A stretch of 64,000 nucleotides of DNA from Oscillospiraceae bacterium (lineage in GTDB: Bacteria > Bacillota > Clostridia > Oscillospirales > Ruminococcaceae), in contig CADASU010000003.1 of the NCBI GenBank assembly GCA_902790675.1, positions 1-64,000 of the forward strand. Direction: 5' to 3'. The position numbers and the translations under genes are program-made. The notes under the pieces are model-generated. The model worked only from the letters and a program-made list of their open reading frames with translations, made no database searches and had not been told where the DNA came from. This document shows, piece by piece, positions 1 to 64,000 of the stretch (position 1 is the first letter of the stretch; each line of letters opens with the position of its first letter).

Positions 1-1
1 C

Positions 2-127
2 TTCGATCTCAATAATATAACAAAGTTTAATTCTTACATTTTATTTTTCGTTTGCTGTTTTGTTATAGCTATTTCTTCATATCTTTTTAATAATTTAAAT
101 GACAAAGTTGTTAAATATTTTAAATAA
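2..127 (+). CDS. C-terminal end of a membrane protein (partial, enters from left edge)
   Basis: This frame is open from the left edge for 41 codons and ends in TAA. The translation has one strongly hydrophobic stretch of about 18 residues (ILFFVCCFVIAISSYLF) followed by a short basic tail ending KVVKYFK, which is what the last membrane helix of a polytopic protein looks like. The tail resembles the ends of MBOAT O-acyltransferases or similar transporters, but 41 residues are too few to assign a family. The main doubt is that AT-rich non-coding DNA can yield hydrophobic translations by chance. Confidence 0.45.
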   Translation, partial: FDLNNITKFNSYILFFVCCFVIAISSYLFNNLNDKVVKYFK

Positions 128-434
128 TTTTTGCATTCTAAAAATAATTTACATCACATAAATCGACCTTGCCATGCCTAATGTGTAACAACATTAAAAT
201 TTCATCAAATTATTGTATATTGCATCAACAACGATAGCATTAAATGTAAAAGATTTATAAAATCCAAGTTTCTATTTTTCTAATTTTACTTTATCTTAAG
301 CACTGTAAAGATTTTAGCTATCGTACGTTGGTTTAAAATTAGCAGAGCTAACGGCATCCTATATCAAGAAAACCGTGATAATATAGCATAAATGAGGTAC
401 TTAAAAATAAAAATGAGTAAACGTGAGTTTTTAC
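128..434. other. Gene-free stretch, no recognised element
   Basis: The stretch is AT-rich with stops in all frames. I found no tRNA, no clear promoter and no convincing reading frame. It may be decayed DNA belonging with the dead AlbA_2 fragment that follows. Confidence 0.5.
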
Positions 435-584
435 ATGCTATTTCAAAAAATTTCACCTGATAAAAGTGAAATTTTCCGCTATAAAGAAGTAATTACTTTC
501 GCTAACACTCATGGAGGTGTTATTCACGTTGGGATAAACAGTATTCGAAGGAAATTAAGTTCTGTTTTAGATATTGTAGAATAA
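435..584 (+). pseudogene. Remnant of an AlbA_2 / Schlafen-type putative DNA-binding gene
   Basis: A 49-codon frame starting at ATG contains the segment FRYKEVITFANTHGGVIHVG. It matches the hallmark of the AlbA_2 domain found in transcriptional regulators and Schlafen-like proteins, where a glutamate-rich strand is followed by an 'AFANTxGGxxxxGV' core. The frame ends in TAA shortly after this motif, and no continuation of the roughly 400-residue family is recognisable in any frame downstream. I infer a truncated, dead gene. It lies on the side of the tRNA-Ser 3' end, where integrating elements usually enter, which fits a decayed island. The motif itself is clear; the history is inference. Confidence 0.65.
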
Positions 585-793
585 AATCAGTCATATGAAT
601 ATTTATCAAATGCAGTTGGAAAAACCAAGATGGATTCTTTGAATGCTATAATAATAGAATCATTTTTATTTTGCCTTACAGTAAATTTTTTTACAATTAA
701 TTGCAGACAATTATTTACTTTGTTTGTTGTATCGAGATGGAGAAACGTCAAAGCAAATATTTCAACTTATTACTGATTAATAAAAACAACACT
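585..793. other. Gene-free stretch after the AlbA_2 remnant
   Basis: All frames are interrupted. It probably held the rest of the dead gene, but I could not recognise further domain motifs. Confidence 0.4.
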
Positions 794-840
794 AAACAAC
801 GCGACTTTAAACAATAAAAAATTGCGCTGTTTCTTTTTTC
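794..840 (+). terminator. Weak terminator-like hairpin
   Basis: The arms AAACAACGCGA and TTGCGCTGTTT pair with one mismatch and one G-T pair across an AT-rich loop. A T-rich tail, TTCTTTTTTC, follows. It may be the terminator of the now dead upstream gene. Confidence 0.4.
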
Positions 841-897
841 ATCTACATATAAAAATTAAAAGTTACTTAATAATACAAAATTAAAATTATCAGCTAT

Positions 898-932
898 TTT
901 GATATAAATTTTTATTTATATCAAATTTTTTT
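898..932 (+). terminator. Rho-independent terminator-like hairpin
   Basis: The arms TTTGATATAAA and TTTATATCAAA are a perfect 11-bp inverted repeat with a 6-nt loop, followed directly by seven T residues. The stem is AT-only, as is common in this genome. It points rightwards, so it belongs to the decayed region on its left and not to the tRNA on its right. Confidence 0.55.
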
Positions 933-994
933 AAAATAAGAAAAATCTCAGTAAAACTGAACTTTAAATAATTGTTAATTGCTATGTTAAATTT

Positions 995-1086
995 TGGCGG
1001 AGAGAGAGGGATTCGAACCCTCGGTACCTAGTGACGGTACACACGATTTCCAATCGTGCGCCTTAGGCCAGCTCAGCCATCTCTCC
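995..1086 (-). tRNA. tRNA-Ser (anticodon GGA)
   Basis: The minus strand reads GGAGAGA at the 5' end and pairs with TCTCTCC at the 3' end, with a G discriminator and an encoded CCA. The anticodon loop TTGGAAA lies between CACGA and TCGTG and gives anticodon GGA, serine. A long variable arm and the T loop GGTTCGAATCC are present, as expected for a class II tRNA of about 90 nt. Confidence 0.97.
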
Positions 1087-1096
1087 AGTGAACAAT

Positions 1097-1126
1097 ATTA
1101 TATCATGAAAAATTTGCTTGTGTCAA
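1097..1126 (-). promoter_or_regulatory. SigmaA-type promoter for tRNA-Ser
   Basis: On the minus strand a perfect -35 TTGACA is followed 18 nt later by a perfect -10 TATAAT, about 10 nt before the tRNA 5' end. Confidence 0.85.
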
Positions 1127-1232
1127 TGTTTTTTATATTAATGTTGTATATTTTTGAATATTAAATTAGTAATATATCGTATTTACTGTGAATACAAATT
1201 ACTATAAATAACAAAATCAAGGAGGTTAAGTA

Positions 1233-2147
1233 ATGGTATATTATCCAGAGGGAATTAGATATAATAGCCCAGAAAATATAAACATTTTTAAAAATATAGA
1301 TTCTTTAAGATGGGCTCAGAAAAATGAACAAATACTTGAAGCTGTGGCTGTTTGCTGTGATGAACAGCACAATTTAATTGTTTCTCTTCCAAATAATATG
1401 AAAGGAATTATTCCTAGAGATGAGGGAGCAATTGGAATAAAAGAAGGAACTACTAGAGATATAGCAATGATTTCAAGAGTGAGCAAACCAGTATGTTTTG
1501 TTATAAAAGGGGGCATAGGGACAGATTGTTTAATTCTTTCGAGAAAACGAGCACAAGAAATTTGCCGTGAAAATTACATATCTAAGCTTATTCCAGGAGA
1601 TATAATAAATGCAGTCGTAACTCATTTTGAAAATTATGGTAGTTTTGTAGACATAGGGTGTGGAATATCATCATTAATACCGATAGATTCTATTTCAATT
1701 TCTCGTATTTCGCATCCACGTGATAGATTTATAAACGGACAAAAAATATTTGCTGTAGTTAAATCTATCGAGAGTGATGGAAAAATATGTCTTTCTCATA
1801 AGGAACTATTAGGAAATTGGTTAGAAAACGCAGAAAAATTTAACGCAGGCGAAACTGTTTGTGGAATTGTTAGATCAATAACGAGTTATGGTATATTTGT
1901 TGAACTAAAGCCAAATCTTGCTGGACTAGCAGAAAATAAAGATTATGTTGAACTGGGTGATAGAGTTTCTGTTTTTATAAAAAGCTTAATTCCAGAAAAA
2001 ATGAAAGTAAAATTAGCAATAGTTGATTCATTTTCAAATCAATCTAAGCCCGACCCAGTCGAATATTTTATTACAAACGGCCATATATCTCATTGGAAAT
2101 ACTCTCCGGAATATTGTGAAAAATTGATAGAAAGTACTTTTAAATAA
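1233..2147 (+). CDS. S1 RNA-binding domain protein
   Basis: A 304-residue soluble protein with at least two clear S1 (OB-fold) domains, at about residues 120-188 (pattern PGDIINAVVTHFENYGSFVD ... ISHPRDRF) and 203-265 (GETVCGIVRSITSYGIFVEL). A degenerate first domain lies near residues 35-110. These patterns are those of ribosomal protein S1 and of clostridial S1-like proteins, so binding of RNA, perhaps on the ribosome, is likely. It is shorter than true S1 of E. coli and its precise role is not known. The start is fixed by AAGGAGG 7 nt upstream of ATG. It stands alone, converging on the RluB gene with only 7 nt between stop codons. Confidence 0.85.
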   Translation: MVYYPEGIRYNSPENINIFKNIDSLRWAQKNEQILEAVAVCCDEQHNLIVSLPNNMKGIIPRDEGAIGIKEGTTRDIAMISRVSKPVCFVIKGGIGTDCLILSRKRAQEICRENYISKLIPGDIINAVVTHFENYGSFVDIGCGISSLIPIDSISISRISHPRDRFINGQKIFAVVKSIESDGKICLSHKELLGNWLENAEKFNAGETVCGIVRSITSYGIFVELKPNLAGLAENKDYVELGDRVSVFIKSLIPEKMKVKLAIVDSFSNQSKPDPVEYFITNGHISHWKYSPEYCEKLIESTFK

Positions 2148-2154
2148 TTAACGC

Positions 2155-2895
2155 TTACGAATTATTATAAGACTCTTTTATAGCTTGCTTCAAAGCTTTT
2201 AATTCTAAAGGTTTTAGTTCTCTCCAAGACCCTGGCTTTAGCATTCCCAGTTTTATTGGGCCTATGTTAGTTCTTTTTAATCGAGCAACTTGCAATCCTA
2301 CTTTTTCCATCATTTTTCTAATTTGTCTGTTTCTACCTTCTGTAATTGTTATTGATAGAACAACTCTATTTGGCTCTTTAGAAATAACATGAACAATGGC
2401 TGGCATAGTTTTCTTTCCGTCTATATAAACTCCTTCAGCTAATTTAGCAAGTTGCTCATCATTGATATCTGGGCGCACTGTCACTCGATATGTTTTAGAA
2501 ATATGCCCTTTTGGGTGCATAATTTTATTTGCTAAATCCCCATCATTAGTAAACAATAAAAGACCTTCTGATACTAAATCTAATCTGCCTATAGGATATA
2601 CTCTTGACCCAACATCTGATACTAATTTAGCCACACATTTTCTACCATGATCGTCTGACATAGTGCTAACATAGCCTCTAGGTTTATTTAGCATTATGTA
2701 TTTATATTGTTTATCTTTTGCGCTATTAATTATTTTATTATCAATAGATATTTTGTCTGTTGGAGAAGCTTTATATCCTAACGATACTAAATGGCCATTA
2801 CATTTTACTCGGTTTTGAGATATCATTTTCTCTGCTCTTCTACGTGAACAAAACCCTCTATCGGCAATTATTTTTTGTATTCTAACTTTCTGCAT
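2155..2895 (-). CDS. rluB: 23S rRNA pseudouridine synthase, RluB/RsuA family
   Basis: A 246-residue protein with an N-terminal S4 RNA-binding domain (about residues 4-55, RIQKIIADRGFCSRRRAEKM) and a pseudouridine synthase domain carrying the catalytic motif GRLDLVSEGLLLFTNDG near residues 97-113, where the Asp of GRLD is the nucleophile. The 'LNKPRGYVST' and 'GRNRQIRKM' segments are typical of the RsuA/RluB/RluE/RluF branch. Clostridial members are usually annotated as RluB acting on helix 89 of 23S rRNA; the exact target base is inferred. The start has CAGGAG upstream. It lies 25 nt downstream of the antiporter gene on the same strand and may be cotranscribed with it. Confidence 0.88.
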   Translation of the reverse strand: MQKVRIQKIIADRGFCSRRRAEKMISQNRVKCNGHLVSLGYKASPTDKISIDNKIINSAKDKQYKYIMLNKPRGYVSTMSDDHGRKCVAKLVSDVGSRVYPIGRLDLVSEGLLLFTNDGDLANKIMHPKGHISKTYRVTVRPDINDEQLAKLAEGVYIDGKKTMPAIVHVISKEPNRVVLSITITEGRNRQIRKMMEKVGLQVARLKRTNIGPIKLGMLKPGSWRELKPLELKALKQAIKESYNNS

Positions 2896-2920
2896 TTTAT
2901 CTCCTGTAAATATGTGTTAG

Positions 2921-4237
2921 TTACACTTTAACTTTAGTTTGGTTTTTTTGTATAAAAATAAATATTGATACGCTTATTAGTAAGAAAAATAGATAATATA
3001 ATTGACTAATAATTTCTAAACCAGCTATTCCACTCAAACTAGTTGCAATTAATATTTGCGCTCCATATGGTATCATGCCTTGAGTTATGCACGAAACGAT
3101 GTCTAAAAGAGTGGAAGTTTTTACTGGCTCTATATTATATTCTCTGCTTATATCTTTAGCAACAGGGGAAGATATTATTATTGCCACTGTATTATTTGCT
3201 GTTGAAATGTCTGTTAAAAATGTTAGAATGCCAATTCCCAACATTCCTCCTTTTTTTGTATGGAATACTTTCTTTATGTGATTTAATATAGCGTCAAATC
3301 CACCATTTTCTTTTATTAATGCGCATATAGATGATACAAGGATTGTTACTATTATCGTTTCAAACATTTGAGATATTCCTGATTTCATAGAACTTAAAAT
3401 AGATATGAAAGAAAGATTGCCAGTTATAGCTCCAGCAACGCCGAATAGGACTATGCCAGTTCCTAATACTATAAAAACATTAATTGCTAATAATGACATC
3501 ATTAAAACTATTAGATAAGGGATTACTTTCAAAACATCAAAATCTGGAGCTTTAAATTCATAAACTGGATTTGATAAAGACAAAATTAATAAAACTACAA
3601 TGGTAGCTACTGTTGCAGGAATTGCTAATTTTACATTCAAATTAAATTTATCTTTTATTTTTACGCCTTGTGTTTTAGTCGCAGCTATTGTCGTGTCTGA
3701 TATAAAAGACAAATTATCTCCAAACATCGCTCCGCAAATAACAGTTGCTGTGCAAAGAGAAGGAGATAGGCCACCACTTTGTGAAGTTTGAGTTGCAATT
3801 GGAACCAACACGGCTATTGTTCCAACACTCGTTCCAGTTGCCATTGATATAACTGTAGCAATGATGAATAGACCTATAGTTACAAAATTGGGAGGAATAA
3901 AATGGAGTAGGCAATTTGCCATGTTAGATGCTCCTCCAATGTCTTTTGCAATGCCGCTAAATGCACCTGACAATAGAAATATGAAGATCATTATGACAAT
4001 ATTTTCATCTGCAAATCCTTTAGCACAAACTTTCATTTTTTGATCAAATGAAAGTTTTTTGTTTTGTATTAATGCAACAATTAACGCTATGCAAAAAGCA
4101 ACAACAATTGGCATTATGTAAAAGCCCATTTGGCCTTCTATAGGAGCGATATACTCAAAAAATATACCGGTTCCTAAGTATACTAGTAAAAAGACCACAA
4201 TAGGTAATAATGCCCAAAAATTTGCTTTTTGCTTCAT
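2921..4237 (-). CDS. nhaC: NhaC-family Na+/H+ antiporter
   Basis: A 438-residue polytopic membrane protein with about 11-12 hydrophobic helices. The motif GTSVGTIAVLVPIA around residues 135-148 and the following region containing MFGDNLSFISDTTIAATKTQG match the NhaC / Na+:H+ antiporter family, whose members exchange cytoplasmic Na+ for protons (some, such as MleN, exchange malate and lactate with H+/Na+). The C-terminal repeat (TFLTDISTANNTVAIIISSP) shows the usual internal duplication. The substrate is not visible in the sequence. ATG is preceded by GGAGAA. It is transcribed towards rluB. Confidence 0.85.
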   Translation of the reverse strand: MKQKANFWALLPIVVFLLVYLGTGIFFEYIAPIEGQMGFYIMPIVVAFCIALIVALIQNKKLSFDQKMKVCAKGFADENIVIMIFIFLLSGAFSGIAKDIGGASNMANCLLHFIPPNFVTIGLFIIATVISMATGTSVGTIAVLVPIATQTSQSGGLSPSLCTATVICGAMFGDNLSFISDTTIAATKTQGVKIKDKFNLNVKLAIPATVATIVVLLILSLSNPVYEFKAPDFDVLKVIPYLIVLMMSLLAINVFIVLGTGIVLFGVAGAITGNLSFISILSSMKSGISQMFETIIVTILVSSICALIKENGGFDAILNHIKKVFHTKKGGMLGIGILTFLTDISTANNTVAIIISSPVAKDISREYNIEPVKTSTLLDIVSCITQGMIPYGAQILIATSLSGIAGLEIISQLYYLFFLLISVSIFIFIQKNQTKVKV

Positions 4238-4447
4238 GAAAACTTCTCCATTTGAACGTAATTAGTAATTTATATAATCAACAATTATAAAATTGCTACC
4301 ATATATGTTAAGATATTATAACATTAATTACCATATAATTCAAGATAAAGTTTATATAAAACTAATTTTGTTGTTGCTTGTTGTTATTTTTGTTTTGTGA
4401 TAAAATTAATTTTACCATTAATACTGTCTATAAAGGAATGATTAACT

Positions 4448-4984
4448 ATGAAATTATTATTGCACGTTTGTTGTGCGCCTTGTTCTATAAAGTGTATAGA
4501 ACAGCTCAGAGAGGAAAATATAGAGCCAACATTGTTTTGGTATAACCCTAACATACATCCTTTTACAGAATACAGAAACAGGAAAAATGCGCTTATAGAA
4601 TATGCCAAGAACATGAATTTAAAACTTATAGTTGATGATAATTATGGACTGCGGTCTTTTATTTCAGCTGTTGCTCCAAATTTTGATGCAAGATGTGAAT
4701 ATTGCTATACAGAAAGATTAAGTAAAACGGCTAAATATGCTGCGGATAATGGCTATAGTGCGTTTTCAACAACTTTGCTTATAAGTCCATATCAAAATCA
4801 TGATAGAATAAAACAAATATCAGAAGAAATATCTGCTGATATTGGAACTGAGTTTTTATACAGAGATTTTCGGCCATATTTTAGAGAAGGACAAAATATG
4901 GCAAGAAGCATGAATATATATATGCAAAAATATTGTGGCTGTATATTCAGTGAAGAAGAACGATATATAAAGGAAAAAATGTAA
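4448..4984 (+). CDS. queH: Epoxyqueuosine reductase QueH
   Basis: A 178-residue protein beginning MKLLLHVCCAPCS, the signature of QueH (formerly DUF208). The family converts epoxyqueuosine to queuosine in tRNA without cobalamin. The conserved cysteines are the N-terminal CC-x2-C, the central RCEYCYTERL and the C-terminal YCGC, which hold an iron-sulfur cluster and a nearby metal in the known structure. The length matches the family. It is monocistronic, ends at a 22-bp hairpin, and has AAAGGAATG just before the start. No other queuosine genes are in the window. Confidence 0.93.
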   Translation: MKLLLHVCCAPCSIKCIEQLREENIEPTLFWYNPNIHPFTEYRNRKNALIEYAKNMNLKLIVDDNYGLRSFISAVAPNFDARCEYCYTERLSKTAKYAADNGYSAFSTTLLISPYQNHDRIKQISEEISADIGTEFLYRDFRPYFREGQNMARSMNIYMQKYCGCIFSEEERYIKEKM

Positions 4985-4992
4985 TGATATAA

Positions 4993-5050
4993 GTAATTTA
5001 TGTCAATATATTAATTTTTTATTAACATATTGACATAAATTACATTTTTT
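4993..5050 (+). terminator. Long AT-rich inverted repeat, probable terminator of queH
   Basis: Two 22-nt arms (4993-5014 and 5022-5043) pair with a single mismatch around a 7-nt loop, TTTTTTA. Six T residues follow after CA. The stem is much longer than a usual terminator and is almost symmetrical, so it could also be a bidirectional terminator or a protein binding site at the edge of the NHLM cluster. Confidence 0.6.
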
Positions 5051-5299
5051 GTTAATATTATATTGTGAATTTAGTAGATATTGTATATTTATCATGATTT
5101 TTGTAGTTTTAATAGCAATATTTATGTTAAATTTAGTATTTTTTGATAAACGTAGTGTTTTTAATTAAGAATTTATGGTTATAATAGAAGTATGTATTGG
5201 CAATTTTGTTTAGTATAATAATATGTTTTGTTCTTTAGACCAAAATATATTGTTTGATATTATTTGAAAAACAAACACTAATCAAAAGGAGAGTGCATT
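5044..5299. other. Long leader region before the NHLM cluster
   Basis: About 250 nt of AT-rich DNA without a reading frame lies between the queH terminator and the STAS gene. The promoter of the cluster should be here. TATAAT-like hexamers are present (for example near 5215), but none has a well-spaced TTGACA, and I see no SigB-like GTTTAA/GGGTAT pair. Control by an alternative or activated promoter is therefore possible. Confidence 0.4.
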
Positions 5300-5596
5300 A
5301 TGGAAATTATTAAAAATTTAGATAACGATAAATTAACGATTGCAATTAAAGGAAGACTAGATACTACAACGGCGCCTTCTCTTGAAAAAGAGCTAAAGAG
5401 TGCGTTAAACGGAGTTACAGAACTAATTTTTGACTTGTCCGATCTTGAGTATGTTTCGTCTGCAGGGCTTAGAGTTTTGCTTTCTGCGCAGAAGGTAATG
5501 AATAAACAGGGTAGCATGGTAATAACACATGCTAATACAGACATAATGGATGTTTTTGAGGTTACAGGTTTTGTTGATATATTGAACATAGAATAG
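5300..5596 (+). CDS. STAS-domain anti-anti-sigma factor (RsbV/SpoIIAA type)
   Basis: A 98-residue single-domain STAS protein. The motif DLSDLEYVSSAGLRVLL (about residues 45-61) holds the conserved serine (S53/S54) that an RsbW-type kinase phosphorylates and a PP2C phosphatase dephosphorylates. The family binds the kinase in its unphosphorylated form and so frees a bound sigma factor or other partner. Both matching enzymes, a SpoIIE-type phosphatase and an RsbW-like kinase, are encoded 2-4 kb downstream, so a complete partner switch is present. AAGGAGAG precedes the ATG. A 200-nt gap separates it from the GH3 gene, so it may have its own transcript. Confidence 0.88.
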   Translation: MEIIKNLDNDKLTIAIKGRLDTTTAPSLEKELKSALNGVTELIFDLSDLEYVSSAGLRVLLSAQKVMNKQGSMVITHANTDIMDVFEVTGFVDILNIE

Positions 5597-5799
5597 TTTA
5601 ATTTTTGCTTTTTGTCTGTCATTTAATAATAAATTTTGATTTAAGTTTCTTTTGTTTAGAATTTTTTATAGATATAGAATAAAATAAGTTAGTTATCACA
5701 TTGCAGCGATGTATTGGTGGTTTGCTTTTTTATTTTTAAATTTTCAAATATTCTAAATTGAGCTTATTATTAAAATTTATTACTAAAGGGAAGGTAAAA

Positions 5800-7401
5800 A
5801 TGATGAAGGTAGAATTAAACTATGATTTGAAGACTGTTGGGGAGGTTAATTTTAGCTTTTTAAGAAAAATTTTGGGTGATAATGCGAATACTGAGTATGG
5901 AGTTAAACACAATTTTTCAAAAATAAAAACTATCGAAGATTATAGAAAATATGTTCCATTGTCAGATTATTACGATTTTAAGCAGTATGTTTATAGAATG
6001 TATGAAGGCGAAAAAAATGTATTGACTGCATATCCATTGGAGACATTTATTACTACATCAGGCACTACTGGTGAACCTAAGCGTATTCCATTAACCAAAA
6101 AATCTTTAGAGGGATATTTAAAAAATAAAGCTTTAGGTAAAGAAACTATTATCCAAGCTTGTCGAAAGGAAGATCCTTTTGCAAGTAGACTATATATTGG
6201 ATTTTTAGACACTAATTTAATGAGTTCATGTTGCAAGGAGATGCTACTTTCGGAGGCAATATATAAATGCGCATATACTAAAGGATATAGAGATATGAGT
6301 GGATATGTTGGCGGCGAAGATTTGTTAATGGTTGAGAATACTTTGGATGTATTTTATGTGAGGCTCTGGAGTGCAATTTTGGATGAACATATCGTTACAA
6401 TTGAAGGCATATATATGTATGATTTGCTTCAATTTTTTAAGTTTTTTGAGGAAAAATATGAAGAAGTAATATCTAATATTAGAAATGGATTTATTCCGGA
6501 TGATTTGGTATTGTCAGATAATGTTAGAAAAAAACTACTTGAATTGCCTGTATCAGAAGAACGGTTGAGTTTTGTCGAAAAAGAATGCAAGAAGGGCTTT
6601 GAGGGCATAGCGTCTAGAATATGGCCGAAAATAAAGTTTGCATATGGTATTAGTAGTAAAGTATATGGATATCAAAATAAAAGATTAGACAAATATTTAG
6701 GTGATGTGCCCAAAATTTTTTCTTTCTTCGCCATGTCTGAGTCTTTAGTTGGTTCTCCTGTTGATTATGATAGCTTTGAGTATGAATTTATTTATGATAG
6801 TGCTTTTTACGAATTTATTGTTTTCGATGAACAAGGTAGTCTTTGTGAAGAAGTTGTTTCAATTGACGAGGTGCAACCTGGTAGAATGTATGAGTTGGTT
6901 GTGACTAATTTATCTGGCTTTTATAGATATAAAACTGGAGATGTTATAAAAATTTTAGGCCATTCTGACCAAAAAGTAACATTTGAATTTATGTTTAGAA
7001 AAAATTTGGTTTTAAATTTGGCTGGTGAGAAAATTTCAAGTAAACATATAGAATTGGCTATGCAAAAAATGGATGATGTGGTTCATGGTATATTAGAATA
7101 TTCTGTTGGAGCAAAATTAGTTGATAATGTGGGAAAATATTTTGTGTTTTTATGTACAAAATCAACTAATATGGGTTTAATTGAGAGCGACATATCTGAA
7201 AAATTTGATCTATTTTTGTGTGAAATTAATTATTTATATAAAGAATTACGAACGTTAAATCTTATTGATAAGCCTGTGGTGCACGTTTACAATGAAGAAA
7301 AATATTTTTCAATTATAAACAAGAAAACTGCTAAGAAAAGACATAACAAACCTATTAATATTTTATCTTTAAAAAATTTGCAGGTGATATTGGAAAGGTG
7401 A
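5800..7401 (+). CDS. GH3-family acyl-adenylating enzyme
   Basis: A 533-residue protein of the GH3 (auxin-responsive promoter) family. It has the ATP/AMP motif TTSGTTGEPKRIPLT near residues 84-98, the central FFAMSESLVGSP segment, and the motif LVVTNLSGFYRYKTGDVIKI typical of the family near residues 365-385. In plants GH3 enzymes activate a carboxylic acid with ATP and join it to an amino acid. Bacterial members are mostly uncharacterised. Here it sits between a STAS gene and a phosphatase gene of an NHLM cluster, 7 nt before the phosphatase, so it is cotranscribed with the export genes. Its substrate cannot be read from the sequence. The start chosen is the ATG with AAGGGAAGG 5 nt upstream; an in-frame TTG 42 nt earlier lacks a ribosome site. 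Confidence 0.85.
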   Translation: MMKVELNYDLKTVGEVNFSFLRKILGDNANTEYGVKHNFSKIKTIEDYRKYVPLSDYYDFKQYVYRMYEGEKNVLTAYPLETFITTSGTTGEPKRIPLTKKSLEGYLKNKALGKETIIQACRKEDPFASRLYIGFLDTNLMSSCCKEMLLSEAIYKCAYTKGYRDMSGYVGGEDLLMVENTLDVFYVRLWSAILDEHIVTIEGIYMYDLLQFFKFFEEKYEEVISNIRNGFIPDDLVLSDNVRKKLLELPVSEERLSFVEKECKKGFEGIASRIWPKIKFAYGISSKVYGYQNKRLDKYLGDVPKIFSFFAMSESLVGSPVDYDSFEYEFIYDSAFYEFIVFDEQGSLCEEVVSIDEVQPGRMYELVVTNLSGFYRYKTGDVIKILGHSDQKVTFEFMFRKNLVLNLAGEKISSKHIELAMQKMDDVVHGILEYSVGAKLVDNVGKYFVFLCTKSTNMGLIESDISEKFDLFLCEINYLYKELRTLNLIDKPVVHVYNEEKYFSIINKKTAKKRHNKPINILSLKNLQVILER

Positions 7402-7408
7402 AAAGACG

Positions 7409-9148
7409 ATGGAAAAGGTTTTTGTTAAAAGCAAACTGAAAACTAGGATTGTTATTTTTATAGTATCAATTTGCTTGGTGTTTGGAGTGTTGCTGATTTA
7501 CGTTAGCACAAATTTGTATAGACAACGAATAATTGACAGCTATACTGAGTATGGGAATAATGTTGCTGTTGCAACAGCAAAGTTATTTCCTGGTAATTCA
7601 CTTGAAGAGTATTCCGACATTGCTTTTAAATATAATAGATCACAGGTAGATAAAAGCAAGGTTAATGAAGTCTTAAATAGTGATGCATATAAAAATGTTT
7701 GTAGTCAAGTTGATGAATTAAGAAAGTCATTGGAATTTAATGATATATATGTTTGTGCTGTGGATCTAGATATTCTGAATAGTTATGATGCTGCAACTAC
7801 TAATCTTGATGAGTGGAATCCGCTGTATTATGTAGTTGATACTCACGTTGATGATAACCTTAAACAGTATTTTGCAGAAAAAGACAGATTTGCTATAAAA
7901 TACATCAAAAATATTATAGACGGTATTAATACTGGAGAAAACACGGGCGGTAATTATCCGGAGAACAGTAAATATGGCTATACTATAACTTTAACGCATC
8001 AAGTTTTTTCCAATGAAAAGTTTGCTGTTGTAGTTTGCTGTGACCTTAGTATTGATGACTATCAAAAAGATATTATGAATTTTATATTAATGACAACGAT
8101 TACTGTGCTTGTTTTGACGCTAATTTTGATATTTGTATCTTTGTTTATGATTTCACGACATTTTATAAAGCCCGTTGTTTCCATTGCTAATGAAGCTGAA
8201 AATTTTGCAGGTAATGAAGGGTGGGGGTTAAGTGCATTAGAAGAATTTAAGACAGGCGATGAAATAGAACTATTAGCGCGAAGCATATTGCAAATGCAGA
8301 AAAATATGTTTAAATATATGGACGATTCTATAAATAAAGCTATAAATTTGAAAAAAGTGCGAACTGAGCTCAATTTGGCTAAAAACATACAAGCGGATAT
8401 GTTGCCAGCAATATTTCCAGAATCTATTATAAGGAACAATTTTGATTTAGATGCATCTATGACACCGGCTAAAGAAGTGGGTGGAGATTTTTATGACTTT
8501 TTCTTTATAGATGATAATCAAAATCATTTAGCTTTGGTTATAGCAGACGTTTCGGGTAAAGGTGTTCCTGCTGCTTTATTCATGGTCATAGCTAAAACTT
8601 TGATTAAAGACAGAGCCAATATTAATTCGCCTGGTGAGAGCTATAGCCCAGCAAAAATTTTAGCTTATGTTAATGAACAACTTTGCGAAAATAATAAAAA
8701 TGAATTATTTGTTACTGTATGGCTTGCTATTATAGATATGCAAACAGGTGAATGTATATCTGCTAATGCAGGACATGAATATCCGGCTATTTGTAGAAAA
8801 GGAGAAAAGTATGAGTTAATTAAGGATAAGCATTCTCCGGCAGTTGCAACTATTGAAGGAATAAAGTTTAAAGATCAAGAGTTTAAATTAAATTCGGGAG
8901 ATTCTTTATTTGTTTATACTGATGGAGTTACTGAAGCTACAAATGCTGATGGAGAGCTTTTTGGAGAACAAAGACTAGTTGATGCGTTAAATAAAGATGA
9001 TAAGGCCTCTGCTTCGGATATTTTAAAAAATGTAAGAAAAGATGTTGATGAGTTTGTAGGAAAGGCGCCTCAATTTGATGATCTCACAATGGTTTGTTTT
9101 AAATATTATGGGAAGGATGGGGTCACTGATGAAAGAGATAAATGTTGA
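7409..9148 (+). CDS. Membrane-bound SpoIIE/RsbU-type PP2C phosphatase with HAMP domain
   Basis: A 579-residue sensor phosphatase. A first membrane helix (about residues 12-33) and a second (about 222-246) bracket a roughly 190-residue extracytoplasmic region. A HAMP linker follows (about 245-300), then a short coiled segment and a SpoIIE-type PP2C domain (about 340-575) with metal-binding motifs GGDFYDFF, ADVSGKGVPAALFM, TDGVTEA and DDLTMV. Such proteins dephosphorylate a phospho-STAS protein in response to an external signal. The natural substrate here is the STAS protein of the same cluster. The outer domain has no signature I recognise. It is tightly packed between GH3 and the kinase gene, overlapping the latter by 20 nt. 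Confidence 0.9.
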   Translation: MEKVFVKSKLKTRIVIFIVSICLVFGVLLIYVSTNLYRQRIIDSYTEYGNNVAVATAKLFPGNSLEEYSDIAFKYNRSQVDKSKVNEVLNSDAYKNVCSQVDELRKSLEFNDIYVCAVDLDILNSYDAATTNLDEWNPLYYVVDTHVDDNLKQYFAEKDRFAIKYIKNIIDGINTGENTGGNYPENSKYGYTITLTHQVFSNEKFAVVVCCDLSIDDYQKDIMNFILMTTITVLVLTLILIFVSLFMISRHFIKPVVSIANEAENFAGNEGWGLSALEEFKTGDEIELLARSILQMQKNMFKYMDDSINKAINLKKVRTELNLAKNIQADMLPAIFPESIIRNNFDLDASMTPAKEVGGDFYDFFFIDDNQNHLALVIADVSGKGVPAALFMVIAKTLIKDRANINSPGESYSPAKILAYVNEQLCENNKNELFVTVWLAIIDMQTGECISANAGHEYPAICRKGEKYELIKDKHSPAVATIEGIKFKDQEFKLNSGDSLFVYTDGVTEATNADGELFGEQRLVDALNKDDKASASDILKNVRKDVDEFVGKAPQFDDLTMVCFKYYGKDGVTDERDKC

Positions 9149-9536
9149 GGCTAATGTTGATAACTTGTATAAAGTGCTTGGCTTTATAGAGCAGCAATTA
9201 AATGGTGTTAACTGTGATGCTAAAAATCAAAACCGACTTTTGATTGCAGTTGAAGAGATATTTATTAATATAGCTAAATATGCTTACAAAGACGGTAATG
9301 GTTCTATTAAAGTTCAAGTTTCTTTTTCAGCTAATAATAGTGTTATCACTGCTGTTTTTATAGATAGTGGAATTAAATATGATCCACTTGCTAAGGAAGA
9401 CCCAGATATTGGCTTGTCTGCTTCTGAAAGGCCAATTGGAGGTTTAGGAATATATATTACAAAAAAGTTTGTTGATGAGATTTTTTATGATTATAAGAAT
9501 AATCAAAATATTCTTACGATAAAAAAACAAATTTAA
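9129..9536 (+). CDS. RsbW-type anti-sigma factor / serine kinase (HATPase_c_2)
   Basis: A 135-residue GHKL ATPase. The N box is LLIAVEEIFINIAKYAY (about residues 36-52) and the G box is RPIGGLGIYITKKF (about 105-118), the pattern of RsbW/SpoIIAB kinases. These proteins bind a sigma factor or other target and phosphorylate the STAS antagonist. With the neighbouring phosphatase and STAS protein it completes a partner switch. No cognate sigma factor is encoded in the cluster; the only sigma factor in the window is the housekeeping RpoD far away. The start chosen is the ATG inside the end of the phosphatase gene, with GGAAGG upstream; an earlier in-frame ATG has no better site. Confidence 0.87.
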   Translation: MKEINVEANVDNLYKVLGFIEQQLNGVNCDAKNQNRLLIAVEEIFINIAKYAYKDGNGSIKVQVSFSANNSVITAVFIDSGIKYDPLAKEDPDIGLSASERPIGGLGIYITKKFVDEIFYDYKNNQNILTIKKQI

Positions 9537-9558
9537 ATTATTGAGGGAGGTTGTAAAA

Positions 9559-10032
9559 ATGCCAAGCAATGTTTTTAGAGAAAAAAGTATGGAGAGAGTT
9601 TCTTCGCCGGAGCAGTTGAACGATTATATTAAAGTTTCTAATCCGGCAGTATGGATGGTAATTTCTAGTGTTATTATTCTATTAATTGGTGTTTGTGTTT
9701 GGGGAGTTCTTGGAAAGCTTAATACTGTGATTAAAACTGGTGGAGTTTGCCGTAATGGAGTGGCTTGTTGCTATGTTAAAGAAGCTGATGTTTCTAAAAT
9801 TAAGGCTGACTCTACTGTTAGTGTTGATGGAAATGATTACACCGTTGCTTCAATGTCAAAATCTCCCGTAAAAGCTGGGGAAAATGTAGATCCTTATATT
9901 TTACATCTTGGCAATATAGGAGATAATGACTGGGTTTATGAGGTGTTTTTTAATGCGCCGCTAAAGAATGACAAATATGAAATGAACATAACTGTAGATA
10001 GTGTATCACCGATGTCGTTTATTTTGAATTGA
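9559..10032 (+). CDS. Short NHLM-type bacteriocin secretion protein (HlyD-like N-terminus)
   Basis: A 157-residue protein with the pattern FREKSMERVSSPEQLNDYI, then a membrane helix at about residues 32-52. It matches the N-terminus of NHLM system secretion proteins, the membrane-fusion (HlyD) partner of NHLM exporters. Known HlyD proteins are about 400 residues with long coiled coils and a lipoyl-like domain; here only about 100 residues follow the helix, forming one small beta-rich domain (VSVDGNDYTVASMSKS). It is therefore a shortened form. The stop codon is clean and I see no downstream remnant, so it looks natural and not broken. GAGGGAGG lies 8 nt before the ATG. It is 20 nt upstream of the exporter gene. 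Confidence 0.8.
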   Translation: MPSNVFREKSMERVSSPEQLNDYIKVSNPAVWMVISSVIILLIGVCVWGVLGKLNTVIKTGGVCRNGVACCYVKEADVSKIKADSTVSVDGNDYTVASMSKSPVKAGENVDPYILHLGNIGDNDWVYEVFFNAPLKNDKYEMNITVDSVSPMSFILN

Positions 10033-10051
10033 TCAAAAGGAGTGATTTCTG

Positions 10052-12241
10052 TTGAGTGCTGTTAAAAATATAAAAAGTCCTGTAGCTAATGGTGTAGCTA
10101 AAGTGCCAGTTATAATGCAAATGGAAGCACTTGAATGCGGGGCAGCTTCGCTGACTATGATATTGGCATATTATCAAAAATGGATTGCTCTTGAGCAAGT
10201 TAGATCTGACTGTGGAGTTTCTCGTGATGGATCTAATGCAAAAAATATAATGATAGCTGCGAGAAATTATGGCTTATCTGCTAAGGGCTATCGCTATGAG
10301 CCTGATGAACTGAGACAAAAAGGAAAATTTCCTTGCATAATTCATTGGAATTTTAACCATTTTGTGGTATGCGATGGATTTAGAGGAGATAAAGTATATC
10401 TTAATGATCCTGCTAGAGGAAATGTTACAGTTTCTGCGAAAGAGTTTGATGAATCTTTTACAGGAATATGCTTGATGTTTGAACCAACAGATGAGTTTGA
10501 ACCTAGTGGAAAACCAAAGAGCATTTTTGAATTTGCAGCAAAAAGATTAAAAGGAACAGGAACTGCAGTTGCATTTGTTATTTTAACCACAGTAATATCT
10601 TCTTTGATGGGAATTATTAATCCCGGATTTTCACGTATATTCTTAGACCGACTTATAACAGGCGTGAATCCTGATTGGTTTGTTCCGTTTTTGTTGGCAT
10701 TATCTGGATTTGCCTTTATTCAGATACTTGTAGAGTGGATTAAGGCCATATATTCGTTAAGAATAAACGGAAAATTGGCTGCTGTTGGTAGCACATCTTT
10801 TATGTGGAAAGTTTTACGATTGCCAATGGAGTTTTTCTCGCAGAGGATGGCGGGAGATATTCAATTAAGACAACAATCTAATGCTTCTATAGCTGAAAAG
10901 TTAATTGTTACAATCGTTCCGTTGGCCTTGAATACTGTAATGATGATTTTTTATCTTATTGTTATGCTAAGATATAGTGTTTTGCTGACTTTAGTAGGAG
11001 TATCATCTGTTGCAATCAACATATTTATTTCTAATATTGTTTCAAAAAAGCGTATTAATATTACTAGAATTCAGATGAGGGATTCAGGTAAACTTGCTGG
11101 TACTACGGTTGCAGGAATTGAGATGATTGAGACTATCAAAGCAAGTGGAGCAGAAAATGGTTTTTTTACAAAATGGTCTGGATATCAAGCAAGTGTTAAT
11201 ACTCAAACTGTTAGGTTTGTTAAGCTTAGCAAATATTTGGGATTGTTGCCTGTATTATTTAATAATTTAAGCTCAGCAGCTGTTGTTATATTAGGCGCTT
11301 TTTTGGTTATTCAAAACCAATTTACAGTTGGTATGGTTATGATGTTCCAAGGCTTTTTGCAATCGTTTAGCGCCCCAGCTAGTCAACTTGTATCTGCTGG
11401 ACAAACTTTGCAAGAAATGCGCACAGAAATGGAACGTGTTGAGGATGTTATGGAATATCCTGTTGACGTAGAAGAAGACCACGATGATGGTAATTCAGAT
11501 AACGATGAAGAATATGATAAATTGTCTGGTAATGTTGAATTGAAAAATGTTACTTTTGGATATTCTAGTCTTGGAGAACCTTTGGTTAAAAATTTCAACC
11601 TTTCTTTAAAACCAGGAAATCGAGTTGCATTTGTTGGAACATCGGGATGTGGAAAATCTACTCTTTCAAAATTAATTTCTGGTTTATATAAGCCTTGGAG
11701 TGGTGAGATTTTATTTGATGGTAAGCCTATAAAAGACATTGATCGTAGTGTTTTTACCGGATCTTTAGCTGTTGTTGACCAGGACATAATATTGTTTGAA
11801 GATACTATTTCTAACAATATAAAAATGTGGGATAAATCTATTGAGAACTTTGAGGTAATTATGGCTGCTCGAGATGCACAAATACATGATGACATTATGC
11901 ATCGTGATGGTGGATATGATTATAAAATTATGGAAGGTGGAAAAGACTTTTCTGGTGGGCAGAGACAGCGTATGGAAATTGCTAGAGTTTTAGCTCAGGA
12001 CCCTACAATTATTATTCTCGATGAAGCAACTTCTGCGCTTGATGCAAAAACAGAGTATGAAGTAGTAAAATCTATTAAAGATAGAGGAATTACTTGTATT
12101 GTTGTTGCGCACCGTCTTTCTACAATTCGTGATTGTGATGAAATTATTGTTATGGATAGAGGAAATGTTGTAGAACGAGGAACTCATGACGAGCTATACG
12201 CTAAAGGTGGTTATTATACACAACTTGTATCTAATGAATAA
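10052..12241 (+). CDS. NHLM bacteriocin exporter, C39 peptidase/permease/ATPase
   Basis: A 729-residue three-domain exporter. The N-terminal C39 peptidase has the catalytic triad C29 (MEALECGAAS), H103 (FNHFVVCDGF) and D119 (LNDPARG); it cuts precursors after a double glycine. Six membrane helices fill about residues 165-450. The ATPase has Walker A GTSGCGKST (about 527-535), signature SGGQRQR (about 633) and Walker B IIILDEATSALD (about 651-662). Its cognate substrates are clearly the Nif11-like precursors downstream, which carry Gly-Gly at the leader end. Between TMD and ATPase is an acidic linker (EEDHDDGNSDNDEEYD). Translation starts at TTG with AAAGGAG 8 nt upstream. Confidence 0.95.
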   Translation: MSAVKNIKSPVANGVAKVPVIMQMEALECGAASLTMILAYYQKWIALEQVRSDCGVSRDGSNAKNIMIAARNYGLSAKGYRYEPDELRQKGKFPCIIHWNFNHFVVCDGFRGDKVYLNDPARGNVTVSAKEFDESFTGICLMFEPTDEFEPSGKPKSIFEFAAKRLKGTGTAVAFVILTTVISSLMGIINPGFSRIFLDRLITGVNPDWFVPFLLALSGFAFIQILVEWIKAIYSLRINGKLAAVGSTSFMWKVLRLPMEFFSQRMAGDIQLRQQSNASIAEKLIVTIVPLALNTVMMIFYLIVMLRYSVLLTLVGVSSVAINIFISNIVSKKRINITRIQMRDSGKLAGTTVAGIEMIETIKASGAENGFFTKWSGYQASVNTQTVRFVKLSKYLGLLPVLFNNLSSAAVVILGAFLVIQNQFTVGMVMMFQGFLQSFSAPASQLVSAGQTLQEMRTEMERVEDVMEYPVDVEEDHDDGNSDNDEEYDKLSGNVELKNVTFGYSSLGEPLVKNFNLSLKPGNRVAFVGTSGCGKSTLSKLISGLYKPWSGEILFDGKPIKDIDRSVFTGSLAVVDQDIILFEDTISNNIKMWDKSIENFEVIMAARDAQIHDDIMHRDGGYDYKIMEGGKDFSGGQRQRMEIARVLAQDPTIIILDEATSALDAKTEYEVVKSIKDRGITCIVVAHRLSTIRDCDEIIVMDRGNVVERGTHDELYAKGGYYTQLVSNE

Positions 12242-12254
12242 AGGGGGATAGAGA

Positions 12255-14441
12255 ATGAGCTGGTTTAATGAGCAAATAAAACAACGTAAACAGAGCGACA
12301 GAGACACGTTTGCTGATTCTTTTGTTAACATAGCTGGTGCTGTTATGGGCCGCAAAGTTCAAGTGGCGCTTAGTGATGATATACAAGTTACAAAAGACGC
12401 GGTAGATGAAATTTTAAAATTTTATCATATAAAAATTCAGGAAGTTCCAGATGATATTAAAGATGTTAATGAACAAATTGAGTTTTTGATTAGACCCCAT
12501 GGAATTATGCGTAGAATGGTTAAGTTGTCAAAAGGATGGCACAAAGACGCTATTGGAGCCATGATTGGATTAAGAAAAAGTGATGGAAGAATAGTGGCAC
12601 TTATACCTACGGGCATATCTGGATATAGTTATATTGATCCCGATACAGGCAAAAGAGTTGGAATTAACGGAAGAACTGAGGAACTATTTGAAGAGGACGC
12701 TATGGTGTTTTACAAGCCGTTTCCACTTAAAAAATTAGACATAAAAGGACTTTTAGTTTATATCGTTCAAACTCTTTCGATGGCTGATTTTGTTCTTGTT
12801 GCGGTGTCAGCTTTTGCGGTTACTTTGGTTGGCATGCTTACTCCAAAAATTAACAAAATTATATTTTCTTATGTTGTTGAGTCTGGGAGTATGCAGATAT
12901 TGGCGGCAATTGCAATATTTTCAGCGGCGGTATTAATCAGTAGTCACATGTTAACTATCATTAAAGAAATTGTTAGTAGCAGAATAGTTACCAAAATGAA
13001 CATAACTGTTCAAGTAGCGACTATGATGAGAGTATTATCTCTACCAGCTAAATTTTTTAAAGATTATAGTGCTGGTGAACTTTCATCAAGAACGCAAATT
13101 ATAAATCAGCTTTGTCAAATGCTTGTTACAAATGTTTTGCAAACAGGACTAACTTCGGTATTTTCTCTGGTTTATATTTCGCAAATTTTTGCATATGCAC
13201 CAGCATTGGTCTTTCCAGCTATTCTTGTTATAGTTGCTACTGTTGTATTTTCATTAATTGTGGCACTTATGCAAATGAAAATTACTATAAAGCAAATGAA
13301 ACTATCATCTAAAGAAAGCGGATTAACTTTTGCTTTATTATCTGGTATTCAAAAAATAAAGCTTTCTGGAGCTGAAAAAAGATCTTTTGCTCGTTGGGCA
13401 AAAGTGTATTCTGAACAAGCACAGTTGCTATATAGTCCTCCTTTATTAATAAAAATTAATAAAGTTATAACAACTATGATTACGCTGAGCGGAACTATAG
13501 CAATGTATTATTTTGCAGTGTTGAGTCATGTTTCGGCAGCCGATTATTTTGCATTTAATACTGCTTATGGCATGGTTTCTGGAGCATTTATGGGACTTGC
13601 GGGTGTTGCATTAGACATTGCTAAAATAAAACCTATTATGAATATGGTAAAGCCTATTTTGGAAGCGGTCCCAGAAATATCAGAAGGAAAGAACGTTGTA
13701 ACGAGGCTTTCTGGAGGAATTGAAGTTAACAATGTTACTTTCGGATATGATGAAAGCATGCCCCCTATATTGAATGATATATCTTTAAAGATAAAACCGG
13801 GACAATATGTTGCAATAGTTGGCACAACTGGTTGCGGTAAATCAACGTTAATGAGAATTATGTTAGGATTTGAAACTCCGAAAAAAGGATCTGTTTATTT
13901 TGATGGTAAAGATTTGAGTAATCTTGACTTAAAATCTTTAAGAAAAAAAATTGGAACTGTTATGCAGAATGGAAAATTGTTTGAGGGTGATTTGTTTTCA
14001 AACATAACAATATCGGCGCCAGAGCTCACTATGGACGATGCTTGGGAAGCAGCTGAACTTTCTGGAATGGCAGATGATATTAGAAATATGCCTATGGGAA
14101 TGCAAACTATAGTTTCAGAAGGTGGTGGCGGAATTTCTGGAGGTCAGAGACAAAGACTTATGATTTCTAGAGCTATTGCGCCAAAACCTAGAATATTAAT
14201 GTTTGACGAGGCTACATCTGCTTTGGATAATTTAACTCAGAAAAAAGTTTCTGAATCACTTGATAATTTAAAGTGTACTAGAATTGTAATTGCCCATAGG
14301 CTATCTACAATAAGGCAGTGTGATAGAATCATAGTTCTTGATAAAGGTAGAATTATTGAAGATGGAACTTATGATGAGCTTATTGCACAAGAAGGATTTT
14401 TTGCAGAACTGGTTGAAAGACAAAGATTAGATAAAAAATAG
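12255..14441 (+). CDS. NHLM bacteriocin system second ABC transporter protein
   Basis: A 728-residue ABC half-exporter lacking the C39 peptidase. The first 170 residues form a soluble domain typical of the second NHLM transporter (RKSDGRIVALIPTGISGYSY region). Membrane helices lie at about 175-450, and the ATPase has Walker A GTTGCGKST (about 520-528), signature ISGGQRQRLM (about 627) and Walker B ILMFDEATSALD. It starts 13 nt after the C39 exporter and is nearly the same size, so the two probably form a heterodimer. An export role is inferred from the family and context. Confidence 0.93.
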   Translation: MSWFNEQIKQRKQSDRDTFADSFVNIAGAVMGRKVQVALSDDIQVTKDAVDEILKFYHIKIQEVPDDIKDVNEQIEFLIRPHGIMRRMVKLSKGWHKDAIGAMIGLRKSDGRIVALIPTGISGYSYIDPDTGKRVGINGRTEELFEEDAMVFYKPFPLKKLDIKGLLVYIVQTLSMADFVLVAVSAFAVTLVGMLTPKINKIIFSYVVESGSMQILAAIAIFSAAVLISSHMLTIIKEIVSSRIVTKMNITVQVATMMRVLSLPAKFFKDYSAGELSSRTQIINQLCQMLVTNVLQTGLTSVFSLVYISQIFAYAPALVFPAILVIVATVVFSLIVALMQMKITIKQMKLSSKESGLTFALLSGIQKIKLSGAEKRSFARWAKVYSEQAQLLYSPPLLIKINKVITTMITLSGTIAMYYFAVLSHVSAADYFAFNTAYGMVSGAFMGLAGVALDIAKIKPIMNMVKPILEAVPEISEGKNVVTRLSGGIEVNNVTFGYDESMPPILNDISLKIKPGQYVAIVGTTGCGKSTLMRIMLGFETPKKGSVYFDGKDLSNLDLKSLRKKIGTVMQNGKLFEGDLFSNITISAPELTMDDAWEAAELSGMADDIRNMPMGMQTIVSEGGGGISGGQRQRLMISRAIAPKPRILMFDEATSALDNLTQKKVSESLDNLKCTRIVIAHRLSTIRQCDRIIVLDKGRIIEDGTYDELIAQEGFFAELVERQRLDKK

Positions 14442-14487
14442 GCATAATAAATGTTAATTGCTGAGGCATATAGAAAGGGTATGACAT

Positions 14488-15876
14488 ATGCATTATAGAT
14501 TGAAAGATAATTTTTTATTAAGAGGATGGGATCTGCTTCCATTTGCTTTATATGATGCTAAAACTCATAGTGTAAATTTTTTCGATAAACATGCCTTTTC
14601 TATTATTAGTCTTTGCGATGGTGAAAATTTTATCGATATTAATACGCTTACATCAGATCAGCAGCGTCTATTGAATGATTTCATTAGTAAAGATATTGTT
14701 GAAAAATGTGACCATGTTTTTCCGCTAAATGATAGGCAAAAATATATAAAGTTTCCTTGTAGATATATGGCTTCAGCACATTGGTCCATTACTGGCAAGT
14801 GTAATTATAAATGTAGACATTGTTTTATGTCAGCTACTGATGTAAATGCTTGCGAATTGCCATTAGCTGACATAAAAAAAATAATTAAAGAATTGGCTGA
14901 ATGTGGAATATACAGTGTTTCACTTACTGGAGGAGAGCCCTTAGTTAGAGATGATTTTCTTGAAATTTTAGATGCACTTATGGACGCTCAGATTAATGTT
15001 GATGGAGTTTATACTAATGGAAAGCTGCTTAATAACGAATTGTTAGATGCTTTTGAAGCAAGAAATATGAAGCCCACTATCCATATGAGCTATGATGGAA
15101 AAGGTTGGCATGATTGGATTAGAGGAATACCTGGTGCTGAAAAATATGTTATAGATGCTTTTGCACTGTGCAAAGAAAGAGGCTTTGCAACAACAGCAGA
15201 GATGTGTATTCATAAAAAAAACAAAGATACATTTTGTGAAACTGTAGATAAGCTGGCTGATTTAAACTGTATGAGTTTAAAAATTAATGCAGCTGATGAA
15301 TTGGGAAATTGGGCGAAAACTTCTACGAAATATTCGTTATCAGTAAAAGAAAAAGACGATATTTATTTAGATTATATAAAGCAATTTTTTGAAAATGGAA
15401 TGAAAATATCACTACAATTAGATTCATTTTTTATGTGTGAAAAAGGTTCTACAAAATATAGGTTGCCATTGATACAAAATGACTCTAAACTTGACTATTT
15501 GAAAAGGGTGCTTTGTAGGTCCGCTAGAAATACATTATACATTAGCCCAGAAGGAATTGTCTTACCATGTATGCCTTTTGTTAGCACTGAATTAAAAAAT
15601 ACTTATCCTAGCATTTTAGATAATAAATTGTGTGATATTTTATCTAACTCTTGTTATATGAAAACCATAGACACTAGATTGAAAGAATATTTTGATTTTA
15701 ATCCGGAATGTAACGAATGCGAGCACAAAGGAGTATGCGATGGTGGATGTAGAGCAGAGGCGGCTATTCACAATTCGAACTATATGGCAAAAGACTTGCA
15801 GGCATGTTATTTTTTCAAAAATAATTATAAAGAAAAAATTGAAAAGGTGGTTGACTCTGTATTAAAAAAATCATAG
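14488..15876 (+). CDS. Radical SAM/SPASM peptide maturase
   Basis: A 462-residue enzyme. The radical SAM cluster motif is C105-x3-C109-x2-C112 and the GGEP motif is at 148-151. The C-terminal SPASM region has C343, C361, C408, C411, C417, C421 and C440, enough for two auxiliary iron-sulfur clusters. The first 85 residues, including HAFSIISLCDGENF, look like a PqqD-type peptide-recognition domain. Enzymes of this build install thioether or C-C crosslinks, epimerise residues or otherwise alter ribosomal peptides. It lies directly upstream of the precursor array and is the only clear modifying enzyme besides GH3. Which precursors it acts on and the chemistry are unknown. Ribosome site AAAGGG precedes ATG. 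Confidence 0.9.
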   Translation: MHYRLKDNFLLRGWDLLPFALYDAKTHSVNFFDKHAFSIISLCDGENFIDINTLTSDQQRLLNDFISKDIVEKCDHVFPLNDRQKYIKFPCRYMASAHWSITGKCNYKCRHCFMSATDVNACELPLADIKKIIKELAECGIYSVSLTGGEPLVRDDFLEILDALMDAQINVDGVYTNGKLLNNELLDAFEARNMKPTIHMSYDGKGWHDWIRGIPGAEKYVIDAFALCKERGFATTAEMCIHKKNKDTFCETVDKLADLNCMSLKINAADELGNWAKTSTKYSLSVKEKDDIYLDYIKQFFENGMKISLQLDSFFMCEKGSTKYRLPLIQNDSKLDYLKRVLCRSARNTLYISPEGIVLPCMPFVSTELKNTYPSILDNKLCDILSNSCYMKTIDTRLKEYFDFNPECNECEHKGVCDGGCRAEAAIHNSNYMAKDLQACYFFKNNYKEKIEKVVDSVLKKS

Positions 15877-15943
15877 AAATATCGGCAAGTAGAAAGTAAA
15901 ACATTTATATTTTTGTATTTATATAGAATGGTGGCGTGTTTAT

Positions 15944-16228
15944 ATGTCATTAGAGAGTGCAAAACAATTTTTATCACGAGTTGAATCGGATCCAAGTATT
16001 TTGGATGAAATTTCAGATAGTATAGATGAAGCGGAAACAGATGATAAAAAGCTTAGTGTTATTGTTTTTTTTGCACAGAAGATAGGATATGATTTTACAG
16101 CTCTTGATATTAAAACCGTTTCATCAAAAATTGGAAATGTTGATGATGATCAATATGAGGTTTATGGTGGTATATCTAATTTAAGACGCAAATATTTGTC
16201 TAAATTTAGATTTACTAAAAGAAAATAA
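15944..16228 (+). CDS. Nif11-like (NHLP) precursor peptide 1, strongly basic core
   Basis: A 94-residue precursor. The leader starts MSLESAKQFL, contains the typical IGYDFTALDI segment (GYDFT of the Nif11 domain) and ends in YEVYGG at residues 71-76, the expected C39 cut site. The predicted core of 18 residues is ISNLRRKYLSKFRFTKRK, with 8 Arg/Lys, no Cys and no acidic residue, which looks like a cationic antimicrobial peptide. The leader end differs from the NVAGG of later members. It follows the radical SAM gene by 67 nt and may be in the same transcript. The ribosome site GGTGGCG is moderate. Confidence 0.88.
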   Translation: MSLESAKQFLSRVESDPSILDEISDSIDEAETDDKKLSVIVFFAQKIGYDFTALDIKTVSSKIGNVDDDQYEVYGGISNLRRKYLSKFRFTKRK

Positions 16229-16273
16229 AGCAGAATTTTGATTTATCGTTAATTTATGAAGGATGCGATATAA

Positions 16274-16549
16274 ATGTCATTAAAAAGTGTGAAAGAATTT
16301 TTGTTAGATCCTATTGCTAGTGATGAAGTTAGTGCAATCATATCTTCGCTGGACTTAAAAGATAATGATCTTAACAAAAAAATAGATATAATTGTAGTTG
16401 AGGCAGCTAAGAGAGGATATGATTTTACTGCATCAGAACTTAGAGAGATTGTTGATGATTATGCATCTATTATTGAAGACGACAAATTTAAAAATATAAA
16501 TGGTGGAAGCGGAAAAATAAATACTATAATTAGGTGTATATTGCCGTAA
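16274..16549 (+). CDS. Nif11-like (NHLP) precursor peptide 2
   Basis: A 91-residue precursor with leader MSLKSVKEFL ... KRGYDFTASELREIV and leader end KNINGG at residues 73-78. The predicted core is short, SGKINTIIRCILP, 13 residues with one Cys. It has no charge pattern in common with core 1. The distance of 45 nt from precursor 1 suggests cotranscription. AAGGATG precedes the ATG. The single Cys rules out an intramolecular disulfide but would allow a radical-SAM thioether. Confidence 0.87.
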   Translation: MSLKSVKEFLLDPIASDEVSAIISSLDLKDNDLNKKIDIIVVEAAKRGYDFTASELREIVDDYASIIEDDKFKNINGGSGKINTIIRCILP

Positions 16550-16575
16550 TGTGAGTTTATATTAGTGAATGTATG

Positions 16576-16711
16576 ATGAATATATCAAATGATAGGCTAA
16601 AGAAAGCTTTTATGAGCTTGAATCTAATTTTGATTAAATAAGCAGTTTATAAATTGTGCAGATAGTTTGAATAATTTTAGTGATCAAGATAAAAAATTTA
16701 TCTTGAACTGA
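16576..16711 (+). pseudogene. Possible decayed Nif11-like precursor (relic A)
   Basis: A short frame from ATG reads NDRLKKAFMSLNLILIK then stops; in a shifted frame from 16634 follows LNKQFINCADSLNNFSDQD and KKFIL. This order resembles the leader of precursor 7 of the array (KKFF-SLESN-LLKSKF--LLNN---TKEEQ--KII). No Gly-Gly end or core remains. The 3' part overlaps a perfect 10-bp inverted repeat (arms 16684-16693 and 16697-16706), so a structured RNA or terminator is a competing explanation. Confidence 0.35.
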
Positions 16712-16767
16712 AAATTTTTAAATTTATGTGATTTGTTTCTTTATTATTAGTGGTTGAACATTACTTT

Positions 16768-16820
16768 CCCCTATAGATTTTATGCTTTTACTTCATTTGT
16801 GTTAATAAAAGCTATATGGG
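16768..16820 (+). other. Imperfect long hairpin in the precursor array
   Basis: GCTTTTA (16784-16790) pairs with TAAAAGC (16806-16812), and the outer CCCTATA pairs with TATATGGG around a one-sided bulge. A 9-bp palindrome, ATAGATAAA / TTTATCTAT, lies just downstream at 16833-16851. No T run follows, so this is more likely an RNA structure or binding site ahead of the decayed precursor than a terminator. Confidence 0.35.
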
Positions 16821-16904
16821 AGAGCATAATTTATAGATAAAATTTATCTATTTTATATGTTCTTTTATGTGAATGTAGTTGATTTAGCAAAGGAAGAGGC
16901 TAAA

Positions 16905-17095
16905 ATGTCAAAAAAGAAAGTGCAAAAAAATTTGAGCAAGATTTACAGTAAAATTTATCGTTGAAGAATAAATTTGAGGATGTGCTAAATAGTGCTAGCA
17001 ATTTAAGTAAAGATGAGAAGAAAAAAATCATCGAATTTATGAATAAAGAAGGTTATGATGTTAATCCAGTTGATTTTAAAGGTGATGGCAATATT
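16905..17095 (+). pseudogene. Decayed Nif11-like precursor (relic B): frameshift, nonsense and lost core
   Basis: A good ribosome site (AAGGAAGAGG) and ATG are kept. The start should read MSKESAKKFEQDLQ, but two extra A residues in an A run shift the frame, which then ends at TGA (16962-16964). In the original frame a TAA at 16949-16951 stands where the related precursor has Ser (TCA). From there LSLKNKFEDVLNSASNLSKD and KKKIIEFMNKEGYDVN continue as a normal Nif11 leader. The leader end with Gly-Gly and the entire core are missing: the sequence runs straight into the ribosome site of the next precursor. Three separate lesions make a dead gene certain enough; its nearest relative is the precursor starting at 18956. 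Confidence 0.82.
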
Positions 17096-17112
17096 ATGAG
17101 GAGAGGATTAGA

Positions 17113-17397
17113 ATGTCAAAAGAAAGTGCAAAAAATTTTTTGTTAAATTCTGATGTTAGCTCTGAAGTTAATAACATGGTTGAAAAAACTATAAAAGACA
17201 ATCGTCAAAATAAAGAAAAGTTAAATATGATATCCGATGAAGCAAGCAAGCATGGATATAATTTCACTATTGATGAATTAAAGCAAGCTTTAGAAGAAAT
17301 TTCGTCTATGAGTGAAGGTGATTTGTCTAATGTTGCTGGTGGAAGTGTTCCTAATTTAATTATAGGCTCGGTTAAAGGATACTTTGTTGGCATATAA
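17113..17397 (+). CDS. Nif11-like (NHLP) precursor peptide 3, hydrophobic core
   Basis: A 94-residue precursor with leader MSKESAKNFL ... KHGYNFTIDELKQAL and the canonical end LSNVAGG at residues 71-77. The predicted core is SVPNLIIGSVKGYFVGI, 17 residues, hydrophobic and glycine-containing, with one Lys and no Cys. AGGAGAGG lies before the ATG. The upstream relic B abuts its ribosome site. Confidence 0.88.
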   Translation: MSKESAKNFLLNSDVSSEVNNMVEKTIKDNRQNKEKLNMISDEASKHGYNFTIDELKQALEEISSMSEGDLSNVAGGSVPNLIIGSVKGYFVGI

Positions 17398-17428
17398 ATT
17401 AAAATAATGACAATACTATGATAAGATA

Positions 17429-17541
17429 ATGTCAAAAGAAGATGTAAGTATATAGTATTGATTATGGTGATTTAAAAGAAGATATTTTCCAGAATAATCA
17501 TATGAATTGAGTTATTATTATTTGTTTGATGTTGCTGGATA
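17429..17541 (+). pseudogene. Remnant of a Nif11-like precursor (relic C)
   Basis: An ATG followed by TCAAAAGAAGATGTAAG gives MSKEDV, the usual precursor start, then a stop after two more codons. About 100 nt later TTTGATGTTGCTGGA gives FDVAG followed by a stop, matching the DNVAGG leader end. The middle is reduced and frame-broken. The two end pieces at about half the normal spacing suggest a deleted, dead precursor. Confidence 0.5.
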
Positions 17542-17607
17542 AAAACTTAATGTAGCTAGATTTGGGGGCCATTAAGAACTATCCAGAAGAACATTCACAT
17601 CATTTGA

Positions 17608-17636
17608 AATATAGAAAATTTTTTATTTTCTATATT
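17608..17636. repeat. Perfect 11-bp inverted repeat upstream of precursor 4
   Basis: AATATAGAAAA and TTTTCTATATT pair across a 7-nt loop. It sits about 40 nt upstream of the next precursor ATG and could be a terminator of the previous transcript or an operator. Confidence 0.45.
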
Positions 17637-17676
17637 AATATAATTAATTTTAAATTAATAGGGGAGGGAATTTAAA

Positions 17677-17988
17677 ATGTCAAAAGAAAGTGCTAAGAAA
17701 TTTATGGAAGATTTTTCAAGTAAACCAAAATTAATTAAAGAGGTTAAAAGACATTTAGAAAAAATTCATGATAAAGATGATAGTTTGAAATATCTTTGCG
17801 ATTTTGCGCATTCAAAAGGTTATAATTTTAGCATGGAAGAACTGAACTTATTTATGGAAGACTTTAAGAATTCACTTAGTGATGAAGAATTAGATAATGT
17901 TGCTGGTGGCGCTGAAGATTGGAAATCAATATTAAAAGGCACTGGAAGGGATCTGTTAGTTAAACTAGTAAGCAGTTGGTTGTCTTAG
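17677..17988 (+). CDS. Nif11-like (NHLP) precursor peptide 4, amphipathic core
   Basis: A 103-residue precursor with leader MSKESAKKFM ... KGYNFSMEELNLF and end LDNVAGG at residues 72-78. The predicted core of 25 residues runs from AEDWKSILKG to LVKLVSSWLS. It has no Cys; spacing of Trp, Leu, Ile and Val against Lys, Arg and Asp suggests an amphipathic helix like those of leaderless bacteriocins. GGGGAGGG lies 8-15 nt upstream of the ATG, the strongest ribosome site of the array. Confidence 0.88.
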   Translation: MSKESAKKFMEDFSSKPKLIKEVKRHLEKIHDKDDSLKYLCDFAHSKGYNFSMEELNLFMEDFKNSLSDEELDNVAGGAEDWKSILKGTGRDLLVKLVSSWLS

Positions 17989-18127
17989 TATGAATTATTT
18001 AAAAAAGGGCTACAAGTGAGTGATTTTAATGTGGAATGCAAAGATGAATAATAATTGCTAAAATCAATAGTAATAGTTTTAATACTAGGAGTTTTATATA
18101 AAAATATGTTGTTTTTGGAGGAGTAAA

Positions 18128-18430
18128 ATGTCTAGAGAAGGAATAAATAAATTTATATTAGATGTGAGTAAAAATCCAAAACTATCTAAAATATTGAAGA
18201 AGGCAAAACAAAGTTTTGCTTCTAATGAAGAAAGGTTTGAGTATATATCAGAAGAAGCAAAAAAATATGGATATGATTTCACTGCAAGTGACATGATATT
18301 AGAAATGGGAAAACATAGTGGTAGTCTTTTGGACGATGATGATTTGTCTAATGTTGCCGGTGGTAAATCAATGCGCGTTAATCCATCTGCGACTGATGAA
18401 GCAAAGAAGTTTTGGAAATTGATTAGGTAG
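18128..18430 (+). CDS. Nif11-like (NHLP) precursor peptide 5
   Basis: A 100-residue precursor with leader MSREGINKFI ... KYGYDFTASDM and end LSNVAGG at residues 73-79. The core starts KSMRVNPSATDEAKKF and ends WKLIR, 21 residues, basic, no Cys, with a possible amphipathic C-terminal helix. GGAGGAG precedes the ATG. A terminator-like hairpin follows 10 nt after the stop. Confidence 0.87.
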   Translation: MSREGINKFILDVSKNPKLSKILKKAKQSFASNEERFEYISEEAKKYGYDFTASDMILEMGKHSGSLLDDDDLSNVAGGKSMRVNPSATDEAKKFWKLIR

Positions 18431-18439
18431 AAAATTTTT

Positions 18440-18500
18440 GGGGGTAAAGTTTGTTTGGCTTTATTTTAAGTTGCTATTTCTTTCCCCCTTGTTTATTTTT
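18440..18500 (+). terminator. Terminator-like hairpin inside the precursor array
   Basis: GGGGG-T-AAAG at 18440-18449 pairs with CTTTCCCCC at 18480-18488 with one bulged T and a 30-nt loop; TTGTTTATTTTTTTG follows. It is by far the most GC-rich stem in the array and should end or attenuate the transcript after precursor 5. Confidence 0.65.
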
Positions 18501-18576
18501 TTGTAGTAAATTTTGTGAATTATAGAAAAAATATGATTAATATTGATTTTTGTTAATAAGAAAGGGTGAGAGTAGA

Positions 18577-18870
18577 ATGTCTTTGCAAAGTGCAATAGAA
18601 TTTATAAATCGTGCGCATTTAGATGCTGAGTTAAGCAATAGTGTTAGTGAAGTCATATCTAATGATTGTAGCGAAGCGGATAAATACAGGTCTATTATTT
18701 CTATTGCTAACGATATGGGCTATGAGTTTACTCTGGAGGAATGGAAAGAAGCTTTGTTGTTGCCATCTAGTGAAGAATCATATGAAGATGAATTGCTAAA
18801 TGTTGCTGGTGGTTTAAAAGAGCCTGATCGTCCTCAATTGTATTGCAAAGGATTTGGTGTAAACATGTAG
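18577..18870 (+). CDS. Nif11-like (NHLP) precursor peptide 6
   Basis: A 97-residue precursor with leader MSLQSAIEFI ... NDMGYEFTLEEWKEAL and end LLNVAGG at residues 73-79. The predicted core is LKEPDRPQLYCKGFGVNM, 18 residues with two Pro, one Cys and a Gly-rich end. The start is the ATG that has AAAGGGTGAG upstream; an in-frame ATG-less extension of nine codons begins inside that ribosome site region and is rejected. As it lies after a terminator it probably has its own promoter. Confidence 0.87.
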   Translation: MSLQSAIEFINRAHLDAELSNSVSEVISNDCSEADKYRSIISIANDMGYEFTLEEWKEALLLPSSEESYEDELLNVAGGLKEPDRPQLYCKGFGVNM

Positions 18871-18955
18871 AAATATATCAATATGAACAATTGCAAAATA
18901 TGCTTAAATCATCTTATTGTGGTTTAATTTTATATTAATAAAAGAGGCGACTAAG

Positions 18956-19381
18956 ATGTCAAAAGAAACTGCAAATAAATTTTTCAAAAGCTTGGAGTCT
19001 AATTCGCTGTTGAAAAGTAAATTTGACGATTTGCTAAACAATATTAGTGGATTGACTAAAGAAGAACAGGCAGAAAAAATAATTGAGTTTGCGAAAAAAC
19101 AAGGCTATGAAATTGATAAAAGTGACGTTAAAGATAATGTTTTTTCAGTAAATTCAGGAGAGCTTAGTGAAGATGAATTATTAAATGTTGCTGGTGGAGT
19201 AGCTAAATGGTGTTGGTGGTCTAGCATAACAAAGCCAAAACTTCAAAAAAATCAAAAAGCATATTTATGTAACGATGGTGGTTATCGTATTGATACTATG
19301 TATTTAGACGGTATAGTAGAAACGACATATTATAATGCAAATGGTGAAGAAGAAGGTACGGTCTTGGGAAAACAGATGTGA
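18956..19381 (+). CDS. Nif11-like (NHLP) precursor peptide 7 with an unusually long core
   Basis: A 141-residue precursor. The leader MSKETANKFF ... KKQGYEIDKSD ends in LLNVAGG at residue 81. The core is about 60 residues, three times longer than the others. It begins VAKWCWWSSITKPKLQKNQK, has a second Cys in YLCNDGGYRID, and ends with an acidic, tyrosine-rich part (TTYYNANGEEE). The C-terminal part looks like a small folded beta domain. A disulfide or thioether between the two Cys is possible. AAAGAGG precedes the ATG. The leader is the closest relative of dead relic B. Confidence 0.88.
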   Translation: MSKETANKFFKSLESNSLLKSKFDDLLNNISGLTKEEQAEKIIEFAKKQGYEIDKSDVKDNVFSVNSGELSEDELLNVAGGVAKWCWWSSITKPKLQKNQKAYLCNDGGYRIDTMYLDGIVETTYYNANGEEEGTVLGKQM

Positions 19382-19449
19382 GCATCGTTGAATAACCCTT
19401 GTAAGGAAACATATTTTTATTTAATTAAATGAGAAAGGAAGTAATGCTA

Positions 19450-19761
19450 ATGTCATTAGAACATGCGAGAAAATTTGTTGTAGACTTTGATGCTGATCCA
19501 AAACTTCGCATTAGAATTGCTGAAAAGAAAAAGGAAATGAAAGAAAATAATGCAGGAAATTATGATGAAATGGAATTGTTATTTTCTATAGCTAAAGAGC
19601 GTGGATATGATTTTACTGTTGATGAATTAAAAGAGGCAAATGGCAGTATGGTTGGAGAAATTTCAGATGATGAATTATCAAACGTGGCGGGTGGTTTAGA
19701 GCTGAACTATGATGACCTATTAAAAAAGGCAACTAAATATATGGGTGATTTATTAAATTAG
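19450..19761 (+). CDS. Nif11-like (NHLP) precursor peptide 8
   Basis: A 103-residue precursor with leader MSLEHARKFV ... KERGYDFTVDELKEA and end LSNVAGG at residues 76-82. The 21-residue core starts LELNYDDLLKKATKYM and ends GDLLN; it is amphipathic, has no Cys and is nearly neutral. The ATG at this start lies 9 nt after AAGGAA; an in-frame ATG two codons earlier is too near to the ribosome site. Confidence 0.87.
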   Translation: MSLEHARKFVVDFDADPKLRIRIAEKKKEMKENNAGNYDEMELLFSIAKERGYDFTVDELKEANGSMVGEISDDELSNVAGGLELNYDDLLKKATKYMGDLLN

Positions 19762-19851
19762 AAATGATGTTAAATTATGATTTAGCGCTGGAAACGTTGT
19801 TATTTACAATCAATGTTTCCTTATTTTAGCTTTTAGAGGAGGTATTTAATA

Positions 19852-20697
19852 ATGTTGACAGAACGTGAATTTGACTTTAATTCTGAAGAACAAAAAAAGT
19901 TTGATGAATATATTGAAAATAAAATGAAAAACAAATTAAAGCCTTCTAAAGATGAAGACTTTTTGTTTACTTGGAATTTGTGGATGGATGAAGCCAAAGA
20001 TGGTGGTGGATTTGCAGATGTTTTAAATGCACACATATCTTCAAAGCGTCCTGTTAATTTTAAACAGCCAGAATGTGTAAAAATTGAAATATATGAATCT
20101 ATTGCTGGAAAGATACCAATAATTATTATTGGTAATGATGATGATTTTGAACAATTTATTGTAAATGTGGCTTACAGAGGCGTTAGGCCAGATAATATCA
20201 AACAACAAGGAGCCTCATTTTTGGCTGGAAAAAGTAATAGATTTATAGTCCTTTCTGAAAAACCATATAGCAATATTCCAGCTAAATGGATGAATTTATC
20301 AGATAATGAGTGGAGAAAAAAGTCTATGATTTTGAGGAGAGCTCATGAGTGCACTCATTATTATACTAGGAGATATTATGGTACGGCTGATAATAACTTG
20401 CATGACGAATTAATGGCAGATTTTTTTGGTTTATATGCTGCGTTTAAAGAATATAAAGCAAAGTGGTTTTTACATTTTATGGGTGTTGATGGAGAAAATA
20501 AAGATGGAAGACTATCGCTTTATGTTAAAGATCTTCCTAAAAAGGTTGTTGAAGCTATTGGAAAAACTGCAGTGCATTGTGCAAAGTTTTTGGAACAATG
20601 GTCATTATCTAAAGAATTTATTGAAATGAGCAATCCTGAGAGAGTGGATTTTCTCTGTGAGCTAGGAATTAAAGGAATGGTTGAAAAGAGTAAATAG
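19852..20697 (+). CDS. Putative HExxH metalloprotein at the end of the precursor array
   Basis: A 281-residue soluble protein with no signal peptide and no leader-like Nif11 start. I do not recognise the family with certainty. It contains RRAHECTHYYTRRYYG near residues 162-177, a HExxH zinc motif with Cys inside, followed about 23 residues later by HDELMADFFGL, whose Glu could be the third zinc ligand as in gluzincins. A metallopeptidase or metal-dependent hydrolase is therefore plausible. It is the last gene of the cluster, 90 nt after precursor 8, with AGAGGAGG before ATG, and ends at a strong terminator. Possible jobs are a second leader peptidase, immunity by peptide cleavage, or an effector; none is shown. 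Confidence 0.7.
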   Translation: MLTEREFDFNSEEQKKFDEYIENKMKNKLKPSKDEDFLFTWNLWMDEAKDGGGFADVLNAHISSKRPVNFKQPECVKIEIYESIAGKIPIIIIGNDDDFEQFIVNVAYRGVRPDNIKQQGASFLAGKSNRFIVLSEKPYSNIPAKWMNLSDNEWRKKSMILRRAHECTHYYTRRYYGTADNNLHDELMADFFGLYAAFKEYKAKWFLHFMGVDGENKDGRLSLYVKDLPKKVVEAIGKTAVHCAKFLEQWSLSKEFIEMSNPERVDFLCELGIKGMVEKSK

Positions 20698-20710
20698 CGT
20701 TGAAAAAATA

Positions 20711-20757
20711 AAAAAATTAGCAATGGCTTAACACATTTTAAGTATTGCTAATTTTTT
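20711..20757. terminator. Bidirectional terminator between the NHLM cluster and the P-type ATPase gene
   Basis: AAAAAATTAGCAAT pairs perfectly with ATTGCTAATTTTTT, and the inner CTTAA/TTAAG extends the stem. A runs on the left and T runs on the right serve both converging genes. Confidence 0.85.
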
Positions 20758-20769
20758 ATATATTAAATT

Positions 20770-23151
20770 TTAGTTTTTTAGTAGTTTAGAAGTTGATAGT
20801 TGCAGCAATCTTAACAGCGGATAGTTTAAAACCATAAGAATTATTAAAACAACTAAAGCTGCCTTAGAAATTGGAATTAGCGAGAAAAAGCTGGGTAGAA
20901 CGATTATTGCAAAAACCATGCTAATAACCATTGATAAAAATATTAATAGACGTTTCCAGTTTAGCGGTTTACATACTTCAAATAGAACTAAAAGACCATT
21001 GGTTGCTAGAAGAATGGTGGCTGTTGTTGAAAGCTCTTTTAATTCAAAGCAAAATATTGCTGAACATATTTGGAGCGCTATAATTATTGATACATTACAT
21101 AGGCCGCCAGGAAGAGCCTTCTTTAAAACATTTACTATAAATCTACCTTTTACAATTGAAGTTGTTGGCTCTATGGTTAAGAAAAATGAAGGAATTCCTA
21201 TTGTTAAAGTACTTATTAGTGTCCACTGAAAAGGAGTTATAGGATATGGAACATTAGCAAAGAGTGCTATTATAGAAAAAATAAACGAGAATATGTTTTT
21301 AACCAAAAATAATGATGCAGATCTCTCGATATTATTGATTACTCGCCTGCCTTCCATAACAACTTTTGGCATTGATGCAAAATTTGAATTTAATAGCACA
21401 AGTTCGGAAGCCTGACATGCAGCATCGCTTCCCGACGCCATTGCAACTCCAACATCTGCATTTTTTAAAGCTAAAACATCATTCACACCGTCTCCAGTCA
21501 TGGCTACAGTATTTTTTTTGTTTTCTTTTAGCATTTTAACAAAAGTACGTTTTTGATCAGGAGTTACACGGCCAAAAACAGTATATTTATCAAGAGCACT
21601 TTTAATGTCTTGATCTGTTTTTAAAGTTGAAGCATCTATATATTTATCAGCGTTTTCAATTTTTGCTCTTTGCGCAATTTGAGAAACAGCTATTGGATTA
21701 TCTCCAGAAATAACTTTTATTTGAACTCCTTGGTCCTTAAAAAATTGGAAGGTTTTAGGAGCTTCTTTTCTTATAGGATTTTCTATTAATATTAAACAAA
21801 GTGGGTTTATATTTCCAATTAGGCTATTTTTTTCAACTTTTCCTTCTAACTTCGACATAAGAAGAACTCTAGTTCCTTGTGATATATATTTATTTACTGT
21901 TGATTCGATAGATGTGTATTTTTCTTTTAGTATAAATTCTGGAGCTCCCATTACATATGTTCCATAGTTTTCAAAATCTGCGGCAGTCCATTTGGTCGAA
22001 GATAAGAATGGATGGAATTTTTTAATTTTCCACTTGTTTGGCTTATTAAAATGTTCTTTTAAAGCTTTAGATGTTGCATTATCTGCTTGCATGTTAAAAA
22101 CAATTTCATTTATAATTTCATGCATATCATTTTGATTATTATAAGAAAGTGGGACAACATTTGTAACCTTCATGTTTGGTTCTGTAATTGTGCCAGTTTT
22201 ATCAACACATAATATATTAACTCTTGCTAGCGTTTCTATAGCTCCCATATCGTGAACAAGAGTTTTGGACTCAAGAAGATTTATAACACTAATAGCTAGT
22301 GCAATACTCGTTAGTAGATATAATCCTTCTGGAATCATGCCCACCAGAGCTGAAACTGTGGCTGTTACAGACTCTTGATAATTCATATTTAATATAAAGG
22401 TTTGTTTTAAAAATAATACAAGCCCTATCGGAATTATTGTGAATCCAATTACTCTAATTAGTTTATCTAACGAAGCCATCATATCTGATTGTGGCTTTTT
22501 AACCTGCTTTTTTGCCTCAGCTACTAGTTTAGATGCATATGAATCTTCTCCTACATTATCTAGCCTAGCAAAACACTCTCCTGAAAGGACAAAACTACCA
22601 GATAGTAATTCTTGACCAACACTTTTGGGTATTGGATCAGACTCTCCAGTCAGCAAAGATTCGTCTACTTGAACCTCGCCTTTTAGAAGGGTACAGTCTG
22701 CTGTAATTTGATCACCAGATTTAAGAATGATTATATCATCTCTAACTAATTCACTGTTTCTAACAGACATTTTTTCGCCATTTCTAATAACAATAGATTT
22801 GGGCGATGAAATTAGAGTCAATTTATCTAATTTTATTTTTGATCGAACTTGTTGAAAAATACCAATAAGAGTATTTAAAACTATTATTATCAAGAAAAAC
22901 ATGTCTTTAAATGAATTGGTTAAAAACAAGCATGCTCCTAATATAAAAAATATTAAGTTAAAAAAAGTAAAAACATTATCAAATATAATTTGACGTATAC
23001 TTTTGTAAGATGGATTATGGCATATATTGGAGTATCCAGCTTCTTTTAACGTAGCCACCTGTTGAGATGTTAAACCTTTTTCGGGAGCTGTTTTTATTCT
23101 TTCAATATATTGTCTTTCGATCTTTTCTTTTTTTCTAAAATTTAACTTCAT
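20770..23151 (-). CDS. Cation-translocating P-type ATPase (Ca/Mg-type)
   Basis: A 793-residue P-type ATPase with TGES (residues 168-171) in the actuator domain, PEGL in membrane helix 4 (about 274-277), the phosphorylated Asp in CVDKTGT (D317), and GDGVNDVLALKNADVGVAMASG in the hinge. Ten or so membrane helices are seen. The PEGLYLL form of the helix-4 motif and the total length, short for a SERCA, point to the HAD-IC subgroup that includes mycobacterial CtpE, a Ca2+ transporter. The ion is inferred. There is no N-terminal metal-binding domain, so heavy metals are unlikely. It is downstream of the transketolase genes with 42 nt between. Confidence 0.88.
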   Translation of the reverse strand: MKLNFRKKEKIERQYIERIKTAPEKGLTSQQVATLKEAGYSNICHNPSYKSIRQIIFDNVFTFFNLIFFILGACLFLTNSFKDMFFLIIIVLNTLIGIFQQVRSKIKLDKLTLISSPKSIVIRNGEKMSVRNSELVRDDIIILKSGDQITADCTLLKGEVQVDESLLTGESDPIPKSVGQELLSGSFVLSGECFARLDNVGEDSYASKLVAEAKKQVKKPQSDMMASLDKLIRVIGFTIIPIGLVLFLKQTFILNMNYQESVTATVSALVGMIPEGLYLLTSIALAISVINLLESKTLVHDMGAIETLARVNILCVDKTGTITEPNMKVTNVVPLSYNNQNDMHEIINEIVFNMQADNATSKALKEHFNKPNKWKIKKFHPFLSSTKWTAADFENYGTYVMGAPEFILKEKYTSIESTVNKYISQGTRVLLMSKLEGKVEKNSLIGNINPLCLILIENPIRKEAPKTFQFFKDQGVQIKVISGDNPIAVSQIAQRAKIENADKYIDASTLKTDQDIKSALDKYTVFGRVTPDQKRTFVKMLKENKKNTVAMTGDGVNDVLALKNADVGVAMASGSDAACQASELVLLNSNFASMPKVVMEGRRVINNIERSASLFLVKNIFSFIFSIIALFANVPYPITPFQWTLISTLTIGIPSFFLTIEPTTSIVKGRFIVNVLKKALPGGLCNVSIIIALQICSAIFCFELKELSTTATILLATNGLLVLFEVCKPLNWKRLLIFLSMVISMVFAIIVLPSFFSLIPISKAALVVLIILMVLNYPLLRLLQLSTSKLLKN

Positions 23152-23193
23152 AGAATACTAACTCCTGTTTTAAATATTGCGATAAAACCACAA

Positions 23194-24132
23194 TTATAGA
23201 TTATTTTTAATTGTTTCATATATTCCATCTGCATCAAGTTTATAATATTTTAACAGTTCATTAGCGGATCCGGACTGGCCAAATTGATCGTTTATTCCAA
23301 TTCTAGTAACTTTAATAGGGTGATTTTCACAAACAACCGAGCACACAGCTTCACCAAGGCCACCTATTATATTATGTTCTTCAATTGTAAATATTTGGTT
23401 TGTTTCAGTGGCTGCTTTTAATATTATATCTTTATCAATAGGTTTTATTGTGTGAATATTTATAACTCTGGCATCTATTCCATCTTTTTTTAATAAATCA
23501 GCTGCCGATAAAGTTGCTCTTACAGGCAAACCAGTAGCTATAAGTGTTATATCTGCTCCGCCCTTGAGCTGAATTCCTTTTCCAAATTCAAATTTATAAT
23601 CATCGTTGTTGTTAACACTTTCAATAGCCAGTCTGCCAAGTCTTATATACATTGGGCCCTTATGAACTGACGCATATTTTACTGCTTCTTGCATCTCATA
23701 GTGATCACAGGGATTTAATATGGACATGTTTGGTATCGATCTCATTAATGCTATATCTTCACAGCACTGGTGAGTTGCGCCGTCCTCGCCAACAGAAATT
23801 CCAGCATGAGAACCAGCAATTTTAACATTTAAATTTGGATAAGCAATAGAGTTTCTGATTTGCTCAAAACCACGCCCAGCGCTAAACATAGCAAAACTTG
23901 CCACAAAGGGTATTTTACCCATCGTAGATAAGCCTGCTCCAACTCCAATCATATTGCATTCTGATATACCACAGTCGAAAAAGCGATCTGGAAATGCATT
24001 TTTGAAAATTTGAGTTTTGGTAGCAGCAGCCAAATCTGCATCTAAAACTACAACATCATTATTTAACTTTGCTACTTCTACTAAAGCCTCTCCAAAACTT
24101 TCTCTAGTAGCTTTTTTTACTATTTTTGACAT
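23194..24132 (-). CDS. Transketolase, C-terminal subunit
   Basis: A 312-residue protein with the pyrimidine-binding and C-terminal transketolase domains. Seen are GISECNMIGVGAGL (with the conserved Glu that activates thiamine), SHAGISVGEDGATHQ and the C-terminal GLGEAVCSVV segment. Split transketolases made of two chains are common in Firmicutes and archaea. The N-terminal subunit gene lies one nucleotide upstream, so the two chains are made together. Role: two-carbon transfer in the non-oxidative pentose phosphate pathway; rpe in this window acts in the same pathway. Confidence 0.93.
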   Translation of the reverse strand: MSKIVKKATRESFGEALVEVAKLNNDVVVLDADLAAATKTQIFKNAFPDRFFDCGISECNMIGVGAGLSTMGKIPFVASFAMFSAGRGFEQIRNSIAYPNLNVKIAGSHAGISVGEDGATHQCCEDIALMRSIPNMSILNPCDHYEMQEAVKYASVHKGPMYIRLGRLAIESVNNNDDYKFEFGKGIQLKGGADITLIATGLPVRATLSAADLLKKDGIDARVINIHTIKPIDKDIILKAATETNQIFTIEEHNIIGGLGEAVCSVVCENHPIKVTRIGINDQFGQSGSANELLKYYKLDADGIYETIKNNL

Positions 24133-24133
24133 T

Positions 24134-24976
24134 CTAATCCTCCAATTTAGATAAAGCGTTCAATAGCTCTTCTTTTGCAATATCAAATTGTTCTTTATTA
24201 GGAGCAGCACCGTGCCACGATACATTATTTTCCATATATGAAACACATTTACCTTTACTTGTTTTCATAATTATAGCTGATGGCTTAGACTTGTAATTTT
24301 TAGCTTGATTTACAGCATTATCAATTTGCTCAAAGTTATGACCATCTATTTCTAAAACATTAAATCCAAAAGAACTAAATTTTTCTGGGATGTTTGATAG
24401 TCCGGCAACTTCTTGAATAGACCCGTCTATTTGTAATGAATTGTTGTCTATAAATAAGCAAAGATTGTTTAAATTATAATGTGATGCGAACATAGAAGCC
24501 TCCCAAACTTGGCCTTCTTCTATTTCACCATCTCCTAATATGCAATAGACCCTGGAATTTAAATTATTTAATTTTGCGCCTAGAGCCATTCCGCAAGCAG
24601 CAGAAATTCCTTGGCCTAGCGAGCCTGTAGTCATGTCAACGCCGGGAGTTGATTTCATGCTTGGATGACCTTGAAGATGAGAGCCAAGTTTTCTTAATGT
24701 TTTAAGGTCACTAAGCTCAAAAAATCCCATATGAGCCAATGTTGAATATAGCGCAGGAGCTGCGTGGCCTTTTGATAGAACAAGTCTATCGCGATTTGGA
24801 TCTTTAGGTTTTTTTGGATTTACTTTCAGTTCTTTGGAATATAAATATGCTAACAAATCCGCAACTGAAAGGGAACCACCTGGATGACCAGATTGTGCGG
24901 AAAATACGCTTTCTAAGATTCCTATACGTATTTTACACGCAAGTTTACAAAGATTTTTTATACTTTTACTGTCCAT
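24134..24976 (-). CDS. Transketolase, N-terminal subunit
   Basis: A 280-residue thiamine-diphosphate-binding half of transketolase. Visible are SGHPGGSLSVADLLAYLY, KGHAAPALYSTLA, the cofactor motif GDGEIEEGQVWEA ... NNLCLFIDNN, and TGSLGQGISAACGMA. It pairs with the C-terminal subunit encoded immediately downstream. The start is an ATG with GGGAGAAATTAA before it. About 290 nt of AT-rich DNA without other genes separate it from the divergent GNAT gene and should hold both promoters. Confidence 0.93.
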   Translation of the reverse strand: MDSKSIKNLCKLACKIRIGILESVFSAQSGHPGGSLSVADLLAYLYSKELKVNPKKPKDPNRDRLVLSKGHAAPALYSTLAHMGFFELSDLKTLRKLGSHLQGHPSMKSTPGVDMTTGSLGQGISAACGMALGAKLNNLNSRVYCILGDGEIEEGQVWEASMFASHYNLNNLCLFIDNNSLQIDGSIQEVAGLSNIPEKFSSFGFNVLEIDGHNFEQIDNAVNQAKNYKSKPSAIIMKTSKGKCVSYMENNVSWHGAAPNKEQFDIAKEELLNALSKLED

Positions 24977-25268
24977 TTAATTTCTCCCAGCACACTACAT
25001 TATTTTTTATATATACTACATTTATTTTAGTTAAAAAAATCAACATTAACATCAACATACGAATAAATTTGCAATAAGTAAAATTTAATGTTAATTTAAA
25101 TTTGAACACACATTTAAATATACTATACAAAAATTATTTTGTCAAAAATAATATTTAAATATTTTTGTTTATAATAAAATGGTGAATGTAGAAGCAAAAA
25201 ATTGAGCATAATTTAAATTATGATAACTGACGTATTTTTATATATAATTAATGTGGAGGTGTTTTTTT

Positions 25269-25553
25269 GTGACGTATTATTTTTTGAAAAAAGATGGCAA
25301 ATTTTATTTGAAATCTAAGGAATTAGTTTTAGGTTATATTGAATTTGTGGAAAAGGACAATACACTTTTTGTTAATAAAGTATTCGTATATGAATCTTTT
25401 AGGGGGAAGGGAATTGCAAATGAGCTTATGGAGCAAATTGTTAATTTTGCTAAAAATGAGAGTAAAAAAATAAAACCTATTTGTTCTTTTGCTGTTAATT
25501 GGTTTGAAAAAAACAAAAAGTTTGGCTTCGTTTTAGAAAATTTTGATATTTAA
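25269..25553 (+). CDS. Small GNAT-family acetyltransferase-like protein
   Basis: A 94-residue protein with one short GNAT fold. The acetyl-CoA motif is FRGKGIANELMEQIVNFAK at about residues 46-64, followed by the terminal KPICSFAVNWFEKN strand, as in YjdJ-type small acetyltransferases. The substrate is unknown. The GTG start is chosen because GGAGGT lies 10 nt before it; an upstream GTG in frame overlaps that ribosome site. Confidence 0.8.
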   Translation: MTYYFLKKDGKFYLKSKELVLGYIEFVEKDNTLFVNKVFVYESFRGKGIANELMEQIVNFAKNESKKIKPICSFAVNWFEKNKKFGFVLENFDI

Positions 25554-25644
25554 ATATTAACCATGATATAAAATTTTTTATTAAATTGGAATAGTAGCTT
25601 TATTACAGTTTTTCTTGGTTTGATTAAATTTGGTTATTTTGTAT

Positions 25645-25672
25645 TTGCAAAAAAACCAAAATAATGTATAAT
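25645..25672 (+). promoter_or_regulatory. Probable sigmaA promoter for the YjeM-type permease
   Basis: TTGCAA and TATAAT are separated by 16 nt, about 57 nt before the start codon. Confidence 0.55.
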
Positions 25673-25728
25673 GGTATATAATGTAGTATTATGATGATTT
25701 TTATCAAATTGAAAGGGATTGCTGTTTG

Positions 25729-27231
25729 ATGTCTAATATAAAAAAATTAAGCACTTTGGGAGTAATTTTAATAATTTTTTCCGTCGTTTTTGGCTTTAAT
25801 AATTCTCCTCTTGCATTTTATAGAATGGGATATGGCGCTATACCGTGCTATTTATTTTGTGGAATAGCTTTTTTTATTCCAATAATGTTTATGGTTGCGG
25901 AATATTCTTCTGCATTTAAAAACGACCATTCGGGAATCTATACTTGGTTTAGACGATCAGTAGGGGAGTCGTATGCGTGTTTAGGAGGGTTTATTTTCTA
26001 TTTTTCCTATTTCACTTGGATGATATTTGTTGTTACTGTGCTATGCATACCCATGTCGTCTTTTTTATTTGGTGAAGATATAACCCAAAGTTGGAGCCTT
26101 TTTGGATGGGATCATATTCAAACTACAGGTTTTTTTGCAATTTTATTCATGATAAGCATTACTGTTTTAGCTACTAGAGGATTTAATAAAATTTCTGTAA
26201 TAGCTAGATTTGGTGGGCTTATGAATGTGGGAATAAATATTACTTTGTATAGTGCTAGCTTTCTTTTGCTGATTTTGACTAAAGGAGAATTTGCACAGCC
26301 AATAGAAGGCATATCATCTTTTCTTTCTTCGCCTAGTGTGGAGCATAGCGACATACTCTATGTTTTGAGTTTTATTATTCTTGCGTTGTTTGCTTATGGT
26401 GGTCCTGAAAGTTTAAGCAGTTTAGTTGAAAAAGCTAAATCTCCAAAGGTTTTTGCTAGAGGTGTTGTAATTTCAGCACTACTTATTACCGCTGGATATT
26501 CTATATCAATATTTTGTTGGGGAATAAGCTATAATTGGAATGATTTGAATATAGCAGAAGGAGTTAACATGGGAAACATTACCTATGTTATGATGGGTAA
26601 TTTAGGATATAAATTAGGACTTGCAATGGGGTGGTCTAACGATTTGGCATTATCATTGGGAGGCTGGTTTACTAGGGCTGTTGGATTTTCAGTTTTTATG
26701 ACATATATGGGTGCTTTTTTTGCTATGATATATGCTCCATTGAAAACTATTTTAGAAGGAGCTCCCAAAGGATTTTGGCCTAAATTTTTAACTAAGAAAA
26801 ACAAATTTGATATGCCGCATATTGCTATGTGGATTCAGACTTTTGCTGTTTGTGTGGTTGTGTTTTTAATGTCTTTTAGTGGACAAGGCTCAAAGTCTTT
26901 TTACAAAACTGTCATACTTTTGGCAGATGTTGCGAACGCTTTGCCATATTTGTTTTTAGCTTTTGCATTTCCTGCTTTTAGAAGAAACAGCAGTTTGAAT
27001 CATAATTATAAATTGTTTAAATCTAAAATTTCGGTATATATTGGAGCTGCTTTGGTGTTTGGAATAGATTTGTTTGCCAATATATTTATTGTAATAGATC
27101 CAATAATAAGCAAAGAAGATGATGGGATTTATCAAACTTTATGGATGATAGGTGGACCTGCTGTTATTTTAACAGTTGCTTTTATTATGATCTTTAGGTA
27201 TAAAAAACGAATTAAACTTAGTGACAAATAA
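25729..27231 (+). CDS. yjeM: APC-superfamily amino acid permease, YjeM type
   Basis: A 500-residue membrane protein with about 12 helices. Its N-terminus, KKLSTLGVILIIFSVVFGFN followed by NSPLAFYRMGYGAIP, matches the YjeM branch of the glutamate/GABA-type APC transporters, and the segment GIYTWFRRSVGE is the usual second-helix motif. It should import or exchange an amino acid across the cytoplasmic membrane; the substrate of YjeM itself is not firmly known. The ATG is chosen over an adjacent TTG; GAAAGGGA lies upstream. It is a single gene with its own likely promoter. Confidence 0.85.
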   Translation: MSNIKKLSTLGVILIIFSVVFGFNNSPLAFYRMGYGAIPCYLFCGIAFFIPIMFMVAEYSSAFKNDHSGIYTWFRRSVGESYACLGGFIFYFSYFTWMIFVVTVLCIPMSSFLFGEDITQSWSLFGWDHIQTTGFFAILFMISITVLATRGFNKISVIARFGGLMNVGINITLYSASFLLLILTKGEFAQPIEGISSFLSSPSVEHSDILYVLSFIILALFAYGGPESLSSLVEKAKSPKVFARGVVISALLITAGYSISIFCWGISYNWNDLNIAEGVNMGNITYVMMGNLGYKLGLAMGWSNDLALSLGGWFTRAVGFSVFMTYMGAFFAMIYAPLKTILEGAPKGFWPKFLTKKNKFDMPHIAMWIQTFAVCVVVFLMSFSGQGSKSFYKTVILLADVANALPYLFLAFAFPAFRRNSSLNHNYKLFKSKISVYIGAALVFGIDLFANIFIVIDPIISKEDDGIYQTLWMIGGPAVILTVAFIMIFRYKKRIKLSDK

Positions 27232-27273
27232 TTATTGCCTTTGAAATTATTTTTTAAATTTGAAAATAAACTA

Positions 27274-27302
27274 TTGACACGTTAGAACATATAGTATATA
27301 AT
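27274..27302 (+). promoter_or_regulatory. Perfect sigmaA promoter for the tRNA-Gly/tRNA-Cys transcript
   Basis: Consensus TTGACA and consensus TATAAT stand 17 nt apart, about 85 nt upstream of tRNA-Gly. Confidence 0.9.
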
Positions 27303-27386
27303 TTAAATCGTTGTTTTGATTTTTGTAATTATCTCAATATTTTTTGCATATATATTGAATATAGTTTTTTATATTCAATATATTGC

Positions 27387-27462
27387 GCGGGTTTAGCTCA
27401 TCTGGTAGAGCGCCACCTTGCCAAGGTGGAGGTAGCGAGTTCGAGCCTCGTAACCCGCTCCA
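27387..27462 (+). tRNA. tRNA-Gly (anticodon GCC)
   Basis: GCGGGTT pairs with AACCCGC in the acceptor stem; loop TTGCCAA between CCACC and GGTGG gives anticodon GCC. The T loop GTTCGAGCC is present and CCA is encoded. Confidence 0.97.
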
Positions 27463-27464
27463 GT

Positions 27465-27538
27465 GGCGATGTAGCCAAGTGGTAAGGCATGGGTCTGCAA
27501 CACCCTGATCACCAGTTCAAATCTGGTCGTCGCCTCCA
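27465..27538 (+). tRNA. tRNA-Cys (anticodon GCA)
   Basis: GGCGATG pairs with CGTCGCC; loop CTGCAAC gives anticodon GCA, cysteine. T loop GTTCAAATC and an encoded CCA are present. It follows tRNA-Gly by two nucleotides and shares its transcript. Confidence 0.96.
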
Positions 27539-27543
27539 ACTAG

Positions 27544-27580
27544 AGTTAGCAGGACGATTGTCTTGTTAACTTTTTGTTTT
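27544..27580 (+). terminator. Terminator of the tRNA transcript
   Basis: AGTTAGCAGGAC pairs with GTCTTGTTAACT (two G-T pairs) around GATT, followed by TTTTGTTTTTTT. Confidence 0.88.
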
Positions 27581-27721
27581 TTTATTGATATGTATGTTTT
27601 TTATGCTATGGATGGCTGTAGTGAAAGTAATGAAAAAATTAGGATTATGGTTTTGCAGTAGCATTTACAAATGGGGTAGTTTTTGCTTTTTAGAATGTAA
27701 GCAAAGGAGATATTATTTATT

Positions 27722-28741
27722 ATGCTTATAGTTTTAAAACAAGGTGTTGATGGCAGCTATATTGAGCAATTTTTAAATATGATGAGATTGAATTATGGGC
27801 TAAAATGTGAAGTGATTGAGAGGAGCAACAAAAAGTTAATTGCATTATCAGAGAAAGAATCTGAAAAAGTTGATATGAATTTATTGTACAGCTTTGACTG
27901 TGTTAATTATGTAATGAAATCGGATGAGATCGATGAATTTGATGGTGAAAAGTTTAGAAGATGTAATACAACTGTTAATGTTGGTGATTATATTATTGGA
28001 AAAGACAGGTTTTGCGTTGTAGGAGGGCCTTGCTCTGTTGAAAGTGAGGAGCAATTGTGGCTTATTGCTGACAGAATAAAAAGTGCTGGAGTAAAATTTT
28101 TAAGGGGTGGTGCTTTTAAGCCGAGAACATCCCCCTATTCATTTCAGGGTTTAGGTAAAAAAGGAATAGAGCTGTTATTAAATGTTAAGCGAAAAACTGG
28201 GCTTTGTGTTGTTACTGAGCTTGTGGATCTTAAATATTTAGACTTGTTTTCTGATGTTGATATAATACAAGTTGGTGCTAGAAATATGCAGAATTTTGAG
28301 ATGCTAAGGCAGTTGGGAAAATGTGATAAACCAATATTGTTAAAACGAGGTATTTCTAGTACAATTCACGAGTGGCTGATGAGCGCTGAATACATATTAT
28401 CTGGCGGAAATAAAAATGTGATATTGTGTGAGCGAGGAATAAGAACTTATGAAACTTTTACTAGAAACACTTTGGACATTTCGGCAGTATCGATTATAAA
28501 AAAAATATCTGATTTGCCTATTATCGTAGATCCTAGTCATGCTGCAGGTATAAAATGGTTAGTTGAGCCTTTGGCTAAAGCGGCTGTTGCAGCGGGAGCG
28601 GATGGAGTAATGGTTGAAGTGCATAATTGTCCTGCTAAAGCACTGTCTGATGGAAAGCAGTCGTTAAATTTGGATGAGTTTGATGACTTTATGAATAATA
28701 TCAAACCATTTGTTCATGCGTCTAATAAAAATATGTTATAA
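27722..28741 (+). CDS. aroF: 3-deoxy-7-phosphoheptulonate synthase (DAHP synthase), AroF/AroA-beta type
   Basis: A 339-residue enzyme for the first step of the shikimate pathway, joining phosphoenolpyruvate and erythrose 4-phosphate. The first 70 residues form the ferredoxin-like regulatory domain seen in many Firmicutes and Thermotoga. The TIM barrel has VVGGPCSVESEEQLW, LRGGAFKPRTSPYSFQG, KRGISSTIHEWLMSAEYI and DPSHAAG, all diagnostic of the type I-beta/KDO8P branch. AAAGGAGAT lies upstream of the ATG. It is a single gene downstream of the tRNA terminator; no T-box was seen in the 140-nt leader. Confidence 0.93.
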   Translation: MLIVLKQGVDGSYIEQFLNMMRLNYGLKCEVIERSNKKLIALSEKESEKVDMNLLYSFDCVNYVMKSDEIDEFDGEKFRRCNTTVNVGDYIIGKDRFCVVGGPCSVESEEQLWLIADRIKSAGVKFLRGGAFKPRTSPYSFQGLGKKGIELLLNVKRKTGLCVVTELVDLKYLDLFSDVDIIQVGARNMQNFEMLRQLGKCDKPILLKRGISSTIHEWLMSAEYILSGGNKNVILCERGIRTYETFTRNTLDISAVSIIKKISDLPIIVDPSHAAGIKWLVEPLAKAAVAAGADGVMVEVHNCPAKALSDGKQSLNLDEFDDFMNNIKPFVHASNKNML

Positions 28742-28812
28742 TTTGATTAGATCTTTTGATATTTTAAAAAATTAATCTACTAAATATTTTGTATTTGGAG
28801 TTGAATGATTTT

Positions 28813-29988
28813 ATGATAAAGATGTTAAAAAATATATTTTGCTATGCTTTTATTCTGACTTTTGTTATGTGTAATTTATGTGGGTGTAGCGAATTTAATT
28901 TAGACTTTTTAAAAATGAACTTTGATGATGCTGTGCAATCTGATGAGCAACTAGGTGTTGAAGGAAAGGCTGTTCCTTATAACACGTTTTTTTATGATCA
29001 ATTAAGTGATAAAGAAAAAGGATATTACAAGGAAATATTGTCCATTTTAAAGAAAAGAGGAGAAAAGATAAAAATTTCCGTCAATGATAAAAACACCATA
29101 GATAAAGTGTTTTCTTGTATTTTGAATGATCATCCTGAAATTTTTTATGTATCTGGATATTCTATTCAGCAAGGAAATGGAACCTACTTTTCTGGAACAT
29201 ATTTGTATAGTAAGGAAGAAGTAGATGCTAGGCAGAAGAAAATAGATGAATATGTTGTTAAGTGTTTTTCAAAAATGCCTGCAAACTCTGATGAATATAG
29301 GAAAGTTAAGTATGTTTATGAATATATAGTTGAAAATACTGAGTATGGAGCCAAGCAATATGATGACCAGAATGTGTGTTCTGTTTTTATAGATGGAAAG
29401 TCTGTGTGCACGGGCTATTCTAAGGCCACGCAATATCTTTTAAATTGCCTAGGAATTAAAACAATATTGGTTACTGGTTTTGCAGATACTGGTGTTGTTG
29501 CGAGCAATTCTTCCGGCCAAAGTGGTGAGAATCATGCGTGGAATGAGGTTTGTGTAGATGGTAATTGGTATTGTGTTGATACTACATGGGGAGGTGGATT
29601 TTCAAATAATAATGTATCCAAAGATGGAAAAAAAATAATTAATTATGACTATCTTCTTGGAACTACTGATGAGTTTAATGTTTCACACAAAGTAAGCAAA
29701 GATTTAAAAGTTCCTGCATGTACGCATCGTGAAAATAATTATTTTGTTCGAGAAGGAGCATATTTTGAAAAAACAGATTTGGATCAGTTTTCTAAGCTTG
29801 TAAATTCTCAATTAAAGCAAAAGAAACATAGCGTTTCTATTAAGTGCAAATCTGTTGAGGTATATAATTCCTTACAAAGAATTTTGTTCGATGAGGGTAA
29901 GATTAGAAATTATATTTCAAAATCAAATGGCAGTGAAATATATATGTCATCTTCGGACAAATTGCTAACATTAACAATTATCTTTTAA
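28813..29988 (+). CDS. Transglutaminase-like lipoprotein
   Basis: A 391-residue secreted protein. The N-terminal hydrophobic segment ends in the lipobox NLCGC, so a lipid-anchored outer-surface protein is expected. The transglutaminase-like (cysteine protease fold) domain has Cys in DGKSVCTGYSKA, His in GENHAWNEV and Asp in YCVDTTWGG, the complete catalytic triad. Bacterial members act as proteases or amidases on the cell surface more often than as crosslinkers. The ATG with GGAG 12 nt before is preferred; an in-frame TTG eight codons earlier lacks a ribosome site. The target is unknown. Confidence 0.85.
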   Translation: MIKMLKNIFCYAFILTFVMCNLCGCSEFNLDFLKMNFDDAVQSDEQLGVEGKAVPYNTFFYDQLSDKEKGYYKEILSILKKRGEKIKISVNDKNTIDKVFSCILNDHPEIFYVSGYSIQQGNGTYFSGTYLYSKEEVDARQKKIDEYVVKCFSKMPANSDEYRKVKYVYEYIVENTEYGAKQYDDQNVCSVFIDGKSVCTGYSKATQYLLNCLGIKTILVTGFADTGVVASNSSGQSGENHAWNEVCVDGNWYCVDTTWGGGFSNNNVSKDGKKIINYDYLLGTTDEFNVSHKVSKDLKVPACTHRENNYFVREGAYFEKTDLDQFSKLVNSQLKQKKHSVSIKCKSVEVYNSLQRILFDEGKIRNYISKSNGSEIYMSSSDKLLTLTIIF

Positions 29989-30010
29989 GTTACTTTGTTT
30001 GAGTATATGA

Positions 30011-30039
30011 TTGACTTAATTTGTGTTTTGGTATACAAT
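30011..30039 (+). promoter_or_regulatory. Probable sigmaA promoter of rpe
   Basis: TTGACT and TACAAT are 17 nt apart and end about 30 nt before the ATG of rpe. Confidence 0.6.
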
Positions 30040-30069
30040 TAATAATTATAATTTTAAATTGGGGTATTT

Positions 30070-30720
30070 ATGAAAAATATTAATATTTGCCCATCAATTT
30101 TATCAGCTAATTTTGCTTGCTTGATGGATGATGTGGTCCGCTTAGAGAAAGCTGGCGTTGATATTTTGCATGTTGATGTTATGGACGGGCATTTTGTGCC
30201 GAATATTTCTTTTGGCGTGCCAGTTTTAAATAGCTTATCTGATGCTTGTAATATGTTTATGGATGTTCATCTTATGATTACTAATCCAATAAAATATGTC
30301 AAGTCATTCGTCGACGCTGGGGCAGATAGTATAACCTTTCATGTTGAATGTGATGATGATGTAGATGCTTGCATAAAATATATTCATGATTTAAATTGCA
30401 GATGTGGCATTGCTATTAAACCTGCTACAGATATAGACTTTATTTTGCCATATACTAGCATCGTTGACATGATTTTGGTTATGACAGTTGAGCCAGGCTT
30501 TGGTGGGCAGGCTTTTATGCCGGATATGCTTCAAAAAGTTAGAAAGATTAGAAATTTTAATTCTGATATAGATATACAGGTTGATGGTGGAATTAATTGC
30601 GAAACTGCTAGGTATGCAGTTGATGCGGGGGCGAATTTTTTAGTTGCAGGGTCTGCTATATTCAGAGCAAAAAATTTTGAAAAAGCTGTTAAAAGTTTGA
30701 AGGAGGCAAATATTAGTTAA
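30070..30720 (+). CDS. rpe: Ribulose-phosphate 3-epimerase
   Basis: A 216-residue TIM-barrel enzyme that interconverts ribulose 5-phosphate and xylulose 5-phosphate. Seen are ICPSILSANFACL, HVDVMDGHFVPNISFG (metal-binding His and Asp), MDVHLMI, VEPGFGGQAFM and the phosphate-binding GGIN / VAGSAIF segments. The length is normal. GGGG lies 6 nt before ATG. Its 3' end overlaps the convergent MecA-like gene by 8 nt. Confidence 0.95.
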   Translation: MKNINICPSILSANFACLMDDVVRLEKAGVDILHVDVMDGHFVPNISFGVPVLNSLSDACNMFMDVHLMITNPIKYVKSFVDAGADSITFHVECDDDVDACIKYIHDLNCRCGIAIKPATDIDFILPYTSIVDMILVMTVEPGFGGQAFMPDMLQKVRKIRNFNSDIDIQVDGGINCETARYAVDAGANFLVAGSAIFRAKNFEKAVKSLKEANIS

Positions 30721-31309
30721 TTTGCTCTTTCGAGATTGACTCTATTGCATTGTTTTTAATTATTAACTGGCAGTGTTCTTCTATGATCTTTTTATTTAAT
30801 TCGCCATATCCTATTATATCTCCGTATTCAAATAATATGGGCAGAATTTTTATCAGTTGCTCATTATGTGAATATATTATTAATATGGAGTAATTATTTA
30901 TTTGTAGTAGTGTGTTTTTCAATATTTTTTTAATATAATTTTTTTTTGTTAGAGTTTTACACATGTTTTCAAAGTCTTGAATTTGTTTGAATTTTACAAT
31001 TAATGGCCTGTTGATGTTTAAATTAGATGTGTTTTTTATTGTTTTTTTGTTAATTATATTTAAATATAATATGCAGCCATTTTCTCCTGCTGGAAATGCT
31101 TCTATAAACATTTGACTTTTAGATATGTCTGCTTTAGTTGTTTTTTTAATTTTGTATAATAGATTTACTATAAGCTGTCTTGTTTTTTTGTCGTGGTAGT
31201 TTATTTTTTCGTAAGTTAAATTATAATTTTTCATATCTTTGAAAGACAATGTAATTTTTATAATGTGCTTGTTTAAAATTTCTATGTTCAATATATCACA
31301 TCTTTTCAT
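30713..31309 (-). CDS. mecA: MecA-family adaptor protein
   Basis: A 198-residue protein that fits MecA/YpbH in outline. The N-terminus (LNKHIIKITLSFKDMKNYNL, then TYEKINYHDKKTRQL) matches the substrate-binding domain, a Lys/Glu-rich linker follows, and the C-terminal part has IEAFPAGENGCILYLNI and the repeated strand-helix pattern that binds ClpC. In bacilli MecA feeds ComK and other proteins to ClpCP. The protein is highly lysine- and isoleucine-rich and shorter than B. subtilis MecA (218 residues). No clp or com gene is in the window. The family call rests on pattern and not on a catalytic motif. Confidence 0.65.
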   Translation of the reverse strand: MKRCDILNIEILNKHIIKITLSFKDMKNYNLTYEKINYHDKKTRQLIVNLLYKIKKTTKADISKSQMFIEAFPAGENGCILYLNIINKKTIKNTSNLNINRPLIVKFKQIQDFENMCKTLTKKNYIKKILKNTLLQINNYSILIIYSHNEQLIKILPILFEYGDIIGYGELNKKIIEEHCQLIIKNNAIESISKEQIN

Positions 31310-31485
31310 TAAAAATGATTTTTTGGTTTAATTATTTTTATGGTGATTTTATATTATGTATGACTTAGTGTTTTTGATCTTTAAATTTAATATTTAGTCA
31401 TTTTTAGCTATCAAAACAATTGAAAATATTAAAGCATTGGTATATGTTTATTCAGGTTTTATTTTATATTTTGGAGGAATTAGTT

Positions 31486-32613
31486 GTGGCTAGGAAAAAT
31501 AAGGTAAAGAGATATTCGAGAATATATAGGGGGCATGGGAAAAACAAAAGCTGGTTATTTCATGTTTTAATATGTTTGGGTTTGTTTGTTATAATTGCAT
31601 TGGTTGTTTATTTGATTGCAACTGGCGTTAACAGCTACTTGAACCGCGATAGGCATGTTGAGATTGAATATTCTCAAGCGTCCGAAGCTGATTCGTCTGT
31701 TAAAGACGATGTTGTAGACGATATGACGCAGCAAAACGAAACATTAGTTGCTTCGGAAATTCCTGCTAATAAATTAACTGATGGTAAATATTTATCTGAA
31801 TTTATAACAAAAGCTAAAAATGATAATAAAAATGCCATAATTATTCCTTTAAAAAATGAGAATGGAAATTTATTATATGCTAGTAAGATAACTGAGGCTG
31901 AAAAATGGGGAACAATTTCTAAAACTGTTGCGGATGCTAAAAAAATTGCTTCAGAAATTCAGGCTGCAGGGTTAATTCCAATAGCTAGAGTGTCGGCTTT
32001 TTATGATCAATTAGCTCCGCATGTTAAAAGGAACAATTCATATGGTTATGTTTCTAGAAATAATACAACATATTTGTTTAAAAATTCTGCTACCGGAAAA
32101 TCTGAAAAGTGGCTAAATCCATATCAAAGTGTTGCAAGAAAATACATTTGTGATATTGTTAAAGAAATTTCGGAAATGGGTTATAAGCATGTTTTGCTGG
32201 ATAATGCTTCATTCCCTGGTATAGATTTTAATGCTCAGGTAAAAACAGATGATGAAGGAAAAAGCAAGAGTGATATTTTGAAACAATTCTTTAAGGAGCT
32301 AGATTCTACTGGCGTTTCGTATATATTGTCGTATAATTGGAAGATTTTAGGAGAGAAAAACTTAGCGAATACTCTGTATGGCGGAAATGTTTTTGAATAT
32401 GGAATAAAGAAACAGGCGCTGCTGATAAATTTAGCTAATAAACCTTTTTCGGGTGATAATAAAGAAGTTGTGAAAAAATCAATAGAAACTATAAAAAATT
32501 TCGATTCAAATGTTTTAATTTTTCCTACTATACTGAATTCCGATAGCGGTAATAATGTTTTAGATCTTTTTAAGGCAAATGGTATATATTCTATATTTAA
32601 TTTAAATAAATAA
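31486..32613 (+). CDS. Membrane-anchored DUF4015-type putative glycoside hydrolase
   Basis: A 375-residue protein. A basic N-terminus is followed by one membrane helix (about residues 27-48), an acidic linker, and a TIM-barrel-like domain with segments AIIIPLKNENGNLLYAS, GLIPIARVSAFYDQLAPHV, GYKHVLLDNASFPG and FIFP-like end strands. This order is that of the DUF4015/putative glycosyl hydrolase family, thought to act on extracellular sugars; activity is unproven. GTG is chosen as start because GGAGGA lies 7 nt before it; a longer upstream frame begins without a ribosome site. It is 35 nt ahead of the phosphohexomutase gene. Confidence 0.75.
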   Translation: MARKNKVKRYSRIYRGHGKNKSWLFHVLICLGLFVIIALVVYLIATGVNSYLNRDRHVEIEYSQASEADSSVKDDVVDDMTQQNETLVASEIPANKLTDGKYLSEFITKAKNDNKNAIIIPLKNENGNLLYASKITEAEKWGTISKTVADAKKIASEIQAAGLIPIARVSAFYDQLAPHVKRNNSYGYVSRNNTTYLFKNSATGKSEKWLNPYQSVARKYICDIVKEISEMGYKHVLLDNASFPGIDFNAQVKTDDEGKSKSDILKQFFKELDSTGVSYILSYNWKILGEKNLANTLYGGNVFEYGIKKQALLINLANKPFSGDNKEVVKKSIETIKNFDSNVLIFPTILNSDSGNNVLDLFKANGIYSIFNLNK

Positions 32614-32648
32614 GTTGTTTAATTTTAATTGCATAGGAGAATTTAAAA

Positions 32649-34364
32649 ATGTATAGTGAACTTTATAATCTTTGGATGTCAAGAGCTAGTGATGATATTG
32701 ACTTAATATCCGAATTAAAGTCTATTAAAGACAGTAAGAAAGATATTCAAGATAGATTTTATAAAGATTTAGAATTTGGTACCGCAGGAATTAGAGGGAT
32801 TATTGGTGCGGGTACGAACAGAATGAATATATATGTTGTTAGAAAAGTAACTCAAGCATTTGCTGAATATTTGATGAAAACTAAGAAACATCCTTCAATT
32901 GCAATTAGCTATGATAATAGAATAAAGTCAGAATTGTTTGCTAAAGAAGCTGCTTGTGTTATGGCAGCTAATGGAGTAAAGGTTCATATATATAAAGAAC
33001 TTATGCCTGTTCCGTGCTTATCGTTTGCGGTTAGAAATTTGAAATGTGATTCTGGAATTATGATTACAGCTAGTCATAATCCTGCTGAATATAACGGATA
33101 TAAAGTGTATGGAAGTGATGGATGTCAGCTTAGAGAAGACGCTGCTAGAGCGATACATACTATATCTTTAAAAGTAGACATGTTTGATGATATTAATTGG
33201 ATTAATTTTAATGACGGGCTGTCTGAAGGTAAGATAAATTATATTTCTGATGATGTTAAAGAAGATTATATGAATTGCGTTGAATCGTGCTTGATATATC
33301 CTGAAATTTTTGATGAATCGGATTTTAAGGTGGTGTATACGCCTTTAAATGGCGCTGGAAATAGGCCCATTAGAGAAATGTTTTCGCGAATTGGTGTTGA
33401 TTCTGTTTATGTGGTTAAAGAGCAAGAAAATCCGGATGGTAATTTTTCTACTTGCAAATTTCCTAATCCAGAAATTAAAGAGGCGCTGGCTTTGGGGCTG
33501 AAATATTGTGAAAAATATAAACCGGATATATTAATTGCAACTGACCCAGATTGTGATCGAGTTGGAGTTGCTGTGCCTAATGAAAAGGGAAAATATGTTT
33601 TGATTAGTGGTAATGAAATAGGTGCGCTATTGCTTGAATATATATGTGAGCAGAGGATTGCTTTGGGAACTTTGCCCAAAAATCCGGTAGCTGTTAAAAC
33701 AATTGTCTCTAGCAACATAACGGAAAAGATTGCTGTAAAGTATGGTGTTGATCTTAGAAATGTTTTGACTGGTTTTAAATATATTGGGGAACAAATAGCA
33801 ATTTTAGAAGAAGCTGGAGAAGAAAATAGGTTTGTTTTTGGCTTTGAAGAAAGTCATGGATATTTAGTGGGGAGCTATGTTAGAGATAAAGATGGTGTAG
33901 TTGCTACAATGTTAATATGTGAATTGGCTGCCTTTTATAAAAAGCAAGGAAAATCTGTTTTGCAAGTTTTGCGCGATATATATAAGACTTATGGTGTTTA
34001 TAAAAATGTTACTGATAGCTATGTGTTTGATGGAATGGAAGGCATGGGCAGAATGCGGACAATAATGTCTAATATTCGAAAAAATGCACCTAAATTTATA
34101 GGAAATTTAAAAGTTGTTAGATATTTGGATTATTTATCTTCAGAAGAAATTGAAATCAGTAGTAAAAAAATAAAAAAGATTGATCTGCCTAAATCTGATG
34201 TTTTGGAATTTAAACTTGAAAAAAATGCTTCAGTTATAGTTAGGCCATCGGGTACTGAACCTAAAATAAAAGTTTATTATACTTCGACGGGTGAAAATTT
34301 TGATGATGCTGCAGAGTGTCAGAAAAAAATGAGATTAGATTTTGATAAATATATTAAAAAATAA
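32649..34364 (+). CDS. Phospho-sugar mutase (phosphoglucomutase/phosphomannomutase family)
   Basis: A 571-residue alpha-D-phosphohexomutase. The catalytic serine lies in TASHNPAEYNGYKVYG (about residue 142), the metal loop is DPDCDRVGV (about 299-307), the sugar loop is GFEESHGY and the phosphate loop RPSGTEPKIKVYY. The extended length and FGTAGIRG near residue 43 match the PgcA/PGM2 group of Firmicutes, which makes glucose 1-phosphate for wall and glycolipid synthesis. Sugar preference is inferred. A ribosome site AGGAGA lies upstream. Confidence 0.92.
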   Translation: MYSELYNLWMSRASDDIDLISELKSIKDSKKDIQDRFYKDLEFGTAGIRGIIGAGTNRMNIYVVRKVTQAFAEYLMKTKKHPSIAISYDNRIKSELFAKEAACVMAANGVKVHIYKELMPVPCLSFAVRNLKCDSGIMITASHNPAEYNGYKVYGSDGCQLREDAARAIHTISLKVDMFDDINWINFNDGLSEGKINYISDDVKEDYMNCVESCLIYPEIFDESDFKVVYTPLNGAGNRPIREMFSRIGVDSVYVVKEQENPDGNFSTCKFPNPEIKEALALGLKYCEKYKPDILIATDPDCDRVGVAVPNEKGKYVLISGNEIGALLLEYICEQRIALGTLPKNPVAVKTIVSSNITEKIAVKYGVDLRNVLTGFKYIGEQIAILEEAGEENRFVFGFEESHGYLVGSYVRDKDGVVATMLICELAAFYKKQGKSVLQVLRDIYKTYGVYKNVTDSYVFDGMEGMGRMRTIMSNIRKNAPKFIGNLKVVRYLDYLSSEEIEISSKKIKKIDLPKSDVLEFKLEKNASVIVRPSGTEPKIKVYYTSTGENFDDAAECQKKMRLDFDKYIKK

Positions 34365-34388
34365 ATTTTATGTTTTGTGTAGATTTGA

Positions 34389-34417
34389 TTGCATTTTAAA
34401 ATAATATGTGTTATAAT
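34389..34417 (+). promoter_or_regulatory. Probable sigmaA promoter of rpmE
   Basis: TTGCAT and a consensus TATAAT stand 17 nt apart, 56 nt before the rpmE start codon. Confidence 0.7.
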
Positions 34418-34472
34418 GTTATTAGTGTTGATTTTAAGAATTTGCGCATTTGAATCTTGGAGGTGACTTTTA

Positions 34473-34676
34473 ATGAAGAAAGATATACACCCAAACTATG
34501 AGCCAACGACTATTACTTGTGCCTGTGGAAATGTTATTGAGACTCGTTCTACCAAAAAAGACATTAAAGTAGAAATTTGCTCTAAGTGTCATCCTTTCTT
34601 TACCGGAAAGCAGAAATTAGTAGATACTGGTGGGCGTGTTGATAGATTTAACAGACGCTTTAATCTTAACAAATAG
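34473..34676 (+). CDS. rpmE: 50S ribosomal protein L31
   Basis: A 67-residue protein beginning [20 protein letters not shown]. Four cysteines (CACGN and [10 protein letters not shown]) mark the zinc-binding form of L31. The C-terminal [10 protein letters not shown] is conserved. GGAGGTG lies upstream. It is monocistronic between a promoter and a strong terminator. Confidence 0.96.
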
Positions 34677-34700
34677 AAGAAGTGTAGCCAGTTTTAATAA

Positions 34701-34728
34701 AGGCGGTGTTGGTGCACCGCCTTGTTTT
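34701..34728 (+). terminator. Terminator of rpmE
   Basis: AGGCGGTG pairs with CACCGCCT around TTGGTG, followed by TGTTTTC. It is the most GC-rich stem in this part of the window. Confidence 0.9.
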
Positions 34729-34771
34729 CTATTGAACATGAATTAAAAATTAGATATAAGTGAGGGACTAT

Positions 34772-35404
34772 ATGAAAAACGTTTCCTATTTAACAATAAT
34801 GGATTCTGTTACTGCGGAGTTGATAGTGAAACAGTCTAAATTTTTGGGGCATATGAGTTATGTTAAAAGTAAAGAAGACGCGGAAATGTTTATATCTAAA
34901 ATAAGGGCTGAATATAAAGATGCAACTCATAATGTTCCTGCTTATTCTATTTATTGTAATGGTTTAATGTATTGCTCGGATGATGGAGAGCCTCACGGAA
35001 CTGCAGGCAAACCAATTCTTGAAATTTTGAAAAGAGAAAATATATATGATGTATGTGTTGTGGTTACGCGGTATTTTGGCGGAGTGCTTCTTGGAACTGG
35101 TGGATTAGTTAGTGCATATTCAGACACTTGTAAAATGCTAATAGAAAAAGCGACTATTGCTAAGCAAACGCTATGTGCTACTTTAAATATTGTAGTCGAT
35201 TATAGTGAATTTAGTAAAATAGAACATTTTATTGAAAAATATAATGCTAATGTTGTTGAAAAGAATTTTTATGACAAAGTTAGAATGACTTTGCTCGTTA
35301 AATCAGAAGATGAAGATATATTTAAGAAGTTATTAATGGAAAAAACTGCAGCAAATATAAGCATAAAAAATATTGGCAATTCATGGGAAAGAGTGAGAAT
35401 ATAG
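34772..35404 (+). CDS. yigZ: YigZ/IMPACT-family protein
   Basis: A 210-residue protein of the YigZ (UPF0029, IMPACT) family: KQSKFLGHMSYVKSKEDAE, THNVPAYSI, DDGEPHGTAGKPILEIL and VTRYFGGVLLGTGGLVSAY are its standard blocks. The fold resembles ribosomal protein S5 domain 2; the function in bacteria is unsettled. The ATG is preferred over an in-frame GTG four codons upstream that lies within the ribosome site GTGAGGG. It precedes dgt by 57 nt. Confidence 0.9.
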   Translation: MKNVSYLTIMDSVTAELIVKQSKFLGHMSYVKSKEDAEMFISKIRAEYKDATHNVPAYSIYCNGLMYCSDDGEPHGTAGKPILEILKRENIYDVCVVVTRYFGGVLLGTGGLVSAYSDTCKMLIEKATIAKQTLCATLNIVVDYSEFSKIEHFIEKYNANVVEKNFYDKVRMTLLVKSEDEDIFKKLLMEKTAANISIKNIGNSWERVRI

Positions 35405-35461
35405 TTTGATTTAGTATGTTTTGATTTGTGAGCCAGAAATTGTTAAGGAGAATTTGATTTT

Positions 35462-36469
35462 ATGGATCATTTTTCGATTAAAGATCGAACACAAAATATC
35501 GAAAAAGAAATTTTGAAATCTAATGCGTGTTTGGTTGTCAATAGTAAAGGAAGAAGAAAAAAAGAAATATCGGATGATTTGAGAACAGATTTTCAAAAAG
35601 ATAGAGATAGAATACTTCATAGTAATGCATTTAATAGACTTAAAGAAAAAACTCAGGTTTTTTTAGTTCCTTGTGGGGATCATTATATAACGAGACTGAC
35701 TCATTCTTTGGAAGTATCTCAGATTTCTCGAACTGTTGCACGAGGCTTAAAATTAAATGAAGATTTGGTTGAAGCAATAGCATTGGGGCATGATATAGGG
35801 CATTCTCCTTTTGGGCATGCAGGAGAGGAAGTATTAAATGATGTTTGTCCTCATGGCTTTTCTCATGCTGAAAACGGCGTTAGAGTTGTTAATTTTTTGG
35901 AAAACCATGGTAAAGGCTTAAATTTGACTTATGAGGTTATAGATGGAATAAGATGTCATTCATTTGGTGGAAAAATTTCTGAAACTTTGGAAGGTAGGCT
36001 GGTTAGTGTTTGCGATAAGGTTGCTTATGTTAATCATGATATAGATGATGCTGTTAGAGCAGGAATAATTTCTAAGGATAGTTTGCCGCAAAATTGCATA
36101 CGAATTTTGGGCAGTAGTAAGAGTGAACGCATATCAACTGTTGTAAGATCTATTATTGAAAATAGTGATGACGATATAAAAATGTCTTCAGAAATTGGTG
36201 AGGCGCAAAATGAATTACGTAATTATATGTTTAGTGATGTATATTATTCAGATCAGGTTCAGTCAGAACAGGATAAGGCTAGGAATATAGTGAAAATGAT
36301 GTATAAATATTATAAATTACATAATTCTAAGTTGCCTGAATTTTATAAACAAATTGCAAAGGAGTTTGATATAGATAGGGCAATATGTGATTATATTTCT
36401 GGCATGAGTGATATATATATTACAGAACAATATATTGATTTTTTTGTTCCAAAACTTTTAGGAATATAG
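35462..36469 (+). CDS. dgt: Deoxyguanosinetriphosphate triphosphohydrolase-like protein
   Basis: A 335-residue HD-domain protein. The metal ligands are in HSLEVSQISR, ALGHDIGHSPFGHAGE and the later VAYVNHDIDDAVRAG. The N-terminal DRILHSNAFNRLKEKTQVF is typical of dGTPases. It hydrolyses dNTPs to the nucleoside and triphosphate. The gene sits directly before dnaG and rpoD, an arrangement known from many Clostridia. AAGGAGAA lies upstream of ATG. Confidence 0.93.
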   Translation: MDHFSIKDRTQNIEKEILKSNACLVVNSKGRRKKEISDDLRTDFQKDRDRILHSNAFNRLKEKTQVFLVPCGDHYITRLTHSLEVSQISRTVARGLKLNEDLVEAIALGHDIGHSPFGHAGEEVLNDVCPHGFSHAENGVRVVNFLENHGKGLNLTYEVIDGIRCHSFGGKISETLEGRLVSVCDKVAYVNHDIDDAVRAGIISKDSLPQNCIRILGSSKSERISTVVRSIIENSDDDIKMSSEIGEAQNELRNYMFSDVYYSDQVQSEQDKARNIVKMMYKYYKLHNSKLPEFYKQIAKEFDIDRAICDYISGMSDIYITEQYIDFFVPKLLGI

Positions 36470-36486
36470 CTGAGGATGAAAACAGT

Positions 36487-38232
36487 ATGGTTAAAATAAG
36501 TGAAGATTTTGTGTTGCGGCTTAAAAATTCTTGTGATATAGTTTCTGTTTTTTCGTCGTATGTTGATTTGAAGTCTTCGGGGAAAAATAAAAAATGCTCT
36601 TGTCCGTTTCATTCTGAAAAGACACCATCTATGGTTGTTTATGAAGATACGCAAAGTTTTTATTGCTTTGGCTGTGGGGTAGGCGGAGATATTATAACCT
36701 TTATTGAAAAGATTGAAAATTTAACTTATGTGGATGCTGTTAAACTTTTGGCAGATAGAGCAGGAATTAGTATTCCAACAACTAAGTTAGATGATAAGCT
36801 TAGCAAGCAAAGATCTCGTATTTTGAAAATGAATAAGATAGCAGCCAAATTTTTTTTCAATAATTTAAAACTTGAAGTTGGGCGGATTGGTCTTGAGTAT
36901 TTTGCTAAGAGAGGGCTTTCTAGAGATATTATTGTTAAATTTGGTTTAGGATATGCTGATGGCTCTTGGGATTCTTTAAAAAATCACTTGAAGTTGAATG
37001 GGTTTTCACTCGAAGAAATGTGTTATGCGGATTTGGTTATAAAATCAAAAAAAGATACATACTATGACAAGTTTAGAAATAGGGTAATGTTTCCAATTAT
37101 CGACATAAAAGGAAATGTAATAGGCTTTGGAGGTCGGGTTTTAGATGATAGTAAACCTAAATATTTAAATAGCTCCGATACCCCTGTGTTTAAAAAAAGT
37201 ATGGGGCTATATGCGCTAAATTTTGCCAAAAACAGTGGGTCTAAAACGCTTATATTGTGTGAAGGATATATGGATGTTATATCTATGCATCAAAATGGAT
37301 TTACTAATTCTATTGCTGCCCTTGGAACATCTTTAACAGAATCTCAAGTTAGACTTATTTCGAGAAATTCTAGTGATGTTGTAATTGTGTTTGACTCTGA
37401 TGAAGCAGGTAGTGTTGCTATGGATAGAGCATATAAAATGTTTTTAGATATTGGAGTTAAGCCAAGGGCATTGCGTTTAAAAGGAGCTAAAGATCCAGAC
37501 GAATATATAAAAAAATATGGTGCTTCTAGAATGAAAGTGCTTATTAATCAATCTAAGAGCGCTATGAAGATAAAAATTGATGCAATTGAAGAAAAATATA
37601 ATTTGGATGATGTTGAGCAAAGAAAAGACTATATTAATCAATATTGTCTGATAATATCGGATATATTTGATTCTTTGGAAAGGGAAGTTTATATTGGTGA
37701 ACTTTGTAGAAAAATGAAAATCACAAGGGAAGTTGTTTCAAATCATGTGGAATATTTGTTGAAAAAAAAACGAAAGAAATATGGAAAAAAGATTGATAGA
37801 GAGCTTGTCAAGAATGTCAAATTAGGATATAGTGGTAATAAAATATATTCTAAATATGACAAAGCTGAACAGGGCATTATTCGATTTTTATATAATAATC
37901 CGGATTATATTAATTATTTGTCGGATAAGTTTGATGAAGACTGGTTTACTTCAGATTTAAATAAGAAAATTTATCGAAATATAGTTGATAAAATTAATCT
38001 TGGAAATAGTTTGGATTTGGTAACGTTTCATGACATATTGAGCTCTGATGAAATGGGATTGTTTTCAAAAATAATTAATGAAGGGAAAAATTATGTGAAT
38101 ACAAATAAAGAGCTCGATGATTATATATATGTTATGAAAGAAAAATATGATAAGCAAAACGAAAATATATCTAGCATGACATTAGAACAAATTGAAAAAA
38201 GAAGGAAACAAACTGCACAAAAAAAACGCTGA
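36487..38232 (+). CDS. dnaG: DNA primase
   Basis: A 581-residue primase. The zinc-ribbon (CSCPFHSEKTPSM ... YCFGCGVGGDIITF, about residues 38-75) is followed by the catalytic core and the Toprim domain with LCEGYMDVI (about 258-266) and VFDSDEAG (about 302-309). A C-terminal helicase-binding region follows. It makes RNA primers at the replication fork. It begins 17 nt after dgt and ends 30 nt before rpoD: the macromolecular synthesis operon without rpsU. Confidence 0.96.
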   Translation: MVKISEDFVLRLKNSCDIVSVFSSYVDLKSSGKNKKCSCPFHSEKTPSMVVYEDTQSFYCFGCGVGGDIITFIEKIENLTYVDAVKLLADRAGISIPTTKLDDKLSKQRSRILKMNKIAAKFFFNNLKLEVGRIGLEYFAKRGLSRDIIVKFGLGYADGSWDSLKNHLKLNGFSLEEMCYADLVIKSKKDTYYDKFRNRVMFPIIDIKGNVIGFGGRVLDDSKPKYLNSSDTPVFKKSMGLYALNFAKNSGSKTLILCEGYMDVISMHQNGFTNSIAALGTSLTESQVRLISRNSSDVVIVFDSDEAGSVAMDRAYKMFLDIGVKPRALRLKGAKDPDEYIKKYGASRMKVLINQSKSAMKIKIDAIEEKYNLDDVEQRKDYINQYCLIISDIFDSLEREVYIGELCRKMKITREVVSNHVEYLLKKKRKKYGKKIDRELVKNVKLGYSGNKIYSKYDKAEQGIIRFLYNNPDYINYLSDKFDEDWFTSDLNKKIYRNIVDKINLGNSLDLVTFHDILSSDEMGLFSKIINEGKNYVNTNKELDDYIYVMKEKYDKQNENISSMTLEQIEKRRKQTAQKKR

Positions 38233-38262
38233 TTTATGGGTGGTTTTTTTAGGAGGGTAACG

Positions 38263-39420
38263 ATGGACGAAAATTTAAACTTAAAAGATATAAAAAAACA
38301 AATAGATAATTTGAATTTGGACGAAAGTGCGCCTTTAGAAATAGATCCAAAAATAGTATCGAAAGATTTGCTTGAGCGTGGTAAAAAAAATGGAAAACTC
38401 AGCATACAGGAAGTTGCTGTTGCGCTTGAAGAATTAAATTTTGATACTGATCAAATTACTAAGCTTTATGAAAAATTTGAACAATATAATATTGAGTTAG
38501 TAGACGATTTGGAAGATGATCTTGATATTGATTTGAGTTTGGATATTGGTATAAATGATGATGCTAGCACTGCTATGGCTATAGATTCAGTAAATATTGA
38601 TGATCCTGTGAAGATATATTTGAAGGAAATAGGAAAGGTTTCATTGTTGTCTGCTGAGGAAGAAATAGAACTTGCTAAGAGAATGTCAGATGGTGATTTG
38701 TATGCTAAAAAACGCCTTTCAGAGGCGAACCTTAGGCTGGTTGTTTCTATTGCAAAAAGATATTTAGGGCGTGGTATGCAGTTTTTAGATTTAATTCAAG
38801 AAGGAAACCTCGGCCTTATTAAGGCGGTTGAAAAGTTTGATTATACAAAAGGGTTTAAGTTTTCTACATACGCTACCTGGTGGATAAGACAAGCTATAAC
38901 TAGAGCTATAGCTGACCAAGCCCGAACCATCAGGATTCCTGTACATATGGTTGAGATTATTAATAAAGTAAAAAAGGTTTCTAGTCAGTTGCTACACCAA
39001 AATGGGCATGAAGCTAAGGCAGAAGAAATAGCAGCAGTTTTAGATATACCTGAGCAAAAAGTAAAAGAAATTATTAGAGTTTCGCAAGAGCCTGTTTCTT
39101 TAGAAACTCCAGTTGGTGAGGAAGAAGACAGCCATTTGTCTGACTTTATTCCTGATGATGATGCGCCCGCACCTGCTGATGCAGCATCACACACCCTTTT
39201 AAAAGAACAGTTGGGTAATGTTTTGGGAACGTTAACTGATAGGGAGGAAAAAGTTTTAAGGCTTAGGTTTGGGTTAAAAGATGGACGTTCTAGGACTTTA
39301 GAGGAAGTTGGAAAAGAATTCGATGTTACTAGGGAAAGGATACGTCAAATAGAGGCTAAAGCACTGCGAAAATTACGTCATCCTAGCAGATCTAAAAAAT
39401 TAAAAGACTTTTTAGACTAA
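38263..39420 (+). CDS. rpoD: RNA polymerase primary sigma factor (SigA/RpoD)
   Basis: A 385-residue sigma-70 factor. It has a region 1.1 remnant, an acidic stretch, region 1.2 ([17 protein letters not shown]), region 2 ([18 protein letters not shown]-like and [17 protein letters not shown]), region 3 and the region 4 helix-turn-helix ([20 protein letters not shown]). It directs transcription from the TTGACA/TATAAT promoters seen here. The ATG with AGGAGGGT 6 nt upstream is the start; an earlier ATG in frame has no ribosome site. Confidence 0.97.
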
Positions 39421-39451
39421 TTTATGGAATAGTAAAATTTATTTTGATAGT

Positions 39452-39874
39452 TTATGATATGCTGTTTATTTCCATAGGAGGTTCATTATATATTTGCTTA
39501 TGTATGTCTCCTCCAATTAATTTTCCTTCATACACTATCATATCTGCAATATATTTTTCAGATTTGTTTTTAGGAGAACTAATAACAAATCTTTTTTTGC
39601 TACATTTTTTTCCGCAATATTTTGATAAATCAAATCCTTGCTTCTTCTGTAATTTATTGTATTCTTGTAAAATTTTATTGAAATTTTGAGGAATAATTAT
39701 TTCATTTTCATTTAAATATTGAGTATCATATTTTAAATTTTTTAGATATTGTTCGGGAGTTAAATTATTATTTGATTTGCTCATAGTTGTAAACATTAGT
39801 ATTGTAACAATAGAAATTGAGAAAAATACTAACAATATAATTAATTTATTAATTTTAATGTTGACAGTAAGCAT
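39452..39874 (-). CDS. DUF4830-type membrane-anchored protein
   Basis: A 140-residue protein with one N-terminal membrane helix (about residues 10-29) and a small outside domain. The domain has TPEQYLKNLKYDTQYL, then FDLSKYCGKKCSKKRFVI and the ending YIADMIVYEGKLIGGDIHKQ, which fits DUF4830, a family of unknown function in Clostridia. Two cysteines three residues apart (YCGKKC) could form a disulfide. It converges with rpoD. Its promoter and that of the next, divergent gene share the 289-nt space at 39875-40163. Confidence 0.75.
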   Translation of the reverse strand: MLTVNIKINKLIILLVFFSISIVTILMFTTMSKSNNNLTPEQYLKNLKYDTQYLNENEIIIPQNFNKILQEYNKLQKKQGFDLSKYCGKKCSKKRFVISSPKNKSEKYIADMIVYEGKLIGGDIHKQIYNEPPMEINSIS

Positions 39875-40030
39875 TAAATATTCAACCCCTTTTAATATTT
39901 ATATTATGATTTGTATGTATAAATAATACACAAAATAATATGCATTTTAAGTTATAATTTGTTTACACCCCAAAATATACCAAATCAATCTATATAATTT
40001 TTATTAATAATATATGAAATTTATTGATTG

Positions 40031-40059
40031 TTGACAATTATTTACAAAAATGTTATTAT
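40031..40059 (+). promoter_or_regulatory. SigmaA promoter of the regulator-ftsEX cluster
   Basis: Consensus TTGACA and TATTAT stand 17 nt apart, about 105 nt upstream of the regulator start. Confidence 0.75.
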
Positions 40060-40163
40060 GGCATTGGTTGTGTAGATTTTTAAGGTATTATTTTATATAT
40101 TAATTCTTAAATGTTTGCACAATTAATATATAATATAAGGTTTTGTAAGAGGAGATTTTTTTG

Positions 40164-41249
40164 ATGTCTAATAGGCTGTTTCAGACTGTAATAAATCAAA
40201 TGCAGGATGCTATAAATCGAGTAATAGGTGTTGTAGATAGTAAAGATATTGTTATGGCTTGTAGTGAATTGAATAAGGTGGGGTCTTTTAGGGAGATAGC
40301 GTCTGTTAATTTAATGGGTTCTCAGGATGTTTTTATAGTGGATGGCTATGTATATAAAATGTTTGGTGTACATAATCATTTGGAGTATGCTGTTTTTGTT
40401 GAGGGAATAGATGAAACAGCTATACGCTATGCAAAAATATTAGCAGTTACTTTGTCTAATATAAAGCAATATTATGATGAGAAATATGATAGAAATAATT
40501 TCGTAAAAAACATAATATTAGATAATATTTTGCCTGGTGAAATATATATTAAGGCAAAGGAACTTGATTTTAAAACTAATTTAAAAAGAGTTGCATTTTT
40601 GATAAGAACTGTTGGCGATAAAGATATTTCATCGTTTGATTTGATTCAAAAATTATTTCCCGATAAAAGGAAAGATTTTGTTTTTAATATTAGTGAAACT
40701 GATATTGTTTTAATCAAAGAAATTCATGATGATATAAAATCAAGTGATTTAAGAAAACTTGCAAGGTCGATTATTGATAGTTTGCTTGGAGAATTGTCGA
40801 TAAAAACAACTATTGGTATTGGTACTTCTGTAAATAATATAAAAGATCTTGCGCGATCATTTAAAGAAGCAAAGGTTTCTTTAGATGTTGCAGAAGTTTT
40901 TGATATGGGACATTCTGTAATTAGCTATGATAATTTGGGAATAGTTCGCTTAATATATCAGCTGCCAGTGACGCTTTGTGAAACTTTTTTAAACGAAGTG
41001 TTTAAAGAAGAACCTATAGGCGCGTTAGATAGAGAAACTTTATTTACAATACATAAATTTTTTGAGAACAATTTAAATGTTTCTGAAACGTCTAGAAAAT
41101 TATTTGTTCATAGAAATACTTTGGTCTATAGACTAGAAAAAATAAAAAAATTAACTGGCTTGGATTTAAGAGAATTTGACGATGCTATTTTATTTAAAAT
41201 GGCTTTGATGGTTCGTAAGTATTTACTTTCAAAGTCAAGCGAGAGTTAA
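40164..41249 (+). CDS. PucR/CdaR-type transcriptional regulator
   Basis: A 361-residue protein. The C-terminal helix-turn-helix (FFENNLNVSETSRKLFVHRN then TLVYRLEKIKKLTG, about residues 305-340) is the PucR C-terminal domain, and the middle has the GGDEF-like CdaR fold (TTIGIGTSVNNIKDLARSFKEA). The first 120 residues form a sensory domain without a motif I recognise. PucR/CdaR regulators usually sense small molecules such as sugar acids or purine products. It lies 63 nt upstream of ftsE on the same strand, so it may govern or simply share the transcript. AAGAGGAGA precedes ATG. Confidence 0.82.
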   Translation: MSNRLFQTVINQMQDAINRVIGVVDSKDIVMACSELNKVGSFREIASVNLMGSQDVFIVDGYVYKMFGVHNHLEYAVFVEGIDETAIRYAKILAVTLSNIKQYYDEKYDRNNFVKNIILDNILPGEIYIKAKELDFKTNLKRVAFLIRTVGDKDISSFDLIQKLFPDKRKDFVFNISETDIVLIKEIHDDIKSSDLRKLARSIIDSLLGELSIKTTIGIGTSVNNIKDLARSFKEAKVSLDVAEVFDMGHSVISYDNLGIVRLIYQLPVTLCETFLNEVFKEEPIGALDRETLFTIHKFFENNLNVSETSRKLFVHRNTLVYRLEKIKKLTGLDLREFDDAILFKMALMVRKYLLSKSSES

Positions 41250-41312
41250 TTGAAAGCTAAACTAATATTTTGCAAAAATGTTTTTTTAATTTGTGTTAGG
41301 AGAATATGTAAA

Positions 41313-42002
41313 ATGATAGGTATGAAAAATGTTTGCTTTGATTATTTTAACGGAACCCGGGCACTTCATAATATTAATTTAAACATTGAAGATGGAGAGT
41401 TTGTTTTTGTTGTAGGACAATCTGGAGCGGGTAAAAGTTCAATGTTAAAATTGCTTACTCGTGAAAATGTGGCAACAACAGGAGATGTTGTAATAAATAA
41501 TTATAATTTAAGTACTTTAAGTAAAAAAGAAATTCCGTATTTTAGGCGTACTGTTGGCATGGTTTTTCAGGATTTTAGATTAATTCCTGGCATGACAGTT
41601 TTCGACAATGTAGCGTTTGTGCTTCGAGTTACAAATTATTCAAACAAATATATAAGTACTAGAGTGCCTTATGTTTTAGACCTAGTCAATCTTTCTGATT
41701 CTGCCGATAAATTTCCTAGTGAATTGTCTGGAGGCGAGCAACAGCGCGTTGCTATAGCGCGTGCTTTAGCTGGTGATCCGCCTATTTTGATTGCAGATGA
41801 GCCCACTGGTAATATAGATCCCGAACTATCTTTGCAGATTGTTGAGTTATTAGTTGAAATCAATCGATATTGTGGAACTACTATAGTTGTTGTTACGCAT
41901 GAGCATGAAATTGTTCGTTATTTTGGCGGTAGAGTTGTTAGTATTGAAAATGGGCAGATAGCGTTTGATGAGGTGATTGGGGGAGAAAATGAACATAAAT
42001 AG
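41313..42002 (+). CDS. ftsE: Cell division ATP-binding protein FtsE
   Basis: A 229-residue ABC ATPase. Walker A is GQSGAGKSS (about residues 37-45), signature LSGGEQQRVAIARAL, Walker B ILIADEPTGNIDP, and the H loop VVVTHE. The start MIGMKNVCFDYFNGTRALHN is typical of FtsE, and ftsX follows with a 14-nt overlap. FtsEX is a mechanical switch that activates peptidoglycan hydrolases at the division site. AGGAGA lies 8 nt before the ATG; a longer frame upstream has no ribosome site. Confidence 0.95.
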   Translation: MIGMKNVCFDYFNGTRALHNINLNIEDGEFVFVVGQSGAGKSSMLKLLTRENVATTGDVVINNYNLSTLSKKEIPYFRRTVGMVFQDFRLIPGMTVFDNVAFVLRVTNYSNKYISTRVPYVLDLVNLSDSADKFPSELSGGEQQRVAIARALAGDPPILIADEPTGNIDPELSLQIVELLVEINRYCGTTIVVVTHEHEIVRYFGGRVVSIENGQIAFDEVIGGENEHK

Positions 42003-42891
42003 TTTGAAATATTTATTTTTTGAGGGATTGAAAAATGTTATAAAAAATAAACTTATGGCCTTAGCATCTGTTGGAGTTTTAACAGCTTGTTTGATTGTTG
42101 TTGGGTGTTCGGCTTTGCTAACAGGAAATATGAATAATGTGGTTTCTTATGTTGGTGAGCAGAGTACAATAGCAGTGTTTTTAAAAGATGATGTAGACCA
42201 GGCTGATGTTGATAATTTGATTAAATCTTTTGAGAATAACAGTAGCGTTAAGAGAGTTAATTATATTTCAAAGGAACAAGCATTGGCAAATTATTCTAAG
42301 AGAATTAATAGTGATTCGGCAGTAAAGGTTTTGGCTGAGGAAAGCATATTACCTGCTTCTATAAATGTACATATTGCTGATATGTCTAATTTAGATAGTG
42401 TTGTAGATATTTCTAAAAATTGTTCTATTGTTGAAAATGTTGTTGTTCCAACAAATGTTACAAATATTATTAAAGAATTAGGAAAAACAATAGGCTTGTT
42501 TGGAACAGCAATAGTCGTGGCGCTCATATTAGTTTCAATAGTTATTATTTCGAATACTATCCGAGCAACCGTTTTTGCAAGAAGAAGAGAAATTGCTATA
42601 ATGAAGCAGGTTGGGGCTACAGATAATTTTGTGCGATTTCCATTTCTGGTAGAAGGAATGACAATAGGGGTTGTTTCAGCTATTGTTGCGTTTTTTTTAG
42701 TTTGTGTTGGATATAAAACTATAGTTGTTATATTAACTCAAAACAGTTCTGCGTTTTTGCAATCTATGTTTTCTAACTTAATCAGGTTTAGTAGTGTAGG
42801 TTGGGGCCTGTCTTTGGGATTTTTACTAGGTGGAATTTTTGCAGGAGTAGTTGGTAGTTTAATTAGTTTAAGAAAGTATTTGAGTGTTTGA
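41989..42891 (+). CDS. ftsX: Cell division protein FtsX
   Basis: A 300-residue membrane protein with four helices (near residues 20-42, 172-195, 225-250 and 270-293) and an extracellular domain between the first two, which contacts the hydrolase partner. Motifs include KNKLMALASVGVLTACLIVV and ARRREIAIMKQVGATDNFVR. Translation is coupled to ftsE by overlap. The M23 hydrolase gene follows 37 nt later, the natural partner. Confidence 0.95.
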   Translation: MNINSLKYLFFEGLKNVIKNKLMALASVGVLTACLIVVGCSALLTGNMNNVVSYVGEQSTIAVFLKDDVDQADVDNLIKSFENNSSVKRVNYISKEQALANYSKRINSDSAVKVLAEESILPASINVHIADMSNLDSVVDISKNCSIVENVVVPTNVTNIIKELGKTIGLFGTAIVVALILVSIVIISNTIRATVFARRREIAIMKQVGATDNFVRFPFLVEGMTIGVVSAIVAFFLVCVGYKTIVVILTQNSSAFLQSMFSNLIRFSSVGWGLSLGFLLGGIFAGVVGSLISLRKYLSV

Positions 42892-42928
42892 TTTAATATA
42901 AATATTTTGTATGTTGGGAGGGACTTTT

Positions 42929-44182
42929 TTGTTTAGTTTAAAAAAGAGAAGAGCTTTTAGTTTGTTTTTTTGTTTTATTATTTTGTTTAGTCAGATATTT
43001 TCTTTTCAAGTATCTGCGAAAACAGTGGGTGAACTTAGAAATGAGATTGAAAATTATAGAAAAGAGCTTTCACGATTAGAGCAAGATCAGGCGGAGCAAA
43101 GTCAATATCAAGCTACATTGTCTAAGCAAATAGCTGCTCTTTATCAGCAAATTCAAGCATTTGACAGTCAAATAGGTGAATTGAATGCTCAGATAAGTGA
43201 AAAGCAGAGCGCTATTGATAAGCTTAATGAGCGAATTTCTGAATATGAATCACAGATTGATAAAATGAAAGAGAATATAGATACTTTAGAATTATCAAAA
43301 AAAGCTACTGAAGATCAGCTTCGTGAAAGAATGAAGGAAAACTATTTATCCGAACAATCAGGTGCTTTAAATGTTTTACTATCTTCAGAGGACTTTGGTG
43401 ATTTTATATCGAATGTTTTTTATTTACAAAAAATAGCGGAATTTGACAAAAAATTAACTGATCAGTTAAATATGCAAATAGAGGAAATTAATAAAGAAAA
43501 GGCTAAAGTAGAAGATGTAGTTGCAAAAATAAACAAAGATAAAAACATTATTACCAATTCCTTAAATGAAGTACAAAGAAAAGTTGATGAACTTAACGCT
43601 GCCAAAGGAAGCCAAAAAGCAGCTAGCGACGAACTTGCTCAGCAATTAAAAAATAGCACTAGGCAGTCAGATAATATTGAACAAGCTAAGAAGAGAGTGC
43701 AAATTGCTCAGGCTCGTGCTCAGTGCGAATTAGAAGATGCAACAGATACAATTATATCATTACAAAGCAGAAATCGAGGCAGATTTAGAGGCCCCATAGA
43801 TGCTGGAGGGTATTTGTATCCAGTTGCTTCACCGCATCATTTTATTAGAGGATATAATCCATCTACTCCGCATTATGGTGTTGATATTGGTGCACCGGAG
43901 GGTACTCCTATTTTCGCTTCTAGAGGAGGAGTGGTAATTGCGTCTAGATTTGGAGTTCGAGGAGATGGCCTTGGAGGATATGGCAATGTTGTAGTTATAG
44001 ATCACGGAGATGGATATTCTACTTTATATGGTCATATGATAAGAAGGAATGTTTGTGTTGGTGAAGTTGTAAATAGAGGGCAATGCATAGGATTTGTTGG
44101 AAATACTGGTGAATCTATGTGTAATCATTGTCATTTTGAAGTGAGACGTAATGGAAGGCCAATGAGAACTCCTTTCGGATAA
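42929..44182 (+). CDS. EnvC/PcsB-like secreted coiled-coil M23 peptidase
   Basis: A 417-residue exported protein. A signal peptide ends near QVSAKT; a long coiled coil (about residues 30-280) rich in Gln, Glu and Lys follows, then an M23 (LytM) domain with HYGVDIGAPEGTPIFA, the later DHGDGYSTLYGHM and CNHCHFEVR, which hold the zinc ligands H, D and H-x-H. Coiled-coil M23 proteins encoded after ftsEX are the hydrolases or activators controlled by FtsEX. TTG is chosen as start because GGGAGGG is 7 nt upstream; an ATG six codons earlier overlaps that site. All zinc ligands appear present, so it should be an active enzyme. Confidence 0.88.
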   Translation: MFSLKKRRAFSLFFCFIILFSQIFSFQVSAKTVGELRNEIENYRKELSRLEQDQAEQSQYQATLSKQIAALYQQIQAFDSQIGELNAQISEKQSAIDKLNERISEYESQIDKMKENIDTLELSKKATEDQLRERMKENYLSEQSGALNVLLSSEDFGDFISNVFYLQKIAEFDKKLTDQLNMQIEEINKEKAKVEDVVAKINKDKNIITNSLNEVQRKVDELNAAKGSQKAASDELAQQLKNSTRQSDNIEQAKKRVQIAQARAQCELEDATDTIISLQSRNRGRFRGPIDAGGYLYPVASPHHFIRGYNPSTPHYGVDIGAPEGTPIFASRGGVVIASRFGVRGDGLGGYGNVVVIDHGDGYSTLYGHMIRRNVCVGEVVNRGQCIGFVGNTGESMCNHCHFEVRRNGRPMRTPFG

Positions 44183-44247
44183 AAATTATATTATAAATCT
44201 TGTTTGTTAAATTTGCCGTTTTTAGTTATAATTAAGGAAGTCAGTTA

Positions 44248-45420
44248 ATGAAAAATGCCGTATTAAAATGTTTAACTTTTGTGTTTTGCTTTTGCATTGC
44301 TTGGTTTGGTGGAATGTATTTTGCATATTTACAATTAGGTGGGTTTGATAGCCTATCTTCGCAATTTAATGAAGTAAATGGTTATATTAAAAATAATTAT
44401 TTAAGTGAGATAGATGAAAACTTGGCTATGGATAATGCTTTAAGTGCATATATTGGTAGTTTAAACGATAAATATGCGAAATATTACACAGCTCAAGAGT
44501 GGGAAAAATTTGAAAATGAAAGCAAGGGAATAATTAATGGTATAGGCATTAAAATTGAGGTTAATGGATCTGGGAATATTGTATTGACGTCTGTATTGCC
44601 AAATTCTCCTGCTGCACGTGCTGGACTTGAAGTTGGAGATGTTATTTATAAAATTAATAATATTGAGGTTGTTGGACGTAGTATTCGTGATGTTGCTAAT
44701 ATTTTGCAGCAAGAGAATGGTGATGAATTTGATATAGTGTTTAGAAGAGGTGAAATAACATATAATAAAACATTAATCCGAGAAAACATTGAGCTTTCGA
44801 GTGTTGAATATTGTATGGATGGTTATATAGGATATATTAAGATAATGAGTTTTAATAGTTCTACTGTAAAGCAGTTTGAAGATGCGCTTAAGGATTTGCA
44901 AAATAGTGGAGCTAGGGCGTTAATTTTCGATTTAAGAAACAATCCTGGTGGAACTCTTGAATCGGTATGTAAAATACTTAATATGTTACTTCCTTCTGGC
45001 GTTATAGCTAAACAAGTTAAGTCAAATGGTCATGAATCTGTTCTTGGAATGTCTGATGATAATGAAGTTAATCTTCCTATGGTTACTATCACTAACAAAA
45101 ATACTGCTAGTGCAGCGGAGCTTTTTGTGTGTGATTTAAAGGATTATAATAAAGCCAGTCAGGTGGGTCAAACTACTTATGGTAAGGGTGTTTTGCAAAC
45201 AACAAAGCGTTTTTCAAGTGGAAATGCTGTTAAAATAACAACTGCATATTTTAATCCTGCTAAGAGTGAAAATTTTGATAAAGTAGGAGTTAAGCCTGAT
45301 GTTGAAGTCCTTTTAGATCAAAATAAGGAAGACCTTTATATAAAAGGAAAGCTTGATTTGAAAGATGATGATCAATATAAAGCTGCTGTAAAATTGTTGG
45401 CAAATTATACTTTAAGTTAA
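44248..45420 (+). CDS. S41-family C-terminal processing peptidase (CtpA/CtpB type)
   Basis: A 390-residue protease with a signal anchor, a PDZ domain (about residues 95-170, GIGIKIEVNGSG ... ARAGLEVGDVIYKIN) and an S41 catalytic domain with the serine in NTASAAELFVCDL and the lysine in VGQTTYGKGVLQT. It cuts exported proteins near their C-terminus. It follows the M23 gene by 65 nt in the ftsEX cluster and ends at a bidirectional terminator. Confidence 0.93.
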   Translation: MKNAVLKCLTFVFCFCIAWFGGMYFAYLQLGGFDSLSSQFNEVNGYIKNNYLSEIDENLAMDNALSAYIGSLNDKYAKYYTAQEWEKFENESKGIINGIGIKIEVNGSGNIVLTSVLPNSPAARAGLEVGDVIYKINNIEVVGRSIRDVANILQQENGDEFDIVFRRGEITYNKTLIRENIELSSVEYCMDGYIGYIKIMSFNSSTVKQFEDALKDLQNSGARALIFDLRNNPGGTLESVCKILNMLLPSGVIAKQVKSNGHESVLGMSDDNEVNLPMVTITNKNTASAAELFVCDLKDYNKASQVGQTTYGKGVLQTTKRFSSGNAVKITTAYFNPAKSENFDKVGVKPDVEVLLDQNKEDLYIKGKLDLKDDDQYKAAVKLLANYTLS

Positions 45421-45440
45421 AAATCATTTGGCTTGAATAT

Positions 45441-45482
45441 AAAAAATAAACATGCTCGAAATATTTGGCATGTTTATTTTTT
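45441..45482. terminator. Bidirectional terminator between the CtpA-type gene and prmA
   Basis: AAAAAATAAACATGC pairs perfectly with GCATGTTTATTTTTT (15 bp) around a 12-nt loop. It serves both converging genes and overlaps the last codons of prmA. Confidence 0.88.
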
Positions 45483-46403
45483 TATTTGAAAATATATCGA
45501 TACCCAGTCTTTATTTCTTTTGATTTTTTGGGGAACAAGATTATTTTCTTTTAATTTTTGAATAACCTGCTCTTCTCGTTCAGATATAATGCCAGAGCAT
45601 ATAAACTTGCTTTCTTTGTGCATAAAATTGGTTATGTCTTTAGATAGTTCAATAATAGTGTCTGAAACAATGTTAGCGCATATTATATCGAATTTTCCAT
45701 GAATTTGTTCAGTTAGGTTCCCACATAAAAAATTAAATGAGCTTTCTTTTATATCATTTAGCTGCGCATTTTCTTTTGCAATTTTTACGGCTAAGGGGTC
45801 TATGTCTATTCCAATGGCCGATTTAGCACCTAGCAATATAGAAGTTATAGATAATATTCCGCTGCCGCATCCCACATCTAAAACAGTGCATTTAGGAGCA
45901 ACTAATATTTCTAGAAATTCAATGCACATTTGGGTTGTTTCATGTTGTCCAGTGCCAAAAGATATTCCTGGGTTTAAAATTACTTTTATTTCATTTTTAT
46001 TAGTATCAATATTTTTCCATTTTGGGCATATTATTATATTTTTACCTACCTTTAGTGGATGATAGAATTCTTGCCATTTTGTTTTCCATTCATCTGCATT
46101 AGAAACAACGTTTTTTGTTATTGTAGCAGAAATATTATTCTCTTTTAATTTTGTATTTAAAAAATCAATTATGCTATCAATATTGTTAGAATCTTGCAAA
46201 TATATATGTATTTTTGAAATATCTCTAGCTTTGCTTTTAAGATCTTTATCAATTAAGTCTGTGTGAGCGACTTCCATAATATCTTTTTCTAGTTGAGAAT
46301 AGTCTTCGATATACAATCCATCTGATGTTACTAATTGAGCAATAGATGACACAGTTTCTGTATATTTTGATGCTGCTTCAATAATAATTTCAATACAATT
46401 CAT
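45474..46403 (-). CDS. prmA: Ribosomal protein L11 methyltransferase
   Basis: A 309-residue methyltransferase. The SAM-binding block is VLDVGCGSGILSITSILLGA, preceded by NPGISFGTGQHETTQMC and followed by CANIVSDTIIELS, which together identify PrmA. It trimethylates residues of ribosomal protein L11. It overlaps the end of nnr by 14 nt and is the last gene of the run that starts at hrcA, although a terminator lies between dnaJ and nnr. Confidence 0.93.
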   Translation of the reverse strand: MNCIEIIIEAASKYTETVSSIAQLVTSDGLYIEDYSQLEKDIMEVAHTDLIDKDLKSKARDISKIHIYLQDSNNIDSIIDFLNTKLKENNISATITKNVVSNADEWKTKWQEFYHPLKVGKNIIICPKWKNIDTNKNEIKVILNPGISFGTGQHETTQMCIEFLEILVAPKCTVLDVGCGSGILSITSILLGAKSAIGIDIDPLAVKIAKENAQLNDIKESSFNFLCGNLTEQIHGKFDIICANIVSDTIIELSKDITNFMHKESKFICSGIISEREEQVIQKLKENNLVPQKIKRNKDWVSIYFQIKK

Positions 46404-47919
46404 AATTTTTATTCACCACTTCTTTAAAAACATTATTTAAATTATTTATTATATCTGTAGGAGTAATGTCCCTAGTTGTTTTTTTAGATTGTAATAACAA
46501 ATCGGCTGATCGACCATGAGTAAATATTGCGTTAGATATTGCTTGTTGTATATTTTGGTGAGATGGAATAAATGCTGCTATAATTCCAGTTAAAACATCA
46601 CCAGAGCCACCCTTAGATAAGCCTTCATTACCACTAATATTAACATATTGATTTCCATCGGGAGTAGATAGGATAGTGTGTGGACCTTTTAACACCAAAA
46701 AGCAGTTCCATTCTATAGCTTTCTGCTTTGATATTTGAAATCTGTTTGTTTCTATTTCTTCTGTTGGGCAATTACATATTTTAGCCATTTCACCGGTGTG
46801 TGGTGTTAAAATTGTAGGCTTGTTTCTTAATTTTATTAAGTTTATCAGCTCATCATCTAAAAAATAAAGAGCATCTGCATCTAAAATTATTGGCACATTG
46901 CTTAAAATAGTTTTTTTAACAACGTTTCTGACAATGTGATTTCTAGATAATCCAGGGCCACAGGCAATAACGCTAGCTTTATCTGGTATTTCAAAATCAT
47001 ATATATAGTTGTCTTCTTCTAAGCAATGCGTGTATGTTGATTCGGGTAAATGATTTATAGAGTAATTTTGTGCGAATTTTGGAATAGCTAAAGTCAGCAG
47101 ACCTATTCCAGAAGCAAAGCATGCTTTAGCGCATAATATAGGTGCACCTGGCATATATTTGCTTCCCCCAACTATTAAAGCTTTACCATAAGTTCCTTTG
47201 TGGGAATTTGGTTTGCGTGGAGGAAGAGTTTTTTCGAAATTTTCTTTATTCCAAGTTTGCTTTAATGCTTCTTTTGAGGTGTTATTAAACACAATACCTG
47301 CATCAACAACAGAAATTTTTCCGTAATTAATTTTAGATGGATATAGGAAAGCACTTAATTTTGGAAAAGATATTGTAAAAGTATAATTGGCTTTTATTGC
47401 GTTTGCAATCATATCTCCATTAGCGGACACACCACTTGGTATATCTACTGATATAATTTTTGCGTTTGATTTATTTATATCTTCAATTAATTTATAGCAA
47501 GTTGAGTTTGACTTACACTTAAATCCTATTCCAAATATGGCGTCTATTATAATTGTAGATTTGTCGATAATTTGATTAGTAATTTTGTCATATGTATAGA
47601 AGTTATATCCATGACTCTTATATAAATTTAAGTGATATAGTGAAGGGCCTTTATATTGAGAGGGACTGGATATTAACACAAGATTGACATTAAATTTTAA
47701 ATTTTTTAATCGTCTAGCTATTGCTATTCCATCTCCACCATTATTGCCATATCCAGAAAATATTGTTATATTGTCGGTTGGCTTTAATAATTTTAGCATT
47801 TTATGAACTATAGCTTGGCCGGCATTTTCCATTAATATTTCAGATGCAACTCCTAGAGAATTTATGGTATATTTATCGGCATCATACATTTCTTCTTTAG
47901 AGAATATTATCAAAAACAT
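46390..47919 (-). CDS. nnr: Bifunctional NAD(P)H-hydrate epimerase / ADP-dependent dehydratase
   Basis: A 509-residue fusion. The N-terminal YjeF_N domain (about residues 1-215; GYGNNGGDGIAIARRL, DAIFGIGFKC, SVDIPSGVSANG) epimerises damaged NAD(P)H hydrates, and the C-terminal kinase-like domain (about 230-505; HKGTYGKALIVGGSKYMPGA, then GNEGLSKGGSGDVLTGIIAA) dehydrates them with ADP. The ATG with AGAGGGTG upstream is the start; a longer frame of 16 codons has no ribosome site. It is a metabolite-repair enzyme, here cotranscribed with prmA. Confidence 0.92.
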   Translation of the reverse strand: MFLIIFSKEEMYDADKYTINSLGVASEILMENAGQAIVHKMLKLLKPTDNITIFSGYGNNGGDGIAIARRLKNLKFNVNLVLISSPSQYKGPSLYHLNLYKSHGYNFYTYDKITNQIIDKSTIIIDAIFGIGFKCKSNSTCYKLIEDINKSNAKIISVDIPSGVSANGDMIANAIKANYTFTISFPKLSAFLYPSKINYGKISVVDAGIVFNNTSKEALKQTWNKENFEKTLPPRKPNSHKGTYGKALIVGGSKYMPGAPILCAKACFASGIGLLTLAIPKFAQNYSINHLPESTYTHCLEEDNYIYDFEIPDKASVIACGPGLSRNHIVRNVVKKTILSNVPIILDADALYFLDDELINLIKLRNKPTILTPHTGEMAKICNCPTEEIETNRFQISKQKAIEWNCFLVLKGPHTILSTPDGNQYVNISGNEGLSKGGSGDVLTGIIAAFIPSHQNIQQAISNAIFTHGRSADLLLQSKKTTRDITPTDIINNLNNVFKEVVNKNYELY

Positions 47920-47968
47920 CACCCTCTTTGCAGAATACAGTATACATTTAAATTGAATAATAATCAAG

Positions 47969-48015
47969 AAAAATAACCCTCTAACAACAATATTTTGAGT
48001 CAGAGGGTTATTTTT
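47969..48015 (-). terminator. Terminator after dnaJ
   Basis: AAAAATAACCCTCT pairs perfectly with AGAGGGTTATTTTT (14 bp). Read on the minus strand it ends in a T run, closing the heat-shock operon just after the dnaJ stop. Confidence 0.88.
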
Positions 48016-49174
48016 AGCTAAACATATCTTTTATTTTATCAAAAAAGCCTTTCCTTTTGTGATAATTTTTTTCATTAAGGGAATCATCGAATTGTTTTAT
48101 CAATTTTTTTTGCGTTTCATTTAGATTGCGTGGAACTTCAATTGTGGTTGTGATTAACATATCTCCTCTACCATGAGAGCGCAGTTTATTGACACCTTTT
48201 CCTCTTAATCTAAATGTTGTTCCGGGCTGCGTTCCTTCTGGAACACTATATTTTACTTTACCATCTATTGTTGGAACAACAATATCAGCTCCATTAATTG
48301 CTTGTGAATATGTAATTGGTATATCACATAGTATGTCAAAGCCGCGTCGTTTGAATAGTGGATCTGGTCTAACAGTTATTGCAACATTTAAATTTCCATA
48401 TGGGCCGCCATTAGATCCAGCGTTTCCTTCGCCAGAAACTAACAATGTTTGGCCATCATCAATTCCAGCAGGAATGTTTATTTTTATTTTTTTGGTTTTG
48501 GATTTTTTGCCAGTACCGCTGCAGGCAGAACAAGGATTTGTTATGATTGTTCCTTTACCGCCACATTTTGGACATGTCCTAGATGATGACATAAATCCAA
48601 AAGGAGTTCTTTGCTGCATTTGAACTTGACCCATACCGCCACAGTTAGGGCATGTTGTTGGTTTTGAGCCAGCAGCAGCTCCACTTCCCATACATTTGTC
48701 GCATTTATCCATTTTTGTTATGCTTATTTCTTTGCTGGTTCCTTTGCATGCTTCTAAAAATGAAATTGTTATGCTTGAAAATGTATCTTGGCCGCGTTTA
48801 GGACCATTAGCATTAGAGCGATGTGATCCGCCAAACCCACCAAATCCGCCAAATCCGCCATTGCCAAACATACTGTCAAATATATCTCCTAAGTCAACAT
48901 CAAATCCTCCAGTGCCATATCCGTTAGATCCTGCGCCAAAATTAGGGTCAACTCCTGCGTGACCAAATTGGTCATATTGAGCACGCTTTTTTGAATCTCC
49001 GAGCACTTCGTAAGCTTCACTTACTTCTTTAAATTTTCGCTCTGCTTCTTTATCATTAGGGCATAAATCGGGATGATATTTTTTTGCCAATTTACGATAT
49101 GCTTTTTTTATTTCACTATCTGAAGCGTCTCGTGATATTCCTAAAACCTCATAATAATCTCGTTTATTTGCCAA
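48014..49174 (-). CDS. dnaJ: Chaperone protein DnaJ
   Basis: A 386-residue co-chaperone. The J domain has [20 protein letters not shown] and the HPD motif in KKYHPDLCP; a Gly/Phe-rich stretch, four CxxCxGxG zinc repeats ([34 protein letters not shown]) and the C-terminal substrate domain follow. The start is a TTG 8 nt after GGAGG; an upstream TTG in frame overlaps that site. It stimulates DnaK. It is the last gene of the CIRCE-controlled operon. Confidence 0.96.
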
Positions 49175-49200
49175 GGCTGTTTCCTCCAAAATTGCAAAGG

Positions 49201-49236
49201 GGAAACAAGGTTTTCATATAATATCTCCTTGTTTCC
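49201..49236 (-). promoter_or_regulatory. Intercistronic hairpin between dnaK and dnaJ
   Basis: GGAAACAAGG and CCTTGTTTCC form a perfect 10-bp stem with a 16-nt loop, just upstream of the dnaJ ribosome site. There is no proper T run, so it is more likely an mRNA processing or stability element, or a partial attenuator, than a terminator. Confidence 0.6.
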
Positions 49237-49264
49237 GAATGCATTATATTTTTATTAGTTGTTT

Positions 49265-51118
49265 TTATTTATTTTCATCAACATCGGTATAATCTACGTC
49301 AACAACATTGTCATCATTTGAATTAGATGATCCACTAGAATTTGAAGATGCTTGTTGCGATTGATTTGCTGCCTGAGCCTGTGATTGCGCTTGTTTATAT
49401 ATTTTTTCAGAAACAGAATAAACAGCTTTTTGTAAATCTTCTTTTTTTGATTTAATATCATCTATATTTGTTGCTTTTAAAGCTTCTTTTAGTGAATTAA
49501 CTTTAGTTTGAATGGATGATTTTTCGTCTTCTGATAATTTGTCTCCAGACTCAGATAAGATTTTTTCGCTCTGATATACTAACTGATCAGCATTATTTTT
49601 AATTTCAACTTCCTCTTTTTTCTTTTTATCTTCGGATGCAAACCTTTCAGCTTCTTTAACAGCTTTATCAATTTCATCATCACTCATATTTGTAGAAGAG
49701 GTTATGGTAATGTTTTGTGCTTTTCCAGTTCCTAAATCTTTTGCAGAAACATGAACAATACCATTAGCATCTATATCAAAAGTAACTTCAATTTGAGGAA
49801 TTCCACGAGGTGCTGGAGCAATTCCATCTAAGCGGAACATTCCTAATTGTTTGTTATCATGGCAGAATTCACGCTCACCTTGATATATTGCAATGTCAAC
49901 AGAAGTTTGACCGTCTGCAGCAGTTGTAAATATTTGAGTTTTCTTAGTTGGAATTGTTGTGTTGCGTTCAATCATTTTTGCCATAACGCCGCCTTGAGTT
50001 TCAAGGCCTAGTGTTAGTGGAGTAACGTCCAATAATAGTAAGCCTTTAACATCACCGCCAAGAACACCACCTTGGATTGCTGCGCCAATTGAAACGCATT
50101 CGTCAGGATTGATTCCTTTGAAAGGCTCTTTGTTTAATTTCTTTTCAACAGCTTCGTAGATTGCTGGAATTCTGGTTGATCCACCCACCATTAAAATTTT
50201 GTCCAAATCAGCAGCTGAAAGGCCTGCGTCCGATAGAGCTTGTTGAACTGGCCCCATTGTTTTTTCAACTAAATCGGCAGTTAGTTCATTAAATTTTGCT
50301 CTGCTCAATGTTAAATCTAAATGTTTAGGACCAGTTGCATCTGCAGTGATAAATGGCTGATTGATATTTGTATTCATAGTTGAAGATAACTCAATTTTAG
50401 CTTTTTCTGCGGCTTCTTTAAGACGCTGCATAGCCATTTTGTCTGAGGACAAATCAATTCCTTCAGCTTTTTTAAATTCAGAAATTATCCAATCTATAAT
50501 TCTTTGGTCAAAATCATCTCCGCCAAGTTTATTATTACCTGCTGTTGCTAAAACTTCTTGAACTCCGTCTCCCATTTCAATTATTGAAACGTCGAAAGTT
50601 CCTCCACCTAAGTCATATACCATTATTTTCTGATCGTCTTCTTTATCCACACCATATGCTAAAGCTGCAGCAGTTGGTTCGTTAATTATTCTTTTAACTT
50701 CCAAGCCGGCAATTTTTCCAGCATCTTTAGTTGCCTGACGCTGTGAGTCTGAAAAATATGCAGGAACTGTTATAACAGCCTCAGTTACTGGTTCTCCTAA
50801 ATATGCCTCTGCGTCAGCTTTTAATTTTTGCAAAATCATTGCTGAAATTTCTTGAGGTGTATAGTTCTTATCTTCAATTTTAACTTTATAATTAGTTCCC
50901 ATATGACGTTTTATGGAAATTATTGTTTTTTCTGGATTGGTTATTGCTTGCCTCTTAGCAACCTGACCAACCATTCTTTCACCTGTTTTTGAAAACGCAA
51001 CAACTGATGCAGTAGTTCTAGCGCCCTCTGCGTTTGGAATTACAACGGCTTCTCCTCCTTCCATTACAGAAACGCAGGAATTGGTTGTTCCAAGATCTAT
51101 TCCTATTATTTTACCCAT
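49265..51118 (-). CDS. dnaK: Chaperone protein DnaK (Hsp70)
   Basis: A 617-residue Hsp70. The ATPase domain starts [20 protein letters not shown], with [12 protein letters not shown] and [15 protein letters not shown]; the substrate domain has [16 protein letters not shown]. The C-terminus is a low-complexity Ser/Asn/Gln tail ending in [18 protein letters not shown] precedes ATG. It lies between grpE and dnaJ and is under the CIRCE upstream of hrcA. Confidence 0.98.
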
Positions 51119-51181
51119 ACTAAATTACCTCCATAGTAAATTGTTTTATATTTTTATTTTGAATACAAATTAAACTATATG

Positions 51182-51754
51182 TTAAGGATTAGCTACAACA
51201 ACCATAGCATGGCGTATAACAGTATCCTTTAATTTATATCCTTTTTGCAAAACTTGACAAACAGTATTGTGATCAAAATTTTTATCTTCAATAACATTTA
51301 TTGCATTATGACAACTTGGGTCGAATGTTTTACCCTCACTGTCAATTTCAACAACACCAATTTTTTGTAAAGTATCATAAAATTGATTAACAACTAATTC
51401 TATGCCCTTACGTAAATCGGCATTATCTTTAAAGGAATCCAAAGCACGTTCTAAATTATCTAAAACAGACAACAAAGGAGTTATGCAGTCTGCTTGAGCA
51501 GATATATATATATTTTCTTTTTCCTTTATTGTGCGCTTACGAAAATTATCGAATTCAGCTTTAAGCCTTAAATCTTTATTTTGAAGGTCTTTAAGTTTAG
51601 CCTCTAATTCGCTGATCTCTGAAGACGTATCTTTAGAATCACTTTCAATATTTTCTAAAAGTTCATCGTTATCTATATTATCTGTTGATTTTTCTTGCTT
51701 ATTAGTTTCAGCATCATTTAATTCATCAATATTATCTTTATTATTTTCTTCCAT
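51182..51754 (-). CDS. grpE: Nucleotide exchange factor GrpE
   Basis: A 190-residue protein: an acidic, disordered N-terminus of 45 residues, a long coiled coil (LKDLQNKDLRLKAEFDNFRK), and the beta domain ending HNTVCQVLQKGYKLKDTVIR. It releases ADP from DnaK. The ATG with AGGAGAA upstream is the start; a longer frame extends into hrcA without support. It begins 4 nt after the hrcA stop. Confidence 0.95.
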   Translation of the reverse strand: MEENNKDNIDELNDAETNKQEKSTDNIDNDELLENIESDSKDTSSEISELEAKLKDLQNKDLRLKAEFDNFRKRTIKEKENIYISAQADCITPLLSVLDNLERALDSFKDNADLRKGIELVVNQFYDTLQKIGVVEIDSEGKTFDPSCHNAINVIEDKNFDHNTVCQVLQKGYKLKDTVIRHAMVVVANP

Positions 51755-51758
51755 ATTG

Positions 51759-52802
51759 CTATTCTCCTTCTTCAATTTCTGTTTCAAATTCATTTAACAT
51801 ATTATCTATTATAGACGTAACACTTTTCGAAAAATAGGAAACATAGGGGATAATTCTTTGATAGTCTAATCTTATTGGGCCAATTACTCCAAACGACCCA
51901 AAGTCATTATTAGTTCCATATTTAGTAAGAATTAGGCTAGAATTACCAACTGTGAAAGTATCGTCTTCTTTTCCAAAAACAATATTTATTCCTGAAAAAG
52001 CACTTGATAATATATTTTCTATTTGATTTTTGGCAGACATAAATTCCATTAGTTCATTAGCTTTTAGTCCATCATATTTTAGTAAATTGTTTTCACCTTT
52101 TAAGTCTACCTGTGTTTCTGAAAGTTCATCATATAGTTCATGTAAAGTATTTAGAAGAGGGGATAAGCTTAAAATATAACTTCCCATAGCAGCTGATAGA
52201 TTATCAAAAATTTTATCATCGAAAGAATCTATTGAAATTCCTCTAAGATTTTCATTAATTATTTTTTCAAAAAATTGTAGCTGCTCATTAGTTATAGTAA
52301 ACTGCATACGACAAATTTTATTTTTTATTTCTCCTGAAGATGTTATTAGCAAAACAGCATAAATTCTTTTTCCAGTTGGTATAACTTCAACTTTAGAAAT
52401 AACTGAAAATTTTGGCAAGCAATTAGTCGACACAGCAGCCAAACCAGTAACTTCAGATAGTGCATTTACAGCATTATCGATAACAGCAGAAATCGAACTT
52501 GTATCTGATCTAAGTAATTTATCTATTTCGGCTTTTTCTTCACAACTCAAACTTTTTGGTGTTATAATATGATTTATATATGCTCTAAAACCGAGATATG
52601 TAGGAATTCTTCCAGCAGAAGTGTGTGGTTGCTCTAGTAAACCGAGATTTTCTAATTTAACCATATCATTTCGTATTGTAGCAGGTGAAACAGTTTTGTT
52701 AAGCTTAGAACAAACAGCCACACTGCCTACAGGTTCACCTGTTTCGATATATAAATTAACTATGTGTTTTAAAATTTTTAACCGCCTTTCGTCACTTTTC
52801 AT
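51759..52802 (-). CDS. hrcA: Heat-inducible transcription repressor HrcA
   Basis: A 347-residue repressor with an N-terminal winged helix (RRLKILKHIVNLYIETGEPV, then GSVAVCSKLNKTVSPATIRN) and the GAF-like HrcA domain (HTSAGRIPT, FGVIGPIRLDYQRIIPYVSY). HrcA binds CIRCE and is kept active by GroEL. A perfect CIRCE and a sigmaA promoter lie directly upstream, so the operon is self-repressed. Ribosome site GAGGTG precedes ATG. Confidence 0.97.
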   Translation of the reverse strand: MKSDERRLKILKHIVNLYIETGEPVGSVAVCSKLNKTVSPATIRNDMVKLENLGLLEQPHTSAGRIPTYLGFRAYINHIITPKSLSCEEKAEIDKLLRSDTSSISAVIDNAVNALSEVTGLAAVSTNCLPKFSVISKVEVIPTGKRIYAVLLITSSGEIKNKICRMQFTITNEQLQFFEKIINENLRGISIDSFDDKIFDNLSAAMGSYILSLSPLLNTLHELYDELSETQVDLKGENNLLKYDGLKANELMEFMSAKNQIENILSSAFSGINIVFGKEDDTFTVGNSSLILTKYGTNNDFGSFGVIGPIRLDYQRIIPYVSYFSKSVTSIIDNMLNEFETEIEEGE

Positions 52803-52833
52803 ATATTAACACCTCAATATACGATGAATTATT

Positions 52834-52860
52834 TTAGCACTCAAATAATACGAGTGCTAA
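52834..52860 (-). promoter_or_regulatory. CIRCE operator of the hrcA operon
   Basis: TTAGCACTC-N9-GAGTGCTAA matches the CIRCE consensus exactly, and lies just downstream of the -10 box, over the likely transcription start. HrcA binding here blocks transcription at normal temperature. Confidence 0.98.
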
Positions 52861-52864
52861 AATA

Positions 52865-52893
52865 ATATTATCACTATTTTTAAATAATGTCAA
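52865..52893 (-). promoter_or_regulatory. SigmaA promoter of the hrcA operon
   Basis: Minus strand -35 TTGACA and -10 TAATAT stand 17 nt apart, directly upstream of CIRCE. Confidence 0.8.
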
Positions 52894-52949
52894 TATCTTA
52901 TTAAAAATAATTTTTGCTTTATTTAAGGGGTGTTGTTTAATCTAAATTG

Positions 52950-52986
52950 AAAAAGTAACAATAAACCATTTTTATTGTTACTTTTT
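52950..52986 (-). terminator. Terminator of the Gld-like operon
   Basis: AAAAAGTAACAATAAA pairs perfectly with TTTATTGTTACTTTTT (16 bp) around a 5-nt loop, just after the DUF4340 stop on the minus strand. Confidence 0.88.
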
Positions 52987-52997
52987 AATATTTAATT

Positions 52998-54005
52998 TTA
53001 AGCGTCAAAAGACATATTTAACCACGGTAGATTAGATTCACTAACAGAGTATATAGCTGGAATATCATTTATAATAACATAATATGATTTATGAACAGTA
53101 TTTTCACTTTCTTTTTGATGCATATTATCATCGTCTGAATGAGAATATTGTTTTGAGTCTGAAACATGTCCTATTTTAAAGGTGTATGTTTCACCGTCAA
53201 TAATATAAGTTATAGTGGCTTGTGGAGAATTTAAGCCGCATGATTCTATAGTAGCGTCTGAAGGATTTATTGTGTATATGTCTGCTGCAGCTAACGTGAA
53301 GGGGGAGTTTTCTAATTGAATTCTAGTGTCTTCTTTAACTTTCAAGTTGGAGGGATTAATTATATTTAATTTTCCATCATTGTCTGCTGTTATTTCAATA
53401 GGTGTTTTTGAGTTGCTTTTTTCTATTTTGCACTTAGTTATTCCACCACTTATCCAGTTGCCATCCTGGTCTAATTTCTTACCAGAATATGGAATTAAAT
53501 TAAGATTAGCATATTGAAAATGTTCTTTTAGAAATGGGCTTATTTGCGAGACTGGAACCAGCGCAATTTCGTTTTTAAACTCTTCAAGACAATAATATGC
53601 AGTTTTATCCGGATTCATGTTACCAATTTTTAATGTTGTTGAATGTTTATCAAATTCAATTTTTACGTTAATTTTAGGATTTTCGAGGCCGTAGTCACTT
53701 AAATTATTTGGTGGGTTAAAAACATTTTGAGCATCTAAACTTTTAGCAGAATTGAATAGCATAGTGCAAAAAGATTCATTTATTGGTATTTTACCAAATT
53801 CACTTACTTCCCAAATGTTATCTTTGTGAGAAATAGAAAAGCTTTTATTATCTGATATAATTGTAACTTTTAATGGATTATCATATGAATAATATTTTTG
53901 ATTTTCTAAAGTTTTTTGTGGCGTTGCGTTTAAAATTATAATTGATATAACTAAAGTTATTAGTATTATTAAGTAAATAAATATAACTTTTTTCTTTTTT
54001 TTCAT
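52998..54005 (-). CDS. DUF4340 protein of a Gld-like ABC system
   Basis: A 335-residue protein with an N-terminal membrane helix (about residues 7-26, IFIYLIILITLVISIIILNA) and an extracytoplasmic beta-rich part with two similar units (DYGLENPKINVKIEF... and SCGLNSPQATITYII...), the hallmark of DUF4340. Such proteins accompany GldG-type ABC systems. Function unknown; the repeats suggest a binding or structural role on the outer face of the membrane. It is the last gene of a four-gene operon, 3 nt after the GldG-like gene. Confidence 0.82.
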   Translation of the reverse strand: MKKKKKVIFIYLIILITLVISIIILNATPQKTLENQKYYSYDNPLKVTIISDNKSFSISHKDNIWEVSEFGKIPINESFCTMLFNSAKSLDAQNVFNPPNNLSDYGLENPKINVKIEFDKHSTTLKIGNMNPDKTAYYCLEEFKNEIALVPVSQISPFLKEHFQYANLNLIPYSGKKLDQDGNWISGGITKCKIEKSNSKTPIEITADNDGKLNIINPSNLKVKEDTRIQLENSPFTLAAADIYTINPSDATIESCGLNSPQATITYIIDGETYTFKIGHVSDSKQYSHSDDDNMHQKESENTVHKSYYVIINDIPAIYSVSESNLPWLNMSFDA

Positions 54006-54008
54006 TTT

Positions 54009-55466
54009 CTATCGTCTCTTTCTATACCTATAAACAATATATCCAACTAAAGCGATTGTTGTTGGGATTATTGCCATAAATAAAAATCCTATTATTGTTG
54101 CTTGAAGAACGTTTATTCCGAGTGGAGGTGTTGACATAGATTTAGGTAAAATAGTAATATTGCTTTTGTGATCAGCTGTTTCACCAAAAACGCTCAATAT
54201 AAACTCGCCATTTCCATAATTTGGAACTTCCATGGCTGATAATATTTCAATATTAGAAAAAGCAGTTACTTTAGTTGTTTTTTTATCGCTTATATTTTTT
54301 TGAGTTCCGATTGCAATCGAAAAAGATGATTTGGGAGCCGATTCATATTTAAAATTTTTATCGTTTTCATTTAATATGGCGCAGGTTTTGCTAGTTGAGC
54401 ATATATCTGTTTGAACAATTGCATCGTCTATTTTTTCAAGGTGCATTGGTTTGCATGATTTAACTATAATTGGAGCATCTTTAATTGAAATATTTTCTGC
54501 ATATTTATTAGAGCTGTCTGCCAAAACATAAAATTGATTTGTAGAATTTCCAACTACATTTCTGGAGTTTGTTTCTACAACAGTTCCTTCAGAAAAAGCA
54601 ATTCCATATTTTTTAAGTAATGATTCTAAATTTGGCAATTTTGTCTGTGTGGCTGAGGCAAAATATATTAAAGAACCTCCATTATTTAAATACTCTTCAA
54701 TTTTAGCTATATCTTCTGGTGTATAATCTGTTTTTGGACTGCTAATTATCATTAATTCTGTGTCTTCAGAAATTTCGTCTTTAGTTAAAATTAGTTTATT
54801 TAAATTATATCCATTGTCCTTAAATTGCTGAGATATAGGAGAAATATCCACTTCACCGTGACCGCTAATTAGGGCTGTTTTAACGAGGTTTTCACCAGAA
54901 ATAAATTCAAGAGCGTGAGCAATATTTGATTCTACATTTGAGACTATTTGATTTTGCTGAGTATACATATCTCCATATGATTGAGAAAACATTTTGGACT
55001 GTGGTAAATATTGTGAATTGTTTGAATCGTCTGTAATTAAAATACCGCCAGAGTTTAGTTGAAGATTTGGATAGTTGGAGACAAAGTTAGGATTTTGATC
55101 TAGATTTACATATTCTATGGTTATATTTGAATTTTCTGCGGCAATGTTTTTAGAAATATTATATATATGTAATAAATATGGAGAACCGTTTTTAAATGTT
55201 TGCTCATCATCTAATAAAATTAATTTGGTTTTTTTATTGTAGGTTTTTAGAAAAGATTTGGTTTGGTCAGATATTTGATATAATTGATTTGATGATAGAT
55301 CTATTTGTATATTATATTTTTGAACAATGGAAGAACATAATATATTTATTAAAAATATTATAGAAATAAATATTGCTGTAAATGTTACAGATAGTGTGCT
55401 GCATTTGAATTTTTTAGTATGTGTAAAATTTTTTATGCTACTTTTAAATTTTTGTCCGATTTTCAT
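54009..55466 (-). CDS. GldG-like (IFT52/GldG-domain) ABC system protein
   Basis: A 485-residue protein with membrane helices at the N-terminus (about residues 28-48) and C-terminus (about 455-478) and a soluble part between. The part VKTALISGHGEVDISPISQQ and ... NNGGSLIYFASATQ matches the GldG/IFT52-like domain of ABC-type systems. In Bacteroidetes GldG supports gliding; in Clostridia the homologue has no known role, and gliding should not be assumed. It sits 9 nt after the permease gene. Confidence 0.82.
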   Translation of the reverse strand: MKIGQKFKSSIKNFTHTKKFKCSTLSVTFTAIFISIIFLINILCSSIVQKYNIQIDLSSNQLYQISDQTKSFLKTYNKKTKLILLDDEQTFKNGSPYLLHIYNISKNIAAENSNITIEYVNLDQNPNFVSNYPNLQLNSGGILITDDSNNSQYLPQSKMFSQSYGDMYTQQNQIVSNVESNIAHALEFISGENLVKTALISGHGEVDISPISQQFKDNGYNLNKLILTKDEISEDTELMIISSPKTDYTPEDIAKIEEYLNNGGSLIYFASATQTKLPNLESLLKKYGIAFSEGTVVETNSRNVVGNSTNQFYVLADSSNKYAENISIKDAPIIVKSCKPMHLEKIDDAIVQTDICSTSKTCAILNENDKNFKYESAPKSSFSIAIGTQKNISDKKTTKVTAFSNIEILSAMEVPNYGNGEFILSVFGETADHKSNITILPKSMSTPPLGINVLQATIIGFLFMAIIPTTIALVGYIVYRYRKRR

Positions 55467-55475
55467 TATTTTACC

Positions 55476-56180
55476 TCAATTCCAACGTTTTTTCTCTAGT
55501 GTTTGGACGGTTAAAAACACAAAAATGACTATTATACTTATAAAATATAAAATATCCGATATATTTAAAATGCCAGATATTAAATTGCTATATTTTGGCA
55601 TAATTGCTAAACTGCCCATAAAACTTTTAAGCCAGTTAAAAGGAACATATTGTGATATAGCGTCTATAAAAACGAATATCAAAAATATAGCGAAAGAGCC
55701 AAAAGCTGATATTATTTGGCTTTCAGTTCTAGATGATACAAACATTCCTATTGAAATAAGAGCAGCGCCTAAAAGAGTTGTTCCTAATAAACAACCCACT
55801 ATTAAACTAATTGAAATTTTAGCAAACAGACAAATCACAATAACATAAATTAAATTTATTGAAGTTGTTATAATAAACATAATTAAGGCTGAAAAATATT
55901 TTCCTAAAACTATTTCTAATATAGTGGTTGGAGAGCAAAATAGCAGTTGGTCAGTATGTAATTTATATTCTTCGCTAAATAGTCTCATAGTTAATATAGG
56001 GGTTAGTAATATAATAACCATAAACAGTGTCTGAAAGAATGAAGAAATATTAGACGTGTTTTGTACTATAGTAGACGAAAAGAAAAAAAAGGCTGATAAA
56101 GCGCAAAATATGCTCATAAATATATATCCTATTGGATATAAGAAATATTCTCTTAATTCTTTGCGAATTAGCGCGTTCAT
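55476..56180 (-). CDS. ABC-2-type permease (GldF-like)
   Basis: A 234-residue membrane protein with six helices. The start MNALIRKELREYFLYPIGYI and the LTMRLFSEEYKLHTDQLLF segment are typical of ABC-2 permeases of the GldF type. It should form a transport complex with the ATPase whose gene overlaps it by 4 nt. Substrate unknown. Confidence 0.87.
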   Translation of the reverse strand: MNALIRKELREYFLYPIGYIFMSIFCALSAFFFFSSTIVQNTSNISSFFQTLFMVIILLTPILTMRLFSEEYKLHTDQLLFCSPTTILEIVLGKYFSALIMFIITTSINLIYVIVICLFAKISISLIVGCLLGTTLLGAALISIGMFVSSRTESQIISAFGSFAIFLIFVFIDAISQYVPFNWLKSFMGSLAIMPKYSNLISGILNISDILYFISIIVIFVFLTVQTLEKKRWN

Positions 56181-57202
56181 ATTTGATTCTCCCTTTTATT
56201 AGATTGATTATTTTCATAATTTTTTAAATTTGATTTTGATTCTATTAGATTGATGAAAACTTGTTCTAATGTTGAAGAATTATCTTTAAAGTAAATTATA
56301 GGTATATTGTTTTCCATAAATGCTTTAGAAATATCTAAATTTATTTGTTTTTTTACTTTAGAAGCAAGTTTAATTTCAATAATATTTTTGTTTATTAAAG
56401 ATATACTTTTTAATTTTACGATGTTTGAGATTTTTTGTAATGCGTTTTCAAGTTTTTCTTTGCTATTGCAGCTTAATTTTAAGCAATATTCATTATCTGT
56501 TGTGTTATTCTTTAAAATGTTTTCTTCTGTGTCATCAGCAATTATTTTGCCATTATTTATTATTATTATCCTATCACAAATAGCTTGAATTTCAGATAAT
56601 ATATGTGTTGATAATATAACAGTATGGTCATTAGATAAAGACTTAATAAGATCTCTAGTTTGAACAATTTGAGAAGGATCTAAGCCGGAGGTTGGTTCAT
56701 CTAATATTAAAACAGGAGGGTTGCCTAATAGCGCCTGCGCTATGCCTACTCTTTGGCGATATCCTTTTGAAAGTTGACCAATTAATTTATTTTTGTATTG
56801 TGATATTTTACATAATTCGCATACTCTGATTATTTCCTTTGAAGGTGATTTTATTTTTTTTAAATCACATACAAATTGTAAATATTCACTTATTGTCATG
56901 TAATCATATAAAGGAGGACGTTCTGGTAAATATCCTATACATTTTTTAGCACTTTCAGATTCAGAAAAAATGTCGTATCCTGCGATTTTTACAGTGCCAT
57001 CAGTTGATGAAATATATCCCGATAAAATATTCATTGTTGTTGTTTTCCCTGCGCCATTTGGTCCTAAAAAACCAATGATTTCACCTTTTTTTATAGAAAA
57101 AGAAACATTTTCAATAGCAGTAAATTTATTATATTTTTTAGTTATATTTTCTACAACTATTAAATTTTCTGGTAAATTATTTGAGACTTTTGAATTATTC
57201 AA
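56177..57202 (-). CDS. ABC transporter ATP-binding protein (GldA-like)
   Basis: A 341-residue ATPase. Walker A GPNGAGKTT (about residues 49-57), signature LSKGYRQRVGIAQALL, Walker B VLILDEPTSGLDP and H loop STHI are complete. A C-terminal extension of about 100 residues rich in Asn/Lys/Ile follows, as in DrrA-like exporters. It is the first gene of the four-gene Gld-like operon. Confidence 0.9.
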   Translation of the reverse strand: MNNSKVSNNLPENLIVVENITKKYNKFTAIENVSFSIKKGEIIGFLGPNGAGKTTTMNILSGYISSTDGTVKIAGYDIFSESESAKKCIGYLPERPPLYDYMTISEYLQFVCDLKKIKSPSKEIIRVCELCKISQYKNKLIGQLSKGYRQRVGIAQALLGNPPVLILDEPTSGLDPSQIVQTRDLIKSLSNDHTVILSTHILSEIQAICDRIIIINNGKIIADDTEENILKNNTTDNEYCLKLSCNSKEKLENALQKISNIVKLKSISLINKNIIEIKLASKVKKQINLDISKAFMENNIPIIYFKDNSSTLEQVFINLIESKSNLKNYENNQSNKRENQI

Positions 57203-57241
57203 TATGTATCCCTTCTTTAATGATATGTGTTTTTGTTTAAA

Positions 57242-57282
57242 AATAAAATCTTTAAATATTAAAAATACTTAAAGACTTTATT
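57242..57282 (-). terminator. Terminator after the DUF1015 gene
   Basis: AATAAAATCTTTAA pairs with TTAAAGACTTTATT with one G-T pair; on the minus strand TTTTT follows. It separates the DUF1015 gene from the Gld-like operon. Confidence 0.7.
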
Positions 57283-57314
57283 TATTAGATATTTTTATGA
57301 TAAAACTTACTTTA

Positions 57315-58574
57315 TTATATTTTATTATTTAAAGAATAAAATACGAAACCTGACATTGGTTTTGGGAAAAACAATGTGCTGTTTAAAGGCATATTTTCGT
57401 TATTTTTTGATATATCTATTGCTTCGCTTATTCTGGTTGCACTTAGAAAAACAGCAAAACAAGCGTCCCCATTATCTACACACTCACAAGCTTCGTTAGC
57501 TGACTTATTATATGTTATTTGTTTAGAATCTATGTTAAGAATCTTTTCAAAGAATAATTTATGCAAAACTGCAACATCCAGACTATTATATTCATCAGAT
57601 TGGTTAGATATTTCTTTCATAATGTTATCATCTTTTAAAACTAGCACACTATAACATCCGTCTGTATAAATGCCAAATGCATTTTTATTTTTTCTTCTTA
57701 GACCAAACATTGTATTTCTTGTAGACTTAATAGTTTTACACCTAATTATGTCAAAATATTGAGATGCTTGTTCAAACATGCTATCGCTATCGAACATGTC
57801 AATGTTAGACACTATTCTATGAGTGGGCAGGATGGTAAGAGCGGGATTATTTTGATCAACAAAAAACGTCATAATAAAATTTGCTGGATGATCATCTGAT
57901 ATGTTTTGTTCTTTTCTCAATCTATCTCTGTAGGAACATGCTGCTTCTAATCTGCTATGACCATCTGCTATGTAGTAAGTTTTATTTTTAAATAATTCCT
58001 CAAAACAGTTTATTATTTCTGGATCACTAATTTTCCAAATTTTGTGGATTATATTGTTTTGCTTTGATTTTGCTAAATAATTTGATTTAATTGATGTGCG
58101 TATTAAATTTTGGATTTCATTTTCACTGTCATCATATAGCATAAAAACTGGACTAAATTGACAGTTAGTGTTTTCGAGGAGCTTTATGCGATCAATTTTA
58201 TTATCATTAATAGCATTTTGAGTTGATATGATGTAATCTTCGTCTTTTTCAGGAAGCTTTAATGATCCTATAATGCCCTTTAATCTATAGGTTTCATTAT
58301 TCACTTTATATGAAATTTCATATATATACATGGACGGAGCTTCATCAAAAGTTAAAATTTTATTTTTTATCCAATCATCTAAACTCTTTTTAGCTTCTTC
58401 GTATGAATCTGGCGCCTCTAAATTGACTGCGTTAAATTGATTTTTTGATTTTAATTCAGCTTTTTGTTCATCTGAAATTATATCGTATGGCGGACAAACC
58501 ACTCTCGATAAATTATTGGATTTTGTAGATTTGTCAGTGTAATATAAACCCTTAAATGGTTTAATTTTAATCAT
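57315..58574 (-). CDS. DUF1015 family protein
   Basis: A 419-residue soluble protein of the DUF1015 family: KIKPFKGLYYTDKSTKSNNL, VVCPPYDIISDEQK, YIADGHSRLEAACSYRDRL (the family's 'ADGHHRYxxA' motif) and MTFFVDQNNPALTILPTHR. The ParB/Srx-like fold has been suggested for it, and it is often found beside serine biosynthesis genes. Here it is divergent from an aminotransferase gene, which fits a tie to amino-acid metabolism but does not prove it. The ATG with GGAGG 8 nt upstream is the start; an ATG five codons earlier overlaps this site. Confidence 0.87.
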   Translation of the reverse strand: MIKIKPFKGLYYTDKSTKSNNLSRVVCPPYDIISDEQKAELKSKNQFNAVNLEAPDSYEEAKKSLDDWIKNKILTFDEAPSMYIYEISYKVNNETYRLKGIIGSLKLPEKDEDYIISTQNAINDNKIDRIKLLENTNCQFSPVFMLYDDSENEIQNLIRTSIKSNYLAKSKQNNIIHKIWKISDPEIINCFEELFKNKTYYIADGHSRLEAACSYRDRLRKEQNISDDHPANFIMTFFVDQNNPALTILPTHRIVSNIDMFDSDSMFEQASQYFDIIRCKTIKSTRNTMFGLRRKNKNAFGIYTDGCYSVLVLKDDNIMKEISNQSDEYNSLDVAVLHKLFFEKILNIDSKQITYNKSANEACECVDNGDACFAVFLSATRISEAIDISKNNENMPLNSTLFFPKPMSGFVFYSLNNKI

Positions 58575-58620
58575 CAGTAAATCCTCCATATTAATTTATT
58601 AATAAAAAAGCAACGATATA

Positions 58621-58648
58621 ATTATATCATAAATTTATAATATGTAAA
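58621..58648 (-). promoter_or_regulatory. Probable sigmaA promoter of the DUF1015 gene
   Basis: Minus strand TTTACA and TATAAT are 16 nt apart. The -10 lies inside a 14-bp palindrome, GATATAATTATATC. Confidence 0.6.
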
Positions 58649-58783
58649 GAAATTAAAATATTAATGACATTTTTAAATTTGTATTATTAATATGTTTTTG
58701 CAAATATTATCATTATGTGGTAAAATTATACTTGATTTTATTATTAAATTTTGATTTTATGTAAGATGAAAGCTGTGTGTGTT

Positions 58784-59950
58784 ATGGACTATACTAAAAT
58801 CGTTTCAAAAAAATTGCAAAATATTGAATGCTCCGGGATAAGGAAATTTTTTGATATAGTTAATAGTGAAGATGACGTTATTTCACTTGGAGTAGGTGAA
58901 CCAGATTTTGAGACTCCTGAAAAAATAAGAAAAAAGGCTATTGATATTTTAAAAGAAGGAAAAATTAAATATACATCTAATAAAGGTAATATTGATTTAT
59001 TAAATGAGATTTCTAAATATTTGATTAAAATCATAAATGTTAGATATGACCCTAATAGTGAAATTTTAGCAACAGTTGGGGCTTCGGAAGCTATAGATAT
59101 TAGTGTTCGGGCTTTAATAAATCCTGGCGATGAGGCAATTGTTATTGAACCTAATTTTGTTTCCTATAAGCCTATTATTGAAATGAGCGGAGGCAATGCT
59201 ATAGGAATTCCAACATACATTGAAGATGGATTTCGTCTTAACCCTGAAACGTTGAAAAATGCAATAACTAACAAAACTAAGTTATTAATATTATCTTTTC
59301 CAAATAACCCTACAGGTGCTATTATGGATCGTGATGATTTAAGCAAGATTGCAGACATTATAAGAAAAACAAATATAATAATTATTTCAGATGAAATATA
59401 TTCAGAGTTAACTTATGGACAAAAACATGTTTCTGTTTCAGAATTTGATCATATGAAAGAAAGAACTTTAATTGTGAGTGGTTTTTCTAAAGCTTTTGCA
59501 ATGACTGGCTGGAGACTTGGCTATGTAGCAGGTCCGAGTGAAATTATATCTCAGATGATAAAATTACATCAATATTCAATTATGTGTGCTCCAACAATTA
59601 GTCAAATTGCTGCAATTGAAGCTTTGAAATATTGTGATGAAGAAGTTAAATTTATGCGGGAGGAGTATAATAAACGTAGAAAATATGTTGTAAAACAATT
59701 GAATGAAATGGGTCTTAATTGTTTTGAGCCTCTTGGTGCGTTTTATGTTTTTCCGGATATTCGGTCTACTAATATGAGCTCTGATGAATTTTGTAACAAA
59801 TTATTAGAATATGAAAAAGTTGCTGTTGTTTCTGGAAGAGCATTTGGAAAGGCTGGAGAAGGTTTTGTAAGAATTTCTTATTGTTGTTCAATGGAAAACT
59901 TAGTTGAAGCAATGAATAGATTGAGAAGATTTGTTAAAGGTTTGATTTAA
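58784..59950 (+). CDS. Pyridoxal-phosphate aminotransferase (class I/II)
   Basis: A 388-residue fold-type I aminotransferase. The PLP lysine lies in SGFSKAFAMTGWRLGY (about residues 229-244), with SFPNNPTGAIM and IISDEIYSELTYG upstream and the carboxylate-binding Arg in EGFVRISYC. It resembles aspartate/aromatic aminotransferases of the PatA/AspC group; the amino acid cannot be fixed from sequence. The start chosen is ATG of MDYTKIVSKK; the ribosome site is poor. It is 13 nt upstream of ispE. Confidence 0.87.
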   Translation: MDYTKIVSKKLQNIECSGIRKFFDIVNSEDDVISLGVGEPDFETPEKIRKKAIDILKEGKIKYTSNKGNIDLLNEISKYLIKIINVRYDPNSEILATVGASEAIDISVRALINPGDEAIVIEPNFVSYKPIIEMSGGNAIGIPTYIEDGFRLNPETLKNAITNKTKLLILSFPNNPTGAIMDRDDLSKIADIIRKTNIIIISDEIYSELTYGQKHVSVSEFDHMKERTLIVSGFSKAFAMTGWRLGYVAGPSEIISQMIKLHQYSIMCAPTISQIAAIEALKYCDEEVKFMREEYNKRRKYVVKQLNEMGLNCFEPLGAFYVFPDIRSTNMSSDEFCNKLLEYEKVAVVSGRAFGKAGEGFVRISYCCSMENLVEAMNRLRRFVKGLI

Positions 59951-59963
59951 ACGGAGATATCGA

Positions 59964-60830
59964 ATGCAAAAGTTGACTTTAAGGGCATATGCTAAAATTA
60001 ATTTGGCGCTTGCAATACAAAACAAAAGAAGCGATGGCTATCATAATTTAAGTACAATTATGCAAACAGTGTCTGTTTATGATAGAGTTAGTCTGCAAAA
60101 AAGTGATAATATAATTTGCTCTACAAATAAAAATTCTATTCCAAGTGGAGAAAAAAACATTGCATTTAAGGCTGCGAAGATATTTTTTGAGTTTACCAAA
60201 ATTAATGCAGGCGTTAATATATTTATTGACAAAAAAATTCCGTCTGGAGCTGGTATGGGCGGAGGAAGTTCCGATGCTGCTGCTGTTTTGTTTGGCTTAA
60301 ATAAGCTATATTGTACAAACATTAGTTATGATACCATGATTAAATTAGCATCAAAAGTGGGGGCAGATGTTCCTTTTTTAATAAAAGGCGGTACGGCATT
60401 AGCCGAAGGAATTGGAGAGATCATAACAAATATACAGCCATTGCCTAAGTGTAGTATACTAATTGTTAAGCCAAATGTAAGTATATCTACATCGGATGCG
60501 TATGCTAGGTATGATATGCTTTTTGATGAGTCTAAAACCAATGTTAATTTTTTGATTTCATATATTGAAAAAGGTAATTTAGAGGGACTGTGTTTTGGCT
60601 TATTTAATGATTTTGAAAAAGCTATTGACATATCGACCATAAAAAAAATAAAAGAAAAAATTATGGTTAGAGGGGCTTTGAAGAGTTGCATGACGGGATC
60701 TGGATCGGCTGTTTTTGGAATATATAAAAATTTTGAAGAGGCGAATAGAGCTAGAGAAGAATTTGAAAAAGAAGGATTTTTAAGTTTTGTATGTGAGCCT
60801 GTGAAAAAAAATAATTTTGTAATTGAATAA
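59964..60830 (+). CDS. ispE: 4-diphosphocytidyl-2-C-methyl-D-erythritol kinase
   Basis: A 288-residue GHMP kinase. AYAKINLALAIQNKRSDGYH, the ATP loop PSGAGMGGGSSDAAAVL (about residues 94-110) and the C-terminal CMTGSGSAVFGIY are standard. It phosphorylates CDP-methylerythritol in the non-mevalonate isoprenoid pathway. ispE next to spoIIR is also seen in other Clostridia. ACGGAGAT precedes the start codon. It ends before a strong terminator. Confidence 0.95.
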   Translation: MQKLTLRAYAKINLALAIQNKRSDGYHNLSTIMQTVSVYDRVSLQKSDNIICSTNKNSIPSGEKNIAFKAAKIFFEFTKINAGVNIFIDKKIPSGAGMGGGSSDAAAVLFGLNKLYCTNISYDTMIKLASKVGADVPFLIKGGTALAEGIGEIITNIQPLPKCSILIVKPNVSISTSDAYARYDMLFDESKTNVNFLISYIEKGNLEGLCFGLFNDFEKAIDISTIKKIKEKIMVRGALKSCMTGSGSAVFGIYKNFEEANRAREEFEKEGFLSFVCEPVKKNNFVIE

Positions 60831-60845
60831 AATAGAAAAAATTGG

Positions 60846-60884
60846 CCACCCTTACTTTGAAAAATAAAGTGAGGGTGGTTTTTT
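60846..60884 (+). terminator. Terminator of ispE that overlaps the spoIIR ribosome site
   Basis: CCACCCTTACTTT pairs with AAAGTGAGGGTGG (13 bp, one G-T pair) around a 7-nt loop, followed by six T residues and then directly the ATG of spoIIR. The right arm GTGAGGGTGG is also the only ribosome-site-like sequence for spoIIR, so folding would both end transcription and hide the site. Confidence 0.85.
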
Positions 60885-61517
60885 ATGAAACATATTAGCT
60901 TAAGCAATATAAAAATTTATAAAGTAGAAATAGCAATATTTATTGGATTAATTGTTTCTATAATTTGTTGTTTTGCCAATGTAGTAGGGCAAAGCGAGGA
61001 TATTAGCAATCATATATTAAGGTTACATATATTAGCGAATTCAGATACTGAAGAAGATCAAAATTTGAAGTTAAAAGTGAGAGATGAAATACTAAGCAGT
61101 TTTGATTTTAATTACAATGATAGTAGTGATTTATTTGAAATCGAAAAGCAGGTTGATAATGAACGTGTAAACATAGAAAAAGTAGCTAAAGATGTTGTAG
61201 AAAAAGCGGGATATAGTTATGATGTTGAATCTGAAATTGTGAACATGTATTTTGATACTAGAGAATATGATAACTTTGCTATGCCAGCAGGAAAATATGA
61301 TGCTTTGAGGATAAAGATTGGGGAAGCCAAGGGACATAATTGGTGGTGTGTTTTAGTTCCGTCATTGTGTGTTCCGGCGGCTAATGGAGAAGTTAATGAG
61401 AAAATAGAAGATGCTTTTAGCAAGCAGCAGCAAGATTTGATTGAAACTGGATGTAAAACTGAGGTTCGATTTGCTATCATAGAGGCTTATGAATATATAA
61501 AAAGCCTATTTATTTAA
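60885..61517 (+). CDS. spoIIR: Stage II sporulation protein R
   Basis: A 210-residue secreted signalling protein. One N-terminal membrane helix (about residues 14-34) is followed by LRLHILANSDTEEDQNLKLK, the SpoIIR hallmark, and the domain end GEAKGHNWWCVLVPSLCVP. In sporulation it is made in the forespore under SigmaF and activates SpoIIGA, which processes pro-SigmaE. Its presence indicates an endospore former. A terminator ends right before the start codon; a sporulation promoter would have to lie within or near that hairpin. The 3' end overlaps prfB by 12 nt. Confidence 0.95.
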   Translation: MKHISLSNIKIYKVEIAIFIGLIVSIICCFANVVGQSEDISNHILRLHILANSDTEEDQNLKLKVRDEILSSFDFNYNDSSDLFEIEKQVDNERVNIEKVAKDVVEKAGYSYDVESEIVNMYFDTREYDNFAMPAGKYDALRIKIGEAKGHNWWCVLVPSLCVPAANGEVNEKIEDAFSKQQQDLIETGCKTEVRFAIIEAYEYIKSLFI

Positions 61518-62630
61518 GTCTTTTTGAGCTTGTTGAGATAAATATGCGTTTATAAAATTGTCTAAATCGCCGTCCATAACTGCAGATATGTTTCCATTTT
61601 CACAATTAGTTCTGTGGTCTTTTACTAAAGTATAGGGCATAAAAACGTATGATCTTATTTGAGAACCCCATGCAATTTCTTTTTGAACTCCTTTTATATC
61701 TTCAATTTTTTCTAAGTGTTCTCTTTCTTTTATTTCTATGAGTTTTGATTTTAGCATTTTCATTGCAATAGTTCTGTTTTGCAATTGGCTACGTTCATTT
61801 TGACATGATGTTACTATTCCAGTGGGAATATGAGTTAATCGGACTGCAGAAGAAGTTTTATTAACATGCTGACCACCTGCACCGCTAGAACGGAAGACAT
61901 CCATTTTTATATCTTCATCACGTATGGTAACATCCATGGTTTCGTCTATTTCTGGTAAAACTTCTGCCGATGCAAATGAAGTGTGTCGTCTGCCAGATGA
62001 ATCGAAAGGAGAAACCCTAACCAGTCTATGAACGCCAGATTCCGATTTCAAATATCCGTATGCATTTTGCCCTTCAATTAAAAGGGAAACGCTTTTAATT
62101 CCAGCTTCGTCTCCTGCAATATAATCTAAAGTTTTGATTTTAAATTTGTGTCGTTCTGCCCATCTGGTGTACATTCTAGAAAGCATTTCAACCCAATCCA
62201 TCGCCTCTGTTCCTCCAGCTCCGGCGTGTAGAGTTATTATTGCGTTTTTTGAATCATATTCTCCACTTAGTAGAGTTGATAGGGTTTGTTCTCGAATTTC
62301 TTTATCTATTTTATTTAATGTTTGGCTTAATTCTTCTGAAAGTTGTGGGTCATCTTCTTCAGTTAGCATTTCAAACATTGTTTCACAGTCTTCCATCATT
62401 GTTTTTAAGTTGTTAAATTTATTTATTTTATCCTTGAAATATGTTGTTTTTTGCATAATTTGCTGCGCTGATTTCATATCTTCCCAAAAATTTGGAGCTG
62501 CTGCTTGAACTTCTAATTCTTTTACTTTGTTGTTAAGATAATCTATATTTAGTGAATCGCGTAATTGATTAATTAAGGGTTTATATTCTGATATTTTGCC
62601 CTTAAATTCTTGATATTCAATAGCATTCAT
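61506..62630 (-). CDS. prfB: Peptide chain release factor 2
   Basis: A 374-residue class I release factor. The stop-codon recognition tripeptide SPF (VSPFDSSGRRHTSF) identifies RF2 (UAA/UGA), and the peptidyl hydrolysis motif GGQ is in SSGAGGQHVNKTSSAVRLTH. The frame is continuous: the in-frame UGA near codon 25 that needs +1 frameshifting in E. coli and B. subtilis is absent. A good sigmaA promoter lies upstream. It converges with spoIIR. Confidence 0.96.
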   Translation of the reverse strand: MNAIEYQEFKGKISEYKPLINQLRDSLNIDYLNNKVKELEVQAAAPNFWEDMKSAQQIMQKTTYFKDKINKFNNLKTMMEDCETMFEMLTEEDDPQLSEELSQTLNKIDKEIREQTLSTLLSGEYDSKNAIITLHAGAGGTEAMDWVEMLSRMYTRWAERHKFKIKTLDYIAGDEAGIKSVSLLIEGQNAYGYLKSESGVHRLVRVSPFDSSGRRHTSFASAEVLPEIDETMDVTIRDEDIKMDVFRSSGAGGQHVNKTSSAVRLTHIPTGIVTSCQNERSQLQNRTIAMKMLKSKLIEIKEREHLEKIEDIKGVQKEIAWGSQIRSYVFMPYTLVKDHRTNCENGNISAVMDGDLDNFINAYLSQQAQKDLNK

Positions 62631-62684
62631 AATTAACCATATACCTCTTTTTTTTAAAATTTTTTATACTGCAATTATACTATA

Positions 62685-62713
62685 ATTATATTGATTTATT
62701 ACGTAAAAATCAA
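62685..62713 (-). promoter_or_regulatory. SigmaA promoter of prfB
   Basis: Minus strand TTGATT and consensus TATAAT are 17 nt apart, about 50 nt before the start codon. Confidence 0.75.
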
Positions 62714-62897
62714 TAGTTGCTTATTTAATTATTTTGTTTTGATTGGGTTTGAAATTTTTTGAAATATAAGTTATGATATAAAAATGGTAGACATATTGAA
62801 AGCCATGTTTAAATGTTTTACTGTTTTTATCAATGCAAAGTTTTATTATTTTAGCCAAAAGCTAATAAATTTACTAAAAGAGGGGATATGATGTGAT

Positions 62898-64000
62898 GTG
62901 TTAAATACTAAAAAAATAAAAAGTGGAGTATACTTTCATAGTATGGTTGACAAAAAGTTTAAATTTAACAGAATTTCAGTCAATTTTGTTGTGAAAATGA
63001 ATTCTAAGGAAGTTTCGTCAAATGCGCTTTTATCATTTTTGCTTAGAAAGCGTTGTCAGCAATATCCTAATATGTTAGACTTAGGAAAAAAGCTTCAGCA
63101 ACTATATGGAGCGAATTTGTTTAGTGGATGTAAAAAAATTGGAGACAATCAAATAATAACATTCGGCATATCATCACTAGACGATGAACTATCTTTAAAT
63201 GGAGAAGATTTAAATAGACAAGTTGCGAAGTTATTAGATTGCATTATATTTGAGCCCATTATTGAATCAGGAAAATTTGTTGAGGAAGATTTGACTATTG
63301 AAAAACAAAATTTAGTTGAGTTAGTTGAAGGTGAATATAATGATAAAAAACTTTATGCGCTTAATCAAGCTTTATATCATTTGTTCAATGGAGAAGGATA
63401 TGGTTGTAATAAATATGGTGATGTTGAGTCTATTAAAAAAATACAAAATTCGAAATTAATAGATGCTTATAAGAAAATGCTGGCTTCAGCAGAAGTTCAC
63501 ATTATGTTTGTGGGCAGAGAAAAATATTCTGATTGTTTTGATGTATTTAAAAATAGATTTGATTCTATATATCGCGATGATATTTATGTATCGGAAAGCA
63601 AAAAGTATATAAAATCAACTGAAACAAAGCATAAAGTTGAATATGATCAAGTTTTGCAATCTAAACTCGTAATGGGCTTTGCTAGTTCAAAGCAATATGA
63701 TTTTGAATTAGATGAAGTTATAATGGTAATGACAGCGTTATTGGGCGGAACACCAATGTCTAAATTATTTTTAAATGTGAGAGAAAAAATGAGCTTGTGT
63801 TACTATTGCTCTGCCCGTTATGATAGGTTTAAAGGCTTAATTTGGGTTGAGTCTGGTGTTGAAAACAAAAATATTGAAAAAGCTAAGGCTGCTATTTTAG
63901 AGCAATTTGAAGAAATAAAAAACGGAAAATTTTCAGATGACGATATCAACAAAGTGATTATATTTTTTGAAGATAAATTAAAGAGTGTTTTTGATAGTTC
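62898..64000 (+). CDS. yfmF: M16-family protein, YfmF type (partial, leaves the window)
   Basis: A frame from GTG, with AGAGGGGA upstream, stays open to the right edge (367 codons). NSKEVSSNALLSFLLRKRCQ and QQLYGANLFSGCKKIGDNQI, EDLTIEKQNLVELVEGEYND and LGGTPMSKLFLNVREKMSLC match the insulinase-like M16 family. The zinc motif HxxEH is absent where expected, so this is the non-catalytic partner, as in YfmF, which works with YfmH and is linked in B. subtilis to the 5-aminopentanol modification of EF-P. A YfmH-like gene would be expected just beyond the window. The stop codon is outside. Confidence 0.87.
   Translation, partial: MLNTKKIKSGVYFHSMVDKKFKFNRISVNFVVKMNSKEVSSNALLSFLLRKRCQQYPNMLDLGKKLQQLYGANLFSGCKKIGDNQIITFGISSLDDELSLNGEDLNRQVAKLLDCIIFEPIIESGKFVEEDLTIEKQNLVELVEGEYNDKKLYALNQALYHLFNGEGYGCNKYGDVESIKKIQNSKLIDAYKKMLASAEVHIMFVGREKYSDCFDVFKNRFDSIYRDDIYVSESKKYIKSTETKHKVEYDQVLQSKLVMGFASSKQYDFELDEVIMVMTALLGGTPMSKLFLNVREKMSLCYYCSARYDRFKGLIWVESGVENKNIEKAKAAILEQFEEIKNGKFSDDDINKVIIFFEDKLKSVFDS

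Follow-up and report, generated by a model that had tools for sequence, protein, structure and literature searches.

The interval 5300-9536 of the window (the whole stretch of DNA analysed, 64,000 nucleotides) contains four genes, encoding a STAS-domain protein, a GH3-family enzyme, a SpoIIE-type phosphatase, and an RsbW/SpoIIAB-like kinase. They are followed by genes for peptide export, a radical SAM protein, and a run of precursor peptides (Table 1). An earlier reading of the letters without database searches (the sequence-only reading) had described STAS protein, phosphatase, and kinase as a complete partner-switch module. All three genes are indeed intact, but the GH3 gene (5803-7401) inside the interval had gone unmentioned. 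By ORF coordinates, the phosphatase and kinase genes overlap by 20 nt, and gaps of 7, 22, 19, and 13 nt separate GH3 from phosphatase, kinase from HlyD, HlyD from ABC1, and ABC1 from ABC2, respectively. This bears out the tight packing previously noted for phosphatase, kinase, secretion protein, and exporters (overlap of 20 nt, gaps of 13-22 nt). The exception is the STAS-GH3 gap of 206 nt, compared with an overlap or 7-22 nt throughout the stretch from GH3 to ABC2.

Table 1. Genes and sites of the cluster (coordinates in the window)
Feature	Coordinates	Strand	Evidence
Promoter-like site TTGACA-17-TAATAT, extended -10 (TG)	5030..5058	+	consensus scan; ~240 nt before STAS start
STAS-domain protein, anti-sigma-antagonist type, 98 aa	5300..5596	+	Pfam STAS, TIGR00377
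GH3-family acyl-adenylate/amide synthetase, 532 aa	5803..7401	+	Pfam GH3 and GH3_M
Membrane SpoIIE-type PP2C phosphatase, 579 aa	7409..9148	+	Pfam SpoIIE
RsbW/SpoIIAB-like serine kinase (HATPase_c_2), 135 aa	9129..9536	+	Pfam HATPase_c_2
Short HlyD-like NHLM secretion protein	9559..10032	+	TIGR03794, 29.7 bits
NHLM exporter ABC1 with C39 leader peptidase	10052..12241	+	TIGR03796
NHLM exporter ABC2	12255..14441	+	TIGR03797
Radical SAM/SPASM peptide-maturase-like protein	14488..15876	+	Pfam Radical_SAM, SPASM
Run of ~8 Nif11-type precursor genes	15944..19761	+	Pfam Nif11, TIGR03798, repeats D1-D5
DUF7005 protein, HECTH metalloprotease-like motif	19852..20697	+	Pfam DUF7005, 179.6 bits

The downstream genes resemble those of NHLM/Nif11 RiPP export systems, with ABC1, ABC2, an HlyD-like protein, and Nif11-type precursors. 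ABC1 scores 959 bits with TIGR03796 (cut-off 853) and ABC2 728.5 bits with TIGR03797 (cut-off 709). The HlyD-like protein stays under the TIGR03794 cut-off (29.7 vs 156.2 bits), with a match confined to its N-terminal part; this short form is common to most related loci. The radical SAM protein exceeds the Radical_SAM cut-off (66.4 bits) and falls just under that of SPASM (20.9 bits). Among the precursor genes, which start for example at 15944, 16274, 17113, 17677, 18128, 18577, 18956, and 19450, the first reaches 28 bits with Pfam Nif11 (cut-off 23.8), the remaining ones lie at or just under the cut-off, and the TIGR03798 match is 31 bits; most end their leader with a GG-type motif. By its ABC1, ABC2, and Nif11 scores, the cluster is of the NHLM/Nif11 RiPP export type, with HlyD below its cut-off.

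Two further sites resemble precursor genes. Positions 16900-17110 of the window open like a precursor gene, with repeat family D1 at 16902, but the frame is broken, and the stretch looks like a decayed precursor copy. On another contig of the same genome, near sigK (C7; L005 2081-2323), a short ORF carries an NHLM-type leader end, ELSEDELFNVAGG, and is a possible precursor gene distant from the cluster.

The three switch proteins retain the residues expected of active components. The STAS protein matches Pfam STAS (6e-15, 55.4 bits) and exceeds the TIGR00377 cut-off (67.7 bits). Its Ser54 aligns with Ser58 of SpoIIAA, is invariant in 29 aligned STAS proteins, and is predicted to be the phosphorylated residue, in line with the phosphorylatable serine of the sequence-only reading. 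The kinase matches HATPase_c_2 (2.5e-19, 70 bits) and retains the N-box Glu/Asn, the G1 Asp-Gly-Pro, and the G2 glycines, so that the N and G boxes claimed for it are present with all catalytic motif residues. These residues are likewise kept in the family members that are stand-alone (60/60), fused to a phosphatase (18/18), or fused to an APH-type protein (6/6).

The phosphatase (Pfam SpoIIE 2.5e-47, 161.8 bits) combines two membrane helices, an outer domain (approximately residues 36-221), a HAMP-like linker, and a PP2C domain, as had been described, with the HAMP match just under its cut-off (21.5 vs 25 bits). The PP2C motifs GGDFYDF, ADVSGKG, YTDGV, and QFDD are invariant across 16 homologues, and the fold of the modelled PP2C domain matches those of Rv1364c (RsbU domain, Z 23.6), SiaA (Z 22.8), and SpoIIE (Z 21.9). 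With its STAS serine, kinase boxes, and PP2C metal motifs, the trio qualifies by sequence as an RsbU/V/W-type partner switch.

The 190-residue outer domain, searched alone against Pfam, gave no significant family. Modelled on its own (mean pLDDT 88), it is a single Cache sensor fold, the model matching DcuS (Z 12.4 over 131 residues), an Oscillibacter formate chemoreceptor (Z 12.3), and CitA (Z ~11). This fold agrees with the sensor role previously proposed for the domain, which would respond to an external signal. Our guess from the fold is that the ligand may be a small metabolite.

To establish whether the trio accompanies NHLM exporters in other strains, we surveyed genomes bearing these exporters. 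Eighty loci were collected by ABC1 similarity. Counting the window, 42 loci were well flanked, with 7 kb or more to either side. Of these 42, 28 carry two or more of the STAS, kinase, and phosphatase genes no farther than ~10 kb from the exporter, and 25 carry all three, with the kinase gene usually just upstream of HlyD. One carrier of the module is the culturable Anaerocolumna sedimenticola (locus L086). Since loci picked by similarity to a query are mutually related, we turned to an exporter tree (FastTree), which contains 12 gains or losses of linkage in its best form, at least 7 of them forced by well-supported branches. Linkage of the trio to NHLM genes thus extends to many genomes besides this one, mostly within one large branch of gut Clostridia, which disposes of the objection that the association might be peculiar to one genome.

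Genome samples from the phylum and the class, drawn irrespective of the trio, contain ABC1 in ~5-6% of genomes, and linkage is rarer in them: of 36 well-flanked loci, 4 have two of the three genes within ~9 kb. Members of the kinase family, delimited at > ~120 bits by a gap in the scores, occur within the class sample in 11/22 other NHLM genomes and in 31/368 genomes without NHLM (P 1.8e-6, kinship uncorrected). For the 27 other ABC1 loci in the same sample, 3 kinase genes lie within 20 kb, against 0.05 expected for an assumed average genome of 2.4 Mb. This excess, together with the exporter tree, rules out chance proximity of kinase and ABC1. The linkage is real and apparently undescribed: open-access titles and abstracts yielded no report tying NHLM or Nif11 to partner switching, SpoIIE, RsbW, or STAS, and the main text of Haft et al. 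2010 on NHLM/Nif11 systems (PMC2887384) mentions neither sigma factors nor phosphatases.

Most known partner switches control sigma factors. The absence of a sigma gene from the cluster, stated in the sequence-only reading, is confirmed, with none next to the kinase, where a SigB/SigF-type switch would have it; an RpoD gene does lie in the window, outside the cluster at ~38.2-39.4 kb. The whole genome (1.19 Mb, 13 contigs, estimated 100% complete) has five Sigma70_r2 genes, which we named RpoD, SigF, SigE, SigG, and SigK by inspection of sequence and neighbours. The SigF gene follows a spoIIAA-spoIIAB pair and the SigE gene a spoIIGA-like gene. A sister genome (G806, locus L079) has the same cluster in the same order and likewise five sigma factors of similar lengths.

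Many NHLM loci also contain an ECF-type sigma factor. A profile that sets its true members apart by a wide score gap (A1) detected no such ECF in the window's genome or in the sister. With RpoD and four sporulation sigmas as the whole complement, and no NHLM-type ECF, a sigma factor dedicated to the trio is therefore unlikely here. The earlier proposal had left the target as either a remote sigma factor or a non-sigma protein; the first option is weakened by the five sigmas and the missing ECF, and the second is favoured.

An ECF factor of the NHLM type could nevertheless have been the ancestral client, lost with genome reduction to leave the trio as a remnant or retargeted. Among 42 loci with at least two trio members, the ECF is present in the locus in 12 and elsewhere in the genome in 8. 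At L017 and L021 the ECF gene stands directly before the kinase gene, an order that suggests a sigma client in those loci. Yet 22 of the 42 trio-bearing genomes have no ECF, some of these absences possibly being gaps in draft assemblies, while 20 of 48 sampled NHLM loci have an ECF without the trio. Trio and ECF are, moreover, uncorrelated on the exporter tree, where independent pairs are few. All parts being intact in both ECF-less sister species further argues against a dying remnant, and we regard loss of an ancestral ECF client as improbable.

The ECF gene is often paired with a gene for a 60-70-residue protein that precedes it, for example at L015 12008-12758, L021 19663-20350, L083 14411-15234, and L125 7266-7942, among others. 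This small protein has a leader-like end, LSDDDLExVNAAGE, in place of the usual GG end (alignment A2). As a speculation by analogy, it may regulate the ECF sigma, either by being exported or by mimicking a leader, much as FlgM does in flagella. Like the ECF, it is absent from the window's cluster.

Alternatively, the kinase could act as an anti-sigma factor for RpoD or one of the sporulation sigmas, the switch then tuning transcription of the cluster or tying peptide production to sporulation. By sequence, SpoIIAB and RsbW are its closest relatives of solved structure, in a profile biased by inclusion of the genome's own SpoIIAB. There is also a precedent in Chlamydia, where the Rsb network is reported to govern how available the primary sigma factor is (PMC4552016). 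On the other hand, SigF already has its own SpoIIAB in this genome, to which the kinase is only 17% identical. The regions before 18 genes for precursors and DUF7005 proteins, taken from two species, share no promoter motif above the level of shuffled controls, a weak test in such AT-rich sequence. Taken together, we consider an anti-sigma role towards RpoD or a sporulation sigma rather unlikely, if the strongest of the alternatives.

Upstream of the STAS gene, the site at 5030..5058 looks, by consensus match, like a housekeeping-type promoter, and the sister locus has TTGACA-17-TAAAAT with the TG in the same place. Because the site is close to consensus and kept in the sister, the operon appears open to transcription by the housekeeping sigma. 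Promoter-like sites across the region are not in excess (93 vs 85 in shuffles), so we note only this one. The ~235 nt between it and the STAS gene (5059-5299) contain more blocks kept in the sister, among them a second TATAAT near 5185.

The GH3 protein is a firm family member (Pfam GH3 183.5 bits, cut-off 23.6; GH3_M 64.5 bits, above cut-off), and GH3 is also part of the module in L079, L158, and L167. One could regard trio and GH3 as a module with a general envelope or metabolite role that happens to neighbour the exporter and exerts no control over peptide export. The module, GH3 included, does exist without NHLM genes (L158) and occurs in further contexts, and the class has few GH3 genes (36 among 391 genomes), yet three of them, the window's and two others, sit in the module adjoining the kinase family. 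Such a bystander would hardly be expected to keep its kinase right before HlyD-ABC1 in the majority of linked loci (tens of nucleotides here), or to have its linkage repeatedly gained or kept on the exporter tree. We therefore rate mere adjacency as very improbable.

Homologous modules elsewhere offer further hints about possible clients. Outside NHLM loci, the STAS-phosphatase-kinase set occurs with GH3 and a MATE protein (L158) or with an LPG-synthase-type protein and a MATE protein (L148), and two loci (L150 and L151) encode APH-type proteins fused to the kinase. We also found 22 MATE proteins that end in a kinase-like domain; the match is significant for 16 of them taken singly, and nearly all have lost catalytic residues. 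These transporter and enzyme partners suggest, from gene neighbourhood and domain content, non-sigma outputs, and the degenerate MATE-fused domains may be receivers for STAS. Open-access titles and abstracts held no report of MATE-HATPase fusions with such a link. In the window's genome, only a plain MATE protein and no MATE-kinase fusion was detected, which leaves a different client for its switch, perhaps GH3 or a part of the exporter.

Several of these fusions can be located precisely. The MATE-kinase proteins include L083 3241-5001, L142 15714-17432, and L158 6365-8059, among others, and at L150 5343-6914 an APH domain is joined to an intact kinase domain. Within NHLM loci, a STAS domain is fused to an APH-type phosphotransferase at L047 8284-9462 and L090 1898-3058. 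A methyltransferase-like protein ending in STAS follows an ECF gene at L043 15436-16644.

We lean towards the reading that a self-contained Cache-PP2C/STAS/HATPase switch within the NHLM/Nif11 cluster has some client that is not a dedicated sigma factor, and hold it at about even odds. No sigma factor is set aside for the switch in this small genome, and the controlled protein is therefore probably something other than the usual transcription factor. In the proposed sequence of events, a small extracellular ligand would bind the Cache domain of the phosphatase, which would then strip the phosphate from Ser54 of the STAS protein. The unphosphorylated STAS protein would bind the kinase and thereby free the kinase's client, if the switch runs in the presumed direction; without the signal, the kinase would phosphorylate the STAS protein and hold the client. 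The most likely client, we infer, is a protein of the module itself, involved in export or maturation or being the GH3 enzyme. Control would therefore fall on protein activity and not on transcription, as reported for BtrUVW of Bordetella. Judging from gene order, peptide production would be what the switch controls.

In favour of the non-sigma reading, we counted the intact residues, the repeated linkage, the five sigma factors, the missing ECF, the enzyme and transporter partners, the housekeeping-like promoter, and the Bordetella precedent. Against it stand the ECF-kinase gene order in L017 and L021 and the absence from the window's genome of the fusions that hint at clients.

Several characterized systems bear comparison with this arrangement. 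RsbU/RsbV/RsbW and SpoIIE/SpoIIAA/SpoIIAB of Bacillus share the three protein types with their catalytic residues, the kinase profile, and the PP2C fold, but the operon described here has no sigma factor, its genome has no dedicated one, and the genes belong to a peptide-export cluster with a GH3 enzyme. SiaA/SiaB/SiaC/SiaD of Pseudomonas aeruginosa resembles it in the outer sensor, the HAMP-like linker, and the PP2C domain (fold Z 22.8). SiaA is also the phosphatase's best NCBIfam match, yet far under the cut-off (74.8 vs 700 bits). The output of SiaABCD is a diguanylate cyclase, a gene that the window's cluster lacks. In Bordetella, BtrU/BtrV/BtrW control type III secretion through a circuit with no known sigma factor (PMC8256260). 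That system likewise ties a membrane phosphatase, a STAS protein, and a kinase to a secretion machine, but the machine and the phylum differ, and the likeness would be one of mode of action.

In gut Clostridia, the same three proteins have been joined many times to machinery for exporting peptides, even in genomes with no spare sigma factor, which makes directly testable what else a partner switch can hold. The arrangement also suggests that a small molecule outside the cell may be the signal that activates gut RiPP clusters, which have been little studied, and the fusions of MATE transporters to pseudokinases in relatives hint at one concrete type of client. More broadly, and only tentatively, a family of partner switches in Clostridia may have given up the sigma factor and come to act directly on transporters and enzymes. 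The STAS protein would then dock on MATE-fused pseudokinase domains or on STAS- or kinase-linked enzymes; in NHLM clusters, such a switch would gate the export or maturation of peptides through protein activity.

Two further loci are of note. Adjoining a STAS gene in L022 are tandem sodium:dicarboxylate-symporter-type proteins (2833-4404 and 4414-5988) with a weakly kinase-like N-terminal extension. In L158, after the GH3-MATE module without NHLM genes, two near-identical proteins (10165-12562) have a start that, by eye, resembles eCIS-core (DUF4157) proteins.
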